From Verrucomicrobiota bacterium (GTDB lineage Bacteria; Verrucomicrobiota; Verrucomicrobiia; Limisphaerales; PALSA-1396), in the NCBI GenBank assembly GCA_016200005.1, contig JACQFP010000042.1, positions 1-64,000 of the forward strand: 64,000 nt of DNA, read 5' to 3'. The translations under genes were made by a program, and so were the position numbers. Numbering within the stretch: the stretch's first letter is position 1; the number at the start of each line of letters is the position of its first letter. Below are positions 1-64,000 of this stretch, one piece after another. The notes below the pieces were generated by a model. The model saw nothing but the letters and a program-made list of their open reading frames with translations. It was not told the DNA's origin and made no database searches.

Positions 1-2671
1 CCCCGATGGAGACATTTACTACCTCCGCCACGCTCCAGACCCAGAAGCCAAACCCATCGTTCTGCTCCATTGCCCAGTGTTCTGAATCCATTCCAACTTT
101 GATCGCACACTCTTTTCCAACTTTGTTTGCTACACGACATCCCGCATACAGGTTCGTGCCGGATGCCGCTAGCGCATAGACAGTTCGGTTCACCCCTGAA
201 GCCAAGGCAGACCAAGTACGCCCGTCCCATTTCGCAATATTAGTAGCTGCTGTCCCGCCCGCCGTGGAAAACAATCCTCCCGCATATAGATTCGTCCCGG
301 AAACCGCAAGGGCACCCACATAGTTATTCATCCCCAAACCCAAGGCCGACCACGCGCTCCCATCCCATTTGGCAATCCGGTTGGCCGCCACCCCGCCCGC
401 ATTGGTGAAACTGCCTCCCGCATACAGGTTCGTGCCGGACACTGCCAGCGCATAGACAGAATCGTTGACGCCCGACCCCAAAGCCGACCACACGCTGCCG
501 TCCCATTTGGCAATTCGGTCTACTGTCATTCCTCCAACCGTTGTGAAATAGCCGCCAACATACAGGTTGCTGCTGGACGCGGCTACTGCAAAGACGGACG
601 GGAATTGCACCCCTCCCATCCCCGACCCTAATGCTGACCACGTAATCCCGTCCCACTTGGCGATCCGGTTGGCCGTGATTCCGCTTGCCATATAGAAAAA
701 GCCTCCCGCATATAAGTCAGTGCCGGACACCGCTAACGCATAGACCTGATTGTTCACTCCTGAACCCACATTTGACCAGGCAGTCCCGTCCCACTTGGCT
801 ATCCAGTTGACTGTCGTCCCGCCCGCCGTGGTGAAATCTCCTCCGGCATAGAGGTTCGTGCCGGACACCGCCAAAGCATAGACAGTGGAGCCTGCACCCG
901 ATCCCAAGGCTGACCATGAGTTTCCATCCCATCTGGCAATATTATTGGCCGCCACTCCACCCGCAGTGTCGAACCTGCCTCCCGCAATCAAATTCGTACC
1001 GGACACCGTCAGTGCCTTGACGTAACCGAAGAAACTCCCAATTCCGGAACCCAAGGCAGACCACGCGCTCCCGTTCCATCTGGCAATCCGGTTGGCGGGA
1101 AGTCCGCCAGCCGTCGTGAAATAACCTCCCACGAAAAGATTCGTGCCGCTCACGGCGAGCGCATAGACGCCCGGAGATTGCACTCCTCCCAGCCCTGAAC
1201 CCAACGACGACCATGTACTCCCGTCCCATTTGGCTATGCCCATCACCGTCACCCCGCCCGCCATGCTGAAATCACCTCCCACATAGAAGTTCGTGCCGGA
1301 CACCGCCAACGCACGGACGTAGTTGTTCACGCCCGACCCCAATGCCGACCACATACTCCCGTTCCATTTGGCCACGTTCGTCGCTGCAATCCCCCCCGCC
1401 ATCGTAAACCTGCCTCCCGCGTACAGATCCATGCCCGACACTGCTAGGGCGGTGACGTCCGCGTAGTCTGATCCTTCCAATCCAGAACCCAAGGCTGACC
1501 ATGCAGTGCCATTCCATCGAGCCACACGATTCGCTTTCACCTCGCCAGCGATGGTAAAGCTGCCGCCAATGTAAAGATTGCCGGCACCGTCAACCACCAC
1601 GGCATTCACAATACCATCGGCCCCTGGCAATCCTCCCATGCTGACCCAGTCCGCGTCGCTGAACGTGGGGTCAATCCGCACGGGATAAACTGCCGAAGCA
1701 TCGTCCACCACCACGGCTAGCCGGGTAGCGGCAGGCGTCCCCGCCTGCCGTAGAGCCGAGGCTTCCAGCTCGGCGGATTCTGCTGTGTCCTGGAAATTGT
1801 GCGTTGGAAAAGTTGCAGGCGATGTCCGGGCGGCAGGATGCACGCCCTCCACGTCAGGCAGGATGCCCGACGCTACTTCCATCCGCGCTGGCAACTCGCG
1901 TCCCGTCGCATCCACCGCGCGGAGACGGTTGTAGGCAAGCTCTCGTCCGGAGCCGTCCAGCACCAGTCTTGCCCCGTGAGATAACAGGTCCTTTTGTTCC
2001 GCCGCTGTCCCGCCTGCCGAATATCTCACGGGGCGAGCGCCATTGACCAGCGGCTCAGCCTTTGCGCCGGTCACGTCCAGTTCCACGCGCAGCTCGCCTT
2101 CCCCTTCAGGCCGTTGTTCCACGATAAAATCCTGGCGCACGCCGTCAACGCTTACCGAGTATTCCTCCGTCAAGCCGGGCCGGATGAACCGGGCGATCGA
2201 ACCGTCCACCGTCACGTCACCGGCGCAAATCAGCGGACCCCTCACCCCGTCCCTCTCCCCATCGGATGGGGAGAGGGTGGCCGAAGGCCGGGTGAGGGGA
2301 TTGCTAACACCAAAAACAAAATCTTCAACCGGCGCGCACGGAGTGGCGCGCCCTACCTGGACGGCCACCACGCGGAAGGGTTCGCCGGCAGAATTGTCCG
2401 CAGTGGAACTGAGCCAGAGACCGTCGCGGGTCACCGTGCCTTCGAGTCCTTGGAAGGCGCAGCGCAGTTGCGCACCGTCCGGCGTGGCGCTGACTGACAG
2501 GCCGTCGCCCTGATACTGTTTTGTCGCCACGGCACCGAGTTGGTCCATGGGGATCGGCGTGGACTGGCGAGCGGCGAGAGGAGTGTCAATGGGCGATTGC
2601 GCGCCGATGGGCAGGGCCGTGAGGATGGCGACCACGGCGAGGTTGAACCCGTGGAAAATGATGGCCCTCAT
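1..2671 (-). CDS. Secreted repeat protein with about ten 46-50 residue repeats, C-terminus cut by window edge
   Basis: One open frame runs from ATG at 2671 to the window edge (about 890 codons) with no stop. The N-terminus (MRAIIFHGFNLAVVAILTAL) resembles a signal peptide. Residues about 40-330 form a non-repetitive region ending in a VYPVRIDPTFSDADW-type segment. Then follow ten repeats of the pattern ALAVSGTNLYAGG, FTTAGG, IAKWDG, WSALGSG, probably a beta-propeller or similar surface repeat fold. The function is unknown. An extracellular structural or adhesive role is inference. Three palindromic elements lie in frame in the N-terminal region. An eleventh repeat begins near 170 but loses the pattern after the LYAG motif, so the last 45 or so codons are different sequence. 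A stretch of unbroken frame this long on one strand is the main evidence for the gene. The start is chosen from the signal peptide. Confidence 0.85.
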   Translation of the reverse strand, partial: MRAIIFHGFNLAVVAILTALPIGAQSPIDTPLAARQSTPIPMDQLGAVATKQYQGDGLSVSATPDGAQLRCAFQGLEGTVTRDGLWLSSTADNSAGEPFRVVAVQVGRATPCAPVEDFVFGVSNPLTRPSATLSPSDGERDGVRGPLICAGDVTVDGSIARFIRPGLTEEYSVSVDGVRQDFIVEQRPEGEGELRVELDVTGAKAEPLVNGARPVRYSAGGTAAEQKDLLSHGARLVLDGSGRELAYNRLRAVDATGRELPARMEVASGILPDVEGVHPAARTSPATFPTHNFQDTAESAELEASALRQAGTPAATRLAVVVDDASAVYPVRIDPTFSDADWVSMGGLPGADGIVNAVVVDGAGNLYIGGSFTIAGEVKANRVARWNGTAWSALGSGLEGSDYADVTALAVSGMDLYAGGRFTMAGGIAATNVAKWNGSMWSALGSGVNNYVRALAVSGTNFYVGGDFSMAGGVTVMGIAKWDGSTWSSLGSGLGGVQSPGVYALAVSGTNLFVGGYFTTAGGLPANRIARWNGSAWSALGSGIGSFFGYVKALTVSGTNLIAGGRFDTAGGVAANNIARWDGNSWSALGSGAGSTVYALAVSGTNLYAGGDFTTAGGTTVNWIAKWDGTAWSNVGSGVNNQVYALAVSGTDLYAGGFFYMASGITANRIAKWDGITWSALGSGMGGVQFPSVFAVAASSSNLYVGGYFTTVGGMTVDRIAKWDGSVWSALGSGVNDSVYALAVSGTNLYAGGSFTNAGGVAANRIAKWDGSAWSALGLGMNNYVGALAVSGTNLYAGGLFSTAGGTAATNIAKWDGRTWSALASGVNRTVYALAASGTNLYAGCRVANKVGKECAIKVGMDSEHWAMEQNDGFGFWVWSVAEVVNVSIG
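150..1612 (-). repeat. Tandem protein-coding repeat array, ten units plus a partial one
   Basis: Units of about 138-150 bp each encode VYALAVSGTNLYAGG followed by an AGG turn, an AxxIAKWDG segment and WSALGSG. Ten full units are readable on the minus strand, with an eleventh starting near 170. Units differ in length only between WSALGSG and the next ALAVSG, where inserts such as LGGVQSPG occur. The shared DNA pattern suggests growth by unequal crossing-over. Confidence 0.85.
1730..1774. repeat. Two adjacent hairpins inside the first CDS
   Basis: GGCAGGCG (1730-1737) pairs with CGCCTGCC (1742-1749), and GCCGAG (1755-1760) pairs with CTCGGC (1769-1774). The host frame reads straight through, giving SAELEASALRQAGTPAATRL at about residues 300-314 and flanks. 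The low-complexity peptide and the paired hairpins look like an inserted palindromic element. Confidence 0.6.
2238..2299. repeat. Palindromic element type A inside the first CDS
   Basis: Outer arms CCCCTCACC (2238-2246) and GGTGAGGGG (2291-2299) enclose an inner 12-bp stem, CCCTCTCCCCAT to ATGGGGAGAGGG (2251-2277), with a CGG loop. It is translated in frame as roughly residues 125-145 (NPLTRPSATLSPSDGER and onwards). The same element family occurs at 12869-13014 and inside nuoM at 50889-50952. Confidence 0.85.
2331..2352. repeat. Short palindrome inside the first CDS
   Basis: GGCGCGC (2331-2337) and GCGCGCC (2346-2352) form a 7-bp stem around an 8-base loop. On the minus strand it is translated as VGRATPCAPV at about residues 107-114. 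It lies only about 30 bases from the type A element, so this part of the gene carries several palindromes in a row. Confidence 0.55.
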
Positions 2672-2817
2672 CAGCGGCTTGTCCGGTTGTGGATTGTGTC
2701 CTTTGAATTTTCGTTCCAAGTGTATGCGGTGAAGCTATCACCGCCGGAGGCGGAAAGTCAAGATCGCGGCTGGGTGGGGACGGCGACTGGAAGTGGCGGT
2801 CAATGCGCTGGTGGAAA

Positions 2818-2913
2818 AGCGGCAGAAGACTGCCGCACTCCACGACGCTTCGCGCGGTTCATGCGTCGCAGGCAATCGCTTTGGGTCTTGGAGTGCGGCA
2901 GTCCTTTGCCGCT
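2818..2913. repeat. Inverted repeat between two minus-strand genes
   Basis: Two 25-nt arms (2818-2842 and 2889-2913) are complementary at 23 of 25 positions by hand count. Each arm also contains a smaller GGCAG...CTGCC dyad. The element lies 30 bases past the histidine kinase stop (2943) and upstream of the repeat-protein start, so it may end kinase transcription, although there is no T-run. The rest of the 2672-2942 gap shows nothing else. Confidence 0.7.
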
Positions 2914-2942
2914 ATTGGCTGCGACCTAGATTGCGAAGGCTT

Positions 2943-4355
2943 TCAAGTCTTCGGGGTTTGCGTGGCGGGGAGCAGGATTGTGAATGTCGAACCTTTCTCC
3001 GGCTCGCTCGATACCTCGACGGAACCGCGATGCGCCTGTACAACGGCTTTGACAAGGCTCAAACCGAGGCCAAGCCCTTTTTCATTCCTGCTTTTGTCGC
3101 CACGATAAAGCCGGTCCCAAATTCGCGGCAACTCTTCTGCCGAAATTCCCAGGCCGGTATCTTTGACGCTGATGATGATTTGTCCGTTCTTTTGAGCGGC
3201 CACGATCTCCACTTTTCCGCCAGCCGCCGTGTATTTGATGGCGTTGTCGATGAGATTGGCGAGCGCCTGTTGAATGCGATTGCGATCGGCCTGAAGCGTC
3301 AGGTTCGCGGGCGCATTGGCGGTGAGGGAAATCTTTTTGTCCTCGGCAACGATTTGATAAAGCTCGATGACGTTGCTGATCAAGGCCGGCAAATTGATGT
3401 CCGTGATGTCGAGCTTCATGGTGCCGGTTTCGGCTTCCGAGATGTCCATCAAGGTTTTCAGCATTGTCAGGACGCGCTCGGATTCTTCCATTGAATCGGC
3501 CAGCGCTTCGCGGCAGGCTTCAGGATTGCCAGAACTCTGCAAGGCAAGTTCGGCCGTGCCGCGCAACCGCGCCATCGGCGTGCGCAAATCATGGGCGACA
3601 TTGTCCAGCGCCTCTCTCATGCCGCGAATGAGCGCTTCATTTTTTTCCAGCATTCGATTGAACAAATTGACGAGTTCATCGAGTTCATCATGGTTCTTGC
3701 GCGCTGGCACGCGGGCGTCCATCCGTCCAGTCTCAATGATGGAACGGACGGTTCGAATCAAGTGCCGGATGGGTAACAGCGCGCGTCGCGTCAAGAAAGC
3801 GCCGCCAGTGAAGCCCAAAACGATGACCGCGATCATGACGGTGGCAAATACGACGCGGAAATGGGCCAGCAGTTCTTCGGCGTTCTCCGTGCTCTTGCCG
3901 ACTTGCAACACGCGGCCGTCACTCAACGCGGCCGAAGCGAACATCCAGACCTTTTGATTGTTCTTGCCGGTCAGCGAAAACCACGGCTGCCGTTCCTCGA
4001 CGCCGATCAACTCGACTTTTTTCAAATCAAAGTCGCGCCATTCTTCCGGGACGCTGACGAAGAGCGCATTGTTGCGCGCGCCGACGATGCGCACAAAAAA
4101 AGCGTTCCGTCCGCTGTTCGGCGTGTTGAAAAACCTTTCGCTCAGTCCGCTCAGCCCGCCGCCTTCATACCAGGCGCGGTATTCCGCCAGCTTGGCGCGA
4201 ATGACTTCCCTTTCCTTCTGCTGAATCGACGAGGAGAGAATGAAATAGGCCAGCACAAACAGGGCGCAGGCGGTGAAAATAAAAAATGCCGAATACCAGA
4301 AATTCAACCGCAGGCTGAAGCTGCCGCTGGCGCGTTCAATTGGTTTTGAGGACAT
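2943..4355 (-). CDS. Membrane sensor histidine kinase (HAMP, HisKA, HATPase)
   Basis: This 470-residue protein senses an extracytoplasmic signal and phosphorylates the adjacent response regulator. One membrane helix lies near residues 15-45, followed by a periplasmic sensor region of about 120 residues and a second helix near residue 170. A HAMP linker follows ([14 protein letters not shown] onwards). The phosphoacceptor box is [14 protein letters not shown]. The ATPase domain shows the N-box LIDNAIKY, the G1 box DTGLGI and the G2 box [13 protein letters not shown]. Architecture and length fit the CusS/heavy-metal sensor kinase group, but the ligand cannot be read from sequence. Its start overlaps the end of the regulator gene by 20 bases, indicating translational coupling. 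The RND metal-type pumps are 20 kb away, so a regulatory link is only a guess. Confidence 0.93.
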
Positions 4356-5010
4356 AGCCGACTCCGCGCAGGGTATGAATCAACTTTTTCTCGAAGTCCC
4401 GGTCCACTTTGTTGCGCACGCGGCAGACCACCACGTCCACGACGTTGGTCTGCGGATCGAAGCTGTAGTCCCAGACATGTTCGAGGATCATCGTCTTGGA
4501 AACCACTTTGCCGGCGTTGCGCATCAGGTATTCGAGCAAGGAAAACTCCCGCGCCTGCAACTCGATATTTTGGTTCGCCCGCGTCACTTCACGTGTCACG
4601 AGGTTCATGCTCAGGTCGCCGACGGTCAATGTCGTCGGCTCGGTTGCGCTGGTGGAACGGCGAATCAACGCCTGCACGCGCGCCAGCAGTTCGCTGAAGG
4701 CAAACGGCTTTACCAGGTAATCATCGCCGCCACTTTGCAAACCCTTGATGCGGTCGTCCACCGAAGCCTTGGCGCTCAGGATCAGAACGGGCAGGTTGAT
4801 TTTTTTGCGGCGCAGTTCCTGCACAACGCTCAAGCCGTCCCGCTTGGGCAGCATGATGTCGATCACCGCCGCGTCGTACGGCGTGGACAGCGCCAGGTGC
4901 AGGCCCTCGTCGCCGTCGGGCGCGTGATCGACGGCAAAGCCGCTTTGCTTCAGCCCCTTGGTGACAAACGAGGCGATCTTCCGATCATCTTCAATGACCA
5001 ATACGCGCAT
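4336..5010 (-). CDS. OmpR-family response regulator
   Basis: A 224-residue DNA-binding response regulator and partner of the downstream kinase. The receiver domain (residues 1-115) has the acidic pocket VLVIEDD, the phosphoacceptor aspartate in [12 protein letters not shown], the conserved Ser/Ala in LILSAKA and the lysine in [12 protein letters not shown]. The C-terminal winged helix (about 130-224) has [21 protein letters not shown] and ends [10 protein letters not shown], typical of the CusR/CopR type. An upstream in-frame extension to 5208 crosses the terminator of the preceding gene and is not family-like, so ATG 5010, which gives the standard MRVLVIEDD start, was chosen. Confidence 0.94.
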
Positions 5011-5116
5011 GAGGCAGACTTGGTTGCCGTCGCCGCGGGTTGGCGCCACAAGCACACTGCTCCCGTTGCGGTCGGCTTCCATAAGTCTGCCATGATTCGA
5101 GTTGCTGGTCACAAAG

Positions 5117-5152
5117 AAAAAGTTTTCCTGAAATCGACTTCGGGAAAACTTT
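5117..5152 (-). terminator. Rho-independent terminator of the Deg/HtrA gene
   Basis: Read on the minus strand, a perfect 10-bp stem, AAAGTTTTCC to GGAAAACTTT, with a 14-base loop is followed by TTTTTCTTTG. It begins 12 bases after the protease stop codon and separates this gene from the two-component pair. Confidence 0.85.
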
Positions 5153-5164
5153 GCGGTGGCCAAG

Positions 5165-6700
5165 TTACTTCTCTTTGCTCTCGTCCACGATGATGAATCG
5201 GCTGCCACCCTTGCTCCAAACCCGCACGAGCACCTTCTTCACCTTGATGTGCTTGCTGACTTCCACAGCTTCTTCCGCGTTCTTGACCGATTTGTGATCG
5301 ACCTCCTGAATTACATCGCCTTCGCGCAAGCCAGCTTCAAAGGAAGCAGAATTTGGGTCCACGTTCGTGATCAGCGCCCCACTCACACTGGCGGGGATTT
5401 TTAATTGGCTGCGCGCCGCCGCGTCAATGTCGCCGACCTCAACGCCGTTGAGCGCATCGCTCTCCTTTTCACTGGGTTCGCGAGTGCCAGCGGCGGCTTT
5501 TTCTTCCGCCATTTCCTTCAGCGTAACTTTGAAGGTCTTTTCTTTCCCGTCGCGAAGCACCTTGACATCGACTTTCTTGCCGGGCGGGGTCTGGCCAACC
5601 ATCAACTTCAAAGTCCGGTGGTCTTGAACGGCCTTGCCGTCAAACTCAATGATCACGTCCCCGTATTTCAATCCGGCTTCCGCAGCGGCGCTACGTTCCA
5701 TGACTTCCCCAACCAGCGCTCCGCCAGAGTCGGGCACTTTGAATTCCTTCGCGAGTTCCGGCGTTAATTCCTGAAGCATTACCCCCAAATAACCGCGCAC
5801 CACTTTGCCTCCGTGGATGAGTTGATCCATGACGCTGCGCACCAAGTTTACCGGAATGGCGAACCCGACACCCATGTTGCCGCCACTGCGACTGTAGATG
5901 GCGGTGTTGACGCCAACCAACCGGCCTTCCGCATCCACCAACGCGCCGCCGGAGTTTCCCGGATTGATCGCGGCGTCGGTTTGAATGAAGTCTTCGTAGT
6001 CTTCGATGCCCATGCCGCCGCGACCGGTGGCGCTGACGATCCCCATTGTGACGGTCTGGCCGATGCCGAAGGGATTGCCAATGGCCAGCACCACATCGCC
6101 GACTTCAATCTTGTCACTGTCGGCAAACGTAACGAACGGCAGGTCTTTCGCGTCGATCTTCAGCACGGCGACGTCCGTCTTAGGATCACGGCCGACAACT
6201 TTTGCACTGTATTCCTGTTTGGATTTTTCCTGGGTCACCTTGATTTCATCGGCGCCGTCCACAACGTGATTGTTCGTCAGGATATAGCCGTCCTTGGTGA
6301 CAATGACGCCGGAGCCGAGGCTGCGTTCCTTGAAGGTTCGCGGCTGCTGTGGCTGTTGTCGCCGTCGCGGCTGGTTCTCATCAAACTGGTCGCCAAAGAA
6401 CCTCCGGAAAAACGGGTCGCCAAAAAACGGAAGCATTTCCGGGGATGGATTCTTCACCGTCTTGGTCGTGAACACATTCACGACACTCGGCGCGACCTTT
6501 TTCACCACGGGCGAAAAACTCGTGGTCATTTTGTTTTCGCGCGTTACCGGCGATTCATTAACGACGATGGGCACCGTCGTCTTGGCCGATTTCCCGCCGG
6601 ACGATTTTTCAAATGCCAGGGTGGTTGTGACCCAGGTCAGCGCGCCGCCCATCAACGCCACCAGACCAATGGCTCCAATTCTTTTCCATGCAGTTTTCAT
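5165..6700 (-). CDS. Periplasmic serine protease of the Deg/HtrA family
   Basis: A 511-residue protease that degrades or refolds damaged envelope proteins. ATG 6700 is preferred over the longer frame to 6772: it follows a GAGAAAGG ribosome site and gives a good signal peptide (MKTAWKRIGAIGLVALMGGA). A Q/P/R-rich linker precedes the trypsin-like domain. The catalytic triad is His near residue 145 (TNNHVVDG), Asp near 176 (DPKTDVAVLKID) and Ser near 248 (NPGNSGGALVD). Two PDZ domains follow, one with GYLGVMLQELT and GDVIIEFDGK, the second at the C-terminus with GLREGDVIQEVDHK. Length and order match DegP/DegQ/MucD. The gene is monocistronic, with its own terminator. Which Deg paralogue it is cannot be settled by eye. 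Confidence 0.95.
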   Translation of the reverse strand: MKTAWKRIGAIGLVALMGGALTWVTTTLAFEKSSGGKSAKTTVPIVVNESPVTRENKMTTSFSPVVKKVAPSVVNVFTTKTVKNPSPEMLPFFGDPFFRRFFGDQFDENQPRRRQQPQQPRTFKERSLGSGVIVTKDGYILTNNHVVDGADEIKVTQEKSKQEYSAKVVGRDPKTDVAVLKIDAKDLPFVTFADSDKIEVGDVVLAIGNPFGIGQTVTMGIVSATGRGGMGIEDYEDFIQTDAAINPGNSGGALVDAEGRLVGVNTAIYSRSGGNMGVGFAIPVNLVRSVMDQLIHGGKVVRGYLGVMLQELTPELAKEFKVPDSGGALVGEVMERSAAAEAGLKYGDVIIEFDGKAVQDHRTLKLMVGQTPPGKKVDVKVLRDGKEKTFKVTLKEMAEEKAAAGTREPSEKESDALNGVEVGDIDAAARSQLKIPASVSGALITNVDPNSASFEAGLREGDVIQEVDHKSVKNAEEAVEVSKHIKVKKVLVRVWSKGGSRFIIVDESKEK

Positions 6701-7031
6701 AATTATGCCTTTCTCAAATGTGATCGAAACGCGCGGTGGCAGCCGACTTTTCGAAGTCAGCCACCGCGACATTCCTGATCTATTTCAAAATCATCGTTCT
6801 TTTGTTTAACTGTTCGAGAGGGATTCATCCAAACCCCAGTCGCTACATAGACAACTTGACATAGGCATTTTGCTCAGAGATTTCTCGAACATTACAAATT
6901 GTTAATGTTGGAAGCGGAAAAAAGCGGTCGGAGGCCTCGAACTCTCCAAAAGATGCTAGGGCGCTTTCTCCGAAAGCGCCGCGCGGCCGGCTCGGAGAGC
7001 CGGCCCTACCGGTCTGTCATGCCAGCCATCA
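6701..7031. other. Intergenic region upstream of the Deg/HtrA gene
   Basis: No coding sequence is supported. It must hold the minus-strand promoter of the protease and the 3' end of the MBL hydrolase transcript. A tandem hairpin element lies at 6960-7005. A perfect TTGACA at 6856-6861 points the other way but has no convincing -10 box. Confidence 0.6.
6960..7005. repeat. Tandem hairpins downstream of the MBL hydrolase gene
   Basis: Hairpin one pairs GGCGCTTT (6960-6967) with AAAGCGCC (6973-6980). Hairpin two pairs GGCCGGCTC (6985-6993) with GAGCCGGCC (6997-7005) around a 3-base loop. They start 27 bases after the MBL hydrolase stop on its strand and could stall transcription or protect the 3' end. 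There is no T-run, so a classical terminator is not shown. Confidence 0.7.
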
Positions 7032-8048
7032 TCACTTGCTTTGGACCAACTCTTTGCCGTGATCGCGGGCGTGTTGCTGGTGATCGTCAACGGCTGCAGT
7101 CTGAGGTTGAAACGGTTTGCCGCCCATTTCGACGTACACCTTCTCGACCTGGGCCGGAAAGAAATCGCCGACATAATGCGCAATCGGTTTTTGTTTCAGC
7201 AGAGCGGCCTTGATGTCATCCACCGCTGCCTTTACTTCTTCCGGCTTCTTGCTCGCGTACTTGCTGACCTGTTTCCGTAATTCAACAAAAAACTTCTGTT
7301 GGTCTTCGAGAACTTGACCTGTGCCCATGGGACCGTGCCCTGGGCAAATCGTTTTGGCGCCGAGTTTCTTGGCGGCGGCCAGAGTCTTGACCCATTGCTC
7401 CGCGTTGCCGTCGTTCATGTAGTTGTATGGGCCGTTCACGCAGGCGTCGCCGGTGAACAGGATTTTTTCCTTGGGCAACCACGCGAAGCCGTCGCCGTGC
7501 GTGTGCGCCACGCCGAAGTAATGCAACTCCACGCGATGTTTGCCGTCGTCGAAGATCATGTCCTTGTCGTAAAGCAGCGAGGGTGGTTTCAATTTGCTCG
7601 CGGCGACATCCTTGCGGCCCTTGGCGGCGTCTTCCCAGCGACCCGGCTTGCCGCCGTAATAGCCGGTTTCATACTTCTTCATCTCGTCAATGACGCCGAC
7701 GTGTGCGACCGGCACCGCGCCGTTGTCCACCCAGACTTGATTGCCGTAGGCGTGGTCGCCGTGATGATGCGTATCGAAGGCGAAACGAATCGGCTTGTCC
7801 GTGATGGCCTTGATCTTGGGAATGATCTCTTGCGCGCCGGACGGGAAATTGCCGTCGATGACCAGCACATAATCTTCAAAAACAATCCAGCCATTGTTGC
7901 AATGACCGTGGCCTTGGAGGTCGCCTTCATGGAAATAAACGTCCGGCGCGATTTGCTCCGCCTTGTTCACTTCGGCAGTGGAAAGGACGGGCGATAACAA
8001 AAGTGCCGCGAGGGAAGGAAGCCAAGCTGTTGAATTGGGAGAGTTCAT
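7032..8048 (-). CDS. Secreted metallo-beta-lactamase-fold hydrolase
   Basis: A 338-residue protein with a signal peptide (PSLAALLLSPVLSTAEV). The metal-binding HxHxDH motif is H94-H-H-G-D-H99. Further ligands are seen in AHTHGDGFAW (around residue 183), TGDACVN and CPGHGP. The fold binds one or two metal ions and hydrolyses esters, thioesters or lactams. The substrate is not identifiable. The closest resemblance is to the broad secreted group that includes quinoprotein-associated and choline-sulfatase-neighbour hydrolases. It is divergently oriented from the prepilin-like gene at 8275, with 226 bp between them that should hold both promoters. Confidence 0.88.
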   Translation of the reverse strand: MNSPNSTAWLPSLAALLLSPVLSTAEVNKAEQIAPDVYFHEGDLQGHGHCNNGWIVFEDYVLVIDGNFPSGAQEIIPKIKAITDKPIRFAFDTHHHGDHAYGNQVWVDNGAVPVAHVGVIDEMKKYETGYYGGKPGRWEDAAKGRKDVAASKLKPPSLLYDKDMIFDDGKHRVELHYFGVAHTHGDGFAWLPKEKILFTGDACVNGPYNYMNDGNAEQWVKTLAAAKKLGAKTICPGHGPMGTGQVLEDQQKFFVELRKQVSKYASKKPEEVKAAVDDIKAALLKQKPIAHYVGDFFPAQVEKVYVEMGGKPFQPQTAAVDDHQQHARDHGKELVQSK

Positions 8049-8274
8049 GGCGGGATGGTGACAAAATATTTTCTCCGGTCAAATGAGAAAGGTGCAGCGT
8101 TGAGCTTGCCTACCCTGACCTTGTTTCAAGATGGCGTATTCGACTCAACCTTCTGCGTGACATTTCGCGGGCGGGGTGGTCTATTTCTTATAGCAAGACC
8201 GAGTTCAGCAACCGCGTTTTTTACAAAGCAAGTAAAGGTCAGTTTTGGAGAGTTTTGTTCGAAAGTCATGAGTT

Positions 8275-9141
8275 ATGACGAAACTGTGCAATAGCCTCGT
8301 TCAAGCGAAGGAAAGTAATTCCCGAGGTCGCGCTTTCACACTTATCGAACTCTTGGTGGTTATCGCCATCCTTGGCATCCTGGCCGGCTTGCTGCTTCCG
8401 GCACTTTCCTATGCCAAGGCGCACGCGCGCTCGACCGCCTGCAAAAACCACCTTCGGCAAATGGGGATTGCTCTGCAAATGTACGTGCATGAGAACGGGA
8501 GTAAATATCCGTATGGGGTGAACCCTTATGCTCCCGAATTTGACGACGCAGTTGGAGTTGCGAACACGCGGTATTGGTGGGCGAAGCTTCTGCCTTACTA
8601 CCCGGTGAAGTGGACGGTCGCGAAATACCACTGTCCAGGATACAAAGGGGCAATAGTGGGAGAGGTCGGCAGTCGTCCTCCCTTTGGTGCCTACGCATAC
8701 AATCAGAGGGGAGTTCGACCACCTGTCTCCGGTCATCAGAATCCTAATCTTGGTATTAATATTCGTTTTCCCGACGACCAATTCGGTTTGGGACCAACCT
8801 ATCACAAATCGTCGCCGTTTCGGGCAGTTTCTGAAAGTCAAATAAAGGTGCCTAGCGAGATGTTGGCCATTTGTGAATCCAGGTTCTTAAACGCGAAGGT
8901 AAATGGCTATCCAGGCGGAGAGTGCGACACGCAATGCGGATTCTTGAGGTTTCCTTACAACGGCGCGGGAAACGAATTCGCTTTTGGCGAAGAACGACAC
9001 GGGAAGAATTACAATCAACTGTTCTGCGATGGACACGTTGCGGCCATGAATCCGTGGGTTTTGTTCAATCCCACGAATACCGCGCCGATGTGGAACTACG
9101 ACCATCAGCCGCATCCAGAACTGTGGATGCCGGACTACTAA
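8275..9141 (+). CDS. Prepilin-like protein with N-terminal methylation motif and DG-type tail
   Basis: A 288-residue protein. Residues 17-50 form the type IV pilin/pseudopilin signal [19 protein letters not shown], cleaved before Phe and with the key Glu at position +5, followed by one long hydrophobic helix. The tail has [13 protein letters not shown], the H-X9-DG-type ending found in the very expanded pseudopilin-like family of Verrucomicrobia and Planctomycetes. The type II secretion-like machinery needed to process it is not in the window. These proteins are usually monocistronic paralogues of unknown task, and this one stands alone too. The first ATG at 8275 gives a 16-residue leader, which is normal. 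Confidence 0.9.
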
Positions 9142-9206
9142 CCTTGCTCAGAGTAAGTACCGGACTGCAGGGCGTGACTGAGCCATTGGAGTTGAAACCA
9201 ACAAGC

Positions 9207-10631
9207 TCACTTCACCTCGTTGCCAAATTCTGAGGGCGGTTCGAGTTTGCCCTTGTGTTTCCAGAGACGGTCGTTGAGTTGCGGAAATAATTTCAGTGCG
9301 TTGTCGCGGAGAATTTGTTTGCCAATCTTCAGCGCGAACTCCTCTTTGAGATCGCCGCTCGTAATTTTTTCGGCCAGCACTTCTGCCAGACAACGGCGCG
9401 TCATTTCAGTGGCGCCGTAAATGCCCTCGGCGTGATTGCAGTCTGCTCCCCATAAGATGTGGTCGGACGGCATCACTTCAAGCCATTCGTGGTAAGCGCG
9501 TTTGGCCATCGTGTAGCTGAGCGTCGGCATCCAGACCGAATCAATCCAGACATGCGAACCGTGACGCATCCCAATCGCGCCCGTCTCGCCAATCCACGGA
9601 TAACCGCCGTGAAACAGAATGAACTTGGTTCTTGGATTGGACGTGATGAGGTCGAGCAGCAACATCGGGTTCGAGCCGGCCAGCCGGCCGTGTCCGGTGT
9701 GAATTTGAAATGGCAGCTCGTACCTGGCACTGAACTCAACCAGCCGCCACATGATGAAGTCTTCAAAGTCTTTGATTTCCCTGGCTGTGAGTTCACTGCG
9801 CGGCCGACCAAAAGTTTTCTCGGCGATTTCCTTTGGCACGTTTTCAAAAAGCAGCGTTCGCTCGTAGGCCAACGTCGTTTTCAGGCAGATTGCGCCCGCG
9901 GCTTTGGCCTTCTGAAACAACTGATCAAGAGCGTTCAAGTAGTCGTCGAGCGATTTGATCTCCAGACCGGCTTCTTTGGCAAAGTAGTACGGGCTGTCCC
10001 ACGGATTCTTGTCGCTGTATTCGGTAGGATGGAAACCGCGCACAAGCGTCGTAACATTGAACACCAGCACTTCAAACGGATAGTAGGTCTTGAGTTTCAA
10101 CCTCGCCCAGTAAGGATCGTTGACCATGAGTTCGATGTTCGCCCGCTCGGTGACAACGTGGTAAATCCATTTCTGGTCCTGATAGTTCTTGAAGATGCGC
10201 TCATTCAACTTGCGGGCCTGCGCGTCAGTGATGGTGTCGAAGTCAACGCCGTAGAGGTCTTGAAAGGCGGGGAGTTGGTAGCGATAAACGCTCGTCGCGC
10301 GGGCATTAGTAAAATCGTTTTTGGCTTTGTCCCACCACTCGTCGAACGAACCGCCGGATTTCCACGGCGTGAGCGGATTGAAACCCGTGAAATAACTGTT
10401 GCGCCAAATGCCAGAGAGATTCATCCCGCGACCGTGGTCCGTCTCAACGTATCCCGGCAATGTTTCGAGCGGGAAAAGATGATCGTGCGTGTCGATGGCG
10501 GGAATGGAATCAAGATACGCCTTGACGCGTTTATAGCTCGCCGTTTTGCGCGTGGCTTCAGCTTGAACGAAGTTAGATGCGAGAAGACAAAACGTGAGGG
10601 TTGTGCAGAGAATAGGTTTCATAGGTCTCAT
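9207..10631 (-). CDS. Secreted amidohydrolase (TIM-barrel, amidohydrolase-2 type)
   Basis: A 474-residue protein with a signal peptide (PILCTTLTFCLLASNFVQAEA). Metal-binding motifs of the amidohydrolase superfamily are visible: HDHLF in AIDTHDHLFPLETLPG near residue 48, IHTGHGRL, LFHGGYPWIGE and WGADCNHAEG. The arrangement resembles the uronate isomerase-like/amidohydrolase-2 branch. The substrate is unknown. Starts at 10631 and 10622 are both possible, since MRP-MKP contains two ATGs. The DUF3445 gene ends only 15 bases upstream, so the two are probably co-transcribed. Confidence 0.85.
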   Translation of the reverse strand: MRPMKPILCTTLTFCLLASNFVQAEATRKTASYKRVKAYLDSIPAIDTHDHLFPLETLPGYVETDHGRGMNLSGIWRNSYFTGFNPLTPWKSGGSFDEWWDKAKNDFTNARATSVYRYQLPAFQDLYGVDFDTITDAQARKLNERIFKNYQDQKWIYHVVTERANIELMVNDPYWARLKLKTYYPFEVLVFNVTTLVRGFHPTEYSDKNPWDSPYYFAKEAGLEIKSLDDYLNALDQLFQKAKAAGAICLKTTLAYERTLLFENVPKEIAEKTFGRPRSELTAREIKDFEDFIMWRLVEFSARYELPFQIHTGHGRLAGSNPMLLLDLITSNPRTKFILFHGGYPWIGETGAIGMRHGSHVWIDSVWMPTLSYTMAKRAYHEWLEVMPSDHILWGADCNHAEGIYGATEMTRRCLAEVLAEKITSGDLKEEFALKIGKQILRDNALKLFPQLNDRLWKHKGKLEPPSEFGNEVK

Positions 10632-10646
10632 GGTGGTTTCCAGTCA

Positions 10647-11465
10647 TCAGGACTGCAATAATGCAATGATGGTTGAACGGGCCGTGGCGAGATTTTTGTA
10701 TCGCGCCATCTCCTCCGGCATCGTTTGCAATACGCGGCTGAGTCGTTCTGCCACTGTTGAATCCTTCTTCAGCTCGGCGAGCGGGTGAATGGCGATCCGG
10801 ATGCCGAATAGAATTCCCTGGTTTTGCGGCAATGCTACGAGCGCCTGATGTTCCACGCGCAACCAGATCTCTGTCAGACTCACGGAAGCATCGAAGCGCG
10901 GGAGTCGGCGTTCCGGATGTTGATTTAACTCCGGCGAACGGCTGAGCCCCCAGTTGGCGCGTTGCCAGGCGATGCCGGGTTTGATCTTGCTCAGAAATCC
11001 GTGGATTTGATTTCCGAGCTGCGAGTTCAAGCCGGGCACCACACCGTGAATGAATTCCAGCGGTCGGCCAATTTTTTCCGCCAGACTCCAGGAGGAGGGA
11101 AAGCAAACGCAGCCGGCCAGCAGATGAAAGCAGCCCTCGGCTTGCGGCTTCAAGAGGAGGAAATCCGGTTCGAGGGTTTCGCCCAGTGCGAGGCAGCGTT
11201 CCCAGGGAGAATTTGCTTCTTTCAATCGAGCAAGCGGAGCATCCGCTTGCCATAAGCACGCCCTCTCTATCGTTTCGTCCAGCAGCGGAATTCCTTCCGG
11301 CAAGAGTGCGGCGTAGGTCTGCGGCGCGGTTTGCAGCCAATGTCGCCGCTGTGAAATCAGTTCCTCATGGCGTTCCGTGGGTGCAAAGAATTCGGCGACG
11401 TTTCCGCGCTCGAAACGCATCTGCAGTCGATAATCTTCATCCGGAATTACATCAGCCAGATTCAT
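10647..11465 (-). CDS. DUF3445 family protein (heme-dependent oxidative N-demethylase-like)
   Basis: A 272-residue cytoplasmic protein without signal peptide. The central segment SWSLAEKIGRPLEFIHGVVPG and the later RQNWGLSR-like stretch (here RANWGLSRSPEL) are typical of the DUF3445 family, one member of which is the alpha subunit of a heme-dependent oxidative N-demethylase. Length fits the family. The actual substrate here is not known. Just upstream is the Gfo/Idh/MocA oxidoreductase (13 bases between stop and start) and downstream the amidohydrolase, making a likely three-gene unit of catabolic enzymes. Confidence 0.8.
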   Translation of the reverse strand: MNLADVIPDEDYRLQMRFERGNVAEFFAPTERHEELISQRRHWLQTAPQTYAALLPEGIPLLDETIERACLWQADAPLARLKEANSPWERCLALGETLEPDFLLLKPQAEGCFHLLAGCVCFPSSWSLAEKIGRPLEFIHGVVPGLNSQLGNQIHGFLSKIKPGIAWQRANWGLSRSPELNQHPERRLPRFDASVSLTEIWLRVEHQALVALPQNQGILFGIRIAIHPLAELKKDSTVAERLSRVLQTMPEEMARYKNLATARSTIIALLQS

Positions 11466-11478
11466 CGCATCCGAAACT

Positions 11479-12708
11479 TCACGCCGCTTTAAGCGGATGT
11501 GACCGGTCGGTGAGCGGCATCGGCACGCGAGCGCCGCTGAGTCCGGCGTGATAGACTGCCATCACCATTTCCACAGCTTTCATTCCCGCGCGACCGCTGC
11601 AAACCGGTTCGCGATTCTTCTGGATGGCCTCAAGCCAATCGTCCACGACGCGTTGATTGGCCGGAATGAAACCGCGTTCTGCCTCATTGGCATTGAGCAT
11701 GGGATCATTTTCCAGTCGCCGCCATTGATCAGTTTTACCCGATGTTTCCCATTTGCCCGGCTTCGACCAGTAAATTGTGGGACAAACATCGGCGAGAATG
11801 CGGACGCTGGCTTTACTGCCAATGATTTCAATTCCCCAGTGTCCGATGCTGTCTCGCAGTTTGGCTCGACTGGTGAAACTGGCAATGACGCCGTTGGCGA
11901 ACGCGAACCGCGCTTCAATTTCGTCGCCGGCCACCGGCCCGATTTGCTCGGTGACCGTGCGCGCGTCCTGTCGCGTAATGTCACGTCCCTTCCACAACAC
12001 GCGCGCCGCACACCACAGCGGTTCGCCGGCAAAGAACCGAATCAGGTCGAACAAATGTGTGCCCAACACCAACATGTCTTCGCCGCCGGCGCGCGCGTCC
12101 TGTTTTCCATAAGCACGAATCTGGAGCAGGTCGCCGATCAAGCCATTCTCCATCTCACGCTTTAGATGAAGGATGCTTGGCGCGAGACGCATTTGATGGG
12201 CGACGGCAATCTTCAACCCGGCTTTCTCGGCGAACACCAGCGAGTCATCCGCCTCCGCGAGCGTTTGAGTAAACGGCTTTTCCGAGTAAACGTGCGCGCC
12301 AACCTTGAGAGCTGCCATCGTCATTGCGTGATGTTGATCGGTCCACCGTGGCGCGACGGCCACCAGTTGCGGTTTCTCCTTTTCCAACATGAGGTGGTAA
12401 TCGTCGTATTGACGAAGCGCTTTGCTTTTTTCCGCCGCCTTGGCGCGGCCCGATGGGTTCGGATCGGCCACGGCCACCACCTGAACGTTTGCGCTGTCGT
12501 TGAAAACAATGTCGAGCCCGTGGCCGTAATCTCCTTTACCAGTATGACCGATGACGGCGGCGCGCAACTTGTTGCCCGTTGCATCCGATGGCTCGGCACC
12601 AAAGAGGGTCTTGTCTGCGACCGTCACCGCACCAAGCATCAAACCTGACTGCTTCAGAAAAACCCGGCGGGAAAGCGGGGCGTTGGTTTTGTCTCTGCGG
12701 GTTGTCAT
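11479..12708 (-). CDS. Gfo/Idh/MocA-family oxidoreductase with Tat-type leader
   Basis: A 409-residue NAD(P)-dependent sugar or polyol oxidoreductase. ATG 12708 gives a twin-arginine-like leader (LSRRVFLKQSGLMLGAVTVA), suggesting export folded. A longer open frame reaches 13023 only because it reads through the palindromic repeats and is rejected. The Rossmann domain starts at LRAAVIGHTGKGDYG, a variant of the GxGxxG loop. The catalytic lysine lies in HVYSEKPFTQTLAEAD. The C-terminal alpha/beta domain covers residues about 160-400 (GTHLFDLIRFFAGEP, IEIIGSKASVRI). Exported members are common in this phylum. The substrate is unknown. Confidence 0.9.
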   Translation of the reverse strand: MTTRRDKTNAPLSRRVFLKQSGLMLGAVTVADKTLFGAEPSDATGNKLRAAVIGHTGKGDYGHGLDIVFNDSANVQVVAVADPNPSGRAKAAEKSKALRQYDDYHLMLEKEKPQLVAVAPRWTDQHHAMTMAALKVGAHVYSEKPFTQTLAEADDSLVFAEKAGLKIAVAHQMRLAPSILHLKREMENGLIGDLLQIRAYGKQDARAGGEDMLVLGTHLFDLIRFFAGEPLWCAARVLWKGRDITRQDARTVTEQIGPVAGDEIEARFAFANGVIASFTSRAKLRDSIGHWGIEIIGSKASVRILADVCPTIYWSKPGKWETSGKTDQWRRLENDPMLNANEAERGFIPANQRVVDDWLEAIQKNREPVCSGRAGMKAVEMVMAVYHAGLSGARVPMPLTDRSHPLKAA

Positions 12709-13181
12709 GCGGCGTGAATAAACTCCACTCGCGCGACTGTCAACGGACGATTCACAAACCCGGGCGTGATTGCTGACGCGTGGTCGCCACCGGACACTAA
12801 CTACCACCGAAGGCGTGGGGCACTTGGTTTGGAGTTCCGCCTTAGCCGTAACGATGCAGACCGAAGAACCCCTCACCCTGGCCCTCTCCCCGTCGGACGG
12901 GGAGAGGGAATATTTTCGCGCGTATGGACGACGCGCACCGTTGGGTGATTTGCCGCAACGTCGCCGCAGTTTCACCCTCTCCCCATCGGATGGGGAGAGG
13001 GCCGGGGTGAGGGGCGTGTTCAACTACATAGAGACGGCTTAGGCGGTCGGGGTGGGTGTTAATCCAAGGCCGCCTGAAGGCGGAATTCCAAACGGCGGAG
13101 GCGGCCGGTTGTGATCGCGTGCGGATTGGCCGTCATCATCGTGGTTGAAAAGGCGCGGGGCGTCCTTCATTGTCTTGACCC
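12709..13181. other. 473-bp divergent intergenic region upstream of the oxidoreductase and zwf
   Basis: It holds the promoters of the minus-strand oxidoreductase and of zwf, plus a large type A palindromic composite at 12869-13014. Near 13060-13110 there is a further dyad, GGCCGCCT with AGGCGGCC. No gene is supported here. The open frames that cross it are reading through repeats. Confidence 0.6.
12869..13014. repeat. Composite palindromic element type A, two inner hairpins
   Basis: Two 12-bp inner stems of the CCCTCTCCCC/GGGGAGAGGG type (12882-12908 and 12975-13001) are bounded by CCCCTCACC (12869-12877) on the left and GGTGAGGGG (13006-13014) on the right. Thus one outer arm pair encloses two inner hairpins with about 65 bp of unrelated sequence between them. 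It looks like one element that doubled or two that merged. Confidence 0.85.
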
Positions 13182-14744
13182 ATGAATCACGTGGAACAGT
13201 TGGACGAATTGCTGACGTGCCGCCTGGACTTCGGGCGCAAAGCGGTCGAGCCGTGCACGATTGTGATTTTTGGCGCGAGCGGCGATTTGACCGCGCGCAA
13301 ATTGATCCCTGCCTTTTATCATCTGTTTGGCGAGAAACAATTGCCGTCGCCCTTCCGCATCATTGGCTTTGCGCGTCGCTCGAAGACCGACGCCGAATGG
13401 CGCGTGGAATTGAAGACGGCGCTGGACAAGTTTTCCCGCACCCAACCGGTGAACGAGGAACAATGGTCGGCGTTTTCGGCAAACGTGTCCTATTGCCAGG
13501 GTGAATTCTCGGATCTCGCCGCCTACCAAAAGCTGGAGCAACAACTCACCGGGTTTTGCAACGAACCGCTGCGGCGCAACCTCGTTTTTTATCTGTCCAC
13601 GTCGCCCAGCCAGTTCGCTGAAGTAGTCGAGCATTTGCACAACGCCGGTCTGTTGCAGAAGAAGGAAGCCGGCGGGTTCTGGCAACGGGTGGTGGTGGAA
13701 AAACCGTTTGGCCACGATCTGGCGTCGGCGAAGAAGTTGAATGCGGAACTGACCCGGTTCGCCCACGAAACCCAGATCTACCGCATTGATCATTATCTGG
13801 GCAAGGAGACGGTGCAGAACATTTTGATGTTCCGCTTTTCCAATTCGATTTTCGAGCAGCTCTGGAATCGCCAGTCGGTCGATCACGTGCAAATGACCGT
13901 CAGTGAAAAACTGGGCGTCGGCACGCGCGGCGGATATTATGAGGAAGCTGGCGCGTTGCGGGACATGGTGCAAAATCACATGTTGCAGGTGCTCGCGCTG
14001 ATGGCCATGGAACCGCCGGTGTCGTTGGAGGCGGAGTCGGTGCGCGACGAAAAGGTCAAGCTGCTGAAATCAATCCGTTTGTTGCATCCCAGCCAGGTGG
14101 TGGGCGCCGTGGTGCGCGGTCAATACGCGGCGGGCGAAATCGATGGTCAGCCGCGCCCAGCCTATCGCCAGGAGACCAAAGTGAGTCCGAACTCGAACGT
14201 GGAAACGTTCGTGGCGCTGAAACTCTTCATCGACAACTGGCGCTGGTCGGGCGTGCCGTTTTATCTGCGGTTCGGAAAGAATCTGCCCCTCAGCGCGAGC
14301 GAAGTGCGCGTGCAGTTCCGTCCCACGCCGCACGTGCTGTTCGCCGCGCAATGCGGACCGAAACTGGACGCCAACGCGATCACGTTGCGGTTGCAACCGA
14401 ACGAGGGCATCACGTTGCGCTTCAACGGCAAAATCCCCGGCACCAATCTTCAACTGCGCCCGGTGCGGATGCATTTCAGTTATGACGCGGAATTTGGCGC
14501 GTACACGCCTGAAGCGTATGAGCGGTTGCTGCTGGAAGTGTTGTCCGGCGACGGCACGCTGTTCATCCGTCGCGACGAAGTGGAAACGGCCTGGAGCATT
14601 GTGGACCCGATTCGGGAGGGTTGGGATGGCCAGCCGCTTACGGGACACGAGTTTTATTCTGCCGGCACCTGGGGGCCGGCGGCGGCCGACGAGTTGTTGA
14701 CTGCTCGTGGACACGCGTGGCGTAATCCGCAACCGATTACCTGA
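13182..14744 (+). CDS. zwf: Glucose-6-phosphate 1-dehydrogenase
   Basis: A 520-residue cytoplasmic enzyme oxidising glucose 6-phosphate to 6-phosphogluconolactone with NADP+, the first step of the oxidative pentose phosphate pathway. The nucleotide loop is IFGASGDLTARKLIPAF near residue 28. The active-site and substrate-binding motif RIDHYLGKE lies near residue 200, followed by FRFSNSIFEQLWNR. VVVEKPFGHDL is also characteristic. Slightly longer than the E. coli enzyme. It is followed by pgl with a 72-bp gap, so the two steps are probably co-expressed. An ATG at 13182 gives a normal N-terminus. Confidence 0.97.
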   Translation: MNHVEQLDELLTCRLDFGRKAVEPCTIVIFGASGDLTARKLIPAFYHLFGEKQLPSPFRIIGFARRSKTDAEWRVELKTALDKFSRTQPVNEEQWSAFSANVSYCQGEFSDLAAYQKLEQQLTGFCNEPLRRNLVFYLSTSPSQFAEVVEHLHNAGLLQKKEAGGFWQRVVVEKPFGHDLASAKKLNAELTRFAHETQIYRIDHYLGKETVQNILMFRFSNSIFEQLWNRQSVDHVQMTVSEKLGVGTRGGYYEEAGALRDMVQNHMLQVLALMAMEPPVSLEAESVRDEKVKLLKSIRLLHPSQVVGAVVRGQYAAGEIDGQPRPAYRQETKVSPNSNVETFVALKLFIDNWRWSGVPFYLRFGKNLPLSASEVRVQFRPTPHVLFAAQCGPKLDANAITLRLQPNEGITLRFNGKIPGTNLQLRPVRMHFSYDAEFGAYTPEAYERLLLEVLSGDGTLFIRRDEVETAWSIVDPIREGWDGQPLTGHEFYSAGTWGPAAADELLTARGHAWRNPQPIT

Positions 14745-14816
14745 GCAGGAGGAGAGCGTGAGAACTCGCCATCTGGAAGCCGAGTCCGCCTCCCGGCGTT
14801 GATAACCAATCTTCGC

Positions 14817-15539
14817 ATGACAAACTTTGAGCTTTTTACTTTGCCGAACGCCGTCGCTTTAGCTCAAACGGTGGCGAGCGCCTGGATTTCGGAAGTGGAA
14901 ACCGCAAGTCACGCCGGCGCGCCGCAATTCGTCGCATTGTCCGGCGGACGGATTGCGCGGCAGTTCTTTGCAGCGGTGGTCGAACTGGCCAAAGCCCGGA
15001 ACGTTTCCTTCGCTCCCGTCCATTTTTTTTGGGCGGATGAACGGTGTGTTCCGCCGACGGATGCGGAAAGTAATTTCGCCATCGCCTATGACCACTTGCT
15101 GGATCCATTGAAGATTGCGTCTGGGCAGATTCATAGAATTCCAGGTGAACTAAATCCACAGAAGGCCGCTGTGACCGCCGCCGCGGAGTTGGGCCGGGTC
15201 GTGCCTGGCACCCAAAACGGGCAACCGACGCTCGACATTGTTTTCTTGGGCATGGGCGAGGATGGACACGTGGCGTCAATCTTCCCAGGCGAACCGGAAG
15301 GCGTCATCTTGGACAGGTCAATCTATCGTGCCGTCACCGCAACCAAGCCACCACCGCACCGCATAACGCTGGGTTACCGCATGATCGGGGCGGCGCGACA
15401 GGTCTGGGTGCTGGCTTCCGGTCCAGGCAAAGAGCAGGCGCTGCGCGAATCCCTCGCCACGGCGGGCCGAACGCCATTGGCGCGAGTGCTCAGGTTGCGT
15501 TCACACACGAAGGTTTTTTCGGATATCCCCATTCGCTAA
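14817..15539 (+). CDS. pgl: 6-phosphogluconolactonase
   Basis: A 240-residue enzyme that hydrolyses the lactone made by Zwf. Motifs: FVALSGGRIARQFF (the usual SGGxT/S here is SGGRI), HFFWADERCVPPTDAESNF, and LGMGEDGHVASIFPG. Start ATG 14817 is preferred over TTG 14799 on codon type and family length. No 6-phosphogluconate dehydrogenase gene follows. What comes next is a structured RNA candidate and a terminator. Confidence 0.93.
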   Translation: MTNFELFTLPNAVALAQTVASAWISEVETASHAGAPQFVALSGGRIARQFFAAVVELAKARNVSFAPVHFFWADERCVPPTDAESNFAIAYDHLLDPLKIASGQIHRIPGELNPQKAAVTAAAELGRVVPGTQNGQPTLDIVFLGMGEDGHVASIFPGEPEGVILDRSIYRAVTATKPPPHRITLGYRMIGAARQVWVLASGPGKEQALRESLATAGRTPLARVLRLRSHTKVFSDIPIR

Positions 15540-15639
15540 AGGCGATTTTGCCTCTGTTTACGGGTGATTTCGGGGGGCTGAAAAAATTTGTGATTTTTTT
15601 GAACACATTGGGGGTTACAATCATCTATATTTCAGAGTT

Positions 15640-15794
15640 GGTACGCTGTCCGTTTAGGGTTGGCAGAGAGGTTATGCTGGTAATGAAGTTCGGGCAGCGG
15701 CAAAATAGTTGGCTTCATTACTCTTCTGAGCGCCTCGGTGAAGGCGTTTTAACCTCGTCACCAATGAGCCAGAGCAATCTGGCTCATTTTTTTT
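15640..15794 (+). ncRNA. Structured RNA candidate ending in a strong terminator
   Basis: A closing stem pairs GAGGTTA (15668-15674) with TAACCTC (15750-15756). Inside are two arms: a perfect 9-bp stem GTAATGAAG (15680-15688) with CTTCATTAC (15713-15721) closing a 24-base loop, and CGCCT (15731-15735) with AGGCG (15742-15746). This three-way junction is followed by a terminator. No riboswitch or sRNA family I know fits. It could be a trans-acting small RNA or a leader controlling the gene at 15898. The 5' end is approximate. A TACAAT at 15616 might be a -10 box but lacks a good -35. The remaining 15540-15639 is AT-rich, with an A/T hairpin near 15580-15600. Confidence 0.45.
15763..15794 (+). 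terminator. Rho-independent terminator
   Basis: A perfect 11-bp stem, AATGAGCCAGA (15763-15773) with TCTGGCTCATT (15778-15788), closes a 4-base loop and runs into eight Ts (15787-15794). It ends the structured RNA, and any readthrough from zwf-pgl, about 100 bp before the next gene. Confidence 0.93.
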
Positions 15795-15897
15795 ATCCCG
15801 ACATATGAAGGTTTGAACACACGCGCCCCATTCTCGAGTTGGCTTCAAGCTCCTCCTTGCCTTTCAACTCGACCTGCTGTTTGATTCACGCCGCCTT

Positions 15898-17331
15898 ATG
15901 ATTAAAATTCCTGTCCTCCGTTGGGGCCAACCTTACGAAAGCCTCGAAGTCGATAACGTCATCCACTTCATCACCGGCGAAACGCTCGCCCGGGTAAGCC
16001 AGGCCAATCCCGGAATGCTCGCCAAGGACATGAAGAAAGCGTCGCGCGCCCGCGACGTGTTGCGTGAGATTCCCATCCGCCAACTCGTCCAGATCATGAA
16101 GAAGGCGGCCGACCTCTACAAAGACGCCACGCTGCCGATGGGCGACGGACAGCAGTCGCCCGACGATTTTGCGCGCCAGCAGTCTGCCTCAACAGGAATG
16201 CCCGAGCACATGTGCAAAGCGAACATGGCCAAAAACCATTTCGTGCTGTCGAACATGGACCGCATCCTCGATTGCCTCACGCGCGGGTTGCCGCTGGACA
16301 TTCTCACGCGCGGCTATGGCGACGAAGGCCGGGGCGTGGTGGTGAGTTACCAGGCGCAATCGCCCGTGCTCGGGTTGGTGCTGCCGTCGAACTCGCCGGG
16401 TGTGCACACGCTCTGGCTGCCGGTGATCCCGATGCAGGTCGGGCTGCTGCTCAAGCCGGGGCCACAGGAGCCGTGGACTCCCTATCGGATGGCGGCGGCG
16501 TTTTTCGAGGCGGGCGTGCCGCGCGAAGCGATCGGCGTTTATCCCGGCGCGGGTGAGATGGGCGCCGAGGTGGTCAACCGCGTCCGCCGCGTGAAGATTT
16601 TTGGCAGCACGGAAACCGTTCAGCGTTATCACGGTAATCCTTGCGTGCAGGTGCACGGGCCGGGCTTCAGCAAAATCCTGCTGGGCGACGATGTGGTGGA
16701 CGATTGGCCCAAGTACATCGACATCATGGTGGACAGCGTTTATCTCAACAGCGGACGCGGCTGCATCAACTGTTCGGGCGTCTGGGCGTCGCGCCACACG
16801 AAGGAAATCGCCGCGGCGCTCGCCGAACGCCTCGGCCCCATCGACGCGAAACCGCCGGAAGATCCCAGCGCCACCCTCGCCGCATTCACGGTCGCGGGGC
16901 AGGCTCAAGCGATCCACGCGTCCATCCTCGACAAGCTGAAAGAGGACGGCGTGACCGATATGACGGCGAAGTTCGGCTCGCGACTGGTTGAGAAGGAGCG
17001 CGCTGCTTATCTACGGCCGTGGGTGATCCACGGTGATTCACCGGAGCGCAAGGTTGCGCAGACAGAATACATGTTTCCTTACGTGACCGTCATTCAGTGC
17101 CCGCAGAGCGACATGATCGAGAAGATCGGCCCGACGCTCGTGTGCAGCGCCATCACCAATAACAAGGCGTGGGAACAGCAACTCATCGAGGCGACCCACA
17201 TTGACCGGTTGAACATTGGTCCGATCCCGACGATCAAGCTGGATTGGCTCCAACCGCACGAGGGGAACATCGTGGACTTCCTGTTCCGGGCGCGGGCGTT
17301 CCAGACGACGCCGGAGAAATTGAAATCGTGA
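15898..17331 (+). CDS. Aldehyde dehydrogenase family protein
   Basis: A 477-residue cytoplasmic protein of the ALDH superfamily. The probable catalytic cysteine lies in NSGRGCINCSGVWAS near residue 290, and the cofactor region includes VLGLVLPSNSPGVHTLWLP, KIFGSTETVQRY and GFSKILLGDD. The usual Glu-containing ELGG motif is not obvious, so it is a divergent member. The N-terminal 100 residues are rich in charged helices and not typical of the classic family. The substrate is unknown. It stands alone after a strong terminator and is followed by a foldback element. Confidence 0.8.
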   Translation: MIKIPVLRWGQPYESLEVDNVIHFITGETLARVSQANPGMLAKDMKKASRARDVLREIPIRQLVQIMKKAADLYKDATLPMGDGQQSPDDFARQQSASTGMPEHMCKANMAKNHFVLSNMDRILDCLTRGLPLDILTRGYGDEGRGVVVSYQAQSPVLGLVLPSNSPGVHTLWLPVIPMQVGLLLKPGPQEPWTPYRMAAAFFEAGVPREAIGVYPGAGEMGAEVVNRVRRVKIFGSTETVQRYHGNPCVQVHGPGFSKILLGDDVVDDWPKYIDIMVDSVYLNSGRGCINCSGVWASRHTKEIAAALAERLGPIDAKPPEDPSATLAAFTVAGQAQAIHASILDKLKEDGVTDMTAKFGSRLVEKERAAYLRPWVIHGDSPERKVAQTEYMFPYVTVIQCPQSDMIEKIGPTLVCSAITNNKAWEQQLIEATHIDRLNIGPIPTIKLDWLQPHEGNIVDFLFRARAFQTTPEKLKS

Positions 17332-17372
17332 GCCGCGTGACGGGATTCCGCGGCGTTCTGGTTTGAGTTATG

Positions 17373-17509
17373 GGGCTATGTACTTGATTCCCCTTGGCCC
17401 ATCGGACACGCTAAACTGTGAACTCCAACGCCGCGCGAGGGCCGTTTCCGTTGGAGTTCAACCTTTAGGTTGTCCCGCTCTGCAGGAAGGGGAATCAAGC
17501 GCATAGCCC
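17373..17509. repeat. Nested foldback element between genes
   Basis: Outer arms 17373-17395 and 17487-17509 (23 nt each) are complementary at 21 positions by hand count. Inside them TGAACTCCAACG (17419-17430) and CGTTGGAGTTCA (17449-17460) form a perfect 12-bp stem, followed by a small AACCT/AGGTT hairpin at 17460-17471. The structure resembles a small non-autonomous palindromic element. No coding capacity or transposase is present. Confidence 0.8.
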
Positions 17510-17541
17510 AATTGAGTTAATGTTTAGCCCACGAACAAACC

Positions 17542-18012
17542 ATGAAACCGGCCGGTCCGTTGAAACATTTCGCCCTAGCGTTCCTCATTGCGGTCGTGAT
17601 TTACACCATCTTTTATACCGGCATTGAACACCGGCGAACGTTCCGCGGTCCGTGGCGGGTGGTGTTTACCAATACCGCCGCCGGCGTTCCCCGGTTGGTC
17701 GTTTCCCAGCCAAAACTCGGGATCACCAATCTGATGCTTGATTTTCCCAACGAGAAACTGCCGCTGATCGTTTCCAACAGCCTGATGGTTTGCGATACCC
17801 CGCGCGAAGTGCCATTCCCCGTCCCCTTCGGCCAGTGCATTTTCATGGACACGACTTTTCTGCCGGGCACCGTAACGTTCAACCTCTTCAGCCATGAGAT
17901 AGAACTGCTTCCGCGCGTCCTGATCATCAATAGAAAGGAGTATTCGTGGAAGTCGGAAACTAACATTTCCGTTTCGGGTGTCGGCGTTATGTCAATTCAA
18001 CCGAAGAACTGA
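17542..18012 (+). CDS. Small membrane-anchored protein of unknown function
   Basis: A 156-residue protein with one N-terminal membrane helix (HFALAFLIAVVIYTIFYTGI) after a short positive stretch, so most of it should lie outside the cytoplasm. The rest is beta-rich (WRVVFTNTAAGVPRLVVSQP onwards) with no recognised domain. ATG 17542 follows a weak ribosome site. Codon use is like its neighbours. It converges with the beta-lactamase-NamZ gene. Confidence 0.65.
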   Translation: MKPAGPLKHFALAFLIAVVIYTIFYTGIEHRRTFRGPWRVVFTNTAAGVPRLVVSQPKLGITNLMLDFPNEKLPLIVSNSLMVCDTPREVPFPVPFGQCIFMDTTFLPGTVTFNLFSHEIELLPRVLIINRKEYSWKSETNISVSGVGVMSIQPKN

Positions 18013-18014
18013 AT

Positions 18015-18046
18015 GGTTGAGTTGGGATTTCACCGCCAACCCAACC
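18015..18046. repeat. Hairpin between convergent genes
   Basis: GGTTGAGTTGG (18015-18025) pairs with CCAACCCAACC (18036-18046) with one mismatch. Positioned between two converging stop codons, it could act as a bidirectional terminator, but no T-run follows on either strand. Confidence 0.5.
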
Positions 18047-18057
18047 GGCTGGCATCG

Positions 18058-20469
18058 TCAATAGAGCAGATACTTCGCGCGGCGCTTTTGAAAATCTTCC
18101 AGGTCGGTGACCCACATTCGCTTTACATCCGCAAGCGTCTTACCGGATTTGAGCGCGTCGATCGTGGCGCTGTGACCGAGCAGTCGATTGAATTTCTCCA
18201 TGTCGAAGTTGGCGGGATAAAGCCGATGGAGGGTTTGCGCGATGGTGAGACCGATATCCACCACGTTGCAACGCTCGCGCTCGGTCAGGAGCATGTTGAC
18301 TCCGCCGCACGACTTGTCCTTGAAAACACTCGCCGTGGGCGTGAATCGCACCGGCACAAACCGCACGCCCGCCAGTCCCGCGCGATTCAATTCCTCAGCC
18401 AGTTGAACATCGTCGATGTAAGGCGCGCCGACGACTTCAAATGGCGTGTCGGTGCCGCGCCCGACCGACACCGCCGTCGTTTCCAGCAAGCCCACGCCGG
18501 GATAAAGCGTTGCCGCAGTCAGCCCGCGCATGTTTGGCGAAGGATTGATCCACGGCAGCCCGGTTTGATCGAACCACAAATCGCGCGACCAGTTTTCGAC
18601 TGGAATCACAGTCAGATCAGCTTTGAATTGGCGCTCGTCGTTCAACATCCGCGCCAGTTCACCGATCGTCATGCCGTAACGAACAGGTACCGGATGAAAC
18701 GCAGTGTAGCTGGTGTCGCTGGTGAGCACCGGACCGTCGATGGTCGCGCCATTGATCGGATTCACGCGATCCAGGACGAACATTTTGATGCCCGCCTCGG
18801 CCGCCGCTTCCAGTGCGCCGCCCATCGTCGAGATGTAAGTGTAGAACCGGCAGCCGACGTCCTGAATGTCGAACACCAGAGCGTCGAGGTCTTTCAATTG
18901 GTCCGGTTTGGGTTTGCGCGTTACGCCGTACAGACTGTAAATCGGCAGCCCGGTCTGTTCATCCATGCTGTCGCCCACCTTCTCGTCCAGCGCACCCCGG
19001 ATGCCGTGTTCGGGACTGAACAATAATTTCAGAGTTACGTCTGGCGCGTTTTTCAGAAGGTCAATGGTGGAATTGCGTTCGCGGTCGGTGCCCGTGTGAT
19101 TGGTGATCAGTCCGATTCGCAAGCCTTTGAGTCGCGCAAAGTGTTCCCGTTTGAAAACGTCGATGCCATTCAGCGACTTGAGTTGAGCAGTTGTCGGCGG
19201 ATTGACCACGCGAGCAGCAACATTGGTCTCCGCTTCCGTTCGAGGCGAAAGTGAACCGGGAACGTACGCGAAATTGAAGCCGACCACCGCCTCCGCCGCG
19301 AGATTCGCCAGTGTCGCTTGCAACGTCGCCACGCTGCCTTTGCCGTCGGGGTGAACGCGGTTGGAAAGAAATATCCAGAACGTTTTGGAAAAAGGATCGA
19401 TCCAAAGGCAACCACCCGTGAACCCGGTGTGGCCGTAGGAACCGAGCGGGAAAATCTTGCCGCGCGGCCGGCTGTAACCCGAGTCAATATCCCACCCCAA
19501 CCCGCGTCGTGCCGAAACCGCCGGCGGCGATTGCACGCTCGTCATCAGCCTCACGGTCTCCGGTTTGAAAATGCGGACGCCTTCGAGAGTGCCTTCATTG
19601 AGCATCATGCGGGCGTAACGCGCCAGATCTGTTGCCGTCGTGAACAGTCCGGCGTGACCGGCCACACCGCCCATCAAACGCGCGGTCGGATCATGCACCG
19701 TGCCGCGCAACATCTCCCCATCCGTCATTTCCGTCGGAGCAATTCGTGCCCGTTTCGATGCGGGCGGGACATAGCCGGTGTCCATCATCTTCAGTGGTTG
19801 ATAGATTTCATGAGTGACAAATTCCTCCAGCTTGCGGCTGGTCACGCGCTGAACGACTTCACCCAGCAGAAAAAAGTTGATGTCGCTGTAACGGAAGGTG
19901 GTGCCGGGCGACGATTGCAGTTTTTCGCGGCAGGCCATTTGGATCGCCGTTTCCTGTCCGTGCCATTTCGTCTTGGTTTCGATGTCCGGTCGCAGTCCCG
20001 AAGTGTGCGTCAGCAGTTGGCGGATGGTAACCGCCTCTTTCCCGTCGCCCGCGAACTCAGGAATGTAACTGTGCACCGGCGCATCAAGTTTCACTTGGCC
20101 GCGCTCAACCAACAGCATCACCGCCGGCGTGCAGGCGATGACCTTGGTCAGCGACGCCGCGTCGAAGATCGTGTCCTCGGTCATAGGTTCTTCCGCCGGA
20201 ACGAGCGAGCGATGGCCATAAGCCTTGTGGTAGGCGTGGCCATTGCGTTCCAACCAGAGCGCACCGCCGGGAATGCTTTTCTCGGCGATGGTCTGGTTGA
20301 TGGCCGCATCCATCTCCAGAAGTTTCGCGGGCTGAAACACCGGCAGCGGGGCGGGTGGGGTTGTTTTACAAGCGGACAGTCCGATCAACAGTCCAAGAGA
20401 AAGCGACCCAAAGCAATGATGTGCAGCCCAACGGATTCGACGAAACGTCACGGAGCGGAAATGGCGCAT
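18058..20469 (-). CDS. Lipoprotein fusing a serine beta-lactamase-like domain to a NamZ-type exo-muramidase (DUF1343)
   Basis: An 803-residue protein. ATG 20469 gives a lipoprotein signal ending LIGLSAC (Cys34). Domain one (about 50-400) is a class C beta-lactamase/D-Ala-peptidase-like hydrolase with SLTK (Ser106, Lys109), YSD (Tyr194) and GHTGFTGG. Domain two (about 430-803) is DUF1343, now known as the exo-beta-N-acetylmuramidase NamZ, with LFSPEHGIRG, VFDIQDVGCRFYTYI, LDRVNPI and SPNMRGL. In Bacillus the counterparts are separate neighbouring genes (ybbE and ybbC). Here they are one polypeptide, so a joint job in cell-wall recycling or turnover is likely. Both catalytic regions appear intact. 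Confidence 0.92.
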   Translation of the reverse strand: MRHFRSVTFRRIRWAAHHCFGSLSLGLLIGLSACKTTPPAPLPVFQPAKLLEMDAAINQTIAEKSIPGGALWLERNGHAYHKAYGHRSLVPAEEPMTEDTIFDAASLTKVIACTPAVMLLVERGQVKLDAPVHSYIPEFAGDGKEAVTIRQLLTHTSGLRPDIETKTKWHGQETAIQMACREKLQSSPGTTFRYSDINFFLLGEVVQRVTSRKLEEFVTHEIYQPLKMMDTGYVPPASKRARIAPTEMTDGEMLRGTVHDPTARLMGGVAGHAGLFTTATDLARYARMMLNEGTLEGVRIFKPETVRLMTSVQSPPAVSARRGLGWDIDSGYSRPRGKIFPLGSYGHTGFTGGCLWIDPFSKTFWIFLSNRVHPDGKGSVATLQATLANLAAEAVVGFNFAYVPGSLSPRTEAETNVAARVVNPPTTAQLKSLNGIDVFKREHFARLKGLRIGLITNHTGTDRERNSTIDLLKNAPDVTLKLLFSPEHGIRGALDEKVGDSMDEQTGLPIYSLYGVTRKPKPDQLKDLDALVFDIQDVGCRFYTYISTMGGALEAAAEAGIKMFVLDRVNPINGATIDGPVLTSDTSYTAFHPVPVRYGMTIGELARMLNDERQFKADLTVIPVENWSRDLWFDQTGLPWINPSPNMRGLTAATLYPGVGLLETTAVSVGRGTDTPFEVVGAPYIDDVQLAEELNRAGLAGVRFVPVRFTPTASVFKDKSCGGVNMLLTERERCNVVDIGLTIAQTLHRLYPANFDMEKFNRLLGHSATIDALKSGKTLADVKRMWVTDLEDFQKRRAKYLLY

Positions 20470-20539
20470 AGTTTGGCGAAAAGAATTAAACCATCGCGCC
20501 GCCGCATGCGCCAATGAAACATTTCAAGAGCGCTCCGGC

Positions 20540-23500
20540 TTACGGCAACACGACGACGCGATAAAATCGTTGCGTATCAGAACTGATGGCATCCTGCTTC
20601 GACGCCGTATTCCCGATGGCGGGCACGTCGCCAGGCAGATCATTCCAGCCTGCGTCTGCGAGGCTGGTCTTAAATTGGACGCGGTAAGTTTTCCCGGCAA
20701 TCGCGCTCCAGACCAGCGTCACGTTCACGCCGTCCTGCGTAATCGATGTGATGCTAGGGCGGGAGACATCCACGTAATTGAGTGCGAACGCGGTGTTGTT
20801 GGCGTTGGTGGGGTCGCTGGTGCTGGCCCAGGCGGTCGCCTGATTCGTCAACGTGCCGGAGCTGGTGACAGTGGCGGTGATGGTGATGGTCGCGGTGCCA
20901 GAATTGGACAGCGAGCCGAGATTGCCGATGATGGTGCCTCCGTTGTTTGTCCAACTGCCCTGGCTCACCGCGGCGGAAATAAAGTTTTCACCGGCGGGCA
21001 GCGTGTCGGCGGCGGTCACGCCGCTTGCCGCATCGGGACCACGGTTCGTGACGGTGAGCGTGTAAGTGAGCATGTCGCCTTCCGTGATTTGGGCCGGCAT
21101 GCCGGTGAGCGCGACCGCCAGATCGGCGACCTGACTGCAACAAATGGGGCCGACGAGAGTGGTGATCGCCAGCCGCCAGCCGCCACTGAGGTTGCCGGTG
21201 TCGGAACTGGTGTCATCCATGATGAACAGCGACCAGGTTCCATTCGGATTGAGGCCGTTGAAGGCCGACAAGGCCGTGCCAAAAGGACCCCCCGGTGCCG
21301 GAGCGGAGAAAGTGTCGCCCGCCTGATAGTCGGTGGGTTGGAACGTGCCCGAAACAATCTGGCCGGAATCCGGCAACGTGGCGGCGGCATCATCGTCAAA
21401 CGTGAGCACCACGTTGCTGACATCGTTGCCACCTCCGGTGTCGGACATGAGCAACACGGTCTGGCCGGTCGGGCCAACCAGCAACACATCAATGTCGTCC
21501 GGATAGGTGTGGCTGAGATTCAACAGCGTCACAGTGACTTTGGTCACCTGACCGGTGACGCCGGAAACGCTGATCGTCGAGGGGTACGGTGAACCCGGGC
21601 CACTCGTGCTGCTGCCGGGGATTTTAATTGAAGCAGAGTTGCTGTTGGTTTTTGTCGTGGCGCTCGTGGCGCCCAGATTGAAACCGTTGGTCAAGATGCC
21701 CAAGTCGGCCGCGCCGTCCTGGAGTTGAAGACGGGCAATCACCGTTCCACCACACACACCCGTGGCCGTGAAGGAGAAGGGCATGGTGACAGATGGACCA
21801 CCCGCCGCCAGCACGCCGTAAGTCTGCGGACCGCTCGGAAAGCTGATGCCGTTGGTGTACAATAACGTGACCACGAGATTGGTTGTGTTGGCAAAGCCGA
21901 TGTTCTTCAGCGCGAAGTTCACGGTCACTACTTCACCCGGATCGACGGCGCCATTGGTCGGCCCACAGGTTTCCCCCGCGAGCGCGGCGCTTTGCAACAC
22001 CACGTACGATGTGGGAATTGAATTGGTGACAGTGAAGTTGGTGGGCGAAATGTCGAAAAAAATATTGCTCACTGCCTCAACCTTGATGCGCGCCAGGGAA
22101 CTGGAGATGTTCGGGAGGAGGACCGTCTCTGAACCGTCGTTGGGCGTGTTAGCGACGAGGGTGATGGGGAACGAGTTGCCGCCGTTCGTGGAGAGGAGAA
22201 TGTTCACTGTGGCGGCATCCACGGGCGCCCCGGTAGTGCCCGCAACATCCCACGTCACCGTTCTGGTGCCGGACCAGGTCACCGCCGAGCTAGGTGATGT
22301 CACCACAAACGGGCCGGCAGTTGAAGTGACCGTAACCTGTGTATCGGCCGTGTTGACGCCGCCCCCGCCGGCGCGGTTGTCGCGCGCTGTGACGCGAAAA
22401 TTCATGGTTCGATCCGTTGTCGGCAGTTGCTCGCCGATGCTGGTCGTGTTGTTGAGAAGGTCAGAGATTTTCGGAAAAGTTCGCGCTGGGCTGGAAACCG
22501 GATTGAAGGAACGAAACAACGGACTGCTCCCGTTGTCGGGGCTGGTCACGGTGGTGGCCGGTCCGAGATCGCGCTCTTCCCAACAATACGTCAGCGGGTC
22601 GCCGTCCGGATCGCTGCCAGCGGCGGTCAAGGTGAACGGGGTGCTCGTCGGGATGACGAAGGCCGGCCCGGCATCGACAGTCGGCGCATTGTTGCCGGTG
22701 GACGAGAGCGCGGGACAACCGCTGCCGGAGCCGGCAGTCGTGTAGTTGATGATTTCGTCGAAGCTGACGGAATGGAAGTAAGGATCGCTGTGCGGCTGCA
22801 GGTTGTCGGTGCCGCAAATGCCGGCATACGCCATGATGGTGGAGCCGCTGCCGGGTTCGTACGCGGTGGAAGCGTTGCGAGTGCCACCGCCACAGTTCCC
22901 CGCGGTGCTGTTGAAGGTGTGGTTCGCGCCGAACTGATGCCCCATCTCGTGCGCCACAAAATCAATGTAGAATGCGTCGCCGATCGGCGAAGATAAACCC
23001 GTCACGCCGCGCGCTTTGTTGCCACTCACGCAAACGACGCCCAAGCCGGCAATACCGCCACCGCCCGTGCTGAAGACATGGCCGATGTCGTAATTCGCGT
23101 CGCCGATAACGGTGTCGATGTTGGCCTGGTTCTGCCCGAGCATGGTCGAGCCGCTCGTGTTCGAGTACGGGTCGGTGCTCGCATTGGTGTAAACGAGCAG
23201 GTTGTTGTTCGCGACCAGGATGAGCCGGATGGCCAGTTCCGCTTCATAAACGCCGGTGACGCGATTGATCGCCGTGACAATGGCGGACATGCCCGCTGCC
23301 ACGGTGCCGCCTTGAAACTGCGTGTATTCGGCGTCCGCCGCGCAAGCCAGCCGATACGTGCGCAACATGCTGCCCGAACGCAACAGATCATTTGCGATGG
23401 ACGTTCGCGCCGCCGTCGGATTATTGCTGGCGGGGGTGAGGCATTCGAAATCCACAGCTCGACGATAGTCACGCTTGTAATAACTGGTGTGGAGGTTCGC

Positions 23501-23989
23501 ATCGCCCTTCCAATACGGATCGACATAGACGGCGCCGTGCGGCGAAAGGATTTGGGCGTGAAATCCCGCCGGAGCTACGTCGAACCGCACCGTCGCGGTG
23601 AGGTCATCAACGCCTTGACCGAAGTAGGTCTTAAGTTCCGGGAATTTGGCCGCCAACTCCGGCGCCATGATTGGCGATTCAACAACGAGAAATCTCGCGA
23701 ATGTTCCATCCGGCATCGGCAGTACAAGTTCCGCGGGGTTCTGTGCCGCCTGCGACGTGAATTCCCGCGGCGCGCGGCTGAGGACTTCGTGCAGCGCAGC
23801 ATGATTCAGATTGAAAGCGCGAAACTTGCCGGGATGAATCCAGACTTCGGAAGGCGGTTTGGTGGCAGAGATTTGATCCACCCTTTGCCAGAGCACCTCA
23901 GGCGGGGGCGACTGGCCGCGCGCCGACGCGCCGGAAAGCAACAGCGCCATGAACAGAATCGCGAGAGTCCGGAATTTGAAGTGGAACAT
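20540..23989 (-). CDS. Large secreted zinc metalloprotease with P-domain and DUF11 domain
   Basis: A 1149-residue secreted protein with a signal peptide (LAILFMALLLSGASA). The reprolysin-like protease domain has the zinc motif HEMGHQFGANH near residue 345. It is followed by Ig/PKD-like regions, a proprotein convertase P-domain (about 785-940, with DDIDVLLVGPTGQ and LNPNGTWSLFIMDD), a DUF11 domain (about 953-1070, TLTVTNRGPDAASG) and a C-terminal beta domain with TYRVQFKTSLADAGW ending in RFYRVVVLP. The last domain recurs at the end of many secreted proteins in this phylum and may be a sorting or surface-attachment module (inference). Probable role: degradation of extracellular protein. ATG 23989 fits the signal peptide. 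Confidence 0.92.
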   Translation of the reverse strand: MFHFKFRTLAILFMALLLSGASARGQSPPPEVLWQRVDQISATKPPSEVWIHPGKFRAFNLNHAALHEVLSRAPREFTSQAAQNPAELVLPMPDGTFARFLVVESPIMAPELAAKFPELKTYFGQGVDDLTATVRFDVAPAGFHAQILSPHGAVYVDPYWKGDANLHTSYYKRDYRRAVDFECLTPASNNPTAARTSIANDLLRSGSMLRTYRLACAADAEYTQFQGGTVAAGMSAIVTAINRVTGVYEAELAIRLILVANNNLLVYTNASTDPYSNTSGSTMLGQNQANIDTVIGDANYDIGHVFSTGGGGIAGLGVVCVSGNKARGVTGLSSPIGDAFYIDFVAHEMGHQFGANHTFNSTAGNCGGGTRNASTAYEPGSGSTIMAYAGICGTDNLQPHSDPYFHSVSFDEIINYTTAGSGSGCPALSSTGNNAPTVDAGPAFVIPTSTPFTLTAAGSDPDGDPLTYCWEERDLGPATTVTSPDNGSSPLFRSFNPVSSPARTFPKISDLLNNTTSIGEQLPTTDRTMNFRVTARDNRAGGGGVNTADTQVTVTSTAGPFVVTSPSSAVTWSGTRTVTWDVAGTTGAPVDAATVNILLSTNGGNSFPITLVANTPNDGSETVLLPNISSSLARIKVEAVSNIFFDISPTNFTVTNSIPTSYVVLQSAALAGETCGPTNGAVDPGEVVTVNFALKNIGFANTTNLVVTLLYTNGISFPSGPQTYGVLAAGGPSVTMPFSFTATGVCGGTVIARLQLQDGAADLGILTNGFNLGATSATTKTNSNSASIKIPGSSTSGPGSPYPSTISVSGVTGQVTKVTVTLLNLSHTYPDDIDVLLVGPTGQTVLLMSDTGGGNDVSNVVLTFDDDAAATLPDSGQIVSGTFQPTDYQAGDTFSAPAPGGPFGTALSAFNGLNPNGTWSLFIMDDTSSDTGNLSGGWRLAITTLVGPICCSQVADLAVALTGMPAQITEGDMLTYTLTVTNRGPDAASGVTAADTLPAGENFISAAVSQGSWTNNGGTIIGNLGSLSNSGTATITITATVTSSGTLTNQATAWASTSDPTNANNTAFALNYVDVSRPSITSITQDGVNVTLVWSAIAGKTYRVQFKTSLADAGWNDLPGDVPAIGNTASKQDAISSDTQRFYRVVVLP

Positions 23990-24231
23990 TATGGCGCGTT
24001 CTTCTGTTCAGTTTGAGACTTCAGACCAAGTTCAACGCGCGCAATATGCTACAGCACTGCGTAAAGGTCAAACGGGTGACGGGGTGACCCCCTTGAGCAC
24101 TGGCCCCTTTGCCTCATGGGAAAATGACACCGAGGCATATAATGGTCTTGAGGGCAAGCGCGCAGTCTCCAAATGGAGTAGCGCCGCTGCAAACCGATGT
24201 CACTGAGAAACAGCTTGCGGCTTGCAGGTGC

Positions 24232-26175
24232 CTACGGATAGGTGAGTTGGTAAAACCGCCGAGGCAGTCCCACGGCGCCGGCGTCATTGTATTGCAACGT
24301 GCCACTGCCATCTGCCGTTACGTCCGCGATGGTAGTAAAACTACTCGGACCTAAAGTAGGCGACGCCTGGAGATGGTGAATTGCGGACGGGACACCGACA
24401 CCTTGCAGGACAACCTGGCCGTTCATAAGGTGAGTGATGGAAGTAAACCTCATCGCTTCGCCACCAAACTCAAAGGCGCCAATGTCCGGTGCATCGTGCC
24501 GGATAAAGTTGCGTTGATCGAGCTTGGGCGCGTTGGCATTGGCTGCATTGATCGCTGGACTGCCGGACATGAGCGCATGTGTCTTGGTCGGGCCGCCGTT
24601 GTCTTGCAACGGACCCAGAAGCGGGTCCTGACCGAAGATGTTTCCGCCCTGAGGTCCGCTGATGAAGAAGTTCGTGGTCGTCCGGATCAGGTCAAAGGCG
24701 AGCTGGCCCGTCACGGCACCGGCATTTGTGCCGTCGTGGGTAGTAAAGCCGTCATCAGGTGTGTCAAGCGTGATCCCGTTGCCACGCGCGTTGTTGGCGA
24801 TCAGCGAATTCTGCGCGAAGAAGGTGATGTTAGTGTCGCTAGGACTGGCATAGATAAAGAGTCCACCTCCTTTACCGGTTCCCGAGACGGGAAAACCTAG
24901 CAGCACCCGGTTGTTGGCCAGGGTCGAGTTAAGTAATTGTGTCTGGCCGGCGTAGATATAAATGCCGCCTCCGCCTCCATTCTTACCCGCAACGTTACCA
25001 CTGAAGGTGCTGTTTATAATGTGCAGAAGCGACGTGGGGACGATGAAGCCATCGTGGTAGATGGCGCCACCATAGACCGCGAAGTTGCCACTCAGCGTGC
25101 TCCCTTCAATGTGACAGAAGTCACTATTAGTAGGAGAAGCAGATACTGCCAGGCTGAAGATGCCTCCCCCAAAACGCGCCGCTGAGTTCGCGTTCAGCGT
25201 CGTGCGCGATATTACAATAGGTGACTCAGTCTCCATCGCTCCTCCGTCAAAATTGGCGTGGTTATCGTGCAGATAGCTGCCAGACAAAGTTAGTGGAACG
25301 AAATTGCCGATACCTCCGCCGGAAGCCGCGGTATTGGAATAGATCTCGCTGCGCTGGATGTTCCACTGGGCACCAGAGTTACCATCAACATAGAGGCCGC
25401 CTCCCGTTCCATCCGCAGTGTTGCTGTAAATCTGGTTGTCTTTGAGAATGAACTGGCTTTGGCCCGAAGGCATGTGGACGAGCACGCCGCCTCCCGCGCC
25501 TACTCCACCCGCCGCCACGCTATTGGAACGAACGATGACATTATCCATCTCGATCGAGCCGCCCGTGGAAGAGAAATTGGCATAAATACCCCCGCCGTTT
25601 TGGCCAGTGTTGCTCTCGAAGATCACGTCACTGAGCAGGACATGGCCGGCGCCTTCGATGTAAAGACCGCCGCCGCCAATCGGGCTGTTCGTGGAAATCG
25701 ATTCGCCGTTGCGGATCGTCATTCCGCTCAGAGTAAAGTTCTTCACCGTGGACAGAATCTGGAAGACACGGTCGTGGGTCACCGAGCCATTGCCGTCCAC
25801 GATAGTGACTCCTGAGCCCGCGCCCTGAATTTCTATGTCGGCAGTGATGTCCAGATCTCCGGCTACAGCGTTGTTGTCGTAGCCCACTCGGGTCAGCGTG
25901 TACGTGCCCGCCGGCAGGATAATCGTAGTCGCTCCTCCGGAGTAGTTGGCTTGCATAATCGCCGCCCGTAAAGTGCAAACGCCGGAAGGATAGCTGAGGC
26001 ACTTCCCATCCAGTTGGTCAGCGTCCGGCTCGTCCGCTGTGCTGTTGACGGTGAATATAGCTCCAGCCTGCGAGCTTTCCGATCCAAAGAATGGAAGCGC
26101 CAGGGCGCAACCTACAGCCAGCAGTGTCTTTCTTCTCAGGCGAGTGAGGGAGGATAGGTTTTCGGTTTCACTCAT
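24232..26175 (-). CDS. Secreted parallel beta-helix protein (choice-of-anchor Q type)
   Basis: A 647-residue protein. ATG 26175 gives an N-terminus with a signal (LLAVGCALALPFFGSESSQAGA). The opening VNSTADEPDADQLDG and CTLRAAIMQAN is typical of the choice-of-anchor Q group. Many beta-helix rungs of the GGGLYI/GGGIYANFSS/GGGVLVH type follow, then the family ending LQDNGGPTKTHAL, SPAINAAN and DIGAFEFGG. The last 60 residues form a short beta domain (VVLQGVGVPSAIHHLQAS) ending in RRFYQLTYP, like the end of the neighbouring protease. The fold is a surface adhesin or polysaccharide-binding type. Binding partner unknown. The gap to the protease gene (23990-24231) shows no gene. Confidence 0.88.
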   Translation of the reverse strand: MSETENLSSLTRLRRKTLLAVGCALALPFFGSESSQAGAIFTVNSTADEPDADQLDGKCLSYPSGVCTLRAAIMQANYSGGATTIILPAGTYTLTRVGYDNNAVAGDLDITADIEIQGAGSGVTIVDGNGSVTHDRVFQILSTVKNFTLSGMTIRNGESISTNSPIGGGGLYIEGAGHVLLSDVIFESNTGQNGGGIYANFSSTGGSIEMDNVIVRSNSVAAGGVGAGGGVLVHMPSGQSQFILKDNQIYSNTADGTGGGLYVDGNSGAQWNIQRSEIYSNTAASGGGIGNFVPLTLSGSYLHDNHANFDGGAMETESPIVISRTTLNANSAARFGGGIFSLAVSASPTNSDFCHIEGSTLSGNFAVYGGAIYHDGFIVPTSLLHIINSTFSGNVAGKNGGGGGIYIYAGQTQLLNSTLANNRVLLGFPVSGTGKGGGLFIYASPSDTNITFFAQNSLIANNARGNGITLDTPDDGFTTHDGTNAGAVTGQLAFDLIRTTTNFFISGPQGGNIFGQDPLLGPLQDNGGPTKTHALMSGSPAINAANANAPKLDQRNFIRHDAPDIGAFEFGGEAMRFTSITHLMNGQVVLQGVGVPSAIHHLQASPTLGPSSFTTIADVTADGSGTLQYNDAGAVGLPRRFYQLTYP

Positions 26176-26582
26176 CTCGTCGCGGTCTAGCAAATCGGAA
26201 CGGCGGTGTCAACCCGCCCGTTTTGCCGGCTTTCAAGCCGATCTAAATGTGTGGCCCGGAGCCCACGAAAGCTCTTGAGCTTGTGTTGCACCAGCAGTCG
26301 GTCCAAAGTGGCGGCGCTGAATTGGTTGAGCGGTTTCCTTTGGGACGGCACAACCTGACCATAGTGCCTTTCGTTATGACGCAGCCTCAGGGACAGAGCA
26401 CCAGCCAGGCGTTTGCTGCACAGCCACTCAGCCGCCAAATAGTGCCCACCACTTCTGCCACGGGTTCATACTTGGGCTGTGGGCCAGCTCGATTTGAGTC
26501 AACTCGTGGCCTCATTCCGCTGACAAATTCTCTTGCGTTCCGGCGGCGATTGCTTTGCGCTTGGGGCGAAGAAACATTTCCT
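26176..26582. other. 407-bp region between divergent genes, no supported gene
   Basis: Open frames exist on both strands but none shows a recognisable family, a ribosome site or a domain. The last 60 bp before 26583 is clearly similar to the region just upstream of the second outer-membrane factor gene (32190-32250), so the duplication of the efflux operon included 5' flanking DNA. Confidence 0.6.
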
Positions 26583-27980
26583 GTGTACCATTGGCAATTC
26601 ATAATTCTGTTGGGAGTTTTGACTGGCTGCGCGCGTTTTCAATCGCAGCCTCTTGCGCCAGCCGAGACCGCGTCGAAACTCGAAGCCCGCACGCTCCACA
26701 ATCCCGACCTGAAGAAATTCCTCGAAAAGAATTTGCATCGCGAGTTGACCACCTGGCCGTTGAAGTCGTGGGATTTCTCCGCGCTCACCCTCGTGGCGTT
26801 CTATTATCATCCCAGCCTGGACGTCGCGCACGCGCAATACGGTGTCGCACAGGCCGGAGTGATCACCGCTGGCGGAAAACCAAATCCCACCGTCGGTCTT
26901 GTCCCGGAATACACGGTCAACGCGGCGCGCGGAATGTCCCCGTGGCTCGCCGGTGTCAACTTCGACATTCCGATTGAAACCGCCAACAAGCGCGGCTACC
27001 GCATCACCCGGGCCAGACATCTGTCCGAAGCCACGCGATTAAATATCGCCACAGTCGCCTGGCAGGTGCGCAGCAATTTGCGCCGCAGTCTGCTCGATTA
27101 CACCATCAGCCTCCGGCGCGAAGAGATTTTGAAGACGCAGCAGACCACACAGACGGAGATGGTCAAGCTGATGGCACAAAGGCTGGCAGCGGGCGCGATT
27201 GCGCCGACGGAACTTTCGACCGCACGCATTGGGCTCGATAAAACCCGACTGGAACTGGGCACGGCCCAAAGTCAAAGCGCCGAGGGTCGCGCACGCGTCG
27301 CCGAGGCGCTCGGCCTTCCGCTGAGCGCGTTGGATGAGGTTGGTTTGGCGTTGGACCTGGAGCGGTCGGCGCCGGCTGATCTGACTACCACGGAAGCGCG
27401 GCGGGAAGCATTGCAGAGTCGCGCCGACATTTTGAGCGCGCTCGCCGAATACGCTGCCTCACAATCGGCGCTGCAACTGGAAATCGCCAGACAATATGCC
27501 GACATTCACCTGAACCCCGGCTATCAATTCGATCAGGGCGAAAACAAATGGGCGCTCGGCTTGAGCGCGGAGTTGCCGGTGCTGAATCAAAACCAGGGCC
27601 CAATCACCGAAGCCAAAGCGCGGCGTACCGAAGCCGCCGCCCGTTTCACGGCGTTGCAAGCGAACGTCATTGCGGAGATTGATCGTGTGACCGCCGCATA
27701 TCGGGTCGCACAGGAACAACTGGCAACGGGCGACTCGCTGCTGGCCACACAAAAAAAGCAGGGAGCGGCGGCGTTGTCGCAGTTCCAGGCTGGCGCCATC
27801 GACCGACTGGAGTTGCTCGGCGCGCAATTGGAACTTGGCGGCGCGGAGTTGCTGCGGCTGGAAGGATTGGCCCGGACTCAACTGGCCGTGGCCGCGCTGG
27901 AGGACGCCGTGCAGCGGCCGGTCCTTGAATATCCTGATCTGCCAGCCCAATCCCAAACCCGGAAGGAGAAGAAGCCGTGA
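26583..27980 (+). CDS. Outer-membrane efflux factor, TolC/CusC type (copy 1)
   Basis: A 465-residue lipoprotein if started at GTG 26583. The frame is open back to 26247, so the start is uncertain. In copy 2 the homologous position has an ATG, here TGG. The lipobox is LLGVLTGC. Two long coiled-coil repeats follow, with DIPIETANKRGYR, LAAGAIAPTELSTARI, and in the second half LELLGAQLEL. As in TolC, three copies should form the outer-membrane channel and periplasmic tunnel of an RND pump. The adaptor gene starts at 27977 with a GTGA overlap. Confidence 0.85.
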   Translation: MYHWQFIILLGVLTGCARFQSQPLAPAETASKLEARTLHNPDLKKFLEKNLHRELTTWPLKSWDFSALTLVAFYYHPSLDVAHAQYGVAQAGVITAGGKPNPTVGLVPEYTVNAARGMSPWLAGVNFDIPIETANKRGYRITRARHLSEATRLNIATVAWQVRSNLRRSLLDYTISLRREEILKTQQTTQTEMVKLMAQRLAAGAIAPTELSTARIGLDKTRLELGTAQSQSAEGRARVAEALGLPLSALDEVGLALDLERSAPADLTTTEARREALQSRADILSALAEYAASQSALQLEIARQYADIHLNPGYQFDQGENKWALGLSAELPVLNQNQGPITEAKARRTEAAARFTALQANVIAEIDRVTAAYRVAQEQLATGDSLLATQKKQGAAALSQFQAGAIDRLELLGAQLELGGAELLRLEGLARTQLAVAALEDAVQRPVLEYPDLPAQSQTRKEKKP

Positions 27981-28990
27981 AAAGAAAACTGAAAACAGTC
28001 TTGGTTCTGCCATTCTTCGTGCTCATTGCTCTTGGATTGATCTTCGCCTACCTCCAAATGAGCAAGGAGCGCGCGGCCGAGGCCGAGCGCGAGAAACCGG
28101 TCGCCGCAGAATCGAAAGTCACCCGCGATGCCAGCGGCGAAACCATTGTCACGGTGGACGAGGAAACGCAGAAAAGGATTGCGCTGCAGATCGCGGCGCT
28201 GGCGGCTGCGGAACTTCAGCCGGAAGTCAAAGGTTACGGTCGCGTGCTCGATCCTGCGCCAGTGGCCGCGCTGGTCAACGAACTCGTCGCCGCCCACTTC
28301 GCTGCGCAGGCTTCCGGCAAGGAATTTGAACGATTAAAATTACTGGCCGACCAAAACAACGCCTCGGCCCGCGCATTGGAAGCGGCGGAAGCAACGGCCC
28401 GCCGCGATCAGTTGCAGATGCAGTCGCTCCGCACCAAGCTCGCGTTGACGTGGGGCAAGGCGCTCGCGGAGGGCGACGATCTGCCAGGGTTTGCGCAATC
28501 GCTGGCAACTCACGAAAACGCGCTGGTGCGAATTGATCTGCCGGCGGGTGAATCCCTGCCATCTCCGCCGCTTTCCGCGCGCATTGTTTCGCTTGCCGAG
28601 GAGTCCAAACCGGTCACGGCGGAATTTTTCGATGTCGCGCCCGCCGTGAATGCGCAGACACAGGGCCAGGGATTTTTATTTCTTGTGAAATCAAACCAAT
28701 TCCGTTTTGCGCCGGGCGCGGCGGTGCTTGGTTACCTCCGAATCGCGGGTCAGGCGCAGAGCGGCGCGGTGATTCCGCGCAACGCCGTGGTCAGGTTCAA
28801 CGGCAAACCGTGGGTTTATTTTCAAAGCGGTAACCAGACGTTCACTCGTCGGGAAATCTCCGAGGATCAGCCTCTGGCCGAAGGCTGGTTCGCGGCGCAA
28901 GGTATGAAGGCCGGCGACCGCGTCGTGGTGCAGGGCGCGCAAATGCTGCTGTCCGAGGAGCAGAAATACCAAATCCACATGGGGGATTAG
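27977..28990 (+). CDS. RND efflux periplasmic adaptor (HlyD/CusB type, copy 1)
   Basis: A 337-residue membrane-fusion protein linking the pump at 28998 to the outer-membrane factor. One N-terminal helix (VLVLPFFVLIALGLIFAYL) anchors it. The hairpin is short (KEFERLKLLADQNNASARALEAAEA), then the beta-barrel and membrane-proximal domains end in GDRVVVQGAQMLLSEEQKYQIHMGD. There is no lipobox, unlike copy 2, and the protein is compact for the family. GTG start, overlapping the previous stop by four bases. Confidence 0.88.
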   Translation: MKRKLKTVLVLPFFVLIALGLIFAYLQMSKERAAEAEREKPVAAESKVTRDASGETIVTVDEETQKRIALQIAALAAAELQPEVKGYGRVLDPAPVAALVNELVAAHFAAQASGKEFERLKLLADQNNASARALEAAEATARRDQLQMQSLRTKLALTWGKALAEGDDLPGFAQSLATHENALVRIDLPAGESLPSPPLSARIVSLAEESKPVTAEFFDVAPAVNAQTQGQGFLFLVKSNQFRFAPGAAVLGYLRIAGQAQSGAVIPRNAVVRFNGKPWVYFQSGNQTFTRREISEDQPLAEGWFAAQGMKAGDRVVVQGAQMLLSEEQKYQIHMGD

Positions 28991-28997
28991 GACGGCC

Positions 28998-31900
28998 ATG
29001 CTCAACCGCATCGTCCAATTCTCACTCCGGTTTCGCGGCGTGGTCATCACGCTGGCGTGCGTGGTCATTGGCTACGGCCTGCTCGTGGCGTCACACACCA
29101 AGCTGGATGTGTTTCCCGAATTCGCCCCGCCGATGGTCGTCATTCAAACCGAAGCGCCCGGCCTGTCGCCCGAACAGGTTGAACAGTTGGTCACGCGTCC
29201 GGTTGAGAACGGCATCAACGGCGTGCCGAATCTGAAATCCATCCGCTCGCAATCCATTCAGGGGCTTTCAGTCGTCACGATCGTGTTCCGCGAAGACGCC
29301 GACATTTACCGCTCGCGCCAGATGGTCGGCGAACGGCTGACGCAAGCCGCCGGTGATTTGCCACAGGGCGTGGCCGCGCCGAAGATGGGCGCGCTGACTT
29401 CATCAACCGCGTTGATGCTCGCCATCGGCTTGACTTCAACCAACCGCACGCCGATGGAACTGCGCACGTTCGCCGATTGGACCTTGCGGCCGCGTCTGCT
29501 CAGCGTGCCCGGCGTGGCCAAGGTGGATGTGTTCGGCGGCGATGTCCGGCAACTGCAAATTCAGGTCAAGCCCGACCGGCTCATCGCCTACGGTCTGGAC
29601 ATCGAAGACGTTTTGGCCGCAGCACGCAAGTCCACCGGCGTGCGCGGCGCTGGTTTTGTGGAGGATGCCAACGCCCGGACGATTGTTCGCAGCGAAGGAC
29701 AATCCCTCACACCGCAGCAACTCGGCGAAATGGTGCTCGTCCATCACAACGGCGTCAGCGTTCGTTTGAAGGAGGTGGCCGATGTCGCGGAAGCGCCCGA
29801 GCCAAAACTTGGCGACGCGCTCATCAATGGCGAACGCGGCGTCATTCTGCTGCCGTTCAGTCAATACACCGCAAACACAATGGACGTGACGCTGGCCGTC
29901 GAACGCGCGTTGGAAGAAATCAAACCGCTGCTGGTCTCGGAAAAAATCACGATTCAGCCGCGCCTGTTCCGGCCTGCCAATTTCATTCAGGCGTCGCTGC
30001 ACAATGTCAACGTGTCGCTGCTCATCGGCGGCGTGCTGGTCGTCGTGGTGCTGTTTTTGTTTCTGCTCGATTTGCGAACGGCGTTTATTTCATTTGTTTC
30101 CATTCCGCTGTCGCTGCTGGCGGCGGTTATTGTGCTCGACCGATTCGGCGCCACGCTCAACACGCTGACGCTGGGCGGATTCGCCATCGCCATTGGCGTG
30201 GTGGTGGACGATGCAATCATTGACGTGGAAAACATTTTGCGGCGGTTGCGGGAGAACCGGACGTTGCCGCAGCCCCGGTCGCTTTTTCAGGTCGTTTTCG
30301 ACGCATCGCTGGAAGTGCGGAGCGCGGTCGTTTACGCGACGTTCATCGTGGCGGCGGTGTTCATGCCGGTGCTCTTGATGAAGGGCGTTCAAGGAAGATT
30401 GTTCGCGCCGCTGGGCACTTCGTTCGTCCTGGCCATCATGGCGTCGCTGGCCGTGGCGCTGACGGTTACGCCCGCGCTTTGCCATCTGCTGCTGTCGCGC
30501 ATTGCCCCCCCTCCAGAGCCAAAGTACGTGAGCTGGCTCAAGCAGCGGCATCGCCATTGGCTGGAGTCATTGAGCAAACAGCCGCGCACGGTGCTTGTGT
30601 CTGCGTTGTTGTTGTGTTTGGGCGCGGCGGCGACGCTGCCTTTTTTCGGCGGCGCATTTCTTCCGGAATTCCGCGAAGGCCATTTCGTGGTTCACATGGC
30701 CGCGCTGCCCGGAACGTCCCTCGAAGAATCCCTGCGAATTGGCCGCGAAGTAACAGCGGAACTTTTGAAAAATCCGCACATCCGGTCGGTGTCGCAGCAA
30801 GCAGGCCGGGCCGAGCAGGGCGAGGATACATGGGGAACTCATTACAGCGAACTGCACGTTGATTTGCAGCCGTTGAGCGGAGAGGAAGCGGAAGGCGTGA
30901 TGGGGGAGATTCGGCAGGCGTTGGGAAAATTTCCGGGACTCACATTCAAAATCCTGCCGTTCCTCGCCGAGCGCATGGAGGAAACGATCTCTGGTGCGAC
31001 CGCCCAATTCGTCATCAACATTTTCGGGGACGACCTGGATGTGCTCGACCAAAAGGCAATCGAGATTCGTCAGGTCGTCGCTCAAGTGGCCGGCGCGGTG
31101 GACGTGGAAATGGAATCGCAGCCCGGTTTGCAGGAAACCGTCGCGCGCCTGCGGCCGGAACGATTGCTGCAACTCGGCTTCCGTCCGGTGGAGGTGATGG
31201 ACGCGATCCAAACCGCGTATCAAGGCACGGTCGTGGCCCAGACTTACGATGCGAACAAGGTTTTTGACGTGGCCGTGATTCTTCATCCTGCCAGCCGCAA
31301 GAGCGCCACGACCCTCGGCGCGCTCATGCTGCGCAACGCAGACGGCTTGCGCGTGCCATTGCGGGAATTGGCCGAGATTTATTCCGGCAACAGCCGTTAC
31401 GTGGTGTCGCATGACGGCGCGCGCCGCCGCCAGCAGGTGACTTGCAATATCGCCGCTGGCGACGCCGCGGCCTTTGCCAAACAAGTTAAAGAGCAGATAA
31501 CCAGAAAGGTTTCCCTGCCGCCAGGCGTCTATTTGGTTTACACCGGATCAGCCGAAGCGCAAAGTCAGGCGCGTCGCGACCTGCTCATCCATTCCGTCAT
31601 CGCGGCCGTGGGCATTGTGCTATTGCTTGCCATTGAGTTTGGAACGGCGCGAAACCTTTCGTTGATTCTGGCCAACCTGCCGTTCGCTTTGGTCGGCGGC
31701 GTGCTGGCCGTGTTTGCCAGCGGCGGATTGCTCTCCATCGGTTCATTGGTTGGGTTTGTGACCTTGTTCGGCATCACGATGCGCAATTCGATTATGATGG
31801 TTTCGCACTTTGAGCATCTGGTGCAAAAGGAGGGAATGACCTGGGGACTCGACGCAGTCAGTCGCGGCGCGTCGGAACGGTTGCTCCCGATTTTGATGAC

Positions 31901-32084
31901 GGCGCTCGTTACCGCGCTTGGATTGTTTCCTCTCGCCATCGGCGCGGGCGAAGCCGGACGGGAAATCGAAGGACCGATGGCAATCGTCATCCTCGGCGGA
32001 CTGCTGACTTCAACCGTGTTGAATCTGCTGGTGCTGCCAACGTTGGCGCTTCGGTACGGAAGGTTTGAAAAGAATCAAGTGTAA
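28998..32084 (+). CDS. RND efflux pump, CzcA/CusA-like (copy 1)
   Basis: A 1028-residue inner-membrane proton-driven pump. It has the N-terminal helix GVVITLACVVIGYGLLVA, the first periplasmic loop with VFPEFAPPMVVIQTEAPGLS, and twelve membrane helices in two halves. The fourth helix carries acidic residues in VVVDDAIIDVENILRRL near residue 403, the place of the proton-relay aspartates in heavy-metal RND pumps. The C-terminal half has GFVTLFGITMRNSIMMVSHFEHL. Overall resemblance is to the heavy-metal efflux (HME) branch. The transported ion cannot be read by eye. Seven bases separate it from the adaptor stop. Confidence 0.93.
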   Translation: MLNRIVQFSLRFRGVVITLACVVIGYGLLVASHTKLDVFPEFAPPMVVIQTEAPGLSPEQVEQLVTRPVENGINGVPNLKSIRSQSIQGLSVVTIVFREDADIYRSRQMVGERLTQAAGDLPQGVAAPKMGALTSSTALMLAIGLTSTNRTPMELRTFADWTLRPRLLSVPGVAKVDVFGGDVRQLQIQVKPDRLIAYGLDIEDVLAAARKSTGVRGAGFVEDANARTIVRSEGQSLTPQQLGEMVLVHHNGVSVRLKEVADVAEAPEPKLGDALINGERGVILLPFSQYTANTMDVTLAVERALEEIKPLLVSEKITIQPRLFRPANFIQASLHNVNVSLLIGGVLVVVVLFLFLLDLRTAFISFVSIPLSLLAAVIVLDRFGATLNTLTLGGFAIAIGVVVDDAIIDVENILRRLRENRTLPQPRSLFQVVFDASLEVRSAVVYATFIVAAVFMPVLLMKGVQGRLFAPLGTSFVLAIMASLAVALTVTPALCHLLLSRIAPPPEPKYVSWLKQRHRHWLESLSKQPRTVLVSALLLCLGAAATLPFFGGAFLPEFREGHFVVHMAALPGTSLEESLRIGREVTAELLKNPHIRSVSQQAGRAEQGEDTWGTHYSELHVDLQPLSGEEAEGVMGEIRQALGKFPGLTFKILPFLAERMEETISGATAQFVINIFGDDLDVLDQKAIEIRQVVAQVAGAVDVEMESQPGLQETVARLRPERLLQLGFRPVEVMDAIQTAYQGTVVAQTYDANKVFDVAVILHPASRKSATTLGALMLRNADGLRVPLRELAEIYSGNSRYVVSHDGARRRQQVTCNIAAGDAAAFAKQVKEQITRKVSLPPGVYLVYTGSAEAQSQARRDLLIHSVIAAVGIVLLLAIEFGTARNLSLILANLPFALVGGVLAVFASGGLLSIGSLVGFVTLFGITMRNSIMMVSHFEHLVQKEGMTWGLDAVSRGASERLLPILMTALVTALGLFPLAIGAGEAGREIEGPMAIVILGGLLTSTVLNLLVLPTLALRYGRFEKNQV

Positions 32085-32232
32085 GCTGGCGCAATGACGT
32101 GTCTTGCCCCGTGGGATAGGCGCGTCCGGCAATGAGCAAGTTCCCACAACCGGTATCCCACGGGGCGAGTGCGTTTGTAGCGCCGTGTTTTGGCCAAATT
32201 TCCTTGCGTTCCGGCGAAGATTCCTTTGCGCT

Positions 32233-33657
32233 ATGGGCAAAGAAACATTTCCCGTGTACCCTTGGCAATTCATCATCATAGTCGGACTGTTGACTGGCTG
32301 CGCTCATTTCCAGTCGCGACCCTTATCTCCAGCCGAGACAACGGCAAACCTGCAAGCACGCTCGCTCGACAATCCTGACTTAAAACAATTCCTCGAAAAA
32401 TATCTCCGCAAGGAGCCGATCACCTGGCCGCTCCCGTCGTGGGATTTGAATGCACTCACGGTGGCGGCGTTCTACTACCATCCCGATCTCGATGTCGCGC
32501 GGGCGAAATGGAGCGGAGCGAGAGCCGCGCTCATCACCGGTGGCGAGCGGCCAAATCCGAGCGTCAGTCTTTCACCAGCGTATGACACAACAACTCCGCC
32601 GCCGTGGATTCTCGGCTTGAGTTTCGACATTCCTGTCGAGACGGCAGGCAAGCGCGGCTATCGCATCGCGCAGGCGCGGCATTTGTCCGAAGCCGCGCGG
32701 CTGAATCTCGCCGCCACCGCGTGGCAGGTTCGCAGCCGCGTGCGCCGAAGTTTGCTGGAACTTTACGCCGCACGCGAAAGCGAATCGGCACAGAGGCAAC
32801 AAGCCGACGCGCAGACGAAAATCGTCGGGCTTCTTGAAAAGCAGGTTGAAGCCGGGGCTGCTTCTCCAATCGAACTCACGCAAGCCCGCATCAATCTCAA
32901 CACCACGCGATTGGCGTTGCAGGATGCACAGCGACAGAACGCTGAAGCCCGCGTTCAACTGGCCGACGCACTCGGTTTGCCGGCCCGCGCGTTGAATGAC
33001 GTGGAGCTTTCATTCGCGGGCTTGAATGAGTTTCCAAAAGATTTGATGACTTCCGAAGTCCGCCGCCAGGCCGCTCTAAATCGCACCGACATTCTCGGCG
33101 CGCTGGCGGAATACGCCGCAAGCCAGGCCGCGTTGCAGCTTGAGATCGCGAAGCAATACCCGGATTTGCACCTTGGCCCGGGTTATCAACTCGATCAGAC
33201 GGACAACAAATGGTCGCTCGGCGTCACGCTCACATTGCCGGTGTTGAATCAAAATCAGGGAGCGATTGCCGAATCCAAGGCGCGTCGCGAAGAAGCCGCT
33301 GCGCGGTTCGTTTCCGTGCAAGCGAAAGCACTCGGCGAAATTGACCGCGCGGTGGCTGGTTATCAGGCCGCGCGTGAGCAAGCCGCCACTGCCGAAGCGC
33401 TGCTCGCGGATTTGAAAAGGCGACGGAACGCCACGCAAGCAATGCTCGACGCGGGGGAAGTGGACAATCTCACCATTGCCGCCGCTCAAGCCGAACTCAG
33501 CGCGGGTTCGCTCGCGCGATTGAACTCGCTGGTGAAGGCGCAGCAAGCGCTCGCGGCGCTGGAAGACGCCGTGCAAAGTCCGTTGTCCGCTGCCGGCGCA
33601 CAAGCCTGGGAGAACAACCCCCGCCTTTCAAACGATCCAACTCTAAAACCAAAATGA
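32233..33657 (+). CDS. Outer-membrane efflux factor, TolC/CusC type (copy 2)
   Basis: A 474-residue lipoprotein starting at ATG 32233, with the leader MGKETFPVYPWQFIIIVGLL and lipobox LLTGC. It is clearly paralogous to copy 1: the N-terminal 120 residues match at most positions, and shared motifs include FYYHPDLDVARA, SFDIPVETAGKRGYRI and VLNQNQGAIAESKARREEAAARF. The role is the outer-membrane tunnel for the second pump. An in-frame extension to 32104 is not supported. The adaptor at 33654 overlaps its stop by four bases (ATGA). Confidence 0.9.
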   Translation: MGKETFPVYPWQFIIIVGLLTGCAHFQSRPLSPAETTANLQARSLDNPDLKQFLEKYLRKEPITWPLPSWDLNALTVAAFYYHPDLDVARAKWSGARAALITGGERPNPSVSLSPAYDTTTPPPWILGLSFDIPVETAGKRGYRIAQARHLSEAARLNLAATAWQVRSRVRRSLLELYAARESESAQRQQADAQTKIVGLLEKQVEAGAASPIELTQARINLNTTRLALQDAQRQNAEARVQLADALGLPARALNDVELSFAGLNEFPKDLMTSEVRRQAALNRTDILGALAEYAASQAALQLEIAKQYPDLHLGPGYQLDQTDNKWSLGVTLTLPVLNQNQGAIAESKARREEAAARFVSVQAKALGEIDRAVAGYQAAREQAATAEALLADLKRRRNATQAMLDAGEVDNLTIAAAQAELSAGSLARLNSLVKAQQALAALEDAVQSPLSAAGAQAWENNPRLSNDPTLKPK

Positions 33658-34676
33658 AGAAACCATTCACCAAACTACTTGCAGTTGTGCTGAGCACCGT
33701 TGCTTTCGTCGGTTGCAAACCCGGTGGGCAGGAGGAGAACGACAAGGTCGTCACAGAGGTTGCCGTGCAAGTCGGCAAATTGACGCGCGCCACGCTGCAC
33801 CGGTATGTCACGGCCTACGGCATCGTGGAACCAGAACCGGCGCGTGACGGCAAACCCAGCGCGGGCGCGCGGCTCGCTCCGCCGGTGGCGGGCATCGTCG
33901 CGGAAGTGAACTGCGCCGAAGGTCAGCGCGTTGAAAAAGGTACGGTGTTGTTTCGCCTCGACAGCCGGCCCGTTGACGTAGCGGTTCAATTCGCGAAACA
34001 GACTTACGAGCGACAGAAAAAACTTCTGCCCGTCGGCGGCACGTCGCAGAAAGCGCTTCAGGAGGCCGAACAACAACTCGCCGCGGCGCGCGCGCAACAA
34101 GCGTTGCTGAGAATCGAAGCGCCGTTAGCCGGTGTCATCACTCGCGTCAACGCCCGCCCCGGTGAAGCCGCGGACCTGACGAGCGTTCTCGGCGAACTGG
34201 TGGACACCGCACGGCTCGTCGCCACCGCCAGTGTACCCGCCGGTGAAATGGACGGACTAAAGGCCGGACAATCCGTCGAGTTCATCAACGAGGGCAAGCC
34301 ACTAACCGCCCGTGGCGCGGTAGCGTTTATCAGCCCACAAGTTGACACGAAGACGGGCGCGGCGTTGCTGCGTGCGTCTGTGCCGGCGAACGCGGGCTTG
34401 CGTCCCGGCCAATACGTCAATCTCCGCATCGTAAGCGAAGAACGCGCCGGAAGGCTGGCCGTGCCGGTCGAGAGTGTGGTCACCGATGTCGAAGGCCACA
34501 GCGTCATTGCTTTGGTTGAAGGAGACAAAGCCACACAGAAATCAGTGAAGGCCGGCCTGCGCGATGGCGGTTTGGTTGAGGTTGAGGGCGAAGGATTGAA
34601 GGAGGGTGACACGGTGGTGACCGTCGGTGCTTATGGTTTGCCCAAGGAGACGAAGGTGAGGGTGGTCAAACCCTGA
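33654..34676 (+). CDS. RND efflux adaptor lipoprotein (copy 2)
   Basis: A 340-residue periplasmic adaptor with a lipoprotein signal, KKPFTKLLAVVLSTVAFVGC (Cys22). It has the lipoyl halves GIVAEVNCAEGQRVEKGTVLFRLDSRP and APLAGVITRVNARPGEAADL flanking a short helical hairpin, then barrel segments including LRPGQYVNLRIVSEERAG. It is of the AcrA/MexA-CusB group but not closely similar to copy 1, so the two operons are not simple recent copies throughout. Overlaps the outer-membrane factor stop. Confidence 0.9.
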   Translation: MKKPFTKLLAVVLSTVAFVGCKPGGQEENDKVVTEVAVQVGKLTRATLHRYVTAYGIVEPEPARDGKPSAGARLAPPVAGIVAEVNCAEGQRVEKGTVLFRLDSRPVDVAVQFAKQTYERQKKLLPVGGTSQKALQEAEQQLAAARAQQALLRIEAPLAGVITRVNARPGEAADLTSVLGELVDTARLVATASVPAGEMDGLKAGQSVEFINEGKPLTARGAVAFISPQVDTKTGAALLRASVPANAGLRPGQYVNLRIVSEERAGRLAVPVESVVTDVEGHSVIALVEGDKATQKSVKAGLRDGGLVEVEGEGLKEGDTVVTVGAYGLPKETKVRVVKP

Positions 34677-34702
34677 CCGGCTACGGGCAATAGCGTCATC
34701 GC

Positions 34703-37700
34703 ATGAAAATAGACAATAGTTCGTTTCTGGGCCGGTTCGCCACGCATCACGCGCTGTCCATCACCTTCATTGCGGTTGCCTTGTGTGTGGCGGGGATTTA
34801 TGCGGCGTTCCAAATGCCGTCATCAGTGTTCCCGCAGACGAACTTCCCGCGCGTGGTGATCCTCGCTGACAATGGTGTGATGCCGGCCGACGAAATGATG
34901 GCGACCATCACGCGGCCCATTGAGGAAGCCATGAAGGATATTCCCGGCACAGTCACCATCCGCTCGGCGACGGGACGCGGCTCGGCGGAAATCAACGTCT
35001 TCTTCAACTGGCATGTGGACATGGTTCAGTCCGAGCTTTACGTGTTGGGCCGTTTGGCGCAAATCCGCTCGACTCTTCCCACAACAGTGCAGACGACCAC
35101 GTGGCGACTGACGTTTTCGGCGTTTCCGATTATTGGCGTGAGCCTCACCAGTCCGACGCGCGACATCACGCGGCTTTGGGAAACGGCGCGCTATGATCTC
35201 AAGCCGCGCTTCCTGACCATTCCCGGCGTGGCGCGTGTGGACCTGGTCGGTGGTCGCGCGCCGGAATATCACGTGATCGTGGATCCAATCCGCTTGCAGG
35301 CGGCGAATCTCGGCTTACAGCAGATCACGGAAGCCCTGTTGAAAAACAACCTGATTTCTCCGGCGGGCATGCACGAGGAGAACTACCGGCTTTACCTCAC
35401 CACCGTGGATGGCCGCGTGCATTCGGCGAAGGACATCGAGGACCTTGTGGTCATAGTAACCGACGGCCATCCCATTCGCGTGAGAGATTTGGCGAAAGTG
35501 GAACGCGGACCAGAGCCAGTCTTCAATGTCGTGACCGCGGAAGGCGTCAACGCGGTGCTGCTCAACATCCGCAGTCAACCTGACGGCAGCACGCTGGACA
35601 TTGCCGGCCAGTTGAAAGCGCAGTTGCAGCAACTCAAGACTGAGTTGCCGCCGGACATGAAGCTGGCGTTTTTTTACGATCAATCCCTGTTCGTTCGTGA
35701 ATCGGTGCGCAGCGCCTGGGAAGCGATCCTGTTCGGCCTGATTCTCTCGGTACTTATCTTGTACCTTTTCTTGAAGAACTGGGGCAGCACGCTTACGGCT
35801 ACCATCGTCATCCCGGTGACGGTGCTGGCCACCCTCTTGGCGATGAAGGTGCTGGGCATGAGTTTCAACCTGATGACGCTTGGAGGCATCGCCGCCGCGA
35901 TCGGCCTGGTGATTGACAACGCCATCGTGGTTGTCGAAGCGATCCACACCAAAATTGCCACGGGTCGTTCCCGCGTGGAGGGCGTGGAGGAAGCAGTAAG
36001 CGAGATTCTTGCTCCGTTGGTCGGTTCAACGCTCACGCCGGTCGTCGTGTTCCTCCCGCTGGCGTTTCTCGAAGGCATCGCGGGCGTGTTCTTTCGCGCG
36101 CTGGCGCTCACGATGGTCGTATCGCTGCTGACCTCGCTCGTGCTGGCCATCACCTTGATGCCGTCATTGGCGGCTTGGTTTCTTCGCGACCGGCAGCATC
36201 TGGAGCACGGGCGCGCGCCCAAAGATGCCGAAGGCGGCTTTCTGCTTCGGCGGCTGATTCGTGTTTATGAGAAGGCAGTGCGCGCCACACTGCGCCACGA
36301 ATGGCTGACGTTGCTGGCGTGTGGCGGTGTGCTTGTGGCAGCAGTTGTCATTTACCAACGGCTGGAAAGCGACTTTCTGCCTCCGTTGGACGAAGGCGGC
36401 TTCGTCATCGACTATCTCGCTCCGCCCGGAACGAGCCTCACCGAGACGTCACGCCAACTCTTGCAGGCAGAAGAAATTCTGCGCGCCACGCCGGAGATCG
36501 AAAGCTATTCGCGCCGGACGGGCGCGCGGCTGGCGCTGGCCATCGCCGAACCGCACACCGGCGATTTTCTCGTCAAGCTCAAGCCGGGGCGAAAAAAATC
36601 CACCGAGGAGGTTATTGCGGAATTGCGGGCCGAGTTTCGCCGAAGGTTTCCGGCGATCACTTGGGAATTCCCTGGCATTCTCAGCGACCTGGTAGGCGAC
36701 TTGACGTGGTCGCCCCAGCCCATTGAAATCAAAATCTATTCCTCCGACCTGAGCTTCCTGAAACAGAAAGCGCCTCAAGTCGAGGAGCAGATTCGAAAAG
36801 TAAAAGGCGTCGTGGACACTTTCAACGGGCTGATGTTCACCGGCAATTCCCTCAACTTGCGCGTGCGCCATCTGGACGCCGAACGGTTTGGTCTCACCGC
36901 AGATGACATCGCCGCCGCCGTGAACACGGCAATGCTTGGCCAAGTCGCCTCGACGGTGCTCGAAGGCGACCGCGTGGTGGCTATTCGAGTGCTGGCAGAC
37001 CCAAAGAGCATGGATCGAATTGCCACTTTGCGCACGCTGCCGCTCCGCACACCCGCTGGCGGAGTGGTGCAACTGGCGCAAGTCGCCGATGTAATCGAAG
37101 AGCCAAGCCAGGTCGAACTCCGCCGTGAAGACTTGCGCCAGGACGTTGCGGTGACGGCGCGGCTCGAAGGCCGCGATCTCGGGAGCGTAATGGCGGAAAT
37201 TCGGGCGGCTTTGAGTCAGGACGAAACATTGCCGCCCGGCTCAGTCGAGTTTGGCGGGCTTTACCAACAGCAACAGGAGTCTTTCCGCAATCTACTGATG
37301 GTCCTGCTGATGGCCATTTTCCTGGTGTTCACCGTGCTGCTGATTGAATTCCGGTCGTTCTATGAGCCAATTTCCATCGTGTTTGGCGCGGTACTGGCGC
37401 TGTTCGGCACGGTGTTCGCGCTTTGGCTCACCCATACATCGCTCAACATCGTCAGTTTTCTCGGCGCGATCATCGGCGTCGGCATCGTGGCGAAGAACGG
37501 CATCCTTATGCTGGATTTCGTGGGGCATTTGCGAGCGGACGGCGCGAGCCTGGAGGACGCTCTGGTTCGCTCCGGCCACCGGCGTTTACGGCCAGTGCTG
37601 ATGACTTCCATGGCTGCCGCGTTTGGCATGTTGCCGCTGGCTTGGGGGATCGGCACGGGCGCGGCAATGCTCAAACCGCTGGCTATCGCGGTCATCGGTG

Positions 37701-37810
37701 CTCTCTGTATTTCGGTGCTGTTGTCGCTTGTGGCGACGCCGACCGTGTATTACCTGATGCTCCGGGTGCGAGAGAAGTCAGCCTTGCCCAAGCTTGCGCC
37801 GCATGAGTGA
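34703..37810 (+). CDS. RND efflux pump (copy 2)
   Basis: A 1035-residue pump with the usual RND layout: first helix HALSITFIAVALCVAGIYAAF, periplasmic VFPQTNFPRVVI, the fourth-helix motif GLVIDNAIVVVEAIHTKI, and a C-terminal GVGIVAKNGILMLDFVGHLR. The motif has one acidic residue fewer than in copy 1 (IDNAIVVVE against VDDAIIDVE), which suggests a different substrate or a hydrophobe-type rather than a strict heavy-metal pump. The last gene of the second operon. The fluoride riboswitch promoter lies just downstream. Confidence 0.92.
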   Translation: MKIDNSSFLGRFATHHALSITFIAVALCVAGIYAAFQMPSSVFPQTNFPRVVILADNGVMPADEMMATITRPIEEAMKDIPGTVTIRSATGRGSAEINVFFNWHVDMVQSELYVLGRLAQIRSTLPTTVQTTTWRLTFSAFPIIGVSLTSPTRDITRLWETARYDLKPRFLTIPGVARVDLVGGRAPEYHVIVDPIRLQAANLGLQQITEALLKNNLISPAGMHEENYRLYLTTVDGRVHSAKDIEDLVVIVTDGHPIRVRDLAKVERGPEPVFNVVTAEGVNAVLLNIRSQPDGSTLDIAGQLKAQLQQLKTELPPDMKLAFFYDQSLFVRESVRSAWEAILFGLILSVLILYLFLKNWGSTLTATIVIPVTVLATLLAMKVLGMSFNLMTLGGIAAAIGLVIDNAIVVVEAIHTKIATGRSRVEGVEEAVSEILAPLVGSTLTPVVVFLPLAFLEGIAGVFFRALALTMVVSLLTSLVLAITLMPSLAAWFLRDRQHLEHGRAPKDAEGGFLLRRLIRVYEKAVRATLRHEWLTLLACGGVLVAAVVIYQRLESDFLPPLDEGGFVIDYLAPPGTSLTETSRQLLQAEEILRATPEIESYSRRTGARLALAIAEPHTGDFLVKLKPGRKKSTEEVIAELRAEFRRRFPAITWEFPGILSDLVGDLTWSPQPIEIKIYSSDLSFLKQKAPQVEEQIRKVKGVVDTFNGLMFTGNSLNLRVRHLDAERFGLTADDIAAAVNTAMLGQVASTVLEGDRVVAIRVLADPKSMDRIATLRTLPLRTPAGGVVQLAQVADVIEEPSQVELRREDLRQDVAVTARLEGRDLGSVMAEIRAALSQDETLPPGSVEFGGLYQQQQESFRNLLMVLLMAIFLVFTVLLIEFRSFYEPISIVFGAVLALFGTVFALWLTHTSLNIVSFLGAIIGVGIVAKNGILMLDFVGHLRADGASLEDALVRSGHRRLRPVLMTSMAAAFGMLPLAWGIGTGAAMLKPLAIAVIGALCISVLLSLVATPTVYYLMLRVREKSALPKLAPHE

Positions 37811-37857
37811 GGCAACCCACGGTGGCCGGGCTGCATCCACGCTTTCCCGTTTTGCAT

Positions 37858-37886
37858 TTGACAACGTTGGCTCTGATCTTGATTGT
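37858..37886 (+). promoter_or_regulatory. Probable promoter of the fluoride riboswitch operon
   Basis: A perfect -35 box TTGACA (37858-37863) and a weaker -10 box GATTGT (37881-37886) are 17 bases apart. The expected start six or seven bases later falls on G37893, the first base of the riboswitch aptamer. Confidence 0.5.
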
Positions 37887-37892
37887 TTTTCC

Positions 37893-37979
37893 GGCAATGG
37901 AGTTTGCCCTTCCGCAAGGGAAAACCGCCTGAGCAATTCTCAGAGCTGATGACTCCTACCGAGCATTCGTGTGCGGTAG
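37893..37979 (+). promoter_or_regulatory. Fluoride riboswitch (crcB motif)
   Basis: The aptamer spans 37893-37960. The first stem is GGCAA/TTGCC around the loop TGGAGT. An optional hairpin, CCCTT/AAGGG, follows, then AAACCGC and the stem CTGAG/CTCAG. The hallmark CTGATGACTCCTAC (37946-37959) ends it. The loop GGAGT pairs with ACTCC in that hallmark, reproducing the conserved pseudoknot. Downstream, CTACCG (37956-37961) pairs perfectly with CGGTAG (37974-37979), an alternative hairpin that competes with the aptamer's 3' end and is a plausible expression switch. There is no T-run, so control may be translational. It precedes a six-gene operon at 38060. Confidence 0.9.
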
Positions 37980-38059
37980 AAGTCTTATGAGCTATCTCTG
38001 GATAATCGTCAGTGGCGGGCTGCCAGCCGTAAACCTCAATTCGACGAAAGGTCGCTGAT

Positions 38060-38428
38060 ATGCACCTCCCTCACGAAGCCGTTTTGTTGCGTATCTTTCT
38101 CGGCGAAAGCGACCGATGTAACCACCAGCCGCTCTACGAAGCCATCGTGCTCAAGGCGCGTGAAATGCATCTCGCCGGCGCGACGGTGCTGCGCGGGCCA
38201 ATGGGCTTCGGTAAATCAAGCCGACTCCATACCGCGAAGCTTCTTCGGCTTTCAATGGATCTGCCGCTGGTGATTGAGATCGTTGACACGGAAGAAACAA
38301 TCCAAGGCTTCCTGCCCGTCCTGGACAGAATGATGAGAGGCGGGTTGGTGACGTTGGAAAAGGCAAAGGTGATTGATTATCGCGGTGATCCAGATGTGCG
38401 GCCACCGCAACCTGAGGAAGCGACCTAA
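38060..38428 (+). CDS. DUF190 family protein (PII-like)
   Basis: A 122-residue cytoplasmic protein of the DUF190 family, a ferredoxin-like PII-resembling fold. Family signatures are ESDRCNHQPLYEAIVLKARE, AGATVLRGPMGFG, SSRLHTAKLLRLSMDLPLVI and EIVDTEETIQGFLP. DUF190 proteins are often linked to CrcB fluoride channels and CPA2 antiporters, which suits its place as the first gene after the fluoride riboswitch. A ribosome site, GAAAGG, at 38045-38050 lies partly in a CGAC/GTCG hairpin. Two bases separate it from the antiporter gene. Confidence 0.9.
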   Translation: MHLPHEAVLLRIFLGESDRCNHQPLYEAIVLKAREMHLAGATVLRGPMGFGKSSRLHTAKLLRLSMDLPLVIEIVDTEETIQGFLPVLDRMMRGGLVTLEKAKVIDYRGDPDVRPPQPEEAT

Positions 38429-38430
38429 AG

Positions 38431-39648
38431 ATGGAGAACATCTGGTTCATCGCCGCGTTTTGGATGGGACTGGCATTGCTGGCGAGCCTCATCTCCATCC
38501 GGCTGGGCATTTCAGTGGCCCTGATTGAAATCGTGGTAGGAGTGATTGTCGGAAACATTCACTTTGGCCAGTACCACCACCTGCTGCGCACAACGGAGTG
38601 GACTAATTTTCTCGCCATGTTAGGTAGCGGCGTTTTGACTTTTTTAGCCGGAGCGGAAATCGATCCGGCGTCCCTCCGCGCCAATCTACGCGCCAGTTTG
38701 AGTATCGGCATTCTATCCTTCCTGCTGCCATTTTTGGCGGTGTGGGCGTTTGCCCAATTCGTGCTCGGCTGGCCGCTGCATCAGGCGCAAATCGCGGGCA
38801 TCGCTTTGTCCACCACGTCGGTCGCTGTGGTGTATGCCGTAATGATTGAGGGCGGATTCAGCAACACGTCATTGGGCAAGACAATTTTAGCGGCTTGCTT
38901 CATTACCGATTTCGGCACAGTGCTGGCGCTTGGCACGTTGTTCGCCAACTTCAACATTTGGCTGCTTGCGTTCGTGGTCATTCTTTCGGTCATGCTTTGG
39001 TTCATGCCGACGTGGACGCAACTGATCATCACGCGCCTCGGCGCAACGCGGGTCAGCGAGCCAGAAGTGAAGTTTCTGTTTCTGGTTTTGTTTTTTCTCG
39101 GTGGCCTGGCATCCACAGCCAAAAGTGAAGCAGTGCTGCCGGCTTATCTCGTCGGACTCGTCGTGGCGGGGGTATTTCTGCGCGACAAAACCCTGGTTCA
39201 TCGGATGCGCAGCATCGCATTTACGATCTTTACGCCGTTTTATTTTATCAAAGCGGGCCTGTATGTTTCACTGCCTGCGTTGTGGGCGGCGCTGGGAATC
39301 ATCATGGTGTTGCTGGCGCTCAAACTGGTGACGAAGTTCATTGGCGTCTGGCCGTTGACGAAAGTGTTTTACATGCGGACGCGCGAGGCCAACTACACCA
39401 CGCTGCTCATGGCAACGGGTCTGACCTTCGGTACCATCTCCGCTCTGTTCGGTCTGCAAAATAAAATTATTGACCAGACGCAATACACCGTGCTCGTGAC
39501 CGTGGTGATTTTGAGCGCGTTCGTGCCAACGCTCATCGCGCAGAAGTTTTTCCAGCCGCGCCTCAAAGTGATGATTGCCTGGGGCCGGCTTTATCAACGC
39601 AAGATCAATGGGAAATCAAGTGCTCAACCCATTCCAACGAAAGGCTAG
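38431..39648 (+). CDS. Cation:proton antiporter (CPA2, KefB/NapA-like)
   Basis: A 405-residue membrane protein with about 12 helices. It shows LTFLAGAEIDPASLRANL, the substrate-region helix STTSVAVVYAVMIEGG, and ACFITDFGTVLALG, where the aspartate should be ion-binding. It is a transporter without the C-terminal TrkA-N domain of the larger KefB proteins. Fluoride riboswitches are known to control Na+/H+-type antiporters in other bacteria. In the absence of CrcB or a CLC-F channel here it is the best candidate for the fluoride-protection function, by direct or indirect ion exchange. Substrate not shown by sequence. Confidence 0.9.
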   Translation: MENIWFIAAFWMGLALLASLISIRLGISVALIEIVVGVIVGNIHFGQYHHLLRTTEWTNFLAMLGSGVLTFLAGAEIDPASLRANLRASLSIGILSFLLPFLAVWAFAQFVLGWPLHQAQIAGIALSTTSVAVVYAVMIEGGFSNTSLGKTILAACFITDFGTVLALGTLFANFNIWLLAFVVILSVMLWFMPTWTQLIITRLGATRVSEPEVKFLFLVLFFLGGLASTAKSEAVLPAYLVGLVVAGVFLRDKTLVHRMRSIAFTIFTPFYFIKAGLYVSLPALWAALGIIMVLLALKLVTKFIGVWPLTKVFYMRTREANYTTLLMATGLTFGTISALFGLQNKIIDQTQYTVLVTVVILSAFVPTLIAQKFFQPRLKVMIAWGRLYQRKINGKSSAQPIPTKG

Positions 39649-39651
39649 GTT

Positions 39652-40077
39652 ATGTTCAGGAAAATTCTCGTCGGTTATGACGGTTCAAAAGGCGGGAAAG
39701 CCGCTCTGCAGCGTGCCGCGGTCATCGCCAAGGAATTCACCGCTGAAATCACCGCGCTTTGGGTGCGTGAACCGCTGCCGCGCTACTCTGATCTGCCAGG
39801 CGAATACGAGGAAGAGTCGGAAGCGGCGGACGAATACTTCCAAGCACGCCAAAAGGAAGTCCAAGGTGTCGCCGTGCAACACGGTATCAACATCCCATGC
39901 GAAACCCGCCGAGGCCATCCAGCCAAAACGATTGTGAAATTCGCCGATGACGGCAGGTACGACCTGATCGTCATCGGACACAGCGATCATTCCGAATTGT
40001 GGGGACGATTGCTCGGGGACACCGCCGACCGTATCAGCGACCACGCCCATTGCAGCGTGTTGATTGTAAAACAGTGA
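39652..40077 (+). CDS. Universal stress protein, UspA family
   Basis: A 141-residue cytoplasmic Usp domain. It begins with FRKILVGYDGSKGGKAALQRA and ends with the ATP-loop region VIGHSDHSELWGRLLGD and the strand HCSVLIVK. The central part has a charged extension, ESEAADEYFQAR. UspA genes are known members of fluoride riboswitch regulons. Three bases separate it from the antiporter stop. Its biochemical role is unknown. Confidence 0.92.
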   Translation: MFRKILVGYDGSKGGKAALQRAAVIAKEFTAEITALWVREPLPRYSDLPGEYEEESEAADEYFQARQKEVQGVAVQHGINIPCETRRGHPAKTIVKFADDGRYDLIVIGHSDHSELWGRLLGDTADRISDHAHCSVLIVKQ

Positions 40078-40108
40078 CTAACGTTCTATCGAGTTTGGCA
40101 GTCGGCTT

Positions 40109-40828
40109 ATGAATGCGTCGTTTCAATTCGTCGGAAGGACGCGAGAAGTTGCGCAGCTCGAAAAACTGTACTCAGAACGCAAGCATGTGCTGATTCTCGG
40201 CCTGGCCGGGACGGGGAAAACCGCCCTCATCAGTCACGTCCGTAAAACCCTGCCGGTGATTGTCTGCCCGCACACCACCAAAATGACTGAGGCTTGCGAC
40301 GCGCTCGAAAATGAACTCGGTTTGCACCCGGAAAGTTTCAAACTCATTCAGCGAAAGCAAAAGCTGTTCAAAGTTTTGGCGGAGGCGAGACGGACAGTTG
40401 TCTTTGACGGCGTGACGTGGACGACGCCCAAGCTCAGTGCTTTCCTTGATTGCGTGAGCGAGCGCGTGCCTGTCTGGATTTGTTGCCGCTCAGAACACTC
40501 TTGGGACATCGGCCACTTCTGGCCATTCCTTTGGAAATTCGTCCGCGTCGGACTTCAGCCGTTCCAATTGTCCGAGACGCGCTCGCTCGTGAAAGCCGCC
40601 GTGCAAAGTGGAGCGATTCCGCCTGATGCCACGCATGTCATCAAGGAATTGCATCATCTTTCTGCGGGAATCCCGCTTGTCCTCCGCGAGTTGTTCGACG
40701 AACTGGCCACGCGGAAATACGACCCGAAGAATCCTTTCGACCTTCGGCTGCTGGATTTGGACCGTCGCATCCACGAAATTTTCCCGACGGCAACCGCGCT
40801 CGGATCGAAATCAAACCCGACGTTATGA
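40109..40828 (+). CDS. AAA-type P-loop ATPase of unknown role
   Basis: A 239-residue protein with the opening FVGRTREVAQLEKLY, typical of STAND/AAA ATPases, and the Walker A loop GLAGTGKT at residues 31-38. A sensor-like segment, LQPFQLSETRSLVKAA, and HHLSAGIPLVLRELFDEL follow. It stops short of the usual C-terminal domains, so it is a minimal nucleotide-binding module. It is the fourth gene of the riboswitch operon. No family I know places such a protein in fluoride response, so the function is open. Confidence 0.8.
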   Translation: MNASFQFVGRTREVAQLEKLYSERKHVLILGLAGTGKTALISHVRKTLPVIVCPHTTKMTEACDALENELGLHPESFKLIQRKQKLFKVLAEARRTVVFDGVTWTTPKLSAFLDCVSERVPVWICCRSEHSWDIGHFWPFLWKFVRVGLQPFQLSETRSLVKAAVQSGAIPPDATHVIKELHHLSAGIPLVLRELFDELATRKYDPKNPFDLRLLDLDRRIHEIFPTATALGSKSNPTL

Positions 40829-41241
40829 ATGAAGTGACTGTGGCATTGCTGGCCGCCTGCGTCGCCGGGTTTATGGCGATGATGGTTCGGGCGGGCATCT
40901 CTCCAAACCTTCGCGTGGCTATTCGCACCACATTAATTCTGGCGCTGGTTTGGATTTTTGCGTATGCGAATCAAAAACCCATATCCTTACTGGCGTTGTC
41001 CTGGTCTGTGCGGTGCATGGTGGTACTCTCCGGTCTTGCGATCGCTTTGGCTTGGTTTTTTCATTTTCGCGGGTTGCGACAACCGGAGACGCCAAGTGTT
41101 GCACCGATGGACAGAATAAACGTGCTCTTCGCCGCGCTTTTTGCCGTCTTGCTGCTTTACGGTCCCTCTGCTCAACGTTTCGGCTTGGGAGCATTGCTCC
41201 TGGTTAGCGGCGCGCTCATCTTGTCCTGGAACCGTAATTGA
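40825..41241 (+). CDS. Half-size EamA-domain membrane protein
   Basis: A 138-residue protein with five predicted membrane helices. Its pattern AIRTTLILALVWIFAYAN, LSGLAIALAWFFHFRGLR, VAPMDRINVLFAALFAVLLL and a final LLLVSGALIL matches single EamA (drug/metabolite transporter) domains that work as dimers. It overlaps the ATPase stop by four bases (ATGA), so translation is coupled. Substrate unknown. Confidence 0.75.
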   Translation: MNEVTVALLAACVAGFMAMMVRAGISPNLRVAIRTTLILALVWIFAYANQKPISLLALSWSVRCMVVLSGLAIALAWFFHFRGLRQPETPSVAPMDRINVLFAALFAVLLLYGPSAQRFGLGALLLVSGALILSWNRN

Positions 41242-41242
41242 T

Positions 41243-41683
41243 GTGAACGAGAATCACGAACGTCATCTCATTTCAACGTTCCGGTACGTGGACAATTTGA
41301 TGTCCGAAGCCGAACGTATTCTTGCGACGGCAGGCTTAGCCTCGCCGTTTCGGGAATACACGCAGGACTACACGCCGACGCAGCGCCAAGTGATTCATGG
41401 TTGCCTCCTCCGCGTGCGCGAGGATATGCGGCGGATAATGACGGACTTGAAAATCACCCGAACCGTGCCGACTTGCGGCGCGCTTTGGGCGGCACGCGGC
41501 CACCTCGCTTTTGCCAGCATCGCCGTTGCGGAACTGGAGCCGAAGCGAATGCGCGGCTACGGCGAACTCTCGGACGCCGACAAAAAAGCGCTCGACGGCG
41601 TCGTCGCCGAGTTGTCCAGTGAACTAGACCGTTTGATGGCTTATCTCGATAAAGGCTCGGCTTCCGACGCCAGGGTTGCGTGA
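41243..41683 (+). CDS. Helical protein of unknown function
   Basis: A 146-residue protein starting at GTG 41243, two bases after the previous stop. An open frame upstream to 41141 overlaps the EamA gene and is not needed. The sequence is mostly alpha-helical with many charged residues (LMSEAERILATAG, MTDLKITRTVPTCGALW, LSSELDRLMAYLDKG) and no recognised domain. It is the last gene of the riboswitch operon by spacing. Confidence 0.7.
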   Translation: MNENHERHLISTFRYVDNLMSEAERILATAGLASPFREYTQDYTPTQRQVIHGCLLRVREDMRRIMTDLKITRTVPTCGALWAARGHLAFASIAVAELEPKRMRGYGELSDADKKALDGVVAELSSELDRLMAYLDKGSASDARVA

Positions 41684-41728
41684 TAGTCGGTTCGAGGAGA
41701 AGCGCGCGGAGTCGCTGGATGAGTGAGC

Positions 41729-42043
41729 TTATTTCGATTCGAGATTGAGGGCTTTGGTTGCCCAGCGAGCCAGATCCTCGTGGTCTTCCAACACAAACGC
41801 GGGAACTTCGTAATAATTCTTCAGCTTCTGCTTCTTGCCCGGCCTAAAGGGCTTCATTCGTTCGTCCAGGTAATCCTCCACGGTGTGTTCGTCCGTTTTG
41901 AAATAAAGCTTGCCGTCGTGAATGATGCCAAAGAAGCGCGCGTCCGCATAAAGCCCATAACCGCCAAACATGGGGCGGCACTGCACATCCGGATTTTCGC
42001 GCAATTGATCCAGCACGAAATTCTTAAACGACTCTGCTTTCAT
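41729..42043 (-). CDS. TfoX N-terminal domain protein
   Basis: A 104-residue protein. ATG 42043 gives MKAESFKNFVLDQL. The TfoX/Sxy N-domain signatures are CRPMFGGYGLYADARFFGIIHDGKLYFKTDE and the end FVLEDHEDLARWA. The domain occurs in competence regulators but stand-alone forms like this one are widespread and of unknown role. An open frame continues upstream to 42253 without the domain and is not included. Transcribed towards the riboswitch operon. Confidence 0.85.
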   Translation of the reverse strand: MKAESFKNFVLDQLRENPDVQCRPMFGGYGLYADARFFGIIHDGKLYFKTDEHTVEDYLDERMKPFRPGKKQKLKNYYEVPAFVLEDHEDLARWATKALNLESK

Positions 42044-42245
42044 CCGTTGTTCGGCAAAAATTAGTGGACGGTCTGCGGCTGGTGGCACTTCAAACCGGTC
42101 CGCGCCTTGATTGTCGGTGACGAGCCGACGAAGATGCAACAAGTTTTTGAATGGTGTTTCCAGCGCACCGGAATATTCTGGTCGTTCAGGGGTTATTGAT
42201 TGAACACCGCCATGAAATTCCGCTATCGTTGTTGTCTGACTGAGT

Positions 42246-44174
42246 ATGCGCAAACTGTTGTCTCATCGTTTGGGGGGCGTGGCCCTCTTTTACGTTATCT
42301 TTCTGGCCGTTGCCCTGGGCATCCGGCTGGTCCTGCTGTTTCATTCGTGGCGCAACATGGATCTACACCCGCTGAAGCTGGCCGGCGTCTTCGCTTACAG
42401 CTTCCTCTTCGATCTGGCGACGGCTTCCTGCTTTACCATCCCGATGATTCTGTATCTGGCGCTGCTGCCGCAACGCTGGTTTGCCAGCCGTGTGCACCGC
42501 TTTCTCAGCGCGACATTTTATTTTGTATGCCTCTACGGTTTGATATTTGTGGCCGCTGCCGAATGGTTTTTCTGGGAGGAGTTTAGTGCGCGATTCAATT
42601 TCATCGCCGTCGATTACCTCGTCTATACCACCGAAGTCATCGGCAACATCCAGGAATCCTATCCACTGCCGCTGATCTTTAGTGGACTGTTCGTCGTCAC
42701 CGCGCTGCTCTTCTACGGTTTTTGGAAAACCGGGTGTTTGCGAATCTGGCAACAATCGCAGTCCGGATGGCGAAGTCGTTGGGTTTGGGCCGTCGTGCTT
42801 CTCATCCCGCCAATCTTCTTCACTCTCGTACTCAACAACCGTCAAGTGCCCGAATTTGGCAACGTGTTCAACCAGGAGCTGGCCAAGGACGGCATTTACT
42901 CCTTTTTTGCTGCCTATCGGGAGAATGAACTCAGTTACGACCGGTTTTACCCCACGCTCGACGACCAAGTGGCCTTTGGGCGTCTGCGTAAATTGTTGCG
43001 GACGGACAACGCCCAATTGCTTTCGGAAGAACCCACCGACATCACGCGCTCTATCAAGAACGAGGGCGAGGAGAAACGTTACAACGTCATTCAAATCACG
43101 GTCGAAAGCCTGAGCGCCAAGTTTCTCGGTGCGCTGGGCAATCGCAAACACCTCACTCCGAATCTCGACGCGCTGGCCGAACAGAGCCTGTTCTTCACCA
43201 ATTTCTACGCTACCGGCACCCGGACAGTGCGCGGCATGGAAGCCTTGGTCCTCTCGCTGCCGCCCACGCCCGGCCAATCCATTGTCCGCCGACCGGGCAA
43301 CGAGCAAATGTTCACACTCGGCTCGGTGTTGCGATCGCGGGGCTACGACACGGCATTCATCTACGGTGGCTTTGGCTATTTCGACAACATGAATTATTTT
43401 TTCGAGCACAACGGTTACAAGCTGGTTGATCGCGCCTCGGTGCCGAAAAGCGAGATCACATTCGGCAATGTCTGGGGCGCGTGCGACGAAGACCTGTTCA
43501 ACTGGGCGCTCAAAGAGGCGGACTCATCCTATGCGAAAGGCAAACCGTTTCATCACTTCGTCATGACCACGTCCAATCATCGGCCTTTCACCTTTCCCGG
43601 CGGCAAGATTGACATTCCGTCGCACACCGGCCGGCACGGCGCGGTCAAATACACCGATTACGCGATCGGCGAATTGTTGCGCAAGGCGCGGGAGAAACCG
43701 TGGTTCACCAACACGCTGTTCGTCATCGTCGCCGACCACTGCGCCAGCAGCGCCGGCAAGACCGCGCTGCCCGTTGACGGCTACGCGATTCCGCTTTTCA
43801 TTTATAATCCCTACCTGATCCAACCCCGGAAGGTGGCGGCGCTGTGCAGCCAGATTGACTTTGCACCCACCATGCTCGGATTGCTCAACTGGTCTTATCC
43901 CAGCCGTTTTTTTGGAAAGGACATTCTCAAAATGCAACCGTCCGATGAGCGCGCTTTCATCGCGAATTATCAAAAGCTGGGCTACCTGCAAAAGAACCGA
44001 TTGGCAATACTTCAACCCGTGCGAAAAAAGAATCTCTATCAATACGATCACGCCAAGGAGAGCCTTGTTTCCACAACGCCCGACGAAGAATTCCTGAACG
44101 ACACCATTGCTTACTATCAGACGGCGAGTTACCTCTTCACGCATCATTTGGACAGGGAAATTGAAGCGAAATAG
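42246..44174 (+). CDS. LTA-synthase-like membrane sulfatase/phosphoglycerol transferase
   Basis: A 642-residue protein with five N-terminal helices (residues 10-230) and a periplasmic alkaline-phosphatase-fold domain. The latter has QITVESLSAKFLG with the metal Glu, the nucleophile Thr in TGTRTVRGMEAL near residue 325, HHFVMTTSNHRPF and FVIVADHC. The group transfers phosphoglycerol to membrane glycolipids or periplasmic glucans (LtaS, OpgB). In a Gram-negative-type cell an OpgB-like role on a periplasmic glycan or surface sugar is more likely than lipoteichoic acid. ATG 42246. A long inverted repeat follows the stop. Confidence 0.88.
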   Translation: MRKLLSHRLGGVALFYVIFLAVALGIRLVLLFHSWRNMDLHPLKLAGVFAYSFLFDLATASCFTIPMILYLALLPQRWFASRVHRFLSATFYFVCLYGLIFVAAAEWFFWEEFSARFNFIAVDYLVYTTEVIGNIQESYPLPLIFSGLFVVTALLFYGFWKTGCLRIWQQSQSGWRSRWVWAVVLLIPPIFFTLVLNNRQVPEFGNVFNQELAKDGIYSFFAAYRENELSYDRFYPTLDDQVAFGRLRKLLRTDNAQLLSEEPTDITRSIKNEGEEKRYNVIQITVESLSAKFLGALGNRKHLTPNLDALAEQSLFFTNFYATGTRTVRGMEALVLSLPPTPGQSIVRRPGNEQMFTLGSVLRSRGYDTAFIYGGFGYFDNMNYFFEHNGYKLVDRASVPKSEITFGNVWGACDEDLFNWALKEADSSYAKGKPFHHFVMTTSNHRPFTFPGGKIDIPSHTGRHGAVKYTDYAIGELLRKAREKPWFTNTLFVIVADHCASSAGKTALPVDGYAIPLFIYNPYLIQPRKVAALCSQIDFAPTMLGLLNWSYPSRFFGKDILKMQPSDERAFIANYQKLGYLQKNRLAILQPVRKKNLYQYDHAKESLVSTTPDEEFLNDTIAYYQTASYLFTHHLDREIEAK

Positions 44175-44211
44175 TCGTCACCATTACTGTGCGGAATTCT
44201 CGCTCTTCAAA

Positions 44212-44279
44212 TAGCCGCCGAAGTGATGAGTCGGAGTGGACGGTTCATCGTTTGGTCCGTCTCGTTACTCCGGCGGCTA
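44212..44279. repeat. Inverted repeat between convergent genes
   Basis: Arms 44212-44235 and 44256-44279 match at 20 of 24 positions by hand count, the outer nine (TAGCCGCCG/CGGCGGCTA) perfectly. It lies between the stop of the LTA-synthase-like gene and the stop of the DUF1501 gene and could serve as a terminator for both. Confidence 0.75.
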
Positions 44280-44295
44280 CCTATTCAACGGTCCA

Positions 44296-45780
44296 TTAAG
44301 CCAAAACTTCGCGGATCACCTGCCCATGCACATCAGTGAGGCGACGTTCGATGCCGTTGTGATAGAAGCTCAGGCGCTCGTGATCCAATCCCAGCAGATG
44401 CAGAATGGTGGCGTGAAGATCGTAAATGGTCGCAATGTTCTCCGCGGCTTGATAACCAAATTCATCCGTGGCGCCGTAACTGAAGGCGCGTTTCACCCCG
44501 GCGCCGGTCATCCAAACCGTGAATCCCTTCGGATTGTGATCGCGCCCGTTGGCGCCCTTTTGAAACGTCGGCATCCGACCAAACTCCGTCGTCCAGACGA
44601 CCAGCGTATCCTCCAACAAACCCCTGCCCTTCAAATCGCGCAACAGGGCAGCGGTAGGTTGATCGAAGATCGCCGCGTGGATTGAGTATTGTTCCTTCAG
44701 TTTTCGATGCCCGTCCCAGTTGCCGACACCTTCGCCCATCGCATAAGAGCCGTTGAAGAGTTGAACGAACCGCACGTCACGCTCCAGCAACCGGCGAGCG
44801 AGCAGGCAATTTTTTGCATAACCCGCCTTGAGCTTGTTGGCATCGTTGACGCCATACAACTCGCGGGTGACGGCGCTTTCCCCGGATAAATCGCTGACCT
44901 CCGCGGCGCGCAATTGCATCTTGGCTGCCAGTTCGTAACTGGCAATCCGCGCGCTGAGGTCGGTGTCGCCCGGATGTTTCTCAAGATGTTTGTCGTTGAT
45001 GAATTTCAAAAAATCGCGCGTGGAGGTTGCGGCGCTTTCGCTAATCTGCTCAGGACGGTTCAGATTGGGAATCGGTTTGTCGGCATTGAAGGCCGTACCC
45101 TGAAAAACCGCCGGCAGAAAAGCCGAGGCCCATTGGCGCGGGCCGATTTGCGGCACGCCGCGCGGATCGGGAATGGCAACAAAGGCAGGTAGATCACTGC
45201 ACTCGGTCCCCAGCGCGTAGGAAACCCACGCGCCCATGCTCGGAAAACCGTCCAGCGTGAAGCCGGTGCTCATCTGGTTTTCCGCCGGACCATGCGTGTT
45301 GCTCTTGGCGGTCATGGAATGAATGAAGCACAGGTCATCCGCCAGTTCCGCCAGGTTGGGGAACAGGTCGGAAATGTATTTGCCGCTTTGCCCGCGTGGT
45401 TTGAATTCCCAGATCGGCTTGACGAGATTGCCCTGCTCGCCTTGAAACGTGATGAGCTTTTCATTGCCCGGCAGCGGCCTGCCATCCATCTTGATCAACT
45501 CCGGTTTGTGATCCCACGCGTCAAGATGACTACATGCGCCGGAACAAAAGATCAGCAACACGCGTTTAGCTTTCGCCGGAAAATGCGGCGGCCGCGCAGC
45601 CAACGGCGCCTCCGGACGGACTTGCGGTCGGATCGGCGAACGATCTCTTTCCGCCGCCATCAAACCTTGCTCGCCAAGCAACGTCGCCAGCGCAATGCCG
45701 CCCAAACCCGTCCCGGCAAATTGCAGAAACGTGCGTCGGTCGAGCAACCGACGACCGGCATGGGAAAGCTCGGTGCTCAT
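44296..45780 (-). CDS. DUF1501 family protein with Tat-type leader
   Basis: A 494-residue exported protein. A twin-arginine-like leader, [19 protein letters not shown], is followed by the alkaline-phosphatase-fold DUF1501 domain: [54 protein letters not shown] and [13 protein letters not shown]. These proteins are abundant in Planctomycetes and Verrucomicrobia and nearly always accompany a DUF1549/DUF1553 protein, here the gene just upstream (27 bases between). The substrate is unproven, although complex polysaccharides are suspected. ATG 45780. Confidence 0.93.
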
Positions 45781-45807
45781 AATGAAACAGCAAACGCTGT
45801 GAAGTGC

Positions 45808-48384
45808 TTAGAACACATACAAAAACTCATTCGCGCTGAACAGGGCGCGACAAAATATCGACAGTCCGCTTTCCTTGATTAACTTCACCGAAGCCGCAAC
45901 CTCGCTCTTCGTTGATTCGCGACCGAACGCAAGCCAGAATGCTCTTCGCGCCTGCGCCTTCGGATCATTGCCGGCTTCCTGCTTCAGACGCTCCGCAAAA
46001 AATCCCGACTGCTGGAGCATGAACGAACTGTTCAACAGGTTAAGCGCCTGCAAGGGCGTGGTGGACGCGTTTCGTTTGGGCGCAATCTGTCCGGCGTCCG
46101 GGCAATCAAACGCGCCGAAGGTATCGTCCAGTTGCATGCGCGGTTTGGATTGATAGACCATGCGCCGCCAATCGGCCGGCCCGAATTCCTTTTTCGAGTT
46201 ATAGACCTTCACGTAGTTGTCATTCGGTTCGAATAAATCAAAACCCGGCCCGCCCATTTTCAAATCAAGTTTGCCGCTCACCGAGAGAATGGCGTCGCGA
46301 ATCGGTTCGGCTTCCAGGCGCAGCGGCGGGAAACGCCAGAGCATTCGGTTCGACGCATCGATCGTCAACGCGTGGGGGTTGGGCTTGGTTGATTGTCGGT
46401 ACGTGCTGGAAAGCAAAATCAACCGGTGCATCGCCTTGAGACTCCAGCCGCGCGCCATGAATTCCGTGGCCAGCCAGTCGAGCAGTTCCGGGTTGCTCGG
46501 CTTGATTCCGTTCCGGCCAAAATCGCTTGGCGTGCCCACCAAACCCTCGCCGAAGTGATGTTGCCAGAGACGATTTACCATCACGCGGGCAGTCAATGGA
46601 TTCTGTGGATTGATGATCCAGCGCGCCAGGGCCAGGCGACGCTCAGTATCGGGCGCGTCCTCCGGCAATTCAATTCTCTTTCCGAATTCAGAGAGCGCGG
46701 CGGGCTTCACGGCTTCCCGCTTCTGCATTGGGTCACCGCGAAACAATCGATACGTCCTTTCCGGCTTGACGAATTTGCCGGCATAGACCTGCTGAAAGTC
46801 GGTCGACTGCTTGAGTTGCTTTTCAATCAGCTTGATCTGGTCGAGCAAACTCTGAAGCTCCTCTGCGGCACCAGCCGGCAGACCGTCGGCGGAATAATCC
46901 GACTGCGCCTTGGCGCCGGCTTTGTAGGGCCGTCGGTCATCGGAGGAGGCGACCAGTTTCCATTGGTCGGTTTGGGTCGCGACTTCGATTTTGTATTTCG
47001 TGGCCAGCCGGTCGGTGAATTTTTCCTCGCGGTCGCGCGCCCAAATAATTTTGTCGATGACAACGTGATCGGGCAGTTCAATTTGCACCCAGCCTTTACC
47101 CTGCTCGCTGGAAATCCAACTGCGACCATTGCCGTACTTTCCGTCGTTGATGTGTTCCAGCTTGTGCAGATCGGAACCAGCATAGGTGCCGGACGCGCTG
47201 GCCTTCGCGCCTTTCCCGGCCAGCGCCACGTTGCGCGGTTTTTCTTCGGCAGAGACAATTTCCAACTCGTCAATGCACGGCTCGCTGTCGGTGGTTTCCA
47301 AAATCGTAAAGCGCACGGACTTCGCCTCCACTGGCGCAAAGCGATCCACGTTCTTACGCGGATGGACTGGTGAACGGAGATAAGGGAATCGGTTCGTGGC
47401 CGGAGACGACTGGGAATCCGAAGCAACCGCAGATGTTTCGCTTGGCCACGAAGCTTGGATTTGCGCCAGTGATTCGAACCGCTCCAACTTTTTGCTCAAC
47501 TCCGCCAGCACCGGGCGCAGTTCATCCGCCGCCTTCACGCGTTGCTCGTAGTCCGGCGTGTGCAAAACCCTCTCGCCGTGCTGCACGCCGGCGAAGATCG
47601 CCTGCATCGCGTAGTAATCCGTCTGCGAAATCGGGTCGAACTTGTGATCGTGACAGCGCGCGCAGCCGACTGTCAGCCCGAGAAACGCGCTGCCCGTGGT
47701 TGAAACCATGTCATGCAATTCGTCGTTGCGTTGTTGCAGCGTCAGTTGGATGTCCGGACTCTTCACGCGGTCCCATGGTCCGCCGACGATGAACGCCGTG
47801 GCCTCGTCGCTGCCGAGCGTGTCGCCCGCGAGTTGTTCGAGAACGAACTGGTCGTAGGGTTTGTCTTCGTTGAAGGCACGAATGACATAGTCGCGATATG
47901 GCCAGGCATTGGGTCGTTGGAGGTTTGTCTCGAAACCGTCGCTCTCGGCGAAGCGCACCACATCGAGCCAGTGCCGTGCCCACCGTTCGCCATACCGCGG
48001 CGAAGCGAGCAATCGTTCCACCAGTTTCTCATAGGCATCGGAACTTTTATCCTGTACGAATTGATCTACGTCCTCCGGCGAGGGCGGCAGGCCGAGGACA
48101 TCGAAACTCAAGCGCCGGATCAACGTCACCCGATCCGCTTCCGGCGACGGCACGAGTTTGTTCTGTTCCAATTTTGCGAGGATGAAATTATCGATTTTGT
48201 TGCGTGGCCAATCCGTTTTCTTCACAGACGGAACTTGCGGTCGCACCGGCGCTTTGAAAGCCCAATGCTCGTTGGTTGCACCCCTGACTGATTCGAGTTC
48301 CGCACCGCTCGAACGCACGACCAAACAGCCCGCGACGATAACTGTAATCAAAAACGCGGTTTCAAGTTGGCGTGCAGAATACAT
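45808..48384 (-). CDS. DUF1549/DUF1553 (PSD1-type) protein with inserted F5/8C-like domain
   Basis: An 858-residue exported protein with an N-terminal signal anchor (AFLITVIVAGCLVVRSSG). DUF1549 (about 60-270) has FILAKLEQNKLVPSPEADR, SPRYGERWARHWLDVVRFAE and the single heme-like motif CARCHDHKFDPISQTDYYA. A discoidin (F5/8 type C)-like domain is inserted at about 360-490 (WISSEQGKGWVQIELPD). DUF1553 follows (about 590-850) with ARVMVNRLWQHHFGEGLV and NPELLDWLATEF. The CxxCH could bind covalent heme. It pairs with the DUF1501 gene, as is usual, in an operon of unknown catabolic role. Confidence 0.93.
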   Translation of the reverse strand: MYSARQLETAFLITVIVAGCLVVRSSGAELESVRGATNEHWAFKAPVRPQVPSVKKTDWPRNKIDNFILAKLEQNKLVPSPEADRVTLIRRLSFDVLGLPPSPEDVDQFVQDKSSDAYEKLVERLLASPRYGERWARHWLDVVRFAESDGFETNLQRPNAWPYRDYVIRAFNEDKPYDQFVLEQLAGDTLGSDEATAFIVGGPWDRVKSPDIQLTLQQRNDELHDMVSTTGSAFLGLTVGCARCHDHKFDPISQTDYYAMQAIFAGVQHGERVLHTPDYEQRVKAADELRPVLAELSKKLERFESLAQIQASWPSETSAVASDSQSSPATNRFPYLRSPVHPRKNVDRFAPVEAKSVRFTILETTDSEPCIDELEIVSAEEKPRNVALAGKGAKASASGTYAGSDLHKLEHINDGKYGNGRSWISSEQGKGWVQIELPDHVVIDKIIWARDREEKFTDRLATKYKIEVATQTDQWKLVASSDDRRPYKAGAKAQSDYSADGLPAGAAEELQSLLDQIKLIEKQLKQSTDFQQVYAGKFVKPERTYRLFRGDPMQKREAVKPAALSEFGKRIELPEDAPDTERRLALARWIINPQNPLTARVMVNRLWQHHFGEGLVGTPSDFGRNGIKPSNPELLDWLATEFMARGWSLKAMHRLILLSSTYRQSTKPNPHALTIDASNRMLWRFPPLRLEAEPIRDAILSVSGKLDLKMGGPGFDLFEPNDNYVKVYNSKKEFGPADWRRMVYQSKPRMQLDDTFGAFDCPDAGQIAPKRNASTTPLQALNLLNSSFMLQQSGFFAERLKQEAGNDPKAQARRAFWLAFGRESTKSEVAASVKLIKESGLSIFCRALFSANEFLYVF

Positions 48385-48420
48385 CGATTCAAAACGTTCA
48401 ATTGATGCGGCTACTTGGCT

Positions 48421-48699
48421 CTAGTACGTGTCACCGAAAACCGACGGGATTTCCCGCACTACGACGCGCAAGCTCAAGCCTCGTTGCCGTAACTGCCGGT
48501 CAAGCTGTTCATCGCTCCCCTTCGGGTTGGCCAGCAATTGCTCGACCTCTTGTCGCCACTCGGCGAAGCGCCCGGCGTGAGGGTGACGCGGATCTGTCCA
48601 ATGCCGAACCAAACGGGCGCGCGTTTCCGGGTGCTGCCAGAGCATTCGCCCGTAATAGAGCTTGGCGTAGTCCGAGTATAAAATTCCGTTCTGCGGCAT
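48421..48699 (-). CDS. Small protein of unknown function
   Basis: A 92-residue protein starting at ATG 48699 (MPQNGILYSDYAKLYYG). A TTG 48735 start is the alternative. It is rich in Arg and aromatic residues (RHWTDPRHPHAGRFAEWRQE), with no recognised domain. It follows the nucleotidyltransferase-like gene by 42 bases and could be its partner. No promoter of its own is visible. Confidence 0.5.
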   Translation of the reverse strand: MPQNGILYSDYAKLYYGRMLWQHPETRARLVRHWTDPRHPHAGRFAEWRQEVEQLLANPKGSDEQLDRQLRQRGLSLRVVVREIPSVFGDTY

Positions 48700-48741
48700 G
48701 GTAGGATCATTACTATGATTTGGCTTCCGGTTCAACTGCGA

Positions 48742-49197
48742 TTATCTGTCGATCAACCCAATGGCCAACGCCCACTCGTGATGCTTAAGGTCGCGGGGTT
48801 CATTGCGGCGCAATTTGGGTACGAGTAAATCCGCCGGTCGCGGAACGATGAGAGTGAGATTTCCGTGCTTTTGAGTTTCTGCCCGTTGTTTCCAGCCAGC
48901 CGGCAATTCGTTCAGCACAGAGTCGGGCATCAAGTTCACGTGCCAACCGTGTTGCTTCTCAAATTCACTACCGATGAGGCAGTCGTAACAACGACGGGCA
49001 ATCTCATCGCTGTCGGTGATTGGATCAACATCCATGCTGGCTTCAGGAAGTTCGGTGTTGATCCCGCGATGATGCGCATGCCAAAGAAGTGCGGCGGAAC
49101 CGATCAAAATCATCGTGCCGGGCTGTTCGAGACTTAGGGACAGATCCATGATCCATTCCGCAACTTGTTTCCCGCTTCTTAATTCTCGCCTGGGCAT
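48742..49197 (-). CDS. Nucleotidyltransferase-like protein (DUF6036 type)
   Basis: A 151-residue protein with GTMILIGSAALLWHAHHRG, the nucleotidyltransferase-fold glycine motif, followed by an acidic site SMDVDPITD and the later LTLIVPRPADLLVPKL. The pattern fits small DUF6036/MNT-like nucleotidyltransferases, several of which act in toxin-antitoxin pairs. ATG 49197 follows an AAAGGA ribosome site. It lies 27 bases downstream of the nuoN stop and may be read from the nuo transcript. Confidence 0.7.
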   Translation of the reverse strand: MPRRELRSGKQVAEWIMDLSLSLEQPGTMILIGSAALLWHAHHRGINTELPEASMDVDPITDSDEIARRCYDCLIGSEFEKQHGWHVNLMPDSVLNELPAGWKQRAETQKHGNLTLIVPRPADLLVPKLRRNEPRDLKHHEWALAIGLIDR

Positions 49198-49224
49198 TGC
49201 TGATATCCTTTGGTGGATTCCTTC

Positions 49225-50703
49225 TTAGTACCCGACAGACTTGATCGCCGCCAGCAACCTTTCCAAAACCAGATTCGGTGCGGCGCCCAACACCAACACC
49301 CCCAGCGCCAGCAAGCCCAAAGCCACTTTGCTCGACAACGGCGTGCGAATGGCCGGCGCATTGGACGGCGCGTCCACCACGTAAATCTGCTTGAGCACTT
49401 GCAGATAGTAGTAAAGCGACACTGCGCTCATCGCGATGGCGAACGCGACCAGCCAAAGCAGGCCGAGATTTTTCGGGTCGGTGCCAATCGCAGCCGTGAA
49501 AAGATAGAACTTTCCAAAGAATCCGGCCAGCGGGGGAATCCCTGCCAGCGACAACATGAAAATCATCATGCAGAAGGAAATTAATGGCGCGCGCCGACTC
49601 AAACCGGCAAAGTCAGAGAGACTGTCGCCGCCAGCTTTTTCCTGCACCACTGAGACGACACCGAAAGCGCCAATGGTCGTCAACCCGTAGGTCGCGGCGT
49701 AATAGAGCAGCGAGGCGAACCCCTGCTCCCCGTGGACCATCACGCCGAGCAACATGTAGCCCGCGTGAGCGATGGCCGAGTACGCGAGCAGACGTTTCAC
49801 GCTGCTCTGCACGATCGCCACCAGATTGCCCAGCAACATCGAACCAGCCGCCAGAATCGCCAGCACCGGCACCCAGCCGGACTCGTAATGACGCCAGTTG
49901 CCGCTCCCCTCCGCACCGGTGAAACCCAGCATCATCACTTTGGCGAGAATGAAAAAGCTGGCCACCTTGGAACCCGACGCGATGAACGCCGCGCTCGGCG
50001 TCGGCGCGCCTTGATACGCGTCCGGCGCCCAGAGATGAAACGGCACCGCCGCAATTTTGAAACCGAACCCGATGACCGTCATCACAATCGCCACAACCAG
50101 CAGCGGATCAAGTGCAGTCCCCTTCAACTTTGCAGCGAGCTGGATCAAGTTGATTTCTCCCGTCAGCCCGTAAAGCAGACTCAACCCAAACAAGGTGAAC
50201 GCCGCCGCCATCCCGCCGAACAAAAAGTATTTCAGCGCGGCTTCGGCAGACTGGACGTTTTGCTTGTTGAAAGCCGTCAGGATATAGAGCGACAGGCTGG
50301 TCAGTTCGAGCGAGACGAAAATCATCAGCACATTTTCCGAACTGACCAGGAACATCATCCCGACCGTCGCCAGCAGCAGCAGTGCGAAGTATTCTCCCAC
50401 GTGATCGGTGAAATTGGTTTCAATCGAAATCAGCACCGTGAACACCGTCAGCACCAGCAAGGCCTGCTGCACGAGTTGTGTCAACGGGTCAACCACTAAC
50501 ATGCCGCTGCCGTTCAAGAAGTTTGCGTGCTGTTCCGTGGTGAACATCCAGAAGATTGCAGCGGCGCAACCAACACAAGAAATCAGCGCCGACAAAATCA
50601 TCCGATACTGGCGCGCCTCCGCGCGCATGATGCCCAAATCGACCGCCAGCACCGCCAGCGCCGCGATCACCAGGATGGTTTCCGGGATCGCCAGCTTGAG
50701 CAT
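49225..50703 (-). CDS. nuoN: NADH-quinone oxidoreductase subunit N
   Basis: A 492-residue antiporter-like subunit of complex I in the inner membrane, one of the proton-pumping modules. ATG 50703 (MLKLAIPETILVIAALAVL) is preferred. TTG 50727 overlapping the nuoM stop is possible. Key residues in the family pattern: FVSLELTSLSLYILTAFNK (Glu), LFGLSLLYGLTG, HLWAPDAYQGAPTP and RLLAYSAIAHAGYMLLG (Lys region). Length and helix number match E. coli NuoN. Last nuo gene in the order seen. Confidence 0.95.
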   Translation of the reverse strand: MLKLAIPETILVIAALAVLAVDLGIMRAEARQYRMILSALISCVGCAAAIFWMFTTEQHANFLNGSGMLVVDPLTQLVQQALLVLTVFTVLISIETNFTDHVGEYFALLLLATVGMMFLVSSENVLMIFVSLELTSLSLYILTAFNKQNVQSAEAALKYFLFGGMAAAFTLFGLSLLYGLTGEINLIQLAAKLKGTALDPLLVVAIVMTVIGFGFKIAAVPFHLWAPDAYQGAPTPSAAFIASGSKVASFFILAKVMMLGFTGAEGSGNWRHYESGWVPVLAILAAGSMLLGNLVAIVQSSVKRLLAYSAIAHAGYMLLGVMVHGEQGFASLLYYAATYGLTTIGAFGVVSVVQEKAGGDSLSDFAGLSRRAPLISFCMMIFMLSLAGIPPLAGFFGKFYLFTAAIGTDPKNLGLLWLVAFAIAMSAVSLYYYLQVLKQIYVVDAPSNAPAIRTPLSSKVALGLLALGVLVLGAAPNLVLERLLAAIKSVGY

Positions 50704-50723
50704 TTCAAGATAACTTACCCCGC

Positions 50724-52271
50724 TCAAAACAAACCTCCCTTCCGCAAACCCTCGAACAACGGCGAGCTAAAACTCGGCACAATCAAATCCAACAACAAGC
50801 GCGGGTAAAGCCCGATGACCAACGACGTGGCGATCAAAATAACCGCACCAATCCGCTCGGGAATTGAGATTGGCTCTCGTTCGTGTTGCCCCTCTCCCGG
50901 CCTATCGGCCACCCTCTCCCCCTTCGATGGGGAGAGGGACGGGGTGAGGGGGTTCGCCGGTTCGCCAAAAAAAGCCTTTTGTAAAACACGCAGCGTGTAA
51001 GCCACACCAACCAGAATCCCGACGCCAGCCAAAACCGCGAATGTTGGGAATGCCTGCCACGCGCCGATGAGCACCTGCAACTCCGCCACAAATCCGCTGA
51101 ACCCCGGCAAACCCATCGATGCCACACTCGCCACGACAAACGTCATCGCGGCAAACGGCATCGCCTTCGCCAGATTCATCCCTTCCAACGCGGACAATTC
51201 CCGTGTGTGCGTCCGGTCGTAAACCATCCGCCCCACCACCGCGAACAGCAGACCCGCGATGATGCCGTGGGAAAACATCTGCAGCACCGCGCCGCTCAAG
51301 CCGATTTCGTTCAGCGTCACCAGCCCCAGCAACACAAACCCCATGTGACTCACGCTCGAATAACCGATGACAAATTTAAAATCCTTCTGCACCAGCGCCA
51401 CCATCGCGCCATAGACAATCCCGATGACCGCGAGCAAAGCGACTTCATTTCGCCACGCCACGAGCCCCAACGGAAACAGCGTCATCGCCACGCGCAAACA
51501 GCCGTAAGCGCCCAGCTTCATCACCACCCCCGCGAGCAACATCGACGCCGCCGTCGGCGCGGCTACGTGTCCGGTTGGCGCCCATGTGTGAAACGGCCAC
51601 AAACCCGCCAGAATCGCAAACCCCACGAACACCAAAGGGAACGCCCAGTATTGGAAATGTTCCGGGAACGGATACTTCGCCAGCTCCAGCAGACTCATCG
51701 TCTTCGACCCGGCGACGACAAAGGCCGCCACAATTCCGATCAGCACCATCGCGCTACCGACGAAGGAGTAGAGCGCCAGTTTCATCGCGCCGTATTCCTT
51801 GCGCGTCGAACCCCAGATCGCGATCAGAAAATATTTCGGAATGATCGCCAGTTCGTAAAAGACGAAGAGCAGGAACAGATCGAAACTGAGGAACACGCCA
51901 TAGACGCCACCGATGAGCGCGAGGTAAAACGCAAAGAACTCCTTCGCCCGATGCTCGATATTCCACGAAAATAATATCCCCACCACCGCCGCAATCCCGG
52001 TCAACAGAACGAGCGTCAAACTGATTCCATCCGCCGCGAGATGAAGCTCGATGCCAAGCGACGGAATCCACGCAATGTGGGTGACAGTTTCAATCTGTGC
52101 CCGCAACTCCAGGGGCTTTTGAAGTTGTGCAACAATGCCTGCCAGCGCGATCAGAAATCCTGCGACCGCCGTCAGCAACGCAACCCACCGCGCCGCCGAC
52201 GCATTGCCCTTCGGCAGGAGCATCAGCACCAGCACGCCAAGAAATGAAATGTAAATTGTCCAGGCTAACAT
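50724..52271 (-). CDS. nuoM: NADH-quinone oxidoreductase subunit M, first copy
   Basis: A 515-residue antiporter-like complex I subunit. Signatures are FVFYELAIIPKYFLIAIWG, LWPFHTWAPTGHVAAPTAASMLLAGVVMK and DFKFVIGYSSVSHMGFVLLGL. Near the C-terminus residues about 440-461 (NPLTPSLSPSKGERVADRPG) are encoded by a palindromic type A element (50889-50952) and have no counterpart in normal NuoM. Two helices follow, so the insert sits in a loop. A second NuoM-like gene precedes it, making this a two-NuoM complex I. Confidence 0.92.
   Translation of the reverse strand: MLAWTIYISFLGVLVLMLLPKGNASAARWVALLTAVAGFLIALAGIVAQLQKPLELRAQIETVTHIAWIPSLGIELHLAADGISLTLVLLTGIAAVVGILFSWNIEHRAKEFFAFYLALIGGVYGVFLSFDLFLLFVFYELAIIPKYFLIAIWGSTRKEYGAMKLALYSFVGSAMVLIGIVAAFVVAGSKTMSLLELAKYPFPEHFQYWAFPLVFVGFAILAGLWPFHTWAPTGHVAAPTAASMLLAGVVMKLGAYGCLRVAMTLFPLGLVAWRNEVALLAVIGIVYGAMVALVQKDFKFVIGYSSVSHMGFVLLGLVTLNEIGLSGAVLQMFSHGIIAGLLFAVVGRMVYDRTHTRELSALEGMNLAKAMPFAAMTFVVASVASMGLPGFSGFVAELQVLIGAWQAFPTFAVLAGVGILVGVAYTLRVLQKAFFGEPANPLTPSLSPSKGERVADRPGEGQHEREPISIPERIGAVILIATSLVIGLYPRLLLDLIVPSFSSPLFEGLRKGGLF
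50889..50952. repeat. Palindromic element type A inserted in nuoM
   Basis: The inner stem CCCTCTCCCC to GGGGAGAGGG spans 50912-50938. Outer arms are CCCCTCTCCC on the left and GGTGAGGGGG on the right. The same family is found at 2238-2299 and 12869-13014. The nuoM frame stays open and the insert adds about 21 residues to the protein. Confidence 0.9.
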
Positions 52272-52300
52272 ATTCAGATCGCCGACAGTGTAAACCTTTC

Positions 52301-52393
52301 AACGCAAAGGACGCGGAGAGTGCGGAGAGGCGCAGAGATTTTGAGAATGGACATTCTCTGCGTCCCTCTGCGTTCTCCAGTCTTCTCTGCGTT
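52301..52393. repeat. Palindromic low-complexity repeat between the two nuoM genes
   Basis: The left half is built of AACGCAAAGGACGCGGAGAG-type units and the right half of CTCTGCGTCCCTCTGCGTTC-type units, complementary over most of 38 bases with gaps. The centre is a perfect hairpin, GAATG GA CATTC. It fills the only sizeable spacer in nuoL-M-M-N and could act as an mRNA-stabilising or processing structure. Confidence 0.75.
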
Positions 52394-52414
52394 AAAATTG
52401 GCTTTCATCCGCAG

Positions 52415-53971
52415 TCAAAACTTCAATTGCTCCACCATCTGCACGACGGTGCTGTTGATGACGCCGAGCACCAGTTGCGGCCACAACCCCAGCACGAACA
52501 TCAGCGCGATGGGTATCGCCACCAGCACGCGTTCGCCCAGCGTCAGGTCGGGCAGCTTCGACCATTTTTCATTCAGCGGCCCGTTGAAGACGCGTTGCAA
52601 AATCGTGAGGATGAAAATCGCCGTGACCAGCAGGCCGATCACCGACAGCGCTGCCGCCCACGGTGCGAGCGGAAACACGCCTTTGAATATCAGGAATTCG
52701 CCGATGAACCCGTTCAGCCCCGGCAGTCCGAGCGACGAAAACAGCGCGATCCCCATCAATCCACAATACACCGGCGCGACTTTGCGCACGCCGCCGAAGT
52801 CGTTCAACCCACGCGGACCGCCACTGCGTTGTTCGAGGAAGCCCACGAACATGAACAGCGTCGCCGCCGTGAGTCCGTGATTGAACATTTGCAGGAATAC
52901 GCCGTTGAGCGCCGCGGCTTTCTCGGTCGCCAGCGCCGCGTCGTTGCCAGTGAACTTCGCCACTGCAAAAATGGCCAGCAGACAATAGCCAAGGTGGTTG
53001 ATTGATGAATAGGCGAGCATCCGTTTCAAATCCTTTTGCGCGAACGCAGCGCAGGCTGAGAAGATGATGGTGATCACCGCCAGCCAGAGCAGCGGCGTCA
53101 GAATCATTCGCATTTGTTCGGGAAACAGCGGGAGCAACAGCCGCAGAAAACCATAGACACCCATCTTGGACATCAGACCCGTGAGCAGCATCGTCACCGG
53201 CGTGGGCGCTTCGGCGTAGGTCGCCGGCAGCCAGGTGTGAAATGGCATCAGCGGCACTTTGACGGCAAGCCCAAGGAGCACACCGCCGAAAATGACCAAT
53301 GGCAATTGTTCCCGCGTCAATCCGTACCAACCCAGTTTGGCATTCAGTGCCGACGCCAGTTCACCCGTTCGCGCCAGTTCGGCCAGCCGGATAAAATCGA
53401 ACGTGCCCGTGGCCAGATAAATTCCTAGAAACGCCAGCAACATCGCCACGCTGCCGGCCATGGTGTAAATGAAGAACTGCGTTGCCGCCGGAGCGCGTTG
53501 CGGTCCGCCCCAAAGCCGCACGAGGAAAAACGCCGGGATCAAACTCAACTCCCAGAAAATGAACCAATGAAAAAAATTCAGCGCCGTGAAAGTGCCAAAC
53601 AATCCCGCTTGGAGTAAGAGAACCAACCCATGATAAAGTCCGACTCGACCGCGGATGCACCCCGATGACAAAATAGCAATCGGAGTAACAATTGCAGTGA
53701 GCAAGACCATCAGAAGACCCAAGCCATCTATGCCGAGGAAATAATGCACTCCCAATGACGGAATCCATTCATGTCGTTCAATGAACTGAATCTCACCAGA
53801 TGCCGAGTCAAAATGTTTCCAGAGGATCCAAACAAACATCAGCGGTAACAGACTGAAAATCACACCGAAACGTCGCGCAAGATGTTTGAGACGATCATCG
53901 ATCCCGATGACCATCAACCCGCCGAGAAGCGGGAGCAGGGTTAGCACAGTGAGTATCGGAGGGCTACTCAC
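52415..53971 (-). CDS. nuoM: NADH-quinone oxidoreductase subunit M, second copy
   Basis: A 518-residue NuoM-like antiporter subunit. GTG 53971 overlaps the nuoL stop in a GTGA, and family alignment by eye supports it (PPILTVLTLLPLLGGLMVI). Signatures: FIFWELSLIPAFFLVRLWGGP, MPFHTWLPATYAEAPTPVTMLLTGLMSKMG and DLKRMLAYSSINHLGYCLLAI. It differs throughout from the copy at 50724, so it is an old paralogue. Two NuoM subunits are the mark of the 2M-type complex I, thought to pump extra protons. Confidence 0.92.
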   Translation of the reverse strand: MSSPPILTVLTLLPLLGGLMVIGIDDRLKHLARRFGVIFSLLPLMFVWILWKHFDSASGEIQFIERHEWIPSLGVHYFLGIDGLGLLMVLLTAIVTPIAILSSGCIRGRVGLYHGLVLLLQAGLFGTFTALNFFHWFIFWELSLIPAFFLVRLWGGPQRAPAATQFFIYTMAGSVAMLLAFLGIYLATGTFDFIRLAELARTGELASALNAKLGWYGLTREQLPLVIFGGVLLGLAVKVPLMPFHTWLPATYAEAPTPVTMLLTGLMSKMGVYGFLRLLLPLFPEQMRMILTPLLWLAVITIIFSACAAFAQKDLKRMLAYSSINHLGYCLLAIFAVAKFTGNDAALATEKAAALNGVFLQMFNHGLTAATLFMFVGFLEQRSGGPRGLNDFGGVRKVAPVYCGLMGIALFSSLGLPGLNGFIGEFLIFKGVFPLAPWAAALSVIGLLVTAIFILTILQRVFNGPLNEKWSKLPDLTLGERVLVAIPIALMFVLGLWPQLVLGVINSTVVQMVEQLKF

Positions 53972-56082
53972 TTCCCACCTCCCCAAATCAGGAACAAGAC
54001 CAGCACCACCAGCGCGACGCCGATGACGCGCAGATAATTTTGCACGCGGCCATCCTGCAACCGCGACATGAGTTTGCTGCTGAGCGTGACGCGTTCACAG
54101 CCTTGGTCGAAGCCGAGATTGATAACGAGTTCGTCAAAAAAGCGGCTCACGAAAGACAGACCGAGAATCACGTAAAAAACCAGCAGCACCATTCCCCCCC
54201 AGACCTGCTCGTCAAGAATCGTGCAAACCTTCGCCCACCAGGCGTTGAAGCGGATGACGGTTGCCTCGTAAAGTTCATCAACAAAGTATTTGTTCGCCAG
54301 CAGCGGGTAGAGGTCGGGCCGCGCCTTTTCCAAAACGTCCTTCTCGTCCGGCGATTGAATCGGCTTGCGTCCGTAAAGCCACCAGCCAAGACCGAGACCG
54401 GCAAACACAATCACCGACGACAGCACCATGAGCGAAACGATGCTCCTCGTGAAACCTGTTTCAGCGTCGTGTTCACCCAAAAACGATTGAAACCACGGCC
54501 AAGCCGGCGTGCCGATGAAGCCAAGTCCAATCGCGCAGGTTGCCAGCATGACAAGGGGCAGCGTCATCACCAGCGAGCTTTCGTGCGGTTCTTCCTTTTT
54601 TTCGTAGCAGCCGACGTGAGTCGGCTCTAACTTCGTTTTGTCGTGGGTTTCGGAATTAGAATGAGCGAACTCACGTCCGCTGCTACGATAAGTACCGAAG
54701 AACACCAGCGCCACCTGCCGCGTCATATAAAACGCCGTGAGAAATGCGCCGAATAAGCCGAGATAAAAAGGAATCTGCGACACCGACCAATCGTGCGCTG
54801 CGTGCAGAATCGCGTCCTTGCTCCAGAAGCCGGAGAAGACCAGCGGGAAACCCGCAAGCGCCAACATACCGATGGCGTAGGTCGCAAAAGTCACGGGCAT
54901 GTACTTCTTCAATCCACCCATGCGACGGATGTCCTGCTCGTCATGGCAGCCGTGAATCACCGAACCGGCGCCCATGAAGAGCAGCGCCTTGAAAAAGGCG
55001 TGCGTGATGAGATGGAACATGCCCACCGCCACACCACCGACGCCGAGACCCATCATCATGTAACCGAGTTGCGAAACCGTGGAGTAAGCGAGGATGCGCT
55101 TGATGTCGTTTTGCGCGACGGCAATGCTCGCGGCGAAGACGGCGGTGATGGCGCCGATCCAAGTCACCACTTCCAGAGTTGCCGGAACGTTCGGCGAATC
55201 AAGTACCCCCCCTTGCAAACTCATAATCGGGTACATTCGGGCTACAAGAAACACCCCTGCAGCCACCATCGTGGCCGCATGAATCAAAGCGCTGACGGGA
55301 GTTGGGCCTTCCATCGCGTCCGGCAACCACACGTGTAGCGGTACTTGACCAGATTTACCGGCCGCTCCCATGAAGATGAGAAGACCAATTCCAGTTGCTG
55401 CCGAAAGTCCCCAGGTCCCACTGATAAAAATTGATTCCAATGCATCCCGTTCCAAACAACCCGTGCCTCCATCGTAAAAAACGAGAGTGCCGTTCGTATA
55501 ATACAACCACACCATGCCGAGCAGCAACGCCACATCACCAATTCGCGTGACAATGAACGCCTTTTTGGCCGCCGCCGCCGCGCTCGGTTTGTGATACCAG
55601 AAGCCGATGAGCAGATACGACGTGAGGCCGACAAGCTCCCACGAAATGAAAAGCAGCAACAGGCTGTTGGCGATGACGACCCCCAACATCGCGCCGGCAA
55701 AGAGCGACATGAAGCAGAAGAAGCGCGTGAAGTTTTCGTCGTGCGCCATGTAGCCGACGCTGTAGATGAAAATCAGCAGACCGACGAACGTGACCATCAC
55801 CAGCATCACCGCCGTGAGCGGGTCGAGTACCCAGCCGAGTTGCAGCCATTGATCGCCGAATTGAAACCAGTTGATGTTGGAAAACTCTTTCGACGCTTCG
55901 TGCCCCCCATGTTGCAGCGCATGAGCAAAAGCGCAGAGCGAAAGCAGGAATGAAATAACCATCGAACCAATGGCCAACGACGCCGAGAATTTGCGACAAC
56001 GCTGCGGCGCCAACGCGCTTAACCCCGCTGCCAGAATCGGCAGGGCGGGAATCAGCCAGAGGTTTTTTACAATCCAGGGCAT
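53968..56082 (-). CDS. nuoL: NADH-quinone oxidoreductase subunit L
   Basis: A 704-residue antiporter-like subunit with the long lateral helix of complex I, about 90 residues longer than E. coli NuoL. Signatures: LFISWELVGLTSYLLIGFWYHK, GKSGQVPLHVWLPDAMEGPTPVSALIHAATMV and DIKRILAYSTVSQLGYMMMGLG. Residues about 466-494 (TYRSSGREFAHSNSE and following) come from a palindromic element in the gene and account for part of the extra length. The ATG at 56082 follows the vapC stop with no gap (TAAATG). Confidence 0.94.
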   Translation of the reverse strand: MPWIVKNLWLIPALPILAAGLSALAPQRCRKFSASLAIGSMVISFLLSLCAFAHALQHGGHEASKEFSNINWFQFGDQWLQLGWVLDPLTAVMLVMVTFVGLLIFIYSVGYMAHDENFTRFFCFMSLFAGAMLGVVIANSLLLLFISWELVGLTSYLLIGFWYHKPSAAAAAKKAFIVTRIGDVALLLGMVWLYYTNGTLVFYDGGTGCLERDALESIFISGTWGLSAATGIGLLIFMGAAGKSGQVPLHVWLPDAMEGPTPVSALIHAATMVAAGVFLVARMYPIMSLQGGVLDSPNVPATLEVVTWIGAITAVFAASIAVAQNDIKRILAYSTVSQLGYMMMGLGVGGVAVGMFHLITHAFFKALLFMGAGSVIHGCHDEQDIRRMGGLKKYMPVTFATYAIGMLALAGFPLVFSGFWSKDAILHAAHDWSVSQIPFYLGLFGAFLTAFYMTRQVALVFFGTYRSSGREFAHSNSETHDKTKLEPTHVGCYEKKEEPHESSLVMTLPLVMLATCAIGLGFIGTPAWPWFQSFLGEHDAETGFTRSIVSLMVLSSVIVFAGLGLGWWLYGRKPIQSPDEKDVLEKARPDLYPLLANKYFVDELYEATVIRFNAWWAKVCTILDEQVWGGMVLLVFYVILGLSFVSRFFDELVINLGFDQGCERVTLSSKLMSRLQDGRVQNYLRVIGVALVVLVLFLIWGGGK
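54603..54687. repeat. Palindromic element type B inserted in nuoL
   Basis: Arms 54603-54627 and 54663-54687 match at 22 of 25 positions by hand count (CGTAGCAGC... and its complement). The 35-base middle is unrelated. The frame of nuoL stays open across it, encoding roughly residues 466-494. Confidence 0.85.
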
Positions 56083-56490
56083 TTATTTCTGCGGGGGACA
56101 GATCACTGGAATGGTTTCACGTTTGTTCCGCCGATAAACCCGAAAGTCCTCCCAATCCACGGTGACGACGGAGTATTTCGGAAAAAGCTCGCTCATGCGG
56201 ATCAAGCATAAGTCCGCCAGATCGGGCTGGCGATCCGCATAGCGTTCAGCCAGCGCCTCAAGCTGCGGCAAATGGTCATTGCAGTCAAAGGCAAGGGCGA
56301 TGACACCCTCAGCGAGCATTTCAAAAACGGACCTGCAATTCCGCAGGTGAAACGCGGCCTCCGCCAGCACCGGCTCGCACGTCAGCAGCGGCTCGTCCAT
56401 CTGCTCCGCCAACCCGACTGCCCAATCATGAAAGGCGTCGTCCCGGCTGACGAATGCCACCAGGAACCCGGTGTCGGCGATCCCCTTCAT
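56083..56490 (-). CDS. vapC: PIN-domain ribonuclease toxin (VapC-like)
   Basis: A 135-residue PIN protein. The acidic active-site residues can be seen at Asp6 (IADTGFLVAF), in EPVLAEAAFHL and in DLADLCLIRM, then VVTVDWEDF. It would cleave RNA when freed from its antitoxin. The start ATG 56490 overlaps the VapB stop by four bases, the usual VapBC order. Its stop touches the nuoL start codon, so it is embedded in the nuo transcript. Confidence 0.88.
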   Translation of the reverse strand: MKGIADTGFLVAFVSRDDAFHDWAVGLAEQMDEPLLTCEPVLAEAAFHLRNCRSVFEMLAEGVIALAFDCNDHLPQLEALAERYADRQPDLADLCLIRMSELFPKYSVVTVDWEDFRVYRRNKRETIPVICPPQK

Positions 56491-56702
56491 GAACGCGAGA
56501 ATCCTTTGCGACGCGACAAGTCCCGTGGCAAACCGCGAATGCTGCCGGCCAGACGCATGTAAGGCCGATCACCGGCAGACGCCTTGGCCTTTTCCAATTG
56601 ATCGCGGACAACCTTGCCTTGGGGCAGGCCGGTGCGCTTGGCGGTCTGGGCCAGCCACTCGGCCAGTTCCTTGTTAAGACGAATTGTTATTGTATGACTC
56701 AT
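56487..56702 (-). CDS. vapB: VapB-like ribbon-helix-helix antitoxin
   Basis: A 71-residue protein. The N-terminal part TITIRLNKELAEWLAQTAKRTGLPQGKVVRDQLE is a ribbon-helix-helix DNA-binding domain, and the basic tail (GSIRGLPRDLSRRKGFSRS) should wrap the VapC active site. It probably autoregulates the pair. ATG 56702. Confidence 0.85.
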   Translation of the reverse strand: MSHTITIRLNKELAEWLAQTAKRTGLPQGKVVRDQLEKAKASAGDRPYMRLAGSIRGLPRDLSRRKGFSRS

Positions 56703-56717
56703 ACTGTAAAAGTGTAA

Positions 56718-58364
56718 TCACATTGACCCGGCGCGCAACATCTTCTTGTGCAGAGGCAAACCTGCCCATGAACTTCTAATCAAGTCTGCCGCCTTCTCTC
56801 CGATCATGATGCAAGGCGCGTTGGTGTTGCCGTTGACAACCGTGGGCATGATGGACGCATCCGCCACCCGCAGGCCCTCGACACCGCGAACACGCAATTG
56901 GGAGTCCACCACGGCGTGCGCGTCCGTCCCCATCTTGCACGAGCCGGCAGGATGATACATGGTCGTGGCCGTGTTGCGAATCTGCGCGCGGATTTCTTCG
57001 GTCGTTCGCGCTTTCGGCCACTCATCAATAGGAACACCGCGCCAATCGTCAAGGGCACGGTGGTTTGCCAGCGCGCGCGTCAACTCGACGCCTTCCATCA
57101 ACACTCGCAGGTCCGATTCGTCGTTCAAGTAACCGGCGCGAATCGCCGGCGGGTCGAGCGGATTCGCCGACTTGAGTGTGATGCTGCCGCAACTGCGCGG
57201 GCGCGTGAGGGTGGGGAACAGGCAGAAAACCGGCACGGGAACGTTCAACGCTTTGAATTCCGGCGCGCTCAGGAATGGAATGAACATGAACTGAAGGTTG
57301 GGTGACTCAGTCGCTTTCGCTTCGCGCGACCGGACAAAGAGGCCGGCCGATTCGAGGTCCGGTTGCGGAGGTGGCGGTTTGTTGACGGCATAAGCAATCG
57401 GCAGCATCAGGTGATCTTGTAAGTTTTGCCCCACGCCCGGCAAATCCGCGACCACGTTTAATCCGTGGGCGCGAAGTTGTTCGGCCGGACCGAGACCGGA
57501 GAGCAGCAACAACTTTGGTGACTCGACGGCGCCGCCGCTCACAATCACTTCGCGTCGGGCACGCGCCTGGCGGATTTCATTGTCCTTCCGGTATTCGACA
57601 CCGACCACGCGTTTGCCTTCGATGACCAGGCGCGTCGCGGGCGCGCGGGTTTGCACTTTAAGATTGGCGCGACTCAGGTGCGGCGTCAGGAAGGCGGCCG
57701 CAGCGCTGTGCCGTTTACCGGCCTTGAGTGTTTTCTGATAAAAACCGCCGACACCTTCTTGTTGCGCGCCATTGAAATCCCAATCCTCGCCGACAAACCC
57801 ACGCTCGCCCGCTGCAGCCACGAAGCCCGAACAAATTGAATCCTTCGTACGCGGTGTAGTTACGCTCAACGGGCCGCCCACGCCATGATAAGCACAAGCG
57901 CCACGCTCATAGTCTTCCGACTTCTTGAAGAACGGCAGCACCTCGTCATAACTCCAGCCGCCGTTGCCAAGGGAACTCCAGTGATCGTAATCAAGCCGAT
58001 GTCCGCGAACGTAGATCATGAAATTGATCGAGCTGCTTCCGCCTACGACCTTACCGCGCGGCCAAGGAATGCGGCGACGATTCAGGTTCGGCTCTTCTTC
58101 CGTCAGATAATTCCAATCCACGCCCGACTGCGGGCCTTGCAGCAAAAGGTAGCCGGCAGGGTCGTGGATTTCCCGGTTGTCGTCCGGCCCACCCGCTTCC
58201 AGAACCAACACGCTCGTGTCGCGATCCTCCGTCAAGCGACTGGCGACGACACATCCGGCCGATCCCGCACCGACGACGACATAATCAAACTCTTCTCGTT
58301 CGCTGGACAAAACTGTTGCCGTTTCAACTTGCTTCACCGCATTCGGCTTTGAACTCGCTTGCAT
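56718..58364 (-). CDS. GMC-family FAD oxidoreductase (choline dehydrogenase-like)
   Basis: A 548-residue flavoenzyme oxidising an alcohol. The FAD dinucleotide fold is FDYVVVGAGSAGCVVASRLTED near residue 25. GMC signatures are WPRGKVVGGSSSINFMIYVRGH and GAVESPKLLLLSGLGPAEQL, and the active-site His lies in TTMYHPAGSCKMGTD. ATG 58364 is preferred over TTG 58385. It is part of the cassette inserted in the nuo operon, four bases after the LRR gene. The substrate is unknown. Confidence 0.92.
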   Translation of the reverse strand: MQASSKPNAVKQVETATVLSSEREEFDYVVVGAGSAGCVVASRLTEDRDTSVLVLEAGGPDDNREIHDPAGYLLLQGPQSGVDWNYLTEEEPNLNRRRIPWPRGKVVGGSSSINFMIYVRGHRLDYDHWSSLGNGGWSYDEVLPFFKKSEDYERGACAYHGVGGPLSVTTPRTKDSICSGFVAAAGERGFVGEDWDFNGAQQEGVGGFYQKTLKAGKRHSAAAAFLTPHLSRANLKVQTRAPATRLVIEGKRVVGVEYRKDNEIRQARARREVIVSGGAVESPKLLLLSGLGPAEQLRAHGLNVVADLPGVGQNLQDHLMLPIAYAVNKPPPPQPDLESAGLFVRSREAKATESPNLQFMFIPFLSAPEFKALNVPVPVFCLFPTLTRPRSCGSITLKSANPLDPPAIRAGYLNDESDLRVLMEGVELTRALANHRALDDWRGVPIDEWPKARTTEEIRAQIRNTATTMYHPAGSCKMGTDAHAVVDSQLRVRGVEGLRVADASIMPTVVNGNTNAPCIMIGEKAADLIRSSWAGLPLHKKMLRAGSM

Positions 58365-58368
58365 CAGT

Positions 58369-59829
58369 TCAATTTCTCCACTCAATCAATTTCCGAACTA
58401 CTTTGGCGTGCTCTTCGGTTACGATGATTTTATTCGGGTAAATCCACACGATGAAATCCTCCGCGTCTTCAGGAATGTCTTGATCTTCCGGGCTTTCCCA
58501 AAGAAGCGACTGGCACCAAATGATCCACTCATTGCGGGTTTCACACAGTATCCGTTGAACTGCCAAGGCAATCTCACGGAATGATTCGTACGCCGCGTAG
58601 CCATAAATTATGACTCGTTCCGTCCGGTGGAAGCCGCTGGTGTAGGGAAGATGAAAATCTTTTTCGTCCTTGAAATGTACTGAAAGTGCCTCGCGGATCT
58701 CGTTCACCAACCACCCACGCTCGCTGGCCAGCATCCTCTCATTACATTCGCCACTCCGAATCCCGAACGGCATTTTGGAATCGTAGTAATCAAAACTTTC
58801 TTGATTGACGACTTGAAGGTCCAGGGAGGGTTTGACGCCTTTCGCATCGGACTTGAATTCGCCGTTCCACGAAGTCAACCCCGCACGCAACGCGTGCAGT
58901 TCCGAAGCATCACAAATTGATTCGTCATCCATCCGCACCTCATGAAGCACAGGCAACCCGGCGAGGCATGTTAGCCTGTGAAGCTTTCGGCATCTGATAA
59001 ACAAGGAACGCAATGCATACAATTCTCGCAGCGGCTCGACGCTGAGAGTCTTCGATGTGGATACGTTAACATGGGTCAAAGCCTTCAGTGCCTCCAACGA
59101 ATTAAGCGACGAGTATCTTCCATTCATGAGGCTCAGAGCCTCCAAAGAACGGAATCTCTCGATTCCCGCCAAGTCTTTTACATTCCAAGCATCGAAGACC
59201 GCCAATGATGGCATCTTGGGAAAGCGACCAAGGTCTTCGATCGCATCGTCGCCGGTGATTTTTAATGTGTGAACCTTGAGCAGCCGCTTGCATTCGATGA
59301 AAGCAGGAACTTGATCTGTCGAGATTGAGAGTTTTTGAAGATTTGGAAAAGTCTCTAGCACGCTGAAAGACGCCACCGGATTTTCGGCAAGCGACAATTC
59401 TTCTAACAGCTGAAGATGCCCGATGGGTGATAAATCACGTATGCGATTGTGGTGGCAGTTCAGGTATTTGAGCCGAATCATTGAGGACAAGGGCCGCAAG
59501 TCTTCGACACAATTGTTTTGCAAAACAAGGCTTCGGAGATTCGTCAGACCCTCCAAAGGAGTGATTGTCGAAATTTTCTTGTCCACATCGTTCGTGGTTT
59601 GTTGACTAAACCAATCTTTCTCAACCAGTAACTTCCACGCCGCGTCCAACATTGCGGGATCAATCAATGAACGATAGTTCTTTCGTTTGCCTTCGAGCCA
59701 ATGCCAGTCCCAATCCTCCTTAAGTTGCCATCCCACCGAATCAATCATCCGACAAATAGTGAATGCCGTCTCTTGATCGAGATCAGGCTTCCTCGCGAGC
59801 GCCAGAAATGGTGGTTGGCCAGTCTTCAT
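58369..59829 (-). CDS. Leucine-rich repeat protein
   Basis: A 486-residue protein with no signal peptide. The N-terminal 80 residues are helical. Residues about 85-330 form LRRs of the SDS22 type (LEGLTNLRSLVLQNNCVEDLRPLSSM, LKYLNCHHNRIRDLSPIG). The C-terminal 130 residues are charged, without a known fold. LRR proteins bind other proteins. The partner is unknown. Its ATG overlaps the stop of the nuoK remnant (ATGA), so it may once have been translated with a nuoK gene. Confidence 0.85.
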   Translation of the reverse strand: MKTGQPPFLALARKPDLDQETAFTICRMIDSVGWQLKEDWDWHWLEGKRKNYRSLIDPAMLDAAWKLLVEKDWFSQQTTNDVDKKISTITPLEGLTNLRSLVLQNNCVEDLRPLSSMIRLKYLNCHHNRIRDLSPIGHLQLLEELSLAENPVASFSVLETFPNLQKLSISTDQVPAFIECKRLLKVHTLKITGDDAIEDLGRFPKMPSLAVFDAWNVKDLAGIERFRSLEALSLMNGRYSSLNSLEALKALTHVNVSTSKTLSVEPLRELYALRSLFIRCRKLHRLTCLAGLPVLHEVRMDDESICDASELHALRAGLTSWNGEFKSDAKGVKPSLDLQVVNQESFDYYDSKMPFGIRSGECNERMLASERGWLVNEIREALSVHFKDEKDFHLPYTSGFHRTERVIIYGYAAYESFREIALAVQRILCETRNEWIIWCQSLLWESPEDQDIPEDAEDFIVWIYPNKIIVTEEHAKVVRKLIEWRN

Positions 59830-59936
59830 CCCTTGAACGAATCCACCTCGTCCACATTGATTGTCTTGTAATGCCGGTAAATCGCGATGATGAGCGCCAG
59901 GCCGACCGCTGCTTCCCCCGAGGCAAATCCCAGCTT
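59826..59936 (-). pseudogene. 3' remnant of a second nuoK gene
   Basis: Read on the minus strand, the last 35 codons of a NuoK-like frame remain: [20 protein letters not shown] to DSFKG and stop. The intact nuoK at 60764 ends [20 protein letters not shown] to NSMKG. Hand alignment of the first 90 bases gives about 75 identities, so the two are diverged paralogues and not a recent duplicate. The 5' part of the gene is missing, replaced by the toxin cassette. Confidence 0.85.
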
Positions 59937-59970
59937 GTCGCCCACTTGATCCGTGTTAAGCTGTGGGCGT

Positions 59971-60222
59971 ATGGCAAACCTGACTTTGGAAGCCACCATT
60001 GACCACGGACGCATCACCGTCGCCGAACCGGATAAACTGCCGGTCACGGGCAAGGCGTTGCTTACGGTGCTGGATTCCCCGGAGCGCAAGCCGGATTGGA
60101 ACAAGGTAATGTCGGTTTTAGGCACCCTGAAAACGGACGTTGACGGAGCAGAGTATGAACGGCAAGTCCGCGCGGAATGGGACGAGCGCGAGCGCCGCGA
60201 ATGGGGCAAACGCAGAAAGTAG
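59971..60222 (+). CDS. Small antitoxin-like protein
   Basis: An 83-residue protein. The first 40 residues, ANLTLEATIDHGRITVAEPD, resemble AF2212/AbrB-like antitoxins with a short beta domain. The charged C-terminus (EYERQVRAEWDERERREWGK) could contact a toxin. ATG 59971 follows the nuoK remnant on the opposite strand. Function is inferred from resemblance and from the neighbouring PemK/MazF gene. Confidence 0.6.
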   Translation: MANLTLEATIDHGRITVAEPDKLPVTGKALLTVLDSPERKPDWNKVMSVLGTLKTDVDGAEYERQVRAEWDERERREWGKRRK

Positions 60223-60241
60223 TAAAAAGAGGAAAAACCAA

Positions 60242-60430
60242 ATGAGTGCCACAGAGATACTGAACGAGCTTCCCAAGTTGAAACGCGAGGAGCGTCGCGC
60301 AATTGCCCGCCGCGTGTTTGAGTTGGAGGAGGAGCGCGAGGAATTGGAATGGGCCGCGCAAGCCACAGACCTCGCATTCCAGGAACTCGACAAACTGGAG
60401 GAACAGGATGCCTCGTCCAGTTCGCGGTGA
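60242..60430 (+). CDS. Probable antitoxin of the PemK/MazF-type toxin
   Basis: A 62-residue helical protein (SATEILNELPKLKREERRAI, FELEEEREELEWAAQ). Short proteins with this N-terminal ILxxLPKLxxEER pattern commonly precede small toxins. Its stop overlaps the toxin start by 23 bases. ATG 60242 with a weak GGAAAA upstream. Confidence 0.7.
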   Translation: MSATEILNELPKLKREERRAIARRVFELEEEREELEWAAQATDLAFQELDKLEEQDASSSSR

Positions 60431-60722
60431 GGTTTGGATGATCGACTTGGGGCTGGCAGCCAAGGTGCGCCCCTGCCTGCTGCTCACCGATTGGCCAGCC
60501 GACAACGAACTCGCCCTCATCACCGTGCTGGCTCACACGCGGACGCTGCACGGCAATCCGTGGGAACACACTGTGCCGAAACCGTTTCTCAGAGAAGGCG
60601 CGTTTCACCTTCAACAAGTTCATTCCGTGCCGAGCGTCAAACTGGAGCGGAAGCTCGGCGACTTGACCGCTGCCGAGATGAGCGTCATCGAACAACTCTT
60701 GCGAAAGCGACTCAAATTGTAG
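60408..60722 (+). CDS. PemK/MazF-family mRNA endoribonuclease toxin
   Basis: A 104-residue toxin. The MazF fold is shown by RPVRGEVWMIDLGLAAKVRPCLLLTD near the start (family RGxVWxVxxxxxxxxRPxLVL) and by VPSVKLERKLGDLTAAEM near the end. It would cut mRNA at short sites. ATG 60408 overlaps the antitoxin. The three small genes at 59971-60722 lie on the strand opposite to the nuo operon. Confidence 0.88.
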   Translation: MPRPVRGEVWMIDLGLAAKVRPCLLLTDWPADNELALITVLAHTRTLHGNPWEHTVPKPFLREGAFHLQQVHSVPSVKLERKLGDLTAAEMSVIEQLLRKRLKL

Positions 60723-60763
60723 CTTGCCTTTGAAACTTGATTGGAGTTGGTCGGTCAATCGGT

Positions 60764-61075
60764 TCATCCCTTCATTGAATTCACTGCATCTACATTGGTC
60801 GTCTTGTAGTGCCGGTAAATGGAGATGATGAGCGCCAGACCGACCGCCGCTTCCGCAGCAGCGACGCCGATCGAGAAAATTACGAACATTATTCCAGTGA
60901 GCGTTTCCGGGTGTTCGCTGAAACGCCAGAACGCGATGAAGTTCAGGTTCGCCGCGTTGAGCATGAGTTCGATGCCGATGAGGACGATGATGGTATTGCG
61001 TCGCGTCAGCGCTCCGGCCAGGCCGATGGCGAAGAGCATCGCGGAGAGCAGAAGGTATGCGGAAAGGGGGGTCAC
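60764..61075 (-). CDS. nuoK: NADH-quinone oxidoreductase subunit K
   Basis: A 103-residue, three-helix complex I subunit near the quinone end of the membrane arm. GTG 61075 starts [20 protein letters not shown]. The conserved glutamate helices are seen in [19 protein letters not shown] and [14 protein letters not shown]. Intact and full length. Downstream comes the toxin cassette on the other strand. Confidence 0.93.
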
Positions 61076-61093
61076 GGTTCAAACCTCCAAATT

Positions 61094-61200
61094 CCAAGCT
61101 CCAAGCTCCAGAGAAACCCCAAATTCCAAGCGCCAAAAGCAGAGTGCGAAAGCTCGCTTGAAGCTTGGAGCTTGGTGCTTCTCTGGAGCTTGGAGGTTGG
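61094..61200. repeat. Inverted repeat between nuoJ and nuoK
   Basis: Arms 61094-61115 and 61179-61200 (22 nt) are complementary with one mismatch by hand count. Both are made of short CCAAGCT-type units. It occupies most of the 136-bp gap between nuoJ and nuoK and would form a strong hairpin in the nuo mRNA. Confidence 0.85.
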
Positions 61201-61211
61201 TGCTTGGTGCT

Positions 61212-61706
61212 TCACGTCTTCTCCTCCTTCATCGCAATGATGACTGCTCCAATCAAAGCGGCGGTCAGCAGCAGGCCGATGACTTCCAACGGCAGCACAA
61301 ACCCGGTCATCAGCGCGTCGCCGATTTGTTTGACCGTGGCTTGGGCCGCCTCCGCTGGTTCACGCTGGCTGGCTATGCTCTTCATGATTGTCCAAGCCAG
61401 CACGCCAAACACGACTACAGCCACGAGCAGTCCCGACAACCATGAGGTGGAGAATACGGGCTTTTCCGGTGGCTCGCCGCTCCGAGTCAGCAGAATGGCG
61501 AACACGATCAAAATGGCGATGGCGCCGATGTAAATCAGCACTTGCGCGAAGCCGACAAACTGCGCGCTGAGTTGCAAGTAGAGCGCGGCGAGTCCGCCGA
61601 ACGTAACCGCGAGCGCGAGCGCGCAATGGACGAGATTGCGCAAACTCATCGCGGCCACGGCGGCGGCGATGGTTAGCGCGGCGATAATGGCGAAAGGTAA
61701 CGACAT
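61212..61706 (-). CDS. nuoJ: NADH-quinone oxidoreductase subunit J
   Basis: A 164-residue complex I membrane subunit with five helices. Family features are AVAAMSLRNLVHCALALAVTF near the N-terminus and QVLIYIGAIAILIVFAILLT in the third helix. Normal length for NuoJ. ATG 61706. Confidence 0.93.
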   Translation of the reverse strand: MSLPFAIIAALTIAAAVAAMSLRNLVHCALALAVTFGGLAALYLQLSAQFVGFAQVLIYIGAIAILIVFAILLTRSGEPPEKPVFSTSWLSGLLVAVVVFGVLAWTIMKSIASQREPAEAAQATVKQIGDALMTGFVLPLEVIGLLLTAALIGAVIIAMKEEKT

Positions 61707-61710
61707 TTTT

Positions 61711-61731
61711 GATTTACGATTTACGATTTAC
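61711..61731. repeat. Three tandem copies of GATTTAC between nuoH and nuoJ
   Basis: GATTTAC occurs three times without spacing in the short gap between nuoH (stop 61739) and nuoJ (start 61706). This 7-bp repeat is of the short-unit kind seen in the other nuo spacers. Confidence 0.75.
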
Positions 61732-61738
61732 GCTTGGA

Positions 61739-62935
61739 TCACTCCGCATAGCGATAGGTGCGTTTCATTATCGTTTTGCTTGCGGCCAGCGCCGAACCGA
61801 ATGCCAGATATGGCACCGCCACCACCAGCGAACAAACCAGCCAGCGCAGGAAACCGGCGGACATAAAATGCCAGAGAGCCGCAGCGACGAGGTTGATAAG
61901 CGCCATCGGCAGCATGAATTTCCAGGCGAAGTTCATGAGTTGATCCATACGCAACCGTGGCAGCGTGCCGCGCAGCCAGATGAAAACAAAAATGATCGCC
62001 AGCAGCTTCGTGAAAAACCAGACGTAAGATGGAATCCAAGTCAGCCACGAAAACGGCGCCGTCCAGCCCCCCAGAAACAGCGTGATCGCCAGACCGCTGA
62101 TCGCGAACATGCCGAGGTATTCGCCAAGAAAGAACAATGCGAACTTGAAGCCGGAATACTCGATGTAATAACCGGCGATGATTTCCGATTCACCTTCCGG
62201 CAGATCAAAGGGGGTGCGATTTGATTCCGCCGCCGCCGCGATCATGAACAGAATGAAACCGGCCAGTCCCCACGGCGTAAAGACGAACCAATCCGGTAGC
62301 AGGCCGTTGTAGGTCGCCTGGGCTTCGACAATCTTCACCGTCGAGAGCGAACCGACCATCATGATCACCACCACAGCCGAAATGATCAGTGGGACTTCGT
62401 AACTCACCATCTGCGCAATCGCCCGCATCGCGCCGAGGAGCGAGTATTTGTTGCGGCTCGCCCAACCCGCCATGAACACGGACAGTTCGGTGGATGCGCC
62501 GACCGCGAAGAAAAAGAGCACGCCCGCATCGAGATCAATCGCGACCATGTTGCGGCCGATGGGCAGAACGGCGTAAGCCAACAGCACCGGCACGACGAGC
62601 GCAAGGGGCGCGAGGTAGTGGACGACTTTGTCCGCCGTGCGCGGCACGAGGTCTTCCTTGATTATGGCTTTGATGCCGTCGGCGATGAACTGGCCGAAGC
62701 CGAACAGGCGAATGTCCGTGAGCGGAATGCCGACGCGATTCGGGCCAAGCCGGTTCTGGATGCGGCCAAGCCCTTTGCGCTCGAGCACGGTGACAATCGC
62801 AAACAAAAGCGCAAAAACGAGGATGATCGCAGCAACGGAAATCACAATGGAGATAAGCCATTGAACGCTGCCAGGAAACAGCCCGACCAGCCCGTGTTTG
62901 AGCGTGACGAAGAGTTGGTCGAGAGCGTTGGTCAT
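61739..62935 (-). CDS. nuoH: NADH-quinone oxidoreductase subunit H
   Basis: A 398-residue complex I subunit at the junction of the two arms, forming much of the quinone site. Signatures: ERKGLGRIQNRLGPNRVGIP and FDLPEGESEIIAGYYIEYSG. Eight or nine helices. The extra C-terminal 40 residues contain a helix and a short basic tail. ATG 62935. Here it follows nuoI, the reverse of the common H-I order. Confidence 0.95.
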   Translation of the reverse strand: MTNALDQLFVTLKHGLVGLFPGSVQWLISIVISVAAIILVFALLFAIVTVLERKGLGRIQNRLGPNRVGIPLTDIRLFGFGQFIADGIKAIIKEDLVPRTADKVVHYLAPLALVVPVLLAYAVLPIGRNMVAIDLDAGVLFFFAVGASTELSVFMAGWASRNKYSLLGAMRAIAQMVSYEVPLIISAVVVIMMVGSLSTVKIVEAQATYNGLLPDWFVFTPWGLAGFILFMIAAAAESNRTPFDLPEGESEIIAGYYIEYSGFKFALFFLGEYLGMFAISGLAITLFLGGWTAPFSWLTWIPSYVWFFTKLLAIIFVFIWLRGTLPRLRMDQLMNFAWKFMLPMALINLVAAALWHFMSAGFLRWLVCSLVVAVPYLAFGSALAASKTIMKRTYRYAE

Positions 62936-62989
62936 GCGGAAGAACCTCCAAGCACCAACACGTAGGGAGTTGTCGGCGATGAGCTCATT

Positions 62990-63595
62990 TTATGCAGTGA
63001 GAGGCGCGGGAGCAGATTTCGCCGCGACGGCTTTGGTTTTCGCTTCCGCATCAGCTTTCGCTTTCGCCTCGGCTTTGGCTTTTTCGGCGGCCAGACGCGC
63101 GTCCACTTCGGCGGCTTCGGTCGGGTGTATCTTGCGGTAGTGCTCGTTGGACTTTGCGAGTTTGTGTTTATCGAACAACAGCCCACCGAAACGATCGGTG
63201 TTGCTCAACTCGAATTCCGTGTCCATCTTGATCGCTTCAAACGGACAGACCTCCACGCAAATCTGACAGCTCATGCAAACCGAAATGTCGATGTCGAACA
63301 CCTTCGGTTGGAACTGCATCTTGCCGGTGTGGTCAGGCTTCTTCGCCGTGTCCTTGACGATGTAGATGCATTGCGGCGGACATTCCTTCTCGCAAATGAG
63401 GCAGGCCACGCAGCGCAGGCCAGCCATCGGGTCGTCGCCGTCAAAGACGAGGAAGGGAAAGTTGCGCGCGGCTTCCTTGGGCGGGATGCGCTCTTCCGGA
63501 TATTGGACAGTCGTCAGGCGTTCGTCATCGACATAACTGCCGACGAAGTTCTTCGCCGTTTCGACCATGCCTTTGATGATGCCTTCGCCGAGCAT
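62990..63595 (-). CDS. nuoI: NADH-quinone oxidoreductase subunit I
   Basis: A 201-residue iron-sulfur subunit of complex I. Two [4Fe-4S] motifs are complete: CVACLICEKECPPQCIYIV and CMSCQICVEVCPFEAIKMD, carrying clusters N6a and N6b. The last 40 residues are an Ala/Lys-rich tail (AAEKAKAEAKAKADAEAKTK) not found in short NuoI proteins and probably disordered. ATG 63595. The start follows an inverted repeat and the nuoD stop. Confidence 0.95.
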   Translation of the reverse strand: MLGEGIIKGMVETAKNFVGSYVDDERLTTVQYPEERIPPKEAARNFPFLVFDGDDPMAGLRCVACLICEKECPPQCIYIVKDTAKKPDHTGKMQFQPKVFDIDISVCMSCQICVEVCPFEAIKMDTEFELSNTDRFGGLLFDKHKLAKSNEHYRKIHPTEAAEVDARLAAEKAKAEAKAKADAEAKTKAVAAKSAPAPLTA

Positions 63596-63650
63596 TTGTT
63601 TCGCCTATTTCCGTTGGTTGAAGAAAACGTGAAAGGCATCGTGCGCGAAA

Positions 63651-63730
63651 GTGAGAAAGTGAGAAAGTGGGAAAGTGGGAGGCACGCGCACAAAGGGATA
63701 ACCCACCTGCCCACTTTCACACTTTCTCAC
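63651..63730. repeat. Inverted repeat between nuoD and nuoI
   Basis: Arms 63651-63671 and 63710-63730 are complementary at 20 of 21 positions by hand count, built of GTGAGAAA/GTGGGAAA-type units. It fills most of the gap between nuoD (stop 63742) and nuoI (start 63595). Confidence 0.85.
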
Positions 63731-63741
63731 CTGCCCTTCGT

Positions 63742-64000
63742 TCATCGATCCACCTCCCCCAGCACAATGTCCACACTGCCGAGAATCACGACGACATCGG
63801 CCACCATGTTGCCGAGACACATGTCTTCAAGAATCGTCAGGTTGATCAAGCTTGGCGGGCGGACGCGGTAACGATACGGATTTGGTGAGCCATCACTGAT
63901 CACATAAAAACCAAGCTCGCCCTTCGGCGCTTCAATCCGGCCGTAAGCCTCGCCAGCTTTTGGACGGAAGCCGCGTAGTTTAGCTTTCGGATCAATAATG
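63742..64000 (-). CDS. nuoD: NADH-quinone oxidoreductase subunit D, C-terminal part
   Basis: The last 85 residues are in the window and run off its right edge. The sequence [20 protein letters not shown], then [19 protein letters not shown], and the ending [15 protein letters not shown] is the standard NuoD (49-kDa) C-terminus. Only 146 bp separate it from nuoI, so the E, F and G genes are not at their usual place between D and H. Confidence 0.93.

Follow-up and report, generated by a model that had tools for sequence, protein, structure and literature searches.

The fluoride riboswitch and its expression platform

What does a fluoride riboswitch control when the operon behind it encodes neither a CrcB channel nor a CLC-F transporter? 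The question is raised by a locus in a 64,000-nt stretch of a Verrucomicrobiota contig (the window). We consider it highly probable that the locus is an eroded fluoride-response operon from which crcB has been lost, with an intact crcB retained under a second riboswitch. The features concerned are:

37884..37965, + strand, fluoride riboswitch aptamer (RF01734, crcB motif); cmscan 46 bits, gathering score 34, full model 1-64
37951..37984, + strand, expression-platform hairpin GACTcCTACCG...CGGTAGaAGTC; MFE and centroid folds, 17 related platforms compared
37987..38058, + strand, crcB deletion remnant, a 23-codon in-frame ORF joining the CrcB N-terminus to the CrcB C-terminus
38060..38428, + strand, DUF190 (PF02641), the usual crcB neighbour; 7.7e-40, 135.5 bits against a cut-off of 23.4
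38431..39648, + strand, CPA2-like cation:proton antiporter (Na_H_Exchanger, PF00999, 3.8e-41), with TD where NapA has DD
39652..40077, + strand, universal stress protein (Usp, PF00582, 1.5e-31)
40109..40828, + strand, AAA/STAND-like P-loop ATPase (AAA_16-type, PF13191, 2.5e-8)
40825..41241, + strand, small EamA-like membrane protein (PF00892, 28.1 bits, just under the cut-off of 28.2)
41243..41683, + strand, 146-aa helical protein corresponding to the N-terminal domain of dynamin-like GTPases ~680 aa long; no Pfam family above cut-off

The riboswitch, first recognized in a sequence-only reading of the window, was borne out by the covariance model, which it matches with an E value of 1.5e-9 over the 64 kb. 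No other RNA family reaches its gathering score in the window, and a second riboswitch near the upstream RND operons was ruled out, positions 26000-45000 being otherwise empty at E values up to 5. The GGAGT/ACTCC pseudoknot strands, the hallmark CTGATGACTCCTAC and the CTACCG/CGGTAG hairpin named in that reading are all present in the sequence. The hairpin re-uses the 3′ pseudoknot strand and ends two bases upstream of the remnant start codon. The aptamer, the pseudoknot strands, the overlapping competing hairpin and the position 5′ of fluoride-stress genes are shared with other members of RF01734; the window copy differs in having a hairpin that lacks a U-tract and, as its first cistron, the crcB remnant. 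The same reading placed a promoter immediately upstream. A TTGACA is indeed present at 37858-37863, but a scan with a threshold of 9 of 12 matches detected no promoter in 37600-38200, and a promoter upstream of the riboswitch is only weakly predicted.

The U-tract is absent from the sequence after the platform hairpin, as judged in a comparison with 17 related platforms, and a terminator search found no intrinsic terminator at the window riboswitch. U-tracts are present at the switch of the genome's own crcB and at those of loci L037, L042, L219 and L218, and the L048 switch has none although its crcB is intact. Terminators are described as overlapping the fluoride riboswitch in many, but not all, cases (PMC2864571, in excerpt). 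With a hairpin but no U-tract, the window copy may have lost some or all of its switch function, and the locus could then be a decaying, non-responsive relic, expressed constitutively or not at all, in keeping also with three genes that are reduced or absent relative to L037, the nearest relative (crcB, enolase and the dynamin-like GTPase). This is, however, unlikely, as the aptamer scores above the genome's own crcB switch (46 against 41.4 bits), the five reading frames from DUF190 to EamA are uninterrupted and tightly spaced, and the antiporter retains the invariant residues that were checked. The preferred reading, an eroded operon, has a riboswitch that presumably still responds to fluoride.

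A crcB remnant between the riboswitch and DUF190

Six co-directional genes lie 3′ of the riboswitch, separated by 2, 3, 31, -4 and 1 nt, and neither a CrcB nor a CLC gene is among them. This agrees with the tight six-gene operon without an exporter originally described, except that a seventh, short ORF between the switch and DUF190 had been overlooked. It encodes MSYLWIIVSGGLPAVNLNSTKGR*, two ends of CrcB fused in frame, and its TGA stop lies one base upstream of the DUF190 ATG (junction TGA-T-ATG). This 23-aa fusion is all that the operon contains of a CrcB/Fluc (PF02537) channel. When matched as two separate pieces against the genome's own CrcB, the remnant scored 65, a value reached by none of 5000 shuffles (null mean 3.5, sd 9.3, maximum 42), and the in-frame fusion of both CrcB ends therefore indicates that crcB was deleted at the window locus. 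The same match to the L037 CrcB is weaker, with a score of 25 that was reached by 73 of 5000 shuffles. This last result, the shortness of the ORF and its origin in a draft assembly are what could be said for a chance ORF or an assembly artefact. A chance ORF was rejected on the match to the genome's own CrcB; the remnant DNA differs from the intact crcB on contig C38, so the remnant did not arise by a simple collapse of the C38 copy, and comparable remnants are present in other assemblies. Either origin is thus extremely improbable.

Relatives of the operon and apparent recurrent loss of crcB

The sequence-only reading had proposed a search for the same gene order in related genomes. L037 does have the same operon, but with an intact crcB, an enolase gene and a full dynamin-like gene, in the order riboswitch, crcB, DUF190, antiporter, usp, enolase, AAA, EamA and dynamin-like GTPase. 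Its dynamin-like protein is full-length, with an N-terminal domain that corresponds to the last gene in the window. The enolase and Dynamin_N assignments were made with Pfam, which confirmed the L037 enolase; other gene names in relatives, such as hydrogenase-like and MFS, were given by eye. In the antiporter tree, L037 is the sister of the window (93/93, slightly short of the star threshold set for the tree) and, as L037 has crcB, the loss in the window is most simply taken as derived.

Losses similar to that in the window are found in L042 (G201), L197 (G155) and L219 (G150), together with a CrcB::DUF190 fusion in L218 (G011), a truncated crcB in L038 (G197) and a crcB pseudogene in L078 (G219), and loss of crcB seems to have occurred in several lineages. 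Many of the compared genomes are draft or metagenome assemblies, and single deletions could therefore be assembly errors. Where both ends of the deletion are recognisable, it is in frame in 5 of 5 cases (p 0.004), or in 5 of 6 with the L078 pseudogene included (p 0.018), a small excess that was noticed after the fact and in a count that leaves out L038 and the L205 frameshift.

The ancestral layout would have been that of L037, with crcB excised in the window lineage by an internal in-frame deletion of ~109 codons, if the lost CrcB was as long as the one that the genome still encodes. The deletion would have spared the crcB start, the TGATATG junction and the last codons, in which the AAAGG ribosome-binding site of DUF190 is located. 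The enolase would have been lost and the dynamin-like gene reduced to its N-terminal domain, although the enolase could instead be an insertion in L037. Binding of fluoride and Mg would form the GGAGT/ACTCC pseudoknot and so break the hairpin beside the remnant start, with the result that the 23-codon remnant would be translated and ribosomes passed on to DUF190 and the rest of the operon. The induced antiporter and Usp would oppose the acid load from HF entry, and fluoride would exit through the intact CrcB encoded on C38. The locus would then be a case of a riboswitch operon that lost the namesake gene of its switch, yet kept the switch, the ribosome-binding site and the reading frame. Among the matches listed, no publication joins a fluoride riboswitch with a pseudogene, a leader peptide or translational coupling.

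The fluoride operon of Enterobacter cloacae FRM (ppaC-uspA-eno-gpmA-crcB-orf5249; PMC5533749, in excerpt) is likewise riboswitch-led and has six genes, including uspA, and an enolase as in the closest relative of the window. The window operon has no crcB, pyrophosphatase, enolase or gpmA, and has instead the antiporter, DUF190, AAA, EamA-like and helical-domain genes.

Exporters elsewhere in the genome and in related genomes

The genome has two fluoride riboswitches, and an intact crcB-DUF190 pair stands under the second, on C38. A crcB elsewhere in the genome had been allowed for in the sequence-only reading, and this one encodes the single CrcB match of the genome. The window DUF190 is 83% identical over 109 aa to that beside the intact crcB, and looks like a former crcB neighbour left after the deletion. 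Given the intact pair under its own riboswitch, the earlier suggestion that DUF190 and the antiporter replace a dedicated channel is unsupported in this genome. The signatures of CLC-F are GNNLI/GMGLI and GREGT/V (PMC11139923, in excerpt); the only CLC found in the genome (contig C79) has GREGG and no GNNLI, whereas the four riboswitch-linked CLCs of relatives all have GREGT, with NNLI, TNLI or SNLI.

In 6 of 28 antiporter genomes (G197, G198, G200, G208, G209 and G210, from a series, G196-G223, for which completeness is not given), a riboswitch-antiporter operon is present and no intact CrcB was detected. No CLC was found in four of the six, and those of the other two lack GNNLI and GREGT. 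The riboswitch of G200 has the same place as in G151, which is 93% complete. The CLC search covered 29 genomes; G016 and G176, which have the riboswitch and antiporter and no CrcB, are outside this set. The riboswitch calls in relatives include nine matches under the gathering score, and the places of two (L196, L218) were fetched. CrcB is missing from 55 of 196 related genomes, so its absence is weak evidence for replacement.

A riboswitch-linked clade of CPA2-like antiporters

Antiporters and Usp proteins were already known in fluoride riboswitch regulons (PMC11139923, PMC5533749, both in excerpt), as the sequence-only reading correctly stated. According to the excerpt of PMC11139923, riboswitch-linked Na+/H+ antiporters are the most common associated class after exporters and are assigned to pH homeostasis. 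Those antiporters and that of the window have in common a CPA fold and a position directly under the riboswitch, but the window clade is CPA2-like, with TD or ND where NapA has DD, and may not be the same set. Loci of the best 80 of 130 antiporters were considered, of which 75 were scanned (L112-L116 were left out): a riboswitch is present at the gathering score in 66 of the 75, with L043 scored as a miss despite a 26-bit match upstream, and lies within 300 nt of the antiporter in 54, a cut-down crcB intervening in L038. Antiporter homologues (E<=1e-60) are encoded in 13 of the 196 related genomes, this genome included, and in all 13 a same-strand fluoride riboswitch is located upstream within 1 kb.

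The best structural match of the antiporter is NapA (5bz2, VIA; Z 41.3, rmsd 3.4, 367 residues aligned, 21% identity), and Foldseek matched it to 4bwz at 1.7e-12, consistent with a NapA/KefC-like fold. The TIGR00932 score of 105.8 bits is below the cut-off of 238.3, and a PDB sequence search with the single antiporter and helical proteins gave nothing at E <= 0.001 and one chance-level match (E 0.65). At residues 159, 160 and 302, checked in an alignment with the IDD and GK of NapA, the first Asp of the DD pair is Thr in 74 and Asn in 7 of 81 antiporters, and the second Asp and Lys302 are present in all 81. As KefC aligns with QD here, the DD pair is not universal in CPA2.

The substituted first Asp beside an invariant Lys, the closeness to the switch and the six genomes without a detected intact CrcB or CLC-F-type CLC would fit a clade that, with DUF190, stands in for the channel and exports fluoride itself, by F-/H+ exchange or its equivalent. 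We nevertheless regard this as improbable. This genome keeps an intact crcB under its own riboswitch, many such operons have no DUF190, CrcB is in any case often missing from related genomes, the protein folds like a cation:proton antiporter, and the literature assigns riboswitch-linked antiporters to pH homeostasis (PMC11139923, in excerpt). There is a similarly low probability that the antiporters form a fluoride-dedicated CPA-superfamily clade with members in several phyla, able to remove fluoride alone as a third bacterial type of exporter. If so, loss of the first ion-site carboxylate beside the conserved Lys would permit anion binding, and repeated in-frame excision of crcB would be the trace of takeover by the antiporter, the stub being kept as a coupling leader. 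Among the matches listed, titles and abstract openings did not mention resistance to fluoride by an antiporter only, and none concerned DUF190 with fluoride antiporters. An eroded operon remains the preferred reading, and the clade is offered as a candidate for study in genomes where the searches revealed neither an intact CrcB nor a CLC of the CLC-F type.

Accessory genes

The three distal genes had been put forward as new accessory members. For EamA, this comes mainly from one close relative, L037 (56% identical); L062 and L072, both fluoride loci, have weaker matches (31%), and L095 has one on the opposite strand. Membership of the helical protein is supported by its context, but it is not a new kind of protein: it is a truncated or stand-alone dynamin-like N-terminal domain, 63% identical over residues 1-142 to a 689-aa L201 protein that carries Dynamin_N. 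Bacterial dynamin-like GTPases (PF00350) that are riboswitch-linked align with it over their first ~140 residues, but the GTPase domain present in these homologues is absent from the window copy. A GTPase relic elsewhere in the window was rejected, the matches being weak and scattered (best E 0.034). The fold search with the helical protein had no match at E <= 0.001 (best E 0.76) and is uninformative, the model having a pTM of 0.52. A full-text search joining dynamin with the fluoride riboswitch returned nothing in the literature collection searched. The profiles for the AAA and helical families derive mainly from riboswitch-linked rows and were run with E limits of 1e-20 and 1e-8, respectively, and distant unlinked homologues could therefore be missed. 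The AAA/dynamin-like set is offered as a further candidate under fluoride riboswitches. For the AAA ATPase, accessory membership is supported by context: only 9 of the 196 related genomes carry the family, and a fluoride riboswitch lies upstream of 8 of the 9 copies at a distance of up to 4 kb, which in 6 cases is no more than 60 nt.

Riboswitch and crcB stub

The window operon is a reduced member of known riboswitch-linked fluoride gene sets. Exporters, antiporters, usp, enolase, pyrophosphatase, mutS and formate hydrogenlyase are on record under fluoride riboswitches in PMC11139923, PMC5533749 and PMC2864571. The literature searched yielded no description of an excised crcB with a preserved stub, nor of AAA/dynamin-like members of fluoride operons. 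The riboswitch and the stub lie at:

37884-37965, + strand, fluoride riboswitch RF01734 (cmscan, 46 bits; gathering score 34)
37987-38058, crcB stub ORF between riboswitch and DUF190, MSYLWIIVSGGLPAVNLNSTKGR followed by a stop

RF01734, which bears out the riboswitch proposed in the sequence-only reading, is the sole family matched at gathering thresholds across the whole 64 kb, and a second cmscan of 26000-45000, at E values up to 5, added no further family. The 37887-37992 fold has a z-score of -2.25, with equally good folding in 6 of 200 shuffles, and the competing CTACCG/CGGTAG hairpin noticed earlier is present in both the MFE and centroid structures. This hairpin takes the 3′ pseudoknot strand, making hairpin and pseudoknot mutually exclusive. 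When related switches are compared, a U-tract follows at the own crcB and at loci L037, L042, L219 and L218 of relatives, whereas none follows the window hairpin, where a terminator scan also found nothing; the U-tract is likewise absent at further loci, including L048, whose crcB is intact. With neither U-tract nor terminator found, the switch probably works on translation, through the ATG at 37987, rather than by termination; alternatively, it may be weakened.

The operon had been read as lacking CrcB; there is indeed no full crcB, but the in-frame stub beginning at this ATG had been overlooked. The genome's intact CrcB (L004, 5498-5896) starts MLAYLWIGLGGALG and ends LLAVGLNSMKGT before its stop. 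Against these two ends the stub has a split-alignment score of 65, equalled by 0 of 5000 shuffles (mean 3.5, sd 9.3, maximum 42); against the CrcB of the sister locus, L037, the score is 25, reached by 73 of 5000. The stub-DUF190 stop-start, TGATATG, and the GAAAGG 5′ of DUF190 resemble the own crcB-DUF190 junction. Judged from sequence, and assuming a 132-aa CrcB, the window would have lost about 109 crcB codons in frame.

In the own genome, 96% complete at 6.54 Mb in 87 contigs, there are two fluoride riboswitches, one CrcB and two DUF190. The sequence-only reading had raised the possibility of a crcB elsewhere, and an intact one lies on contig C38 under the second fluoride riboswitch, which ends at 25472, with the CrcB match 36 bases on and DUF190 following. 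The single CLC has GREGG and lacks GNNLI, so that two of the three CLC-F signatures (GNNLI and GREGT among them) listed in PMC11139923 are missing. Riboswitch-linked CLCs at L223, L224, L226 and L227 have GREGT plus NNLI, TNLI or SNLI motifs and serve as a positive control for CLC-F among relatives.

Recurrent decay of crcB

Decayed crcB under riboswitches in relatives, read by eye except for tblastn matches (in brackets, shuffles of 5000 reaching the stub's score against own CrcB and L037 CrcB)
L042, stub, MLNHAKGN and stop (40; 0)
L197, stub, 29 aa (2; 0)
L219, stub, 35 aa (1; 0)
L218 432-760 (genome G011), in-frame fusion joining the crcB N-terminus to the DUF190 C-terminus, directly under a fluoride riboswitch
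L038, crcB ending after ~60 matching residues, with a stop that overlaps the start of the antiporter
L078, crcB pseudogene
L205/L084, crcB frameshift

Where both ends of the deletion are recognisable (window, L042, L197, L219, L218) it is in frame in 5 of 5 (p 0.004), or in 5 of 6 with the L078 pseudogene (p 0.018), a small, post hoc count that leaves out L038 and L205. The L218 deletion leaves no full DUF190. In a 30-row antiporter tree, with 8 of 27 inner forks open and L197 represented by a 214-aa piece only, the window, L042 and L197 fall in separate groups. At L045 and L043, DUF190 follows the switch with no recognisable crcB piece. Similar leaders of 182 and 181 nt separate riboswitch and antiporter at L190 and L191 (G012, G097), and could derive from the start of a crcB that has decayed heavily.

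The closest antiporter locus among the best 80 of 130 relatives, L037 (88% identity), is sister to the window in the tree (support 93/93, not starred), and is ordered riboswitch-crcB-DUF190-antiporter-usp-enolase-AAA-EamA-helical domain. L037 shares the window gene order but adds crcB and an enolase, identified by Pfam, that is missing from between usp and AAA in the window. The last window gene encodes the N-terminal domain of a dynamin-like protein only; at L201, from a genome with the same riboswitch places, the last gene encodes a 689-aa protein with Dynamin_N. Because stand-alone N-terminal domains occur in Gemmatimonadetes loci (144 aa in L109, L111 and L113; 186 aa, counted from the first start, in L110), the window domain may still act alone.

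The antiporter clade

Of the best 80 of 130 antiporter relatives, 75 were scanned with Rfam; a riboswitch lies ≤300 nt upstream in 54 and within 1300 nt in 12 more, with no such match at gathering score in 9. Among 196 genomes (the own genome and its relatives, which share its genus or order where listed), riboswitch matches at E≤0.001 occur in 39, above the cut-off in 35. All 13 with an antiporter homologue at E≤1e-60 carry a same-strand riboswitch 23 to 940 nt upstream of the match; the G155 gene is split across two contig ends. The AlphaFold model (pLDDT 83, pTM 0.82) best matches NapA 5bz2 (Z 41.3, rmsd 3.4 over 367 residues, 21% identity), and NCBIfam places the antiporter near CPA2 at 105.8 bits, under the cut-off of 238.3. 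At the NapA IDD the clade has TD (74/81) or ND (7/81), and Asp160 and Lys302 are kept in 81/81; in NapA the aligned Asp pair of the IDD belongs to the ion site, and the Lys sits in a later helix.

A replacement of CrcB by such antiporters is conceivable but improbable. CrcB is matched in 23 of 28 genomes bearing this antiporter, and as the G197 match is a truncated copy only, six (G197, G198, G200, G208, G209, G210) have no intact CrcB. Four of these lack CLC, neither GNNLI nor GREGT occurs in the two CLCs of G198 or the single one of G200, and a riboswitch is close upstream of the antiporter in all six. However, 55 of the wider 196 genomes, many of them drafts, are without CrcB regardless, and many operons pair the antiporter with an intact crcB. 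The pH-homeostasis role given to riboswitch-linked antiporters in PMC11139923 accommodates all observations with no need for a new activity.

AAA and dynamin-like partners

Matches to the AAA profile turn up in 9 of 196 genomes. The match begins 45 to 54 nt 3′ of the riboswitch in G191, G156, G081, G148, G181 and G011 (the last with one internal stop); in the own genome and G192 this distance is 2.1 and 3.8 kb, respectively. The remaining match, in G100, comes 9.9 kb after a riboswitch and shares its strand with the crcB copies and the enolase-like ORF that intervene. The helical-domain profile matches 7 of the 196 genomes, all with AAA (weakly in G148, in two frames in G181), and 6 of 8 proteins picked from AAA/helical-domain neighbourhoods have Dynamin_N. 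In the literature searched by full text, no paper brought dynamin together with the fluoride riboswitch.

A second, ~560-aa dynamin-like GTPase (GRFK(A/S)GKSSFLNHL) recurs by eye 3′ of fluoride riboswitches, at L194, L198, L199, L201, L203, L218, L222 and L225. The L218 copy has Dynamin_N, and is preceded by a metallophosphoesterase-dUTPase protein.

Neighbouring efflux genes

Two tandem outer-membrane-factor, fusion-protein and RND efflux sets, oriented like the fluoride operon and 5′ of it, occupy 26247-37810 (OEP, HlyD-type and ACR_tran by Pfam, the first fusion protein having no Pfam match). The RND gene at 34703-37810 ends 73 bases before the riboswitch, and transcription of these sets may continue into the riboswitch region. 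At L228 697-6501 (G195), ORFs resembling TolC and MFP by eye, together with an RND gene 76% identical to this window RND, stand downstream of a fluoride riboswitch that scores 43.9 bits. A sub-threshold riboswitch match (30.7 bits) at L196 (G151) is also 5′ of ORFs that resemble TolC and MFP by eye, with no homologue of the window RND in the stretch searched. At L218, L219, L220 and L229, riboswitch-DUF190 units are followed, whether or not crcB is present, by runs of genes that by eye resemble complex-I/hydrogenase-4 membrane subunits.
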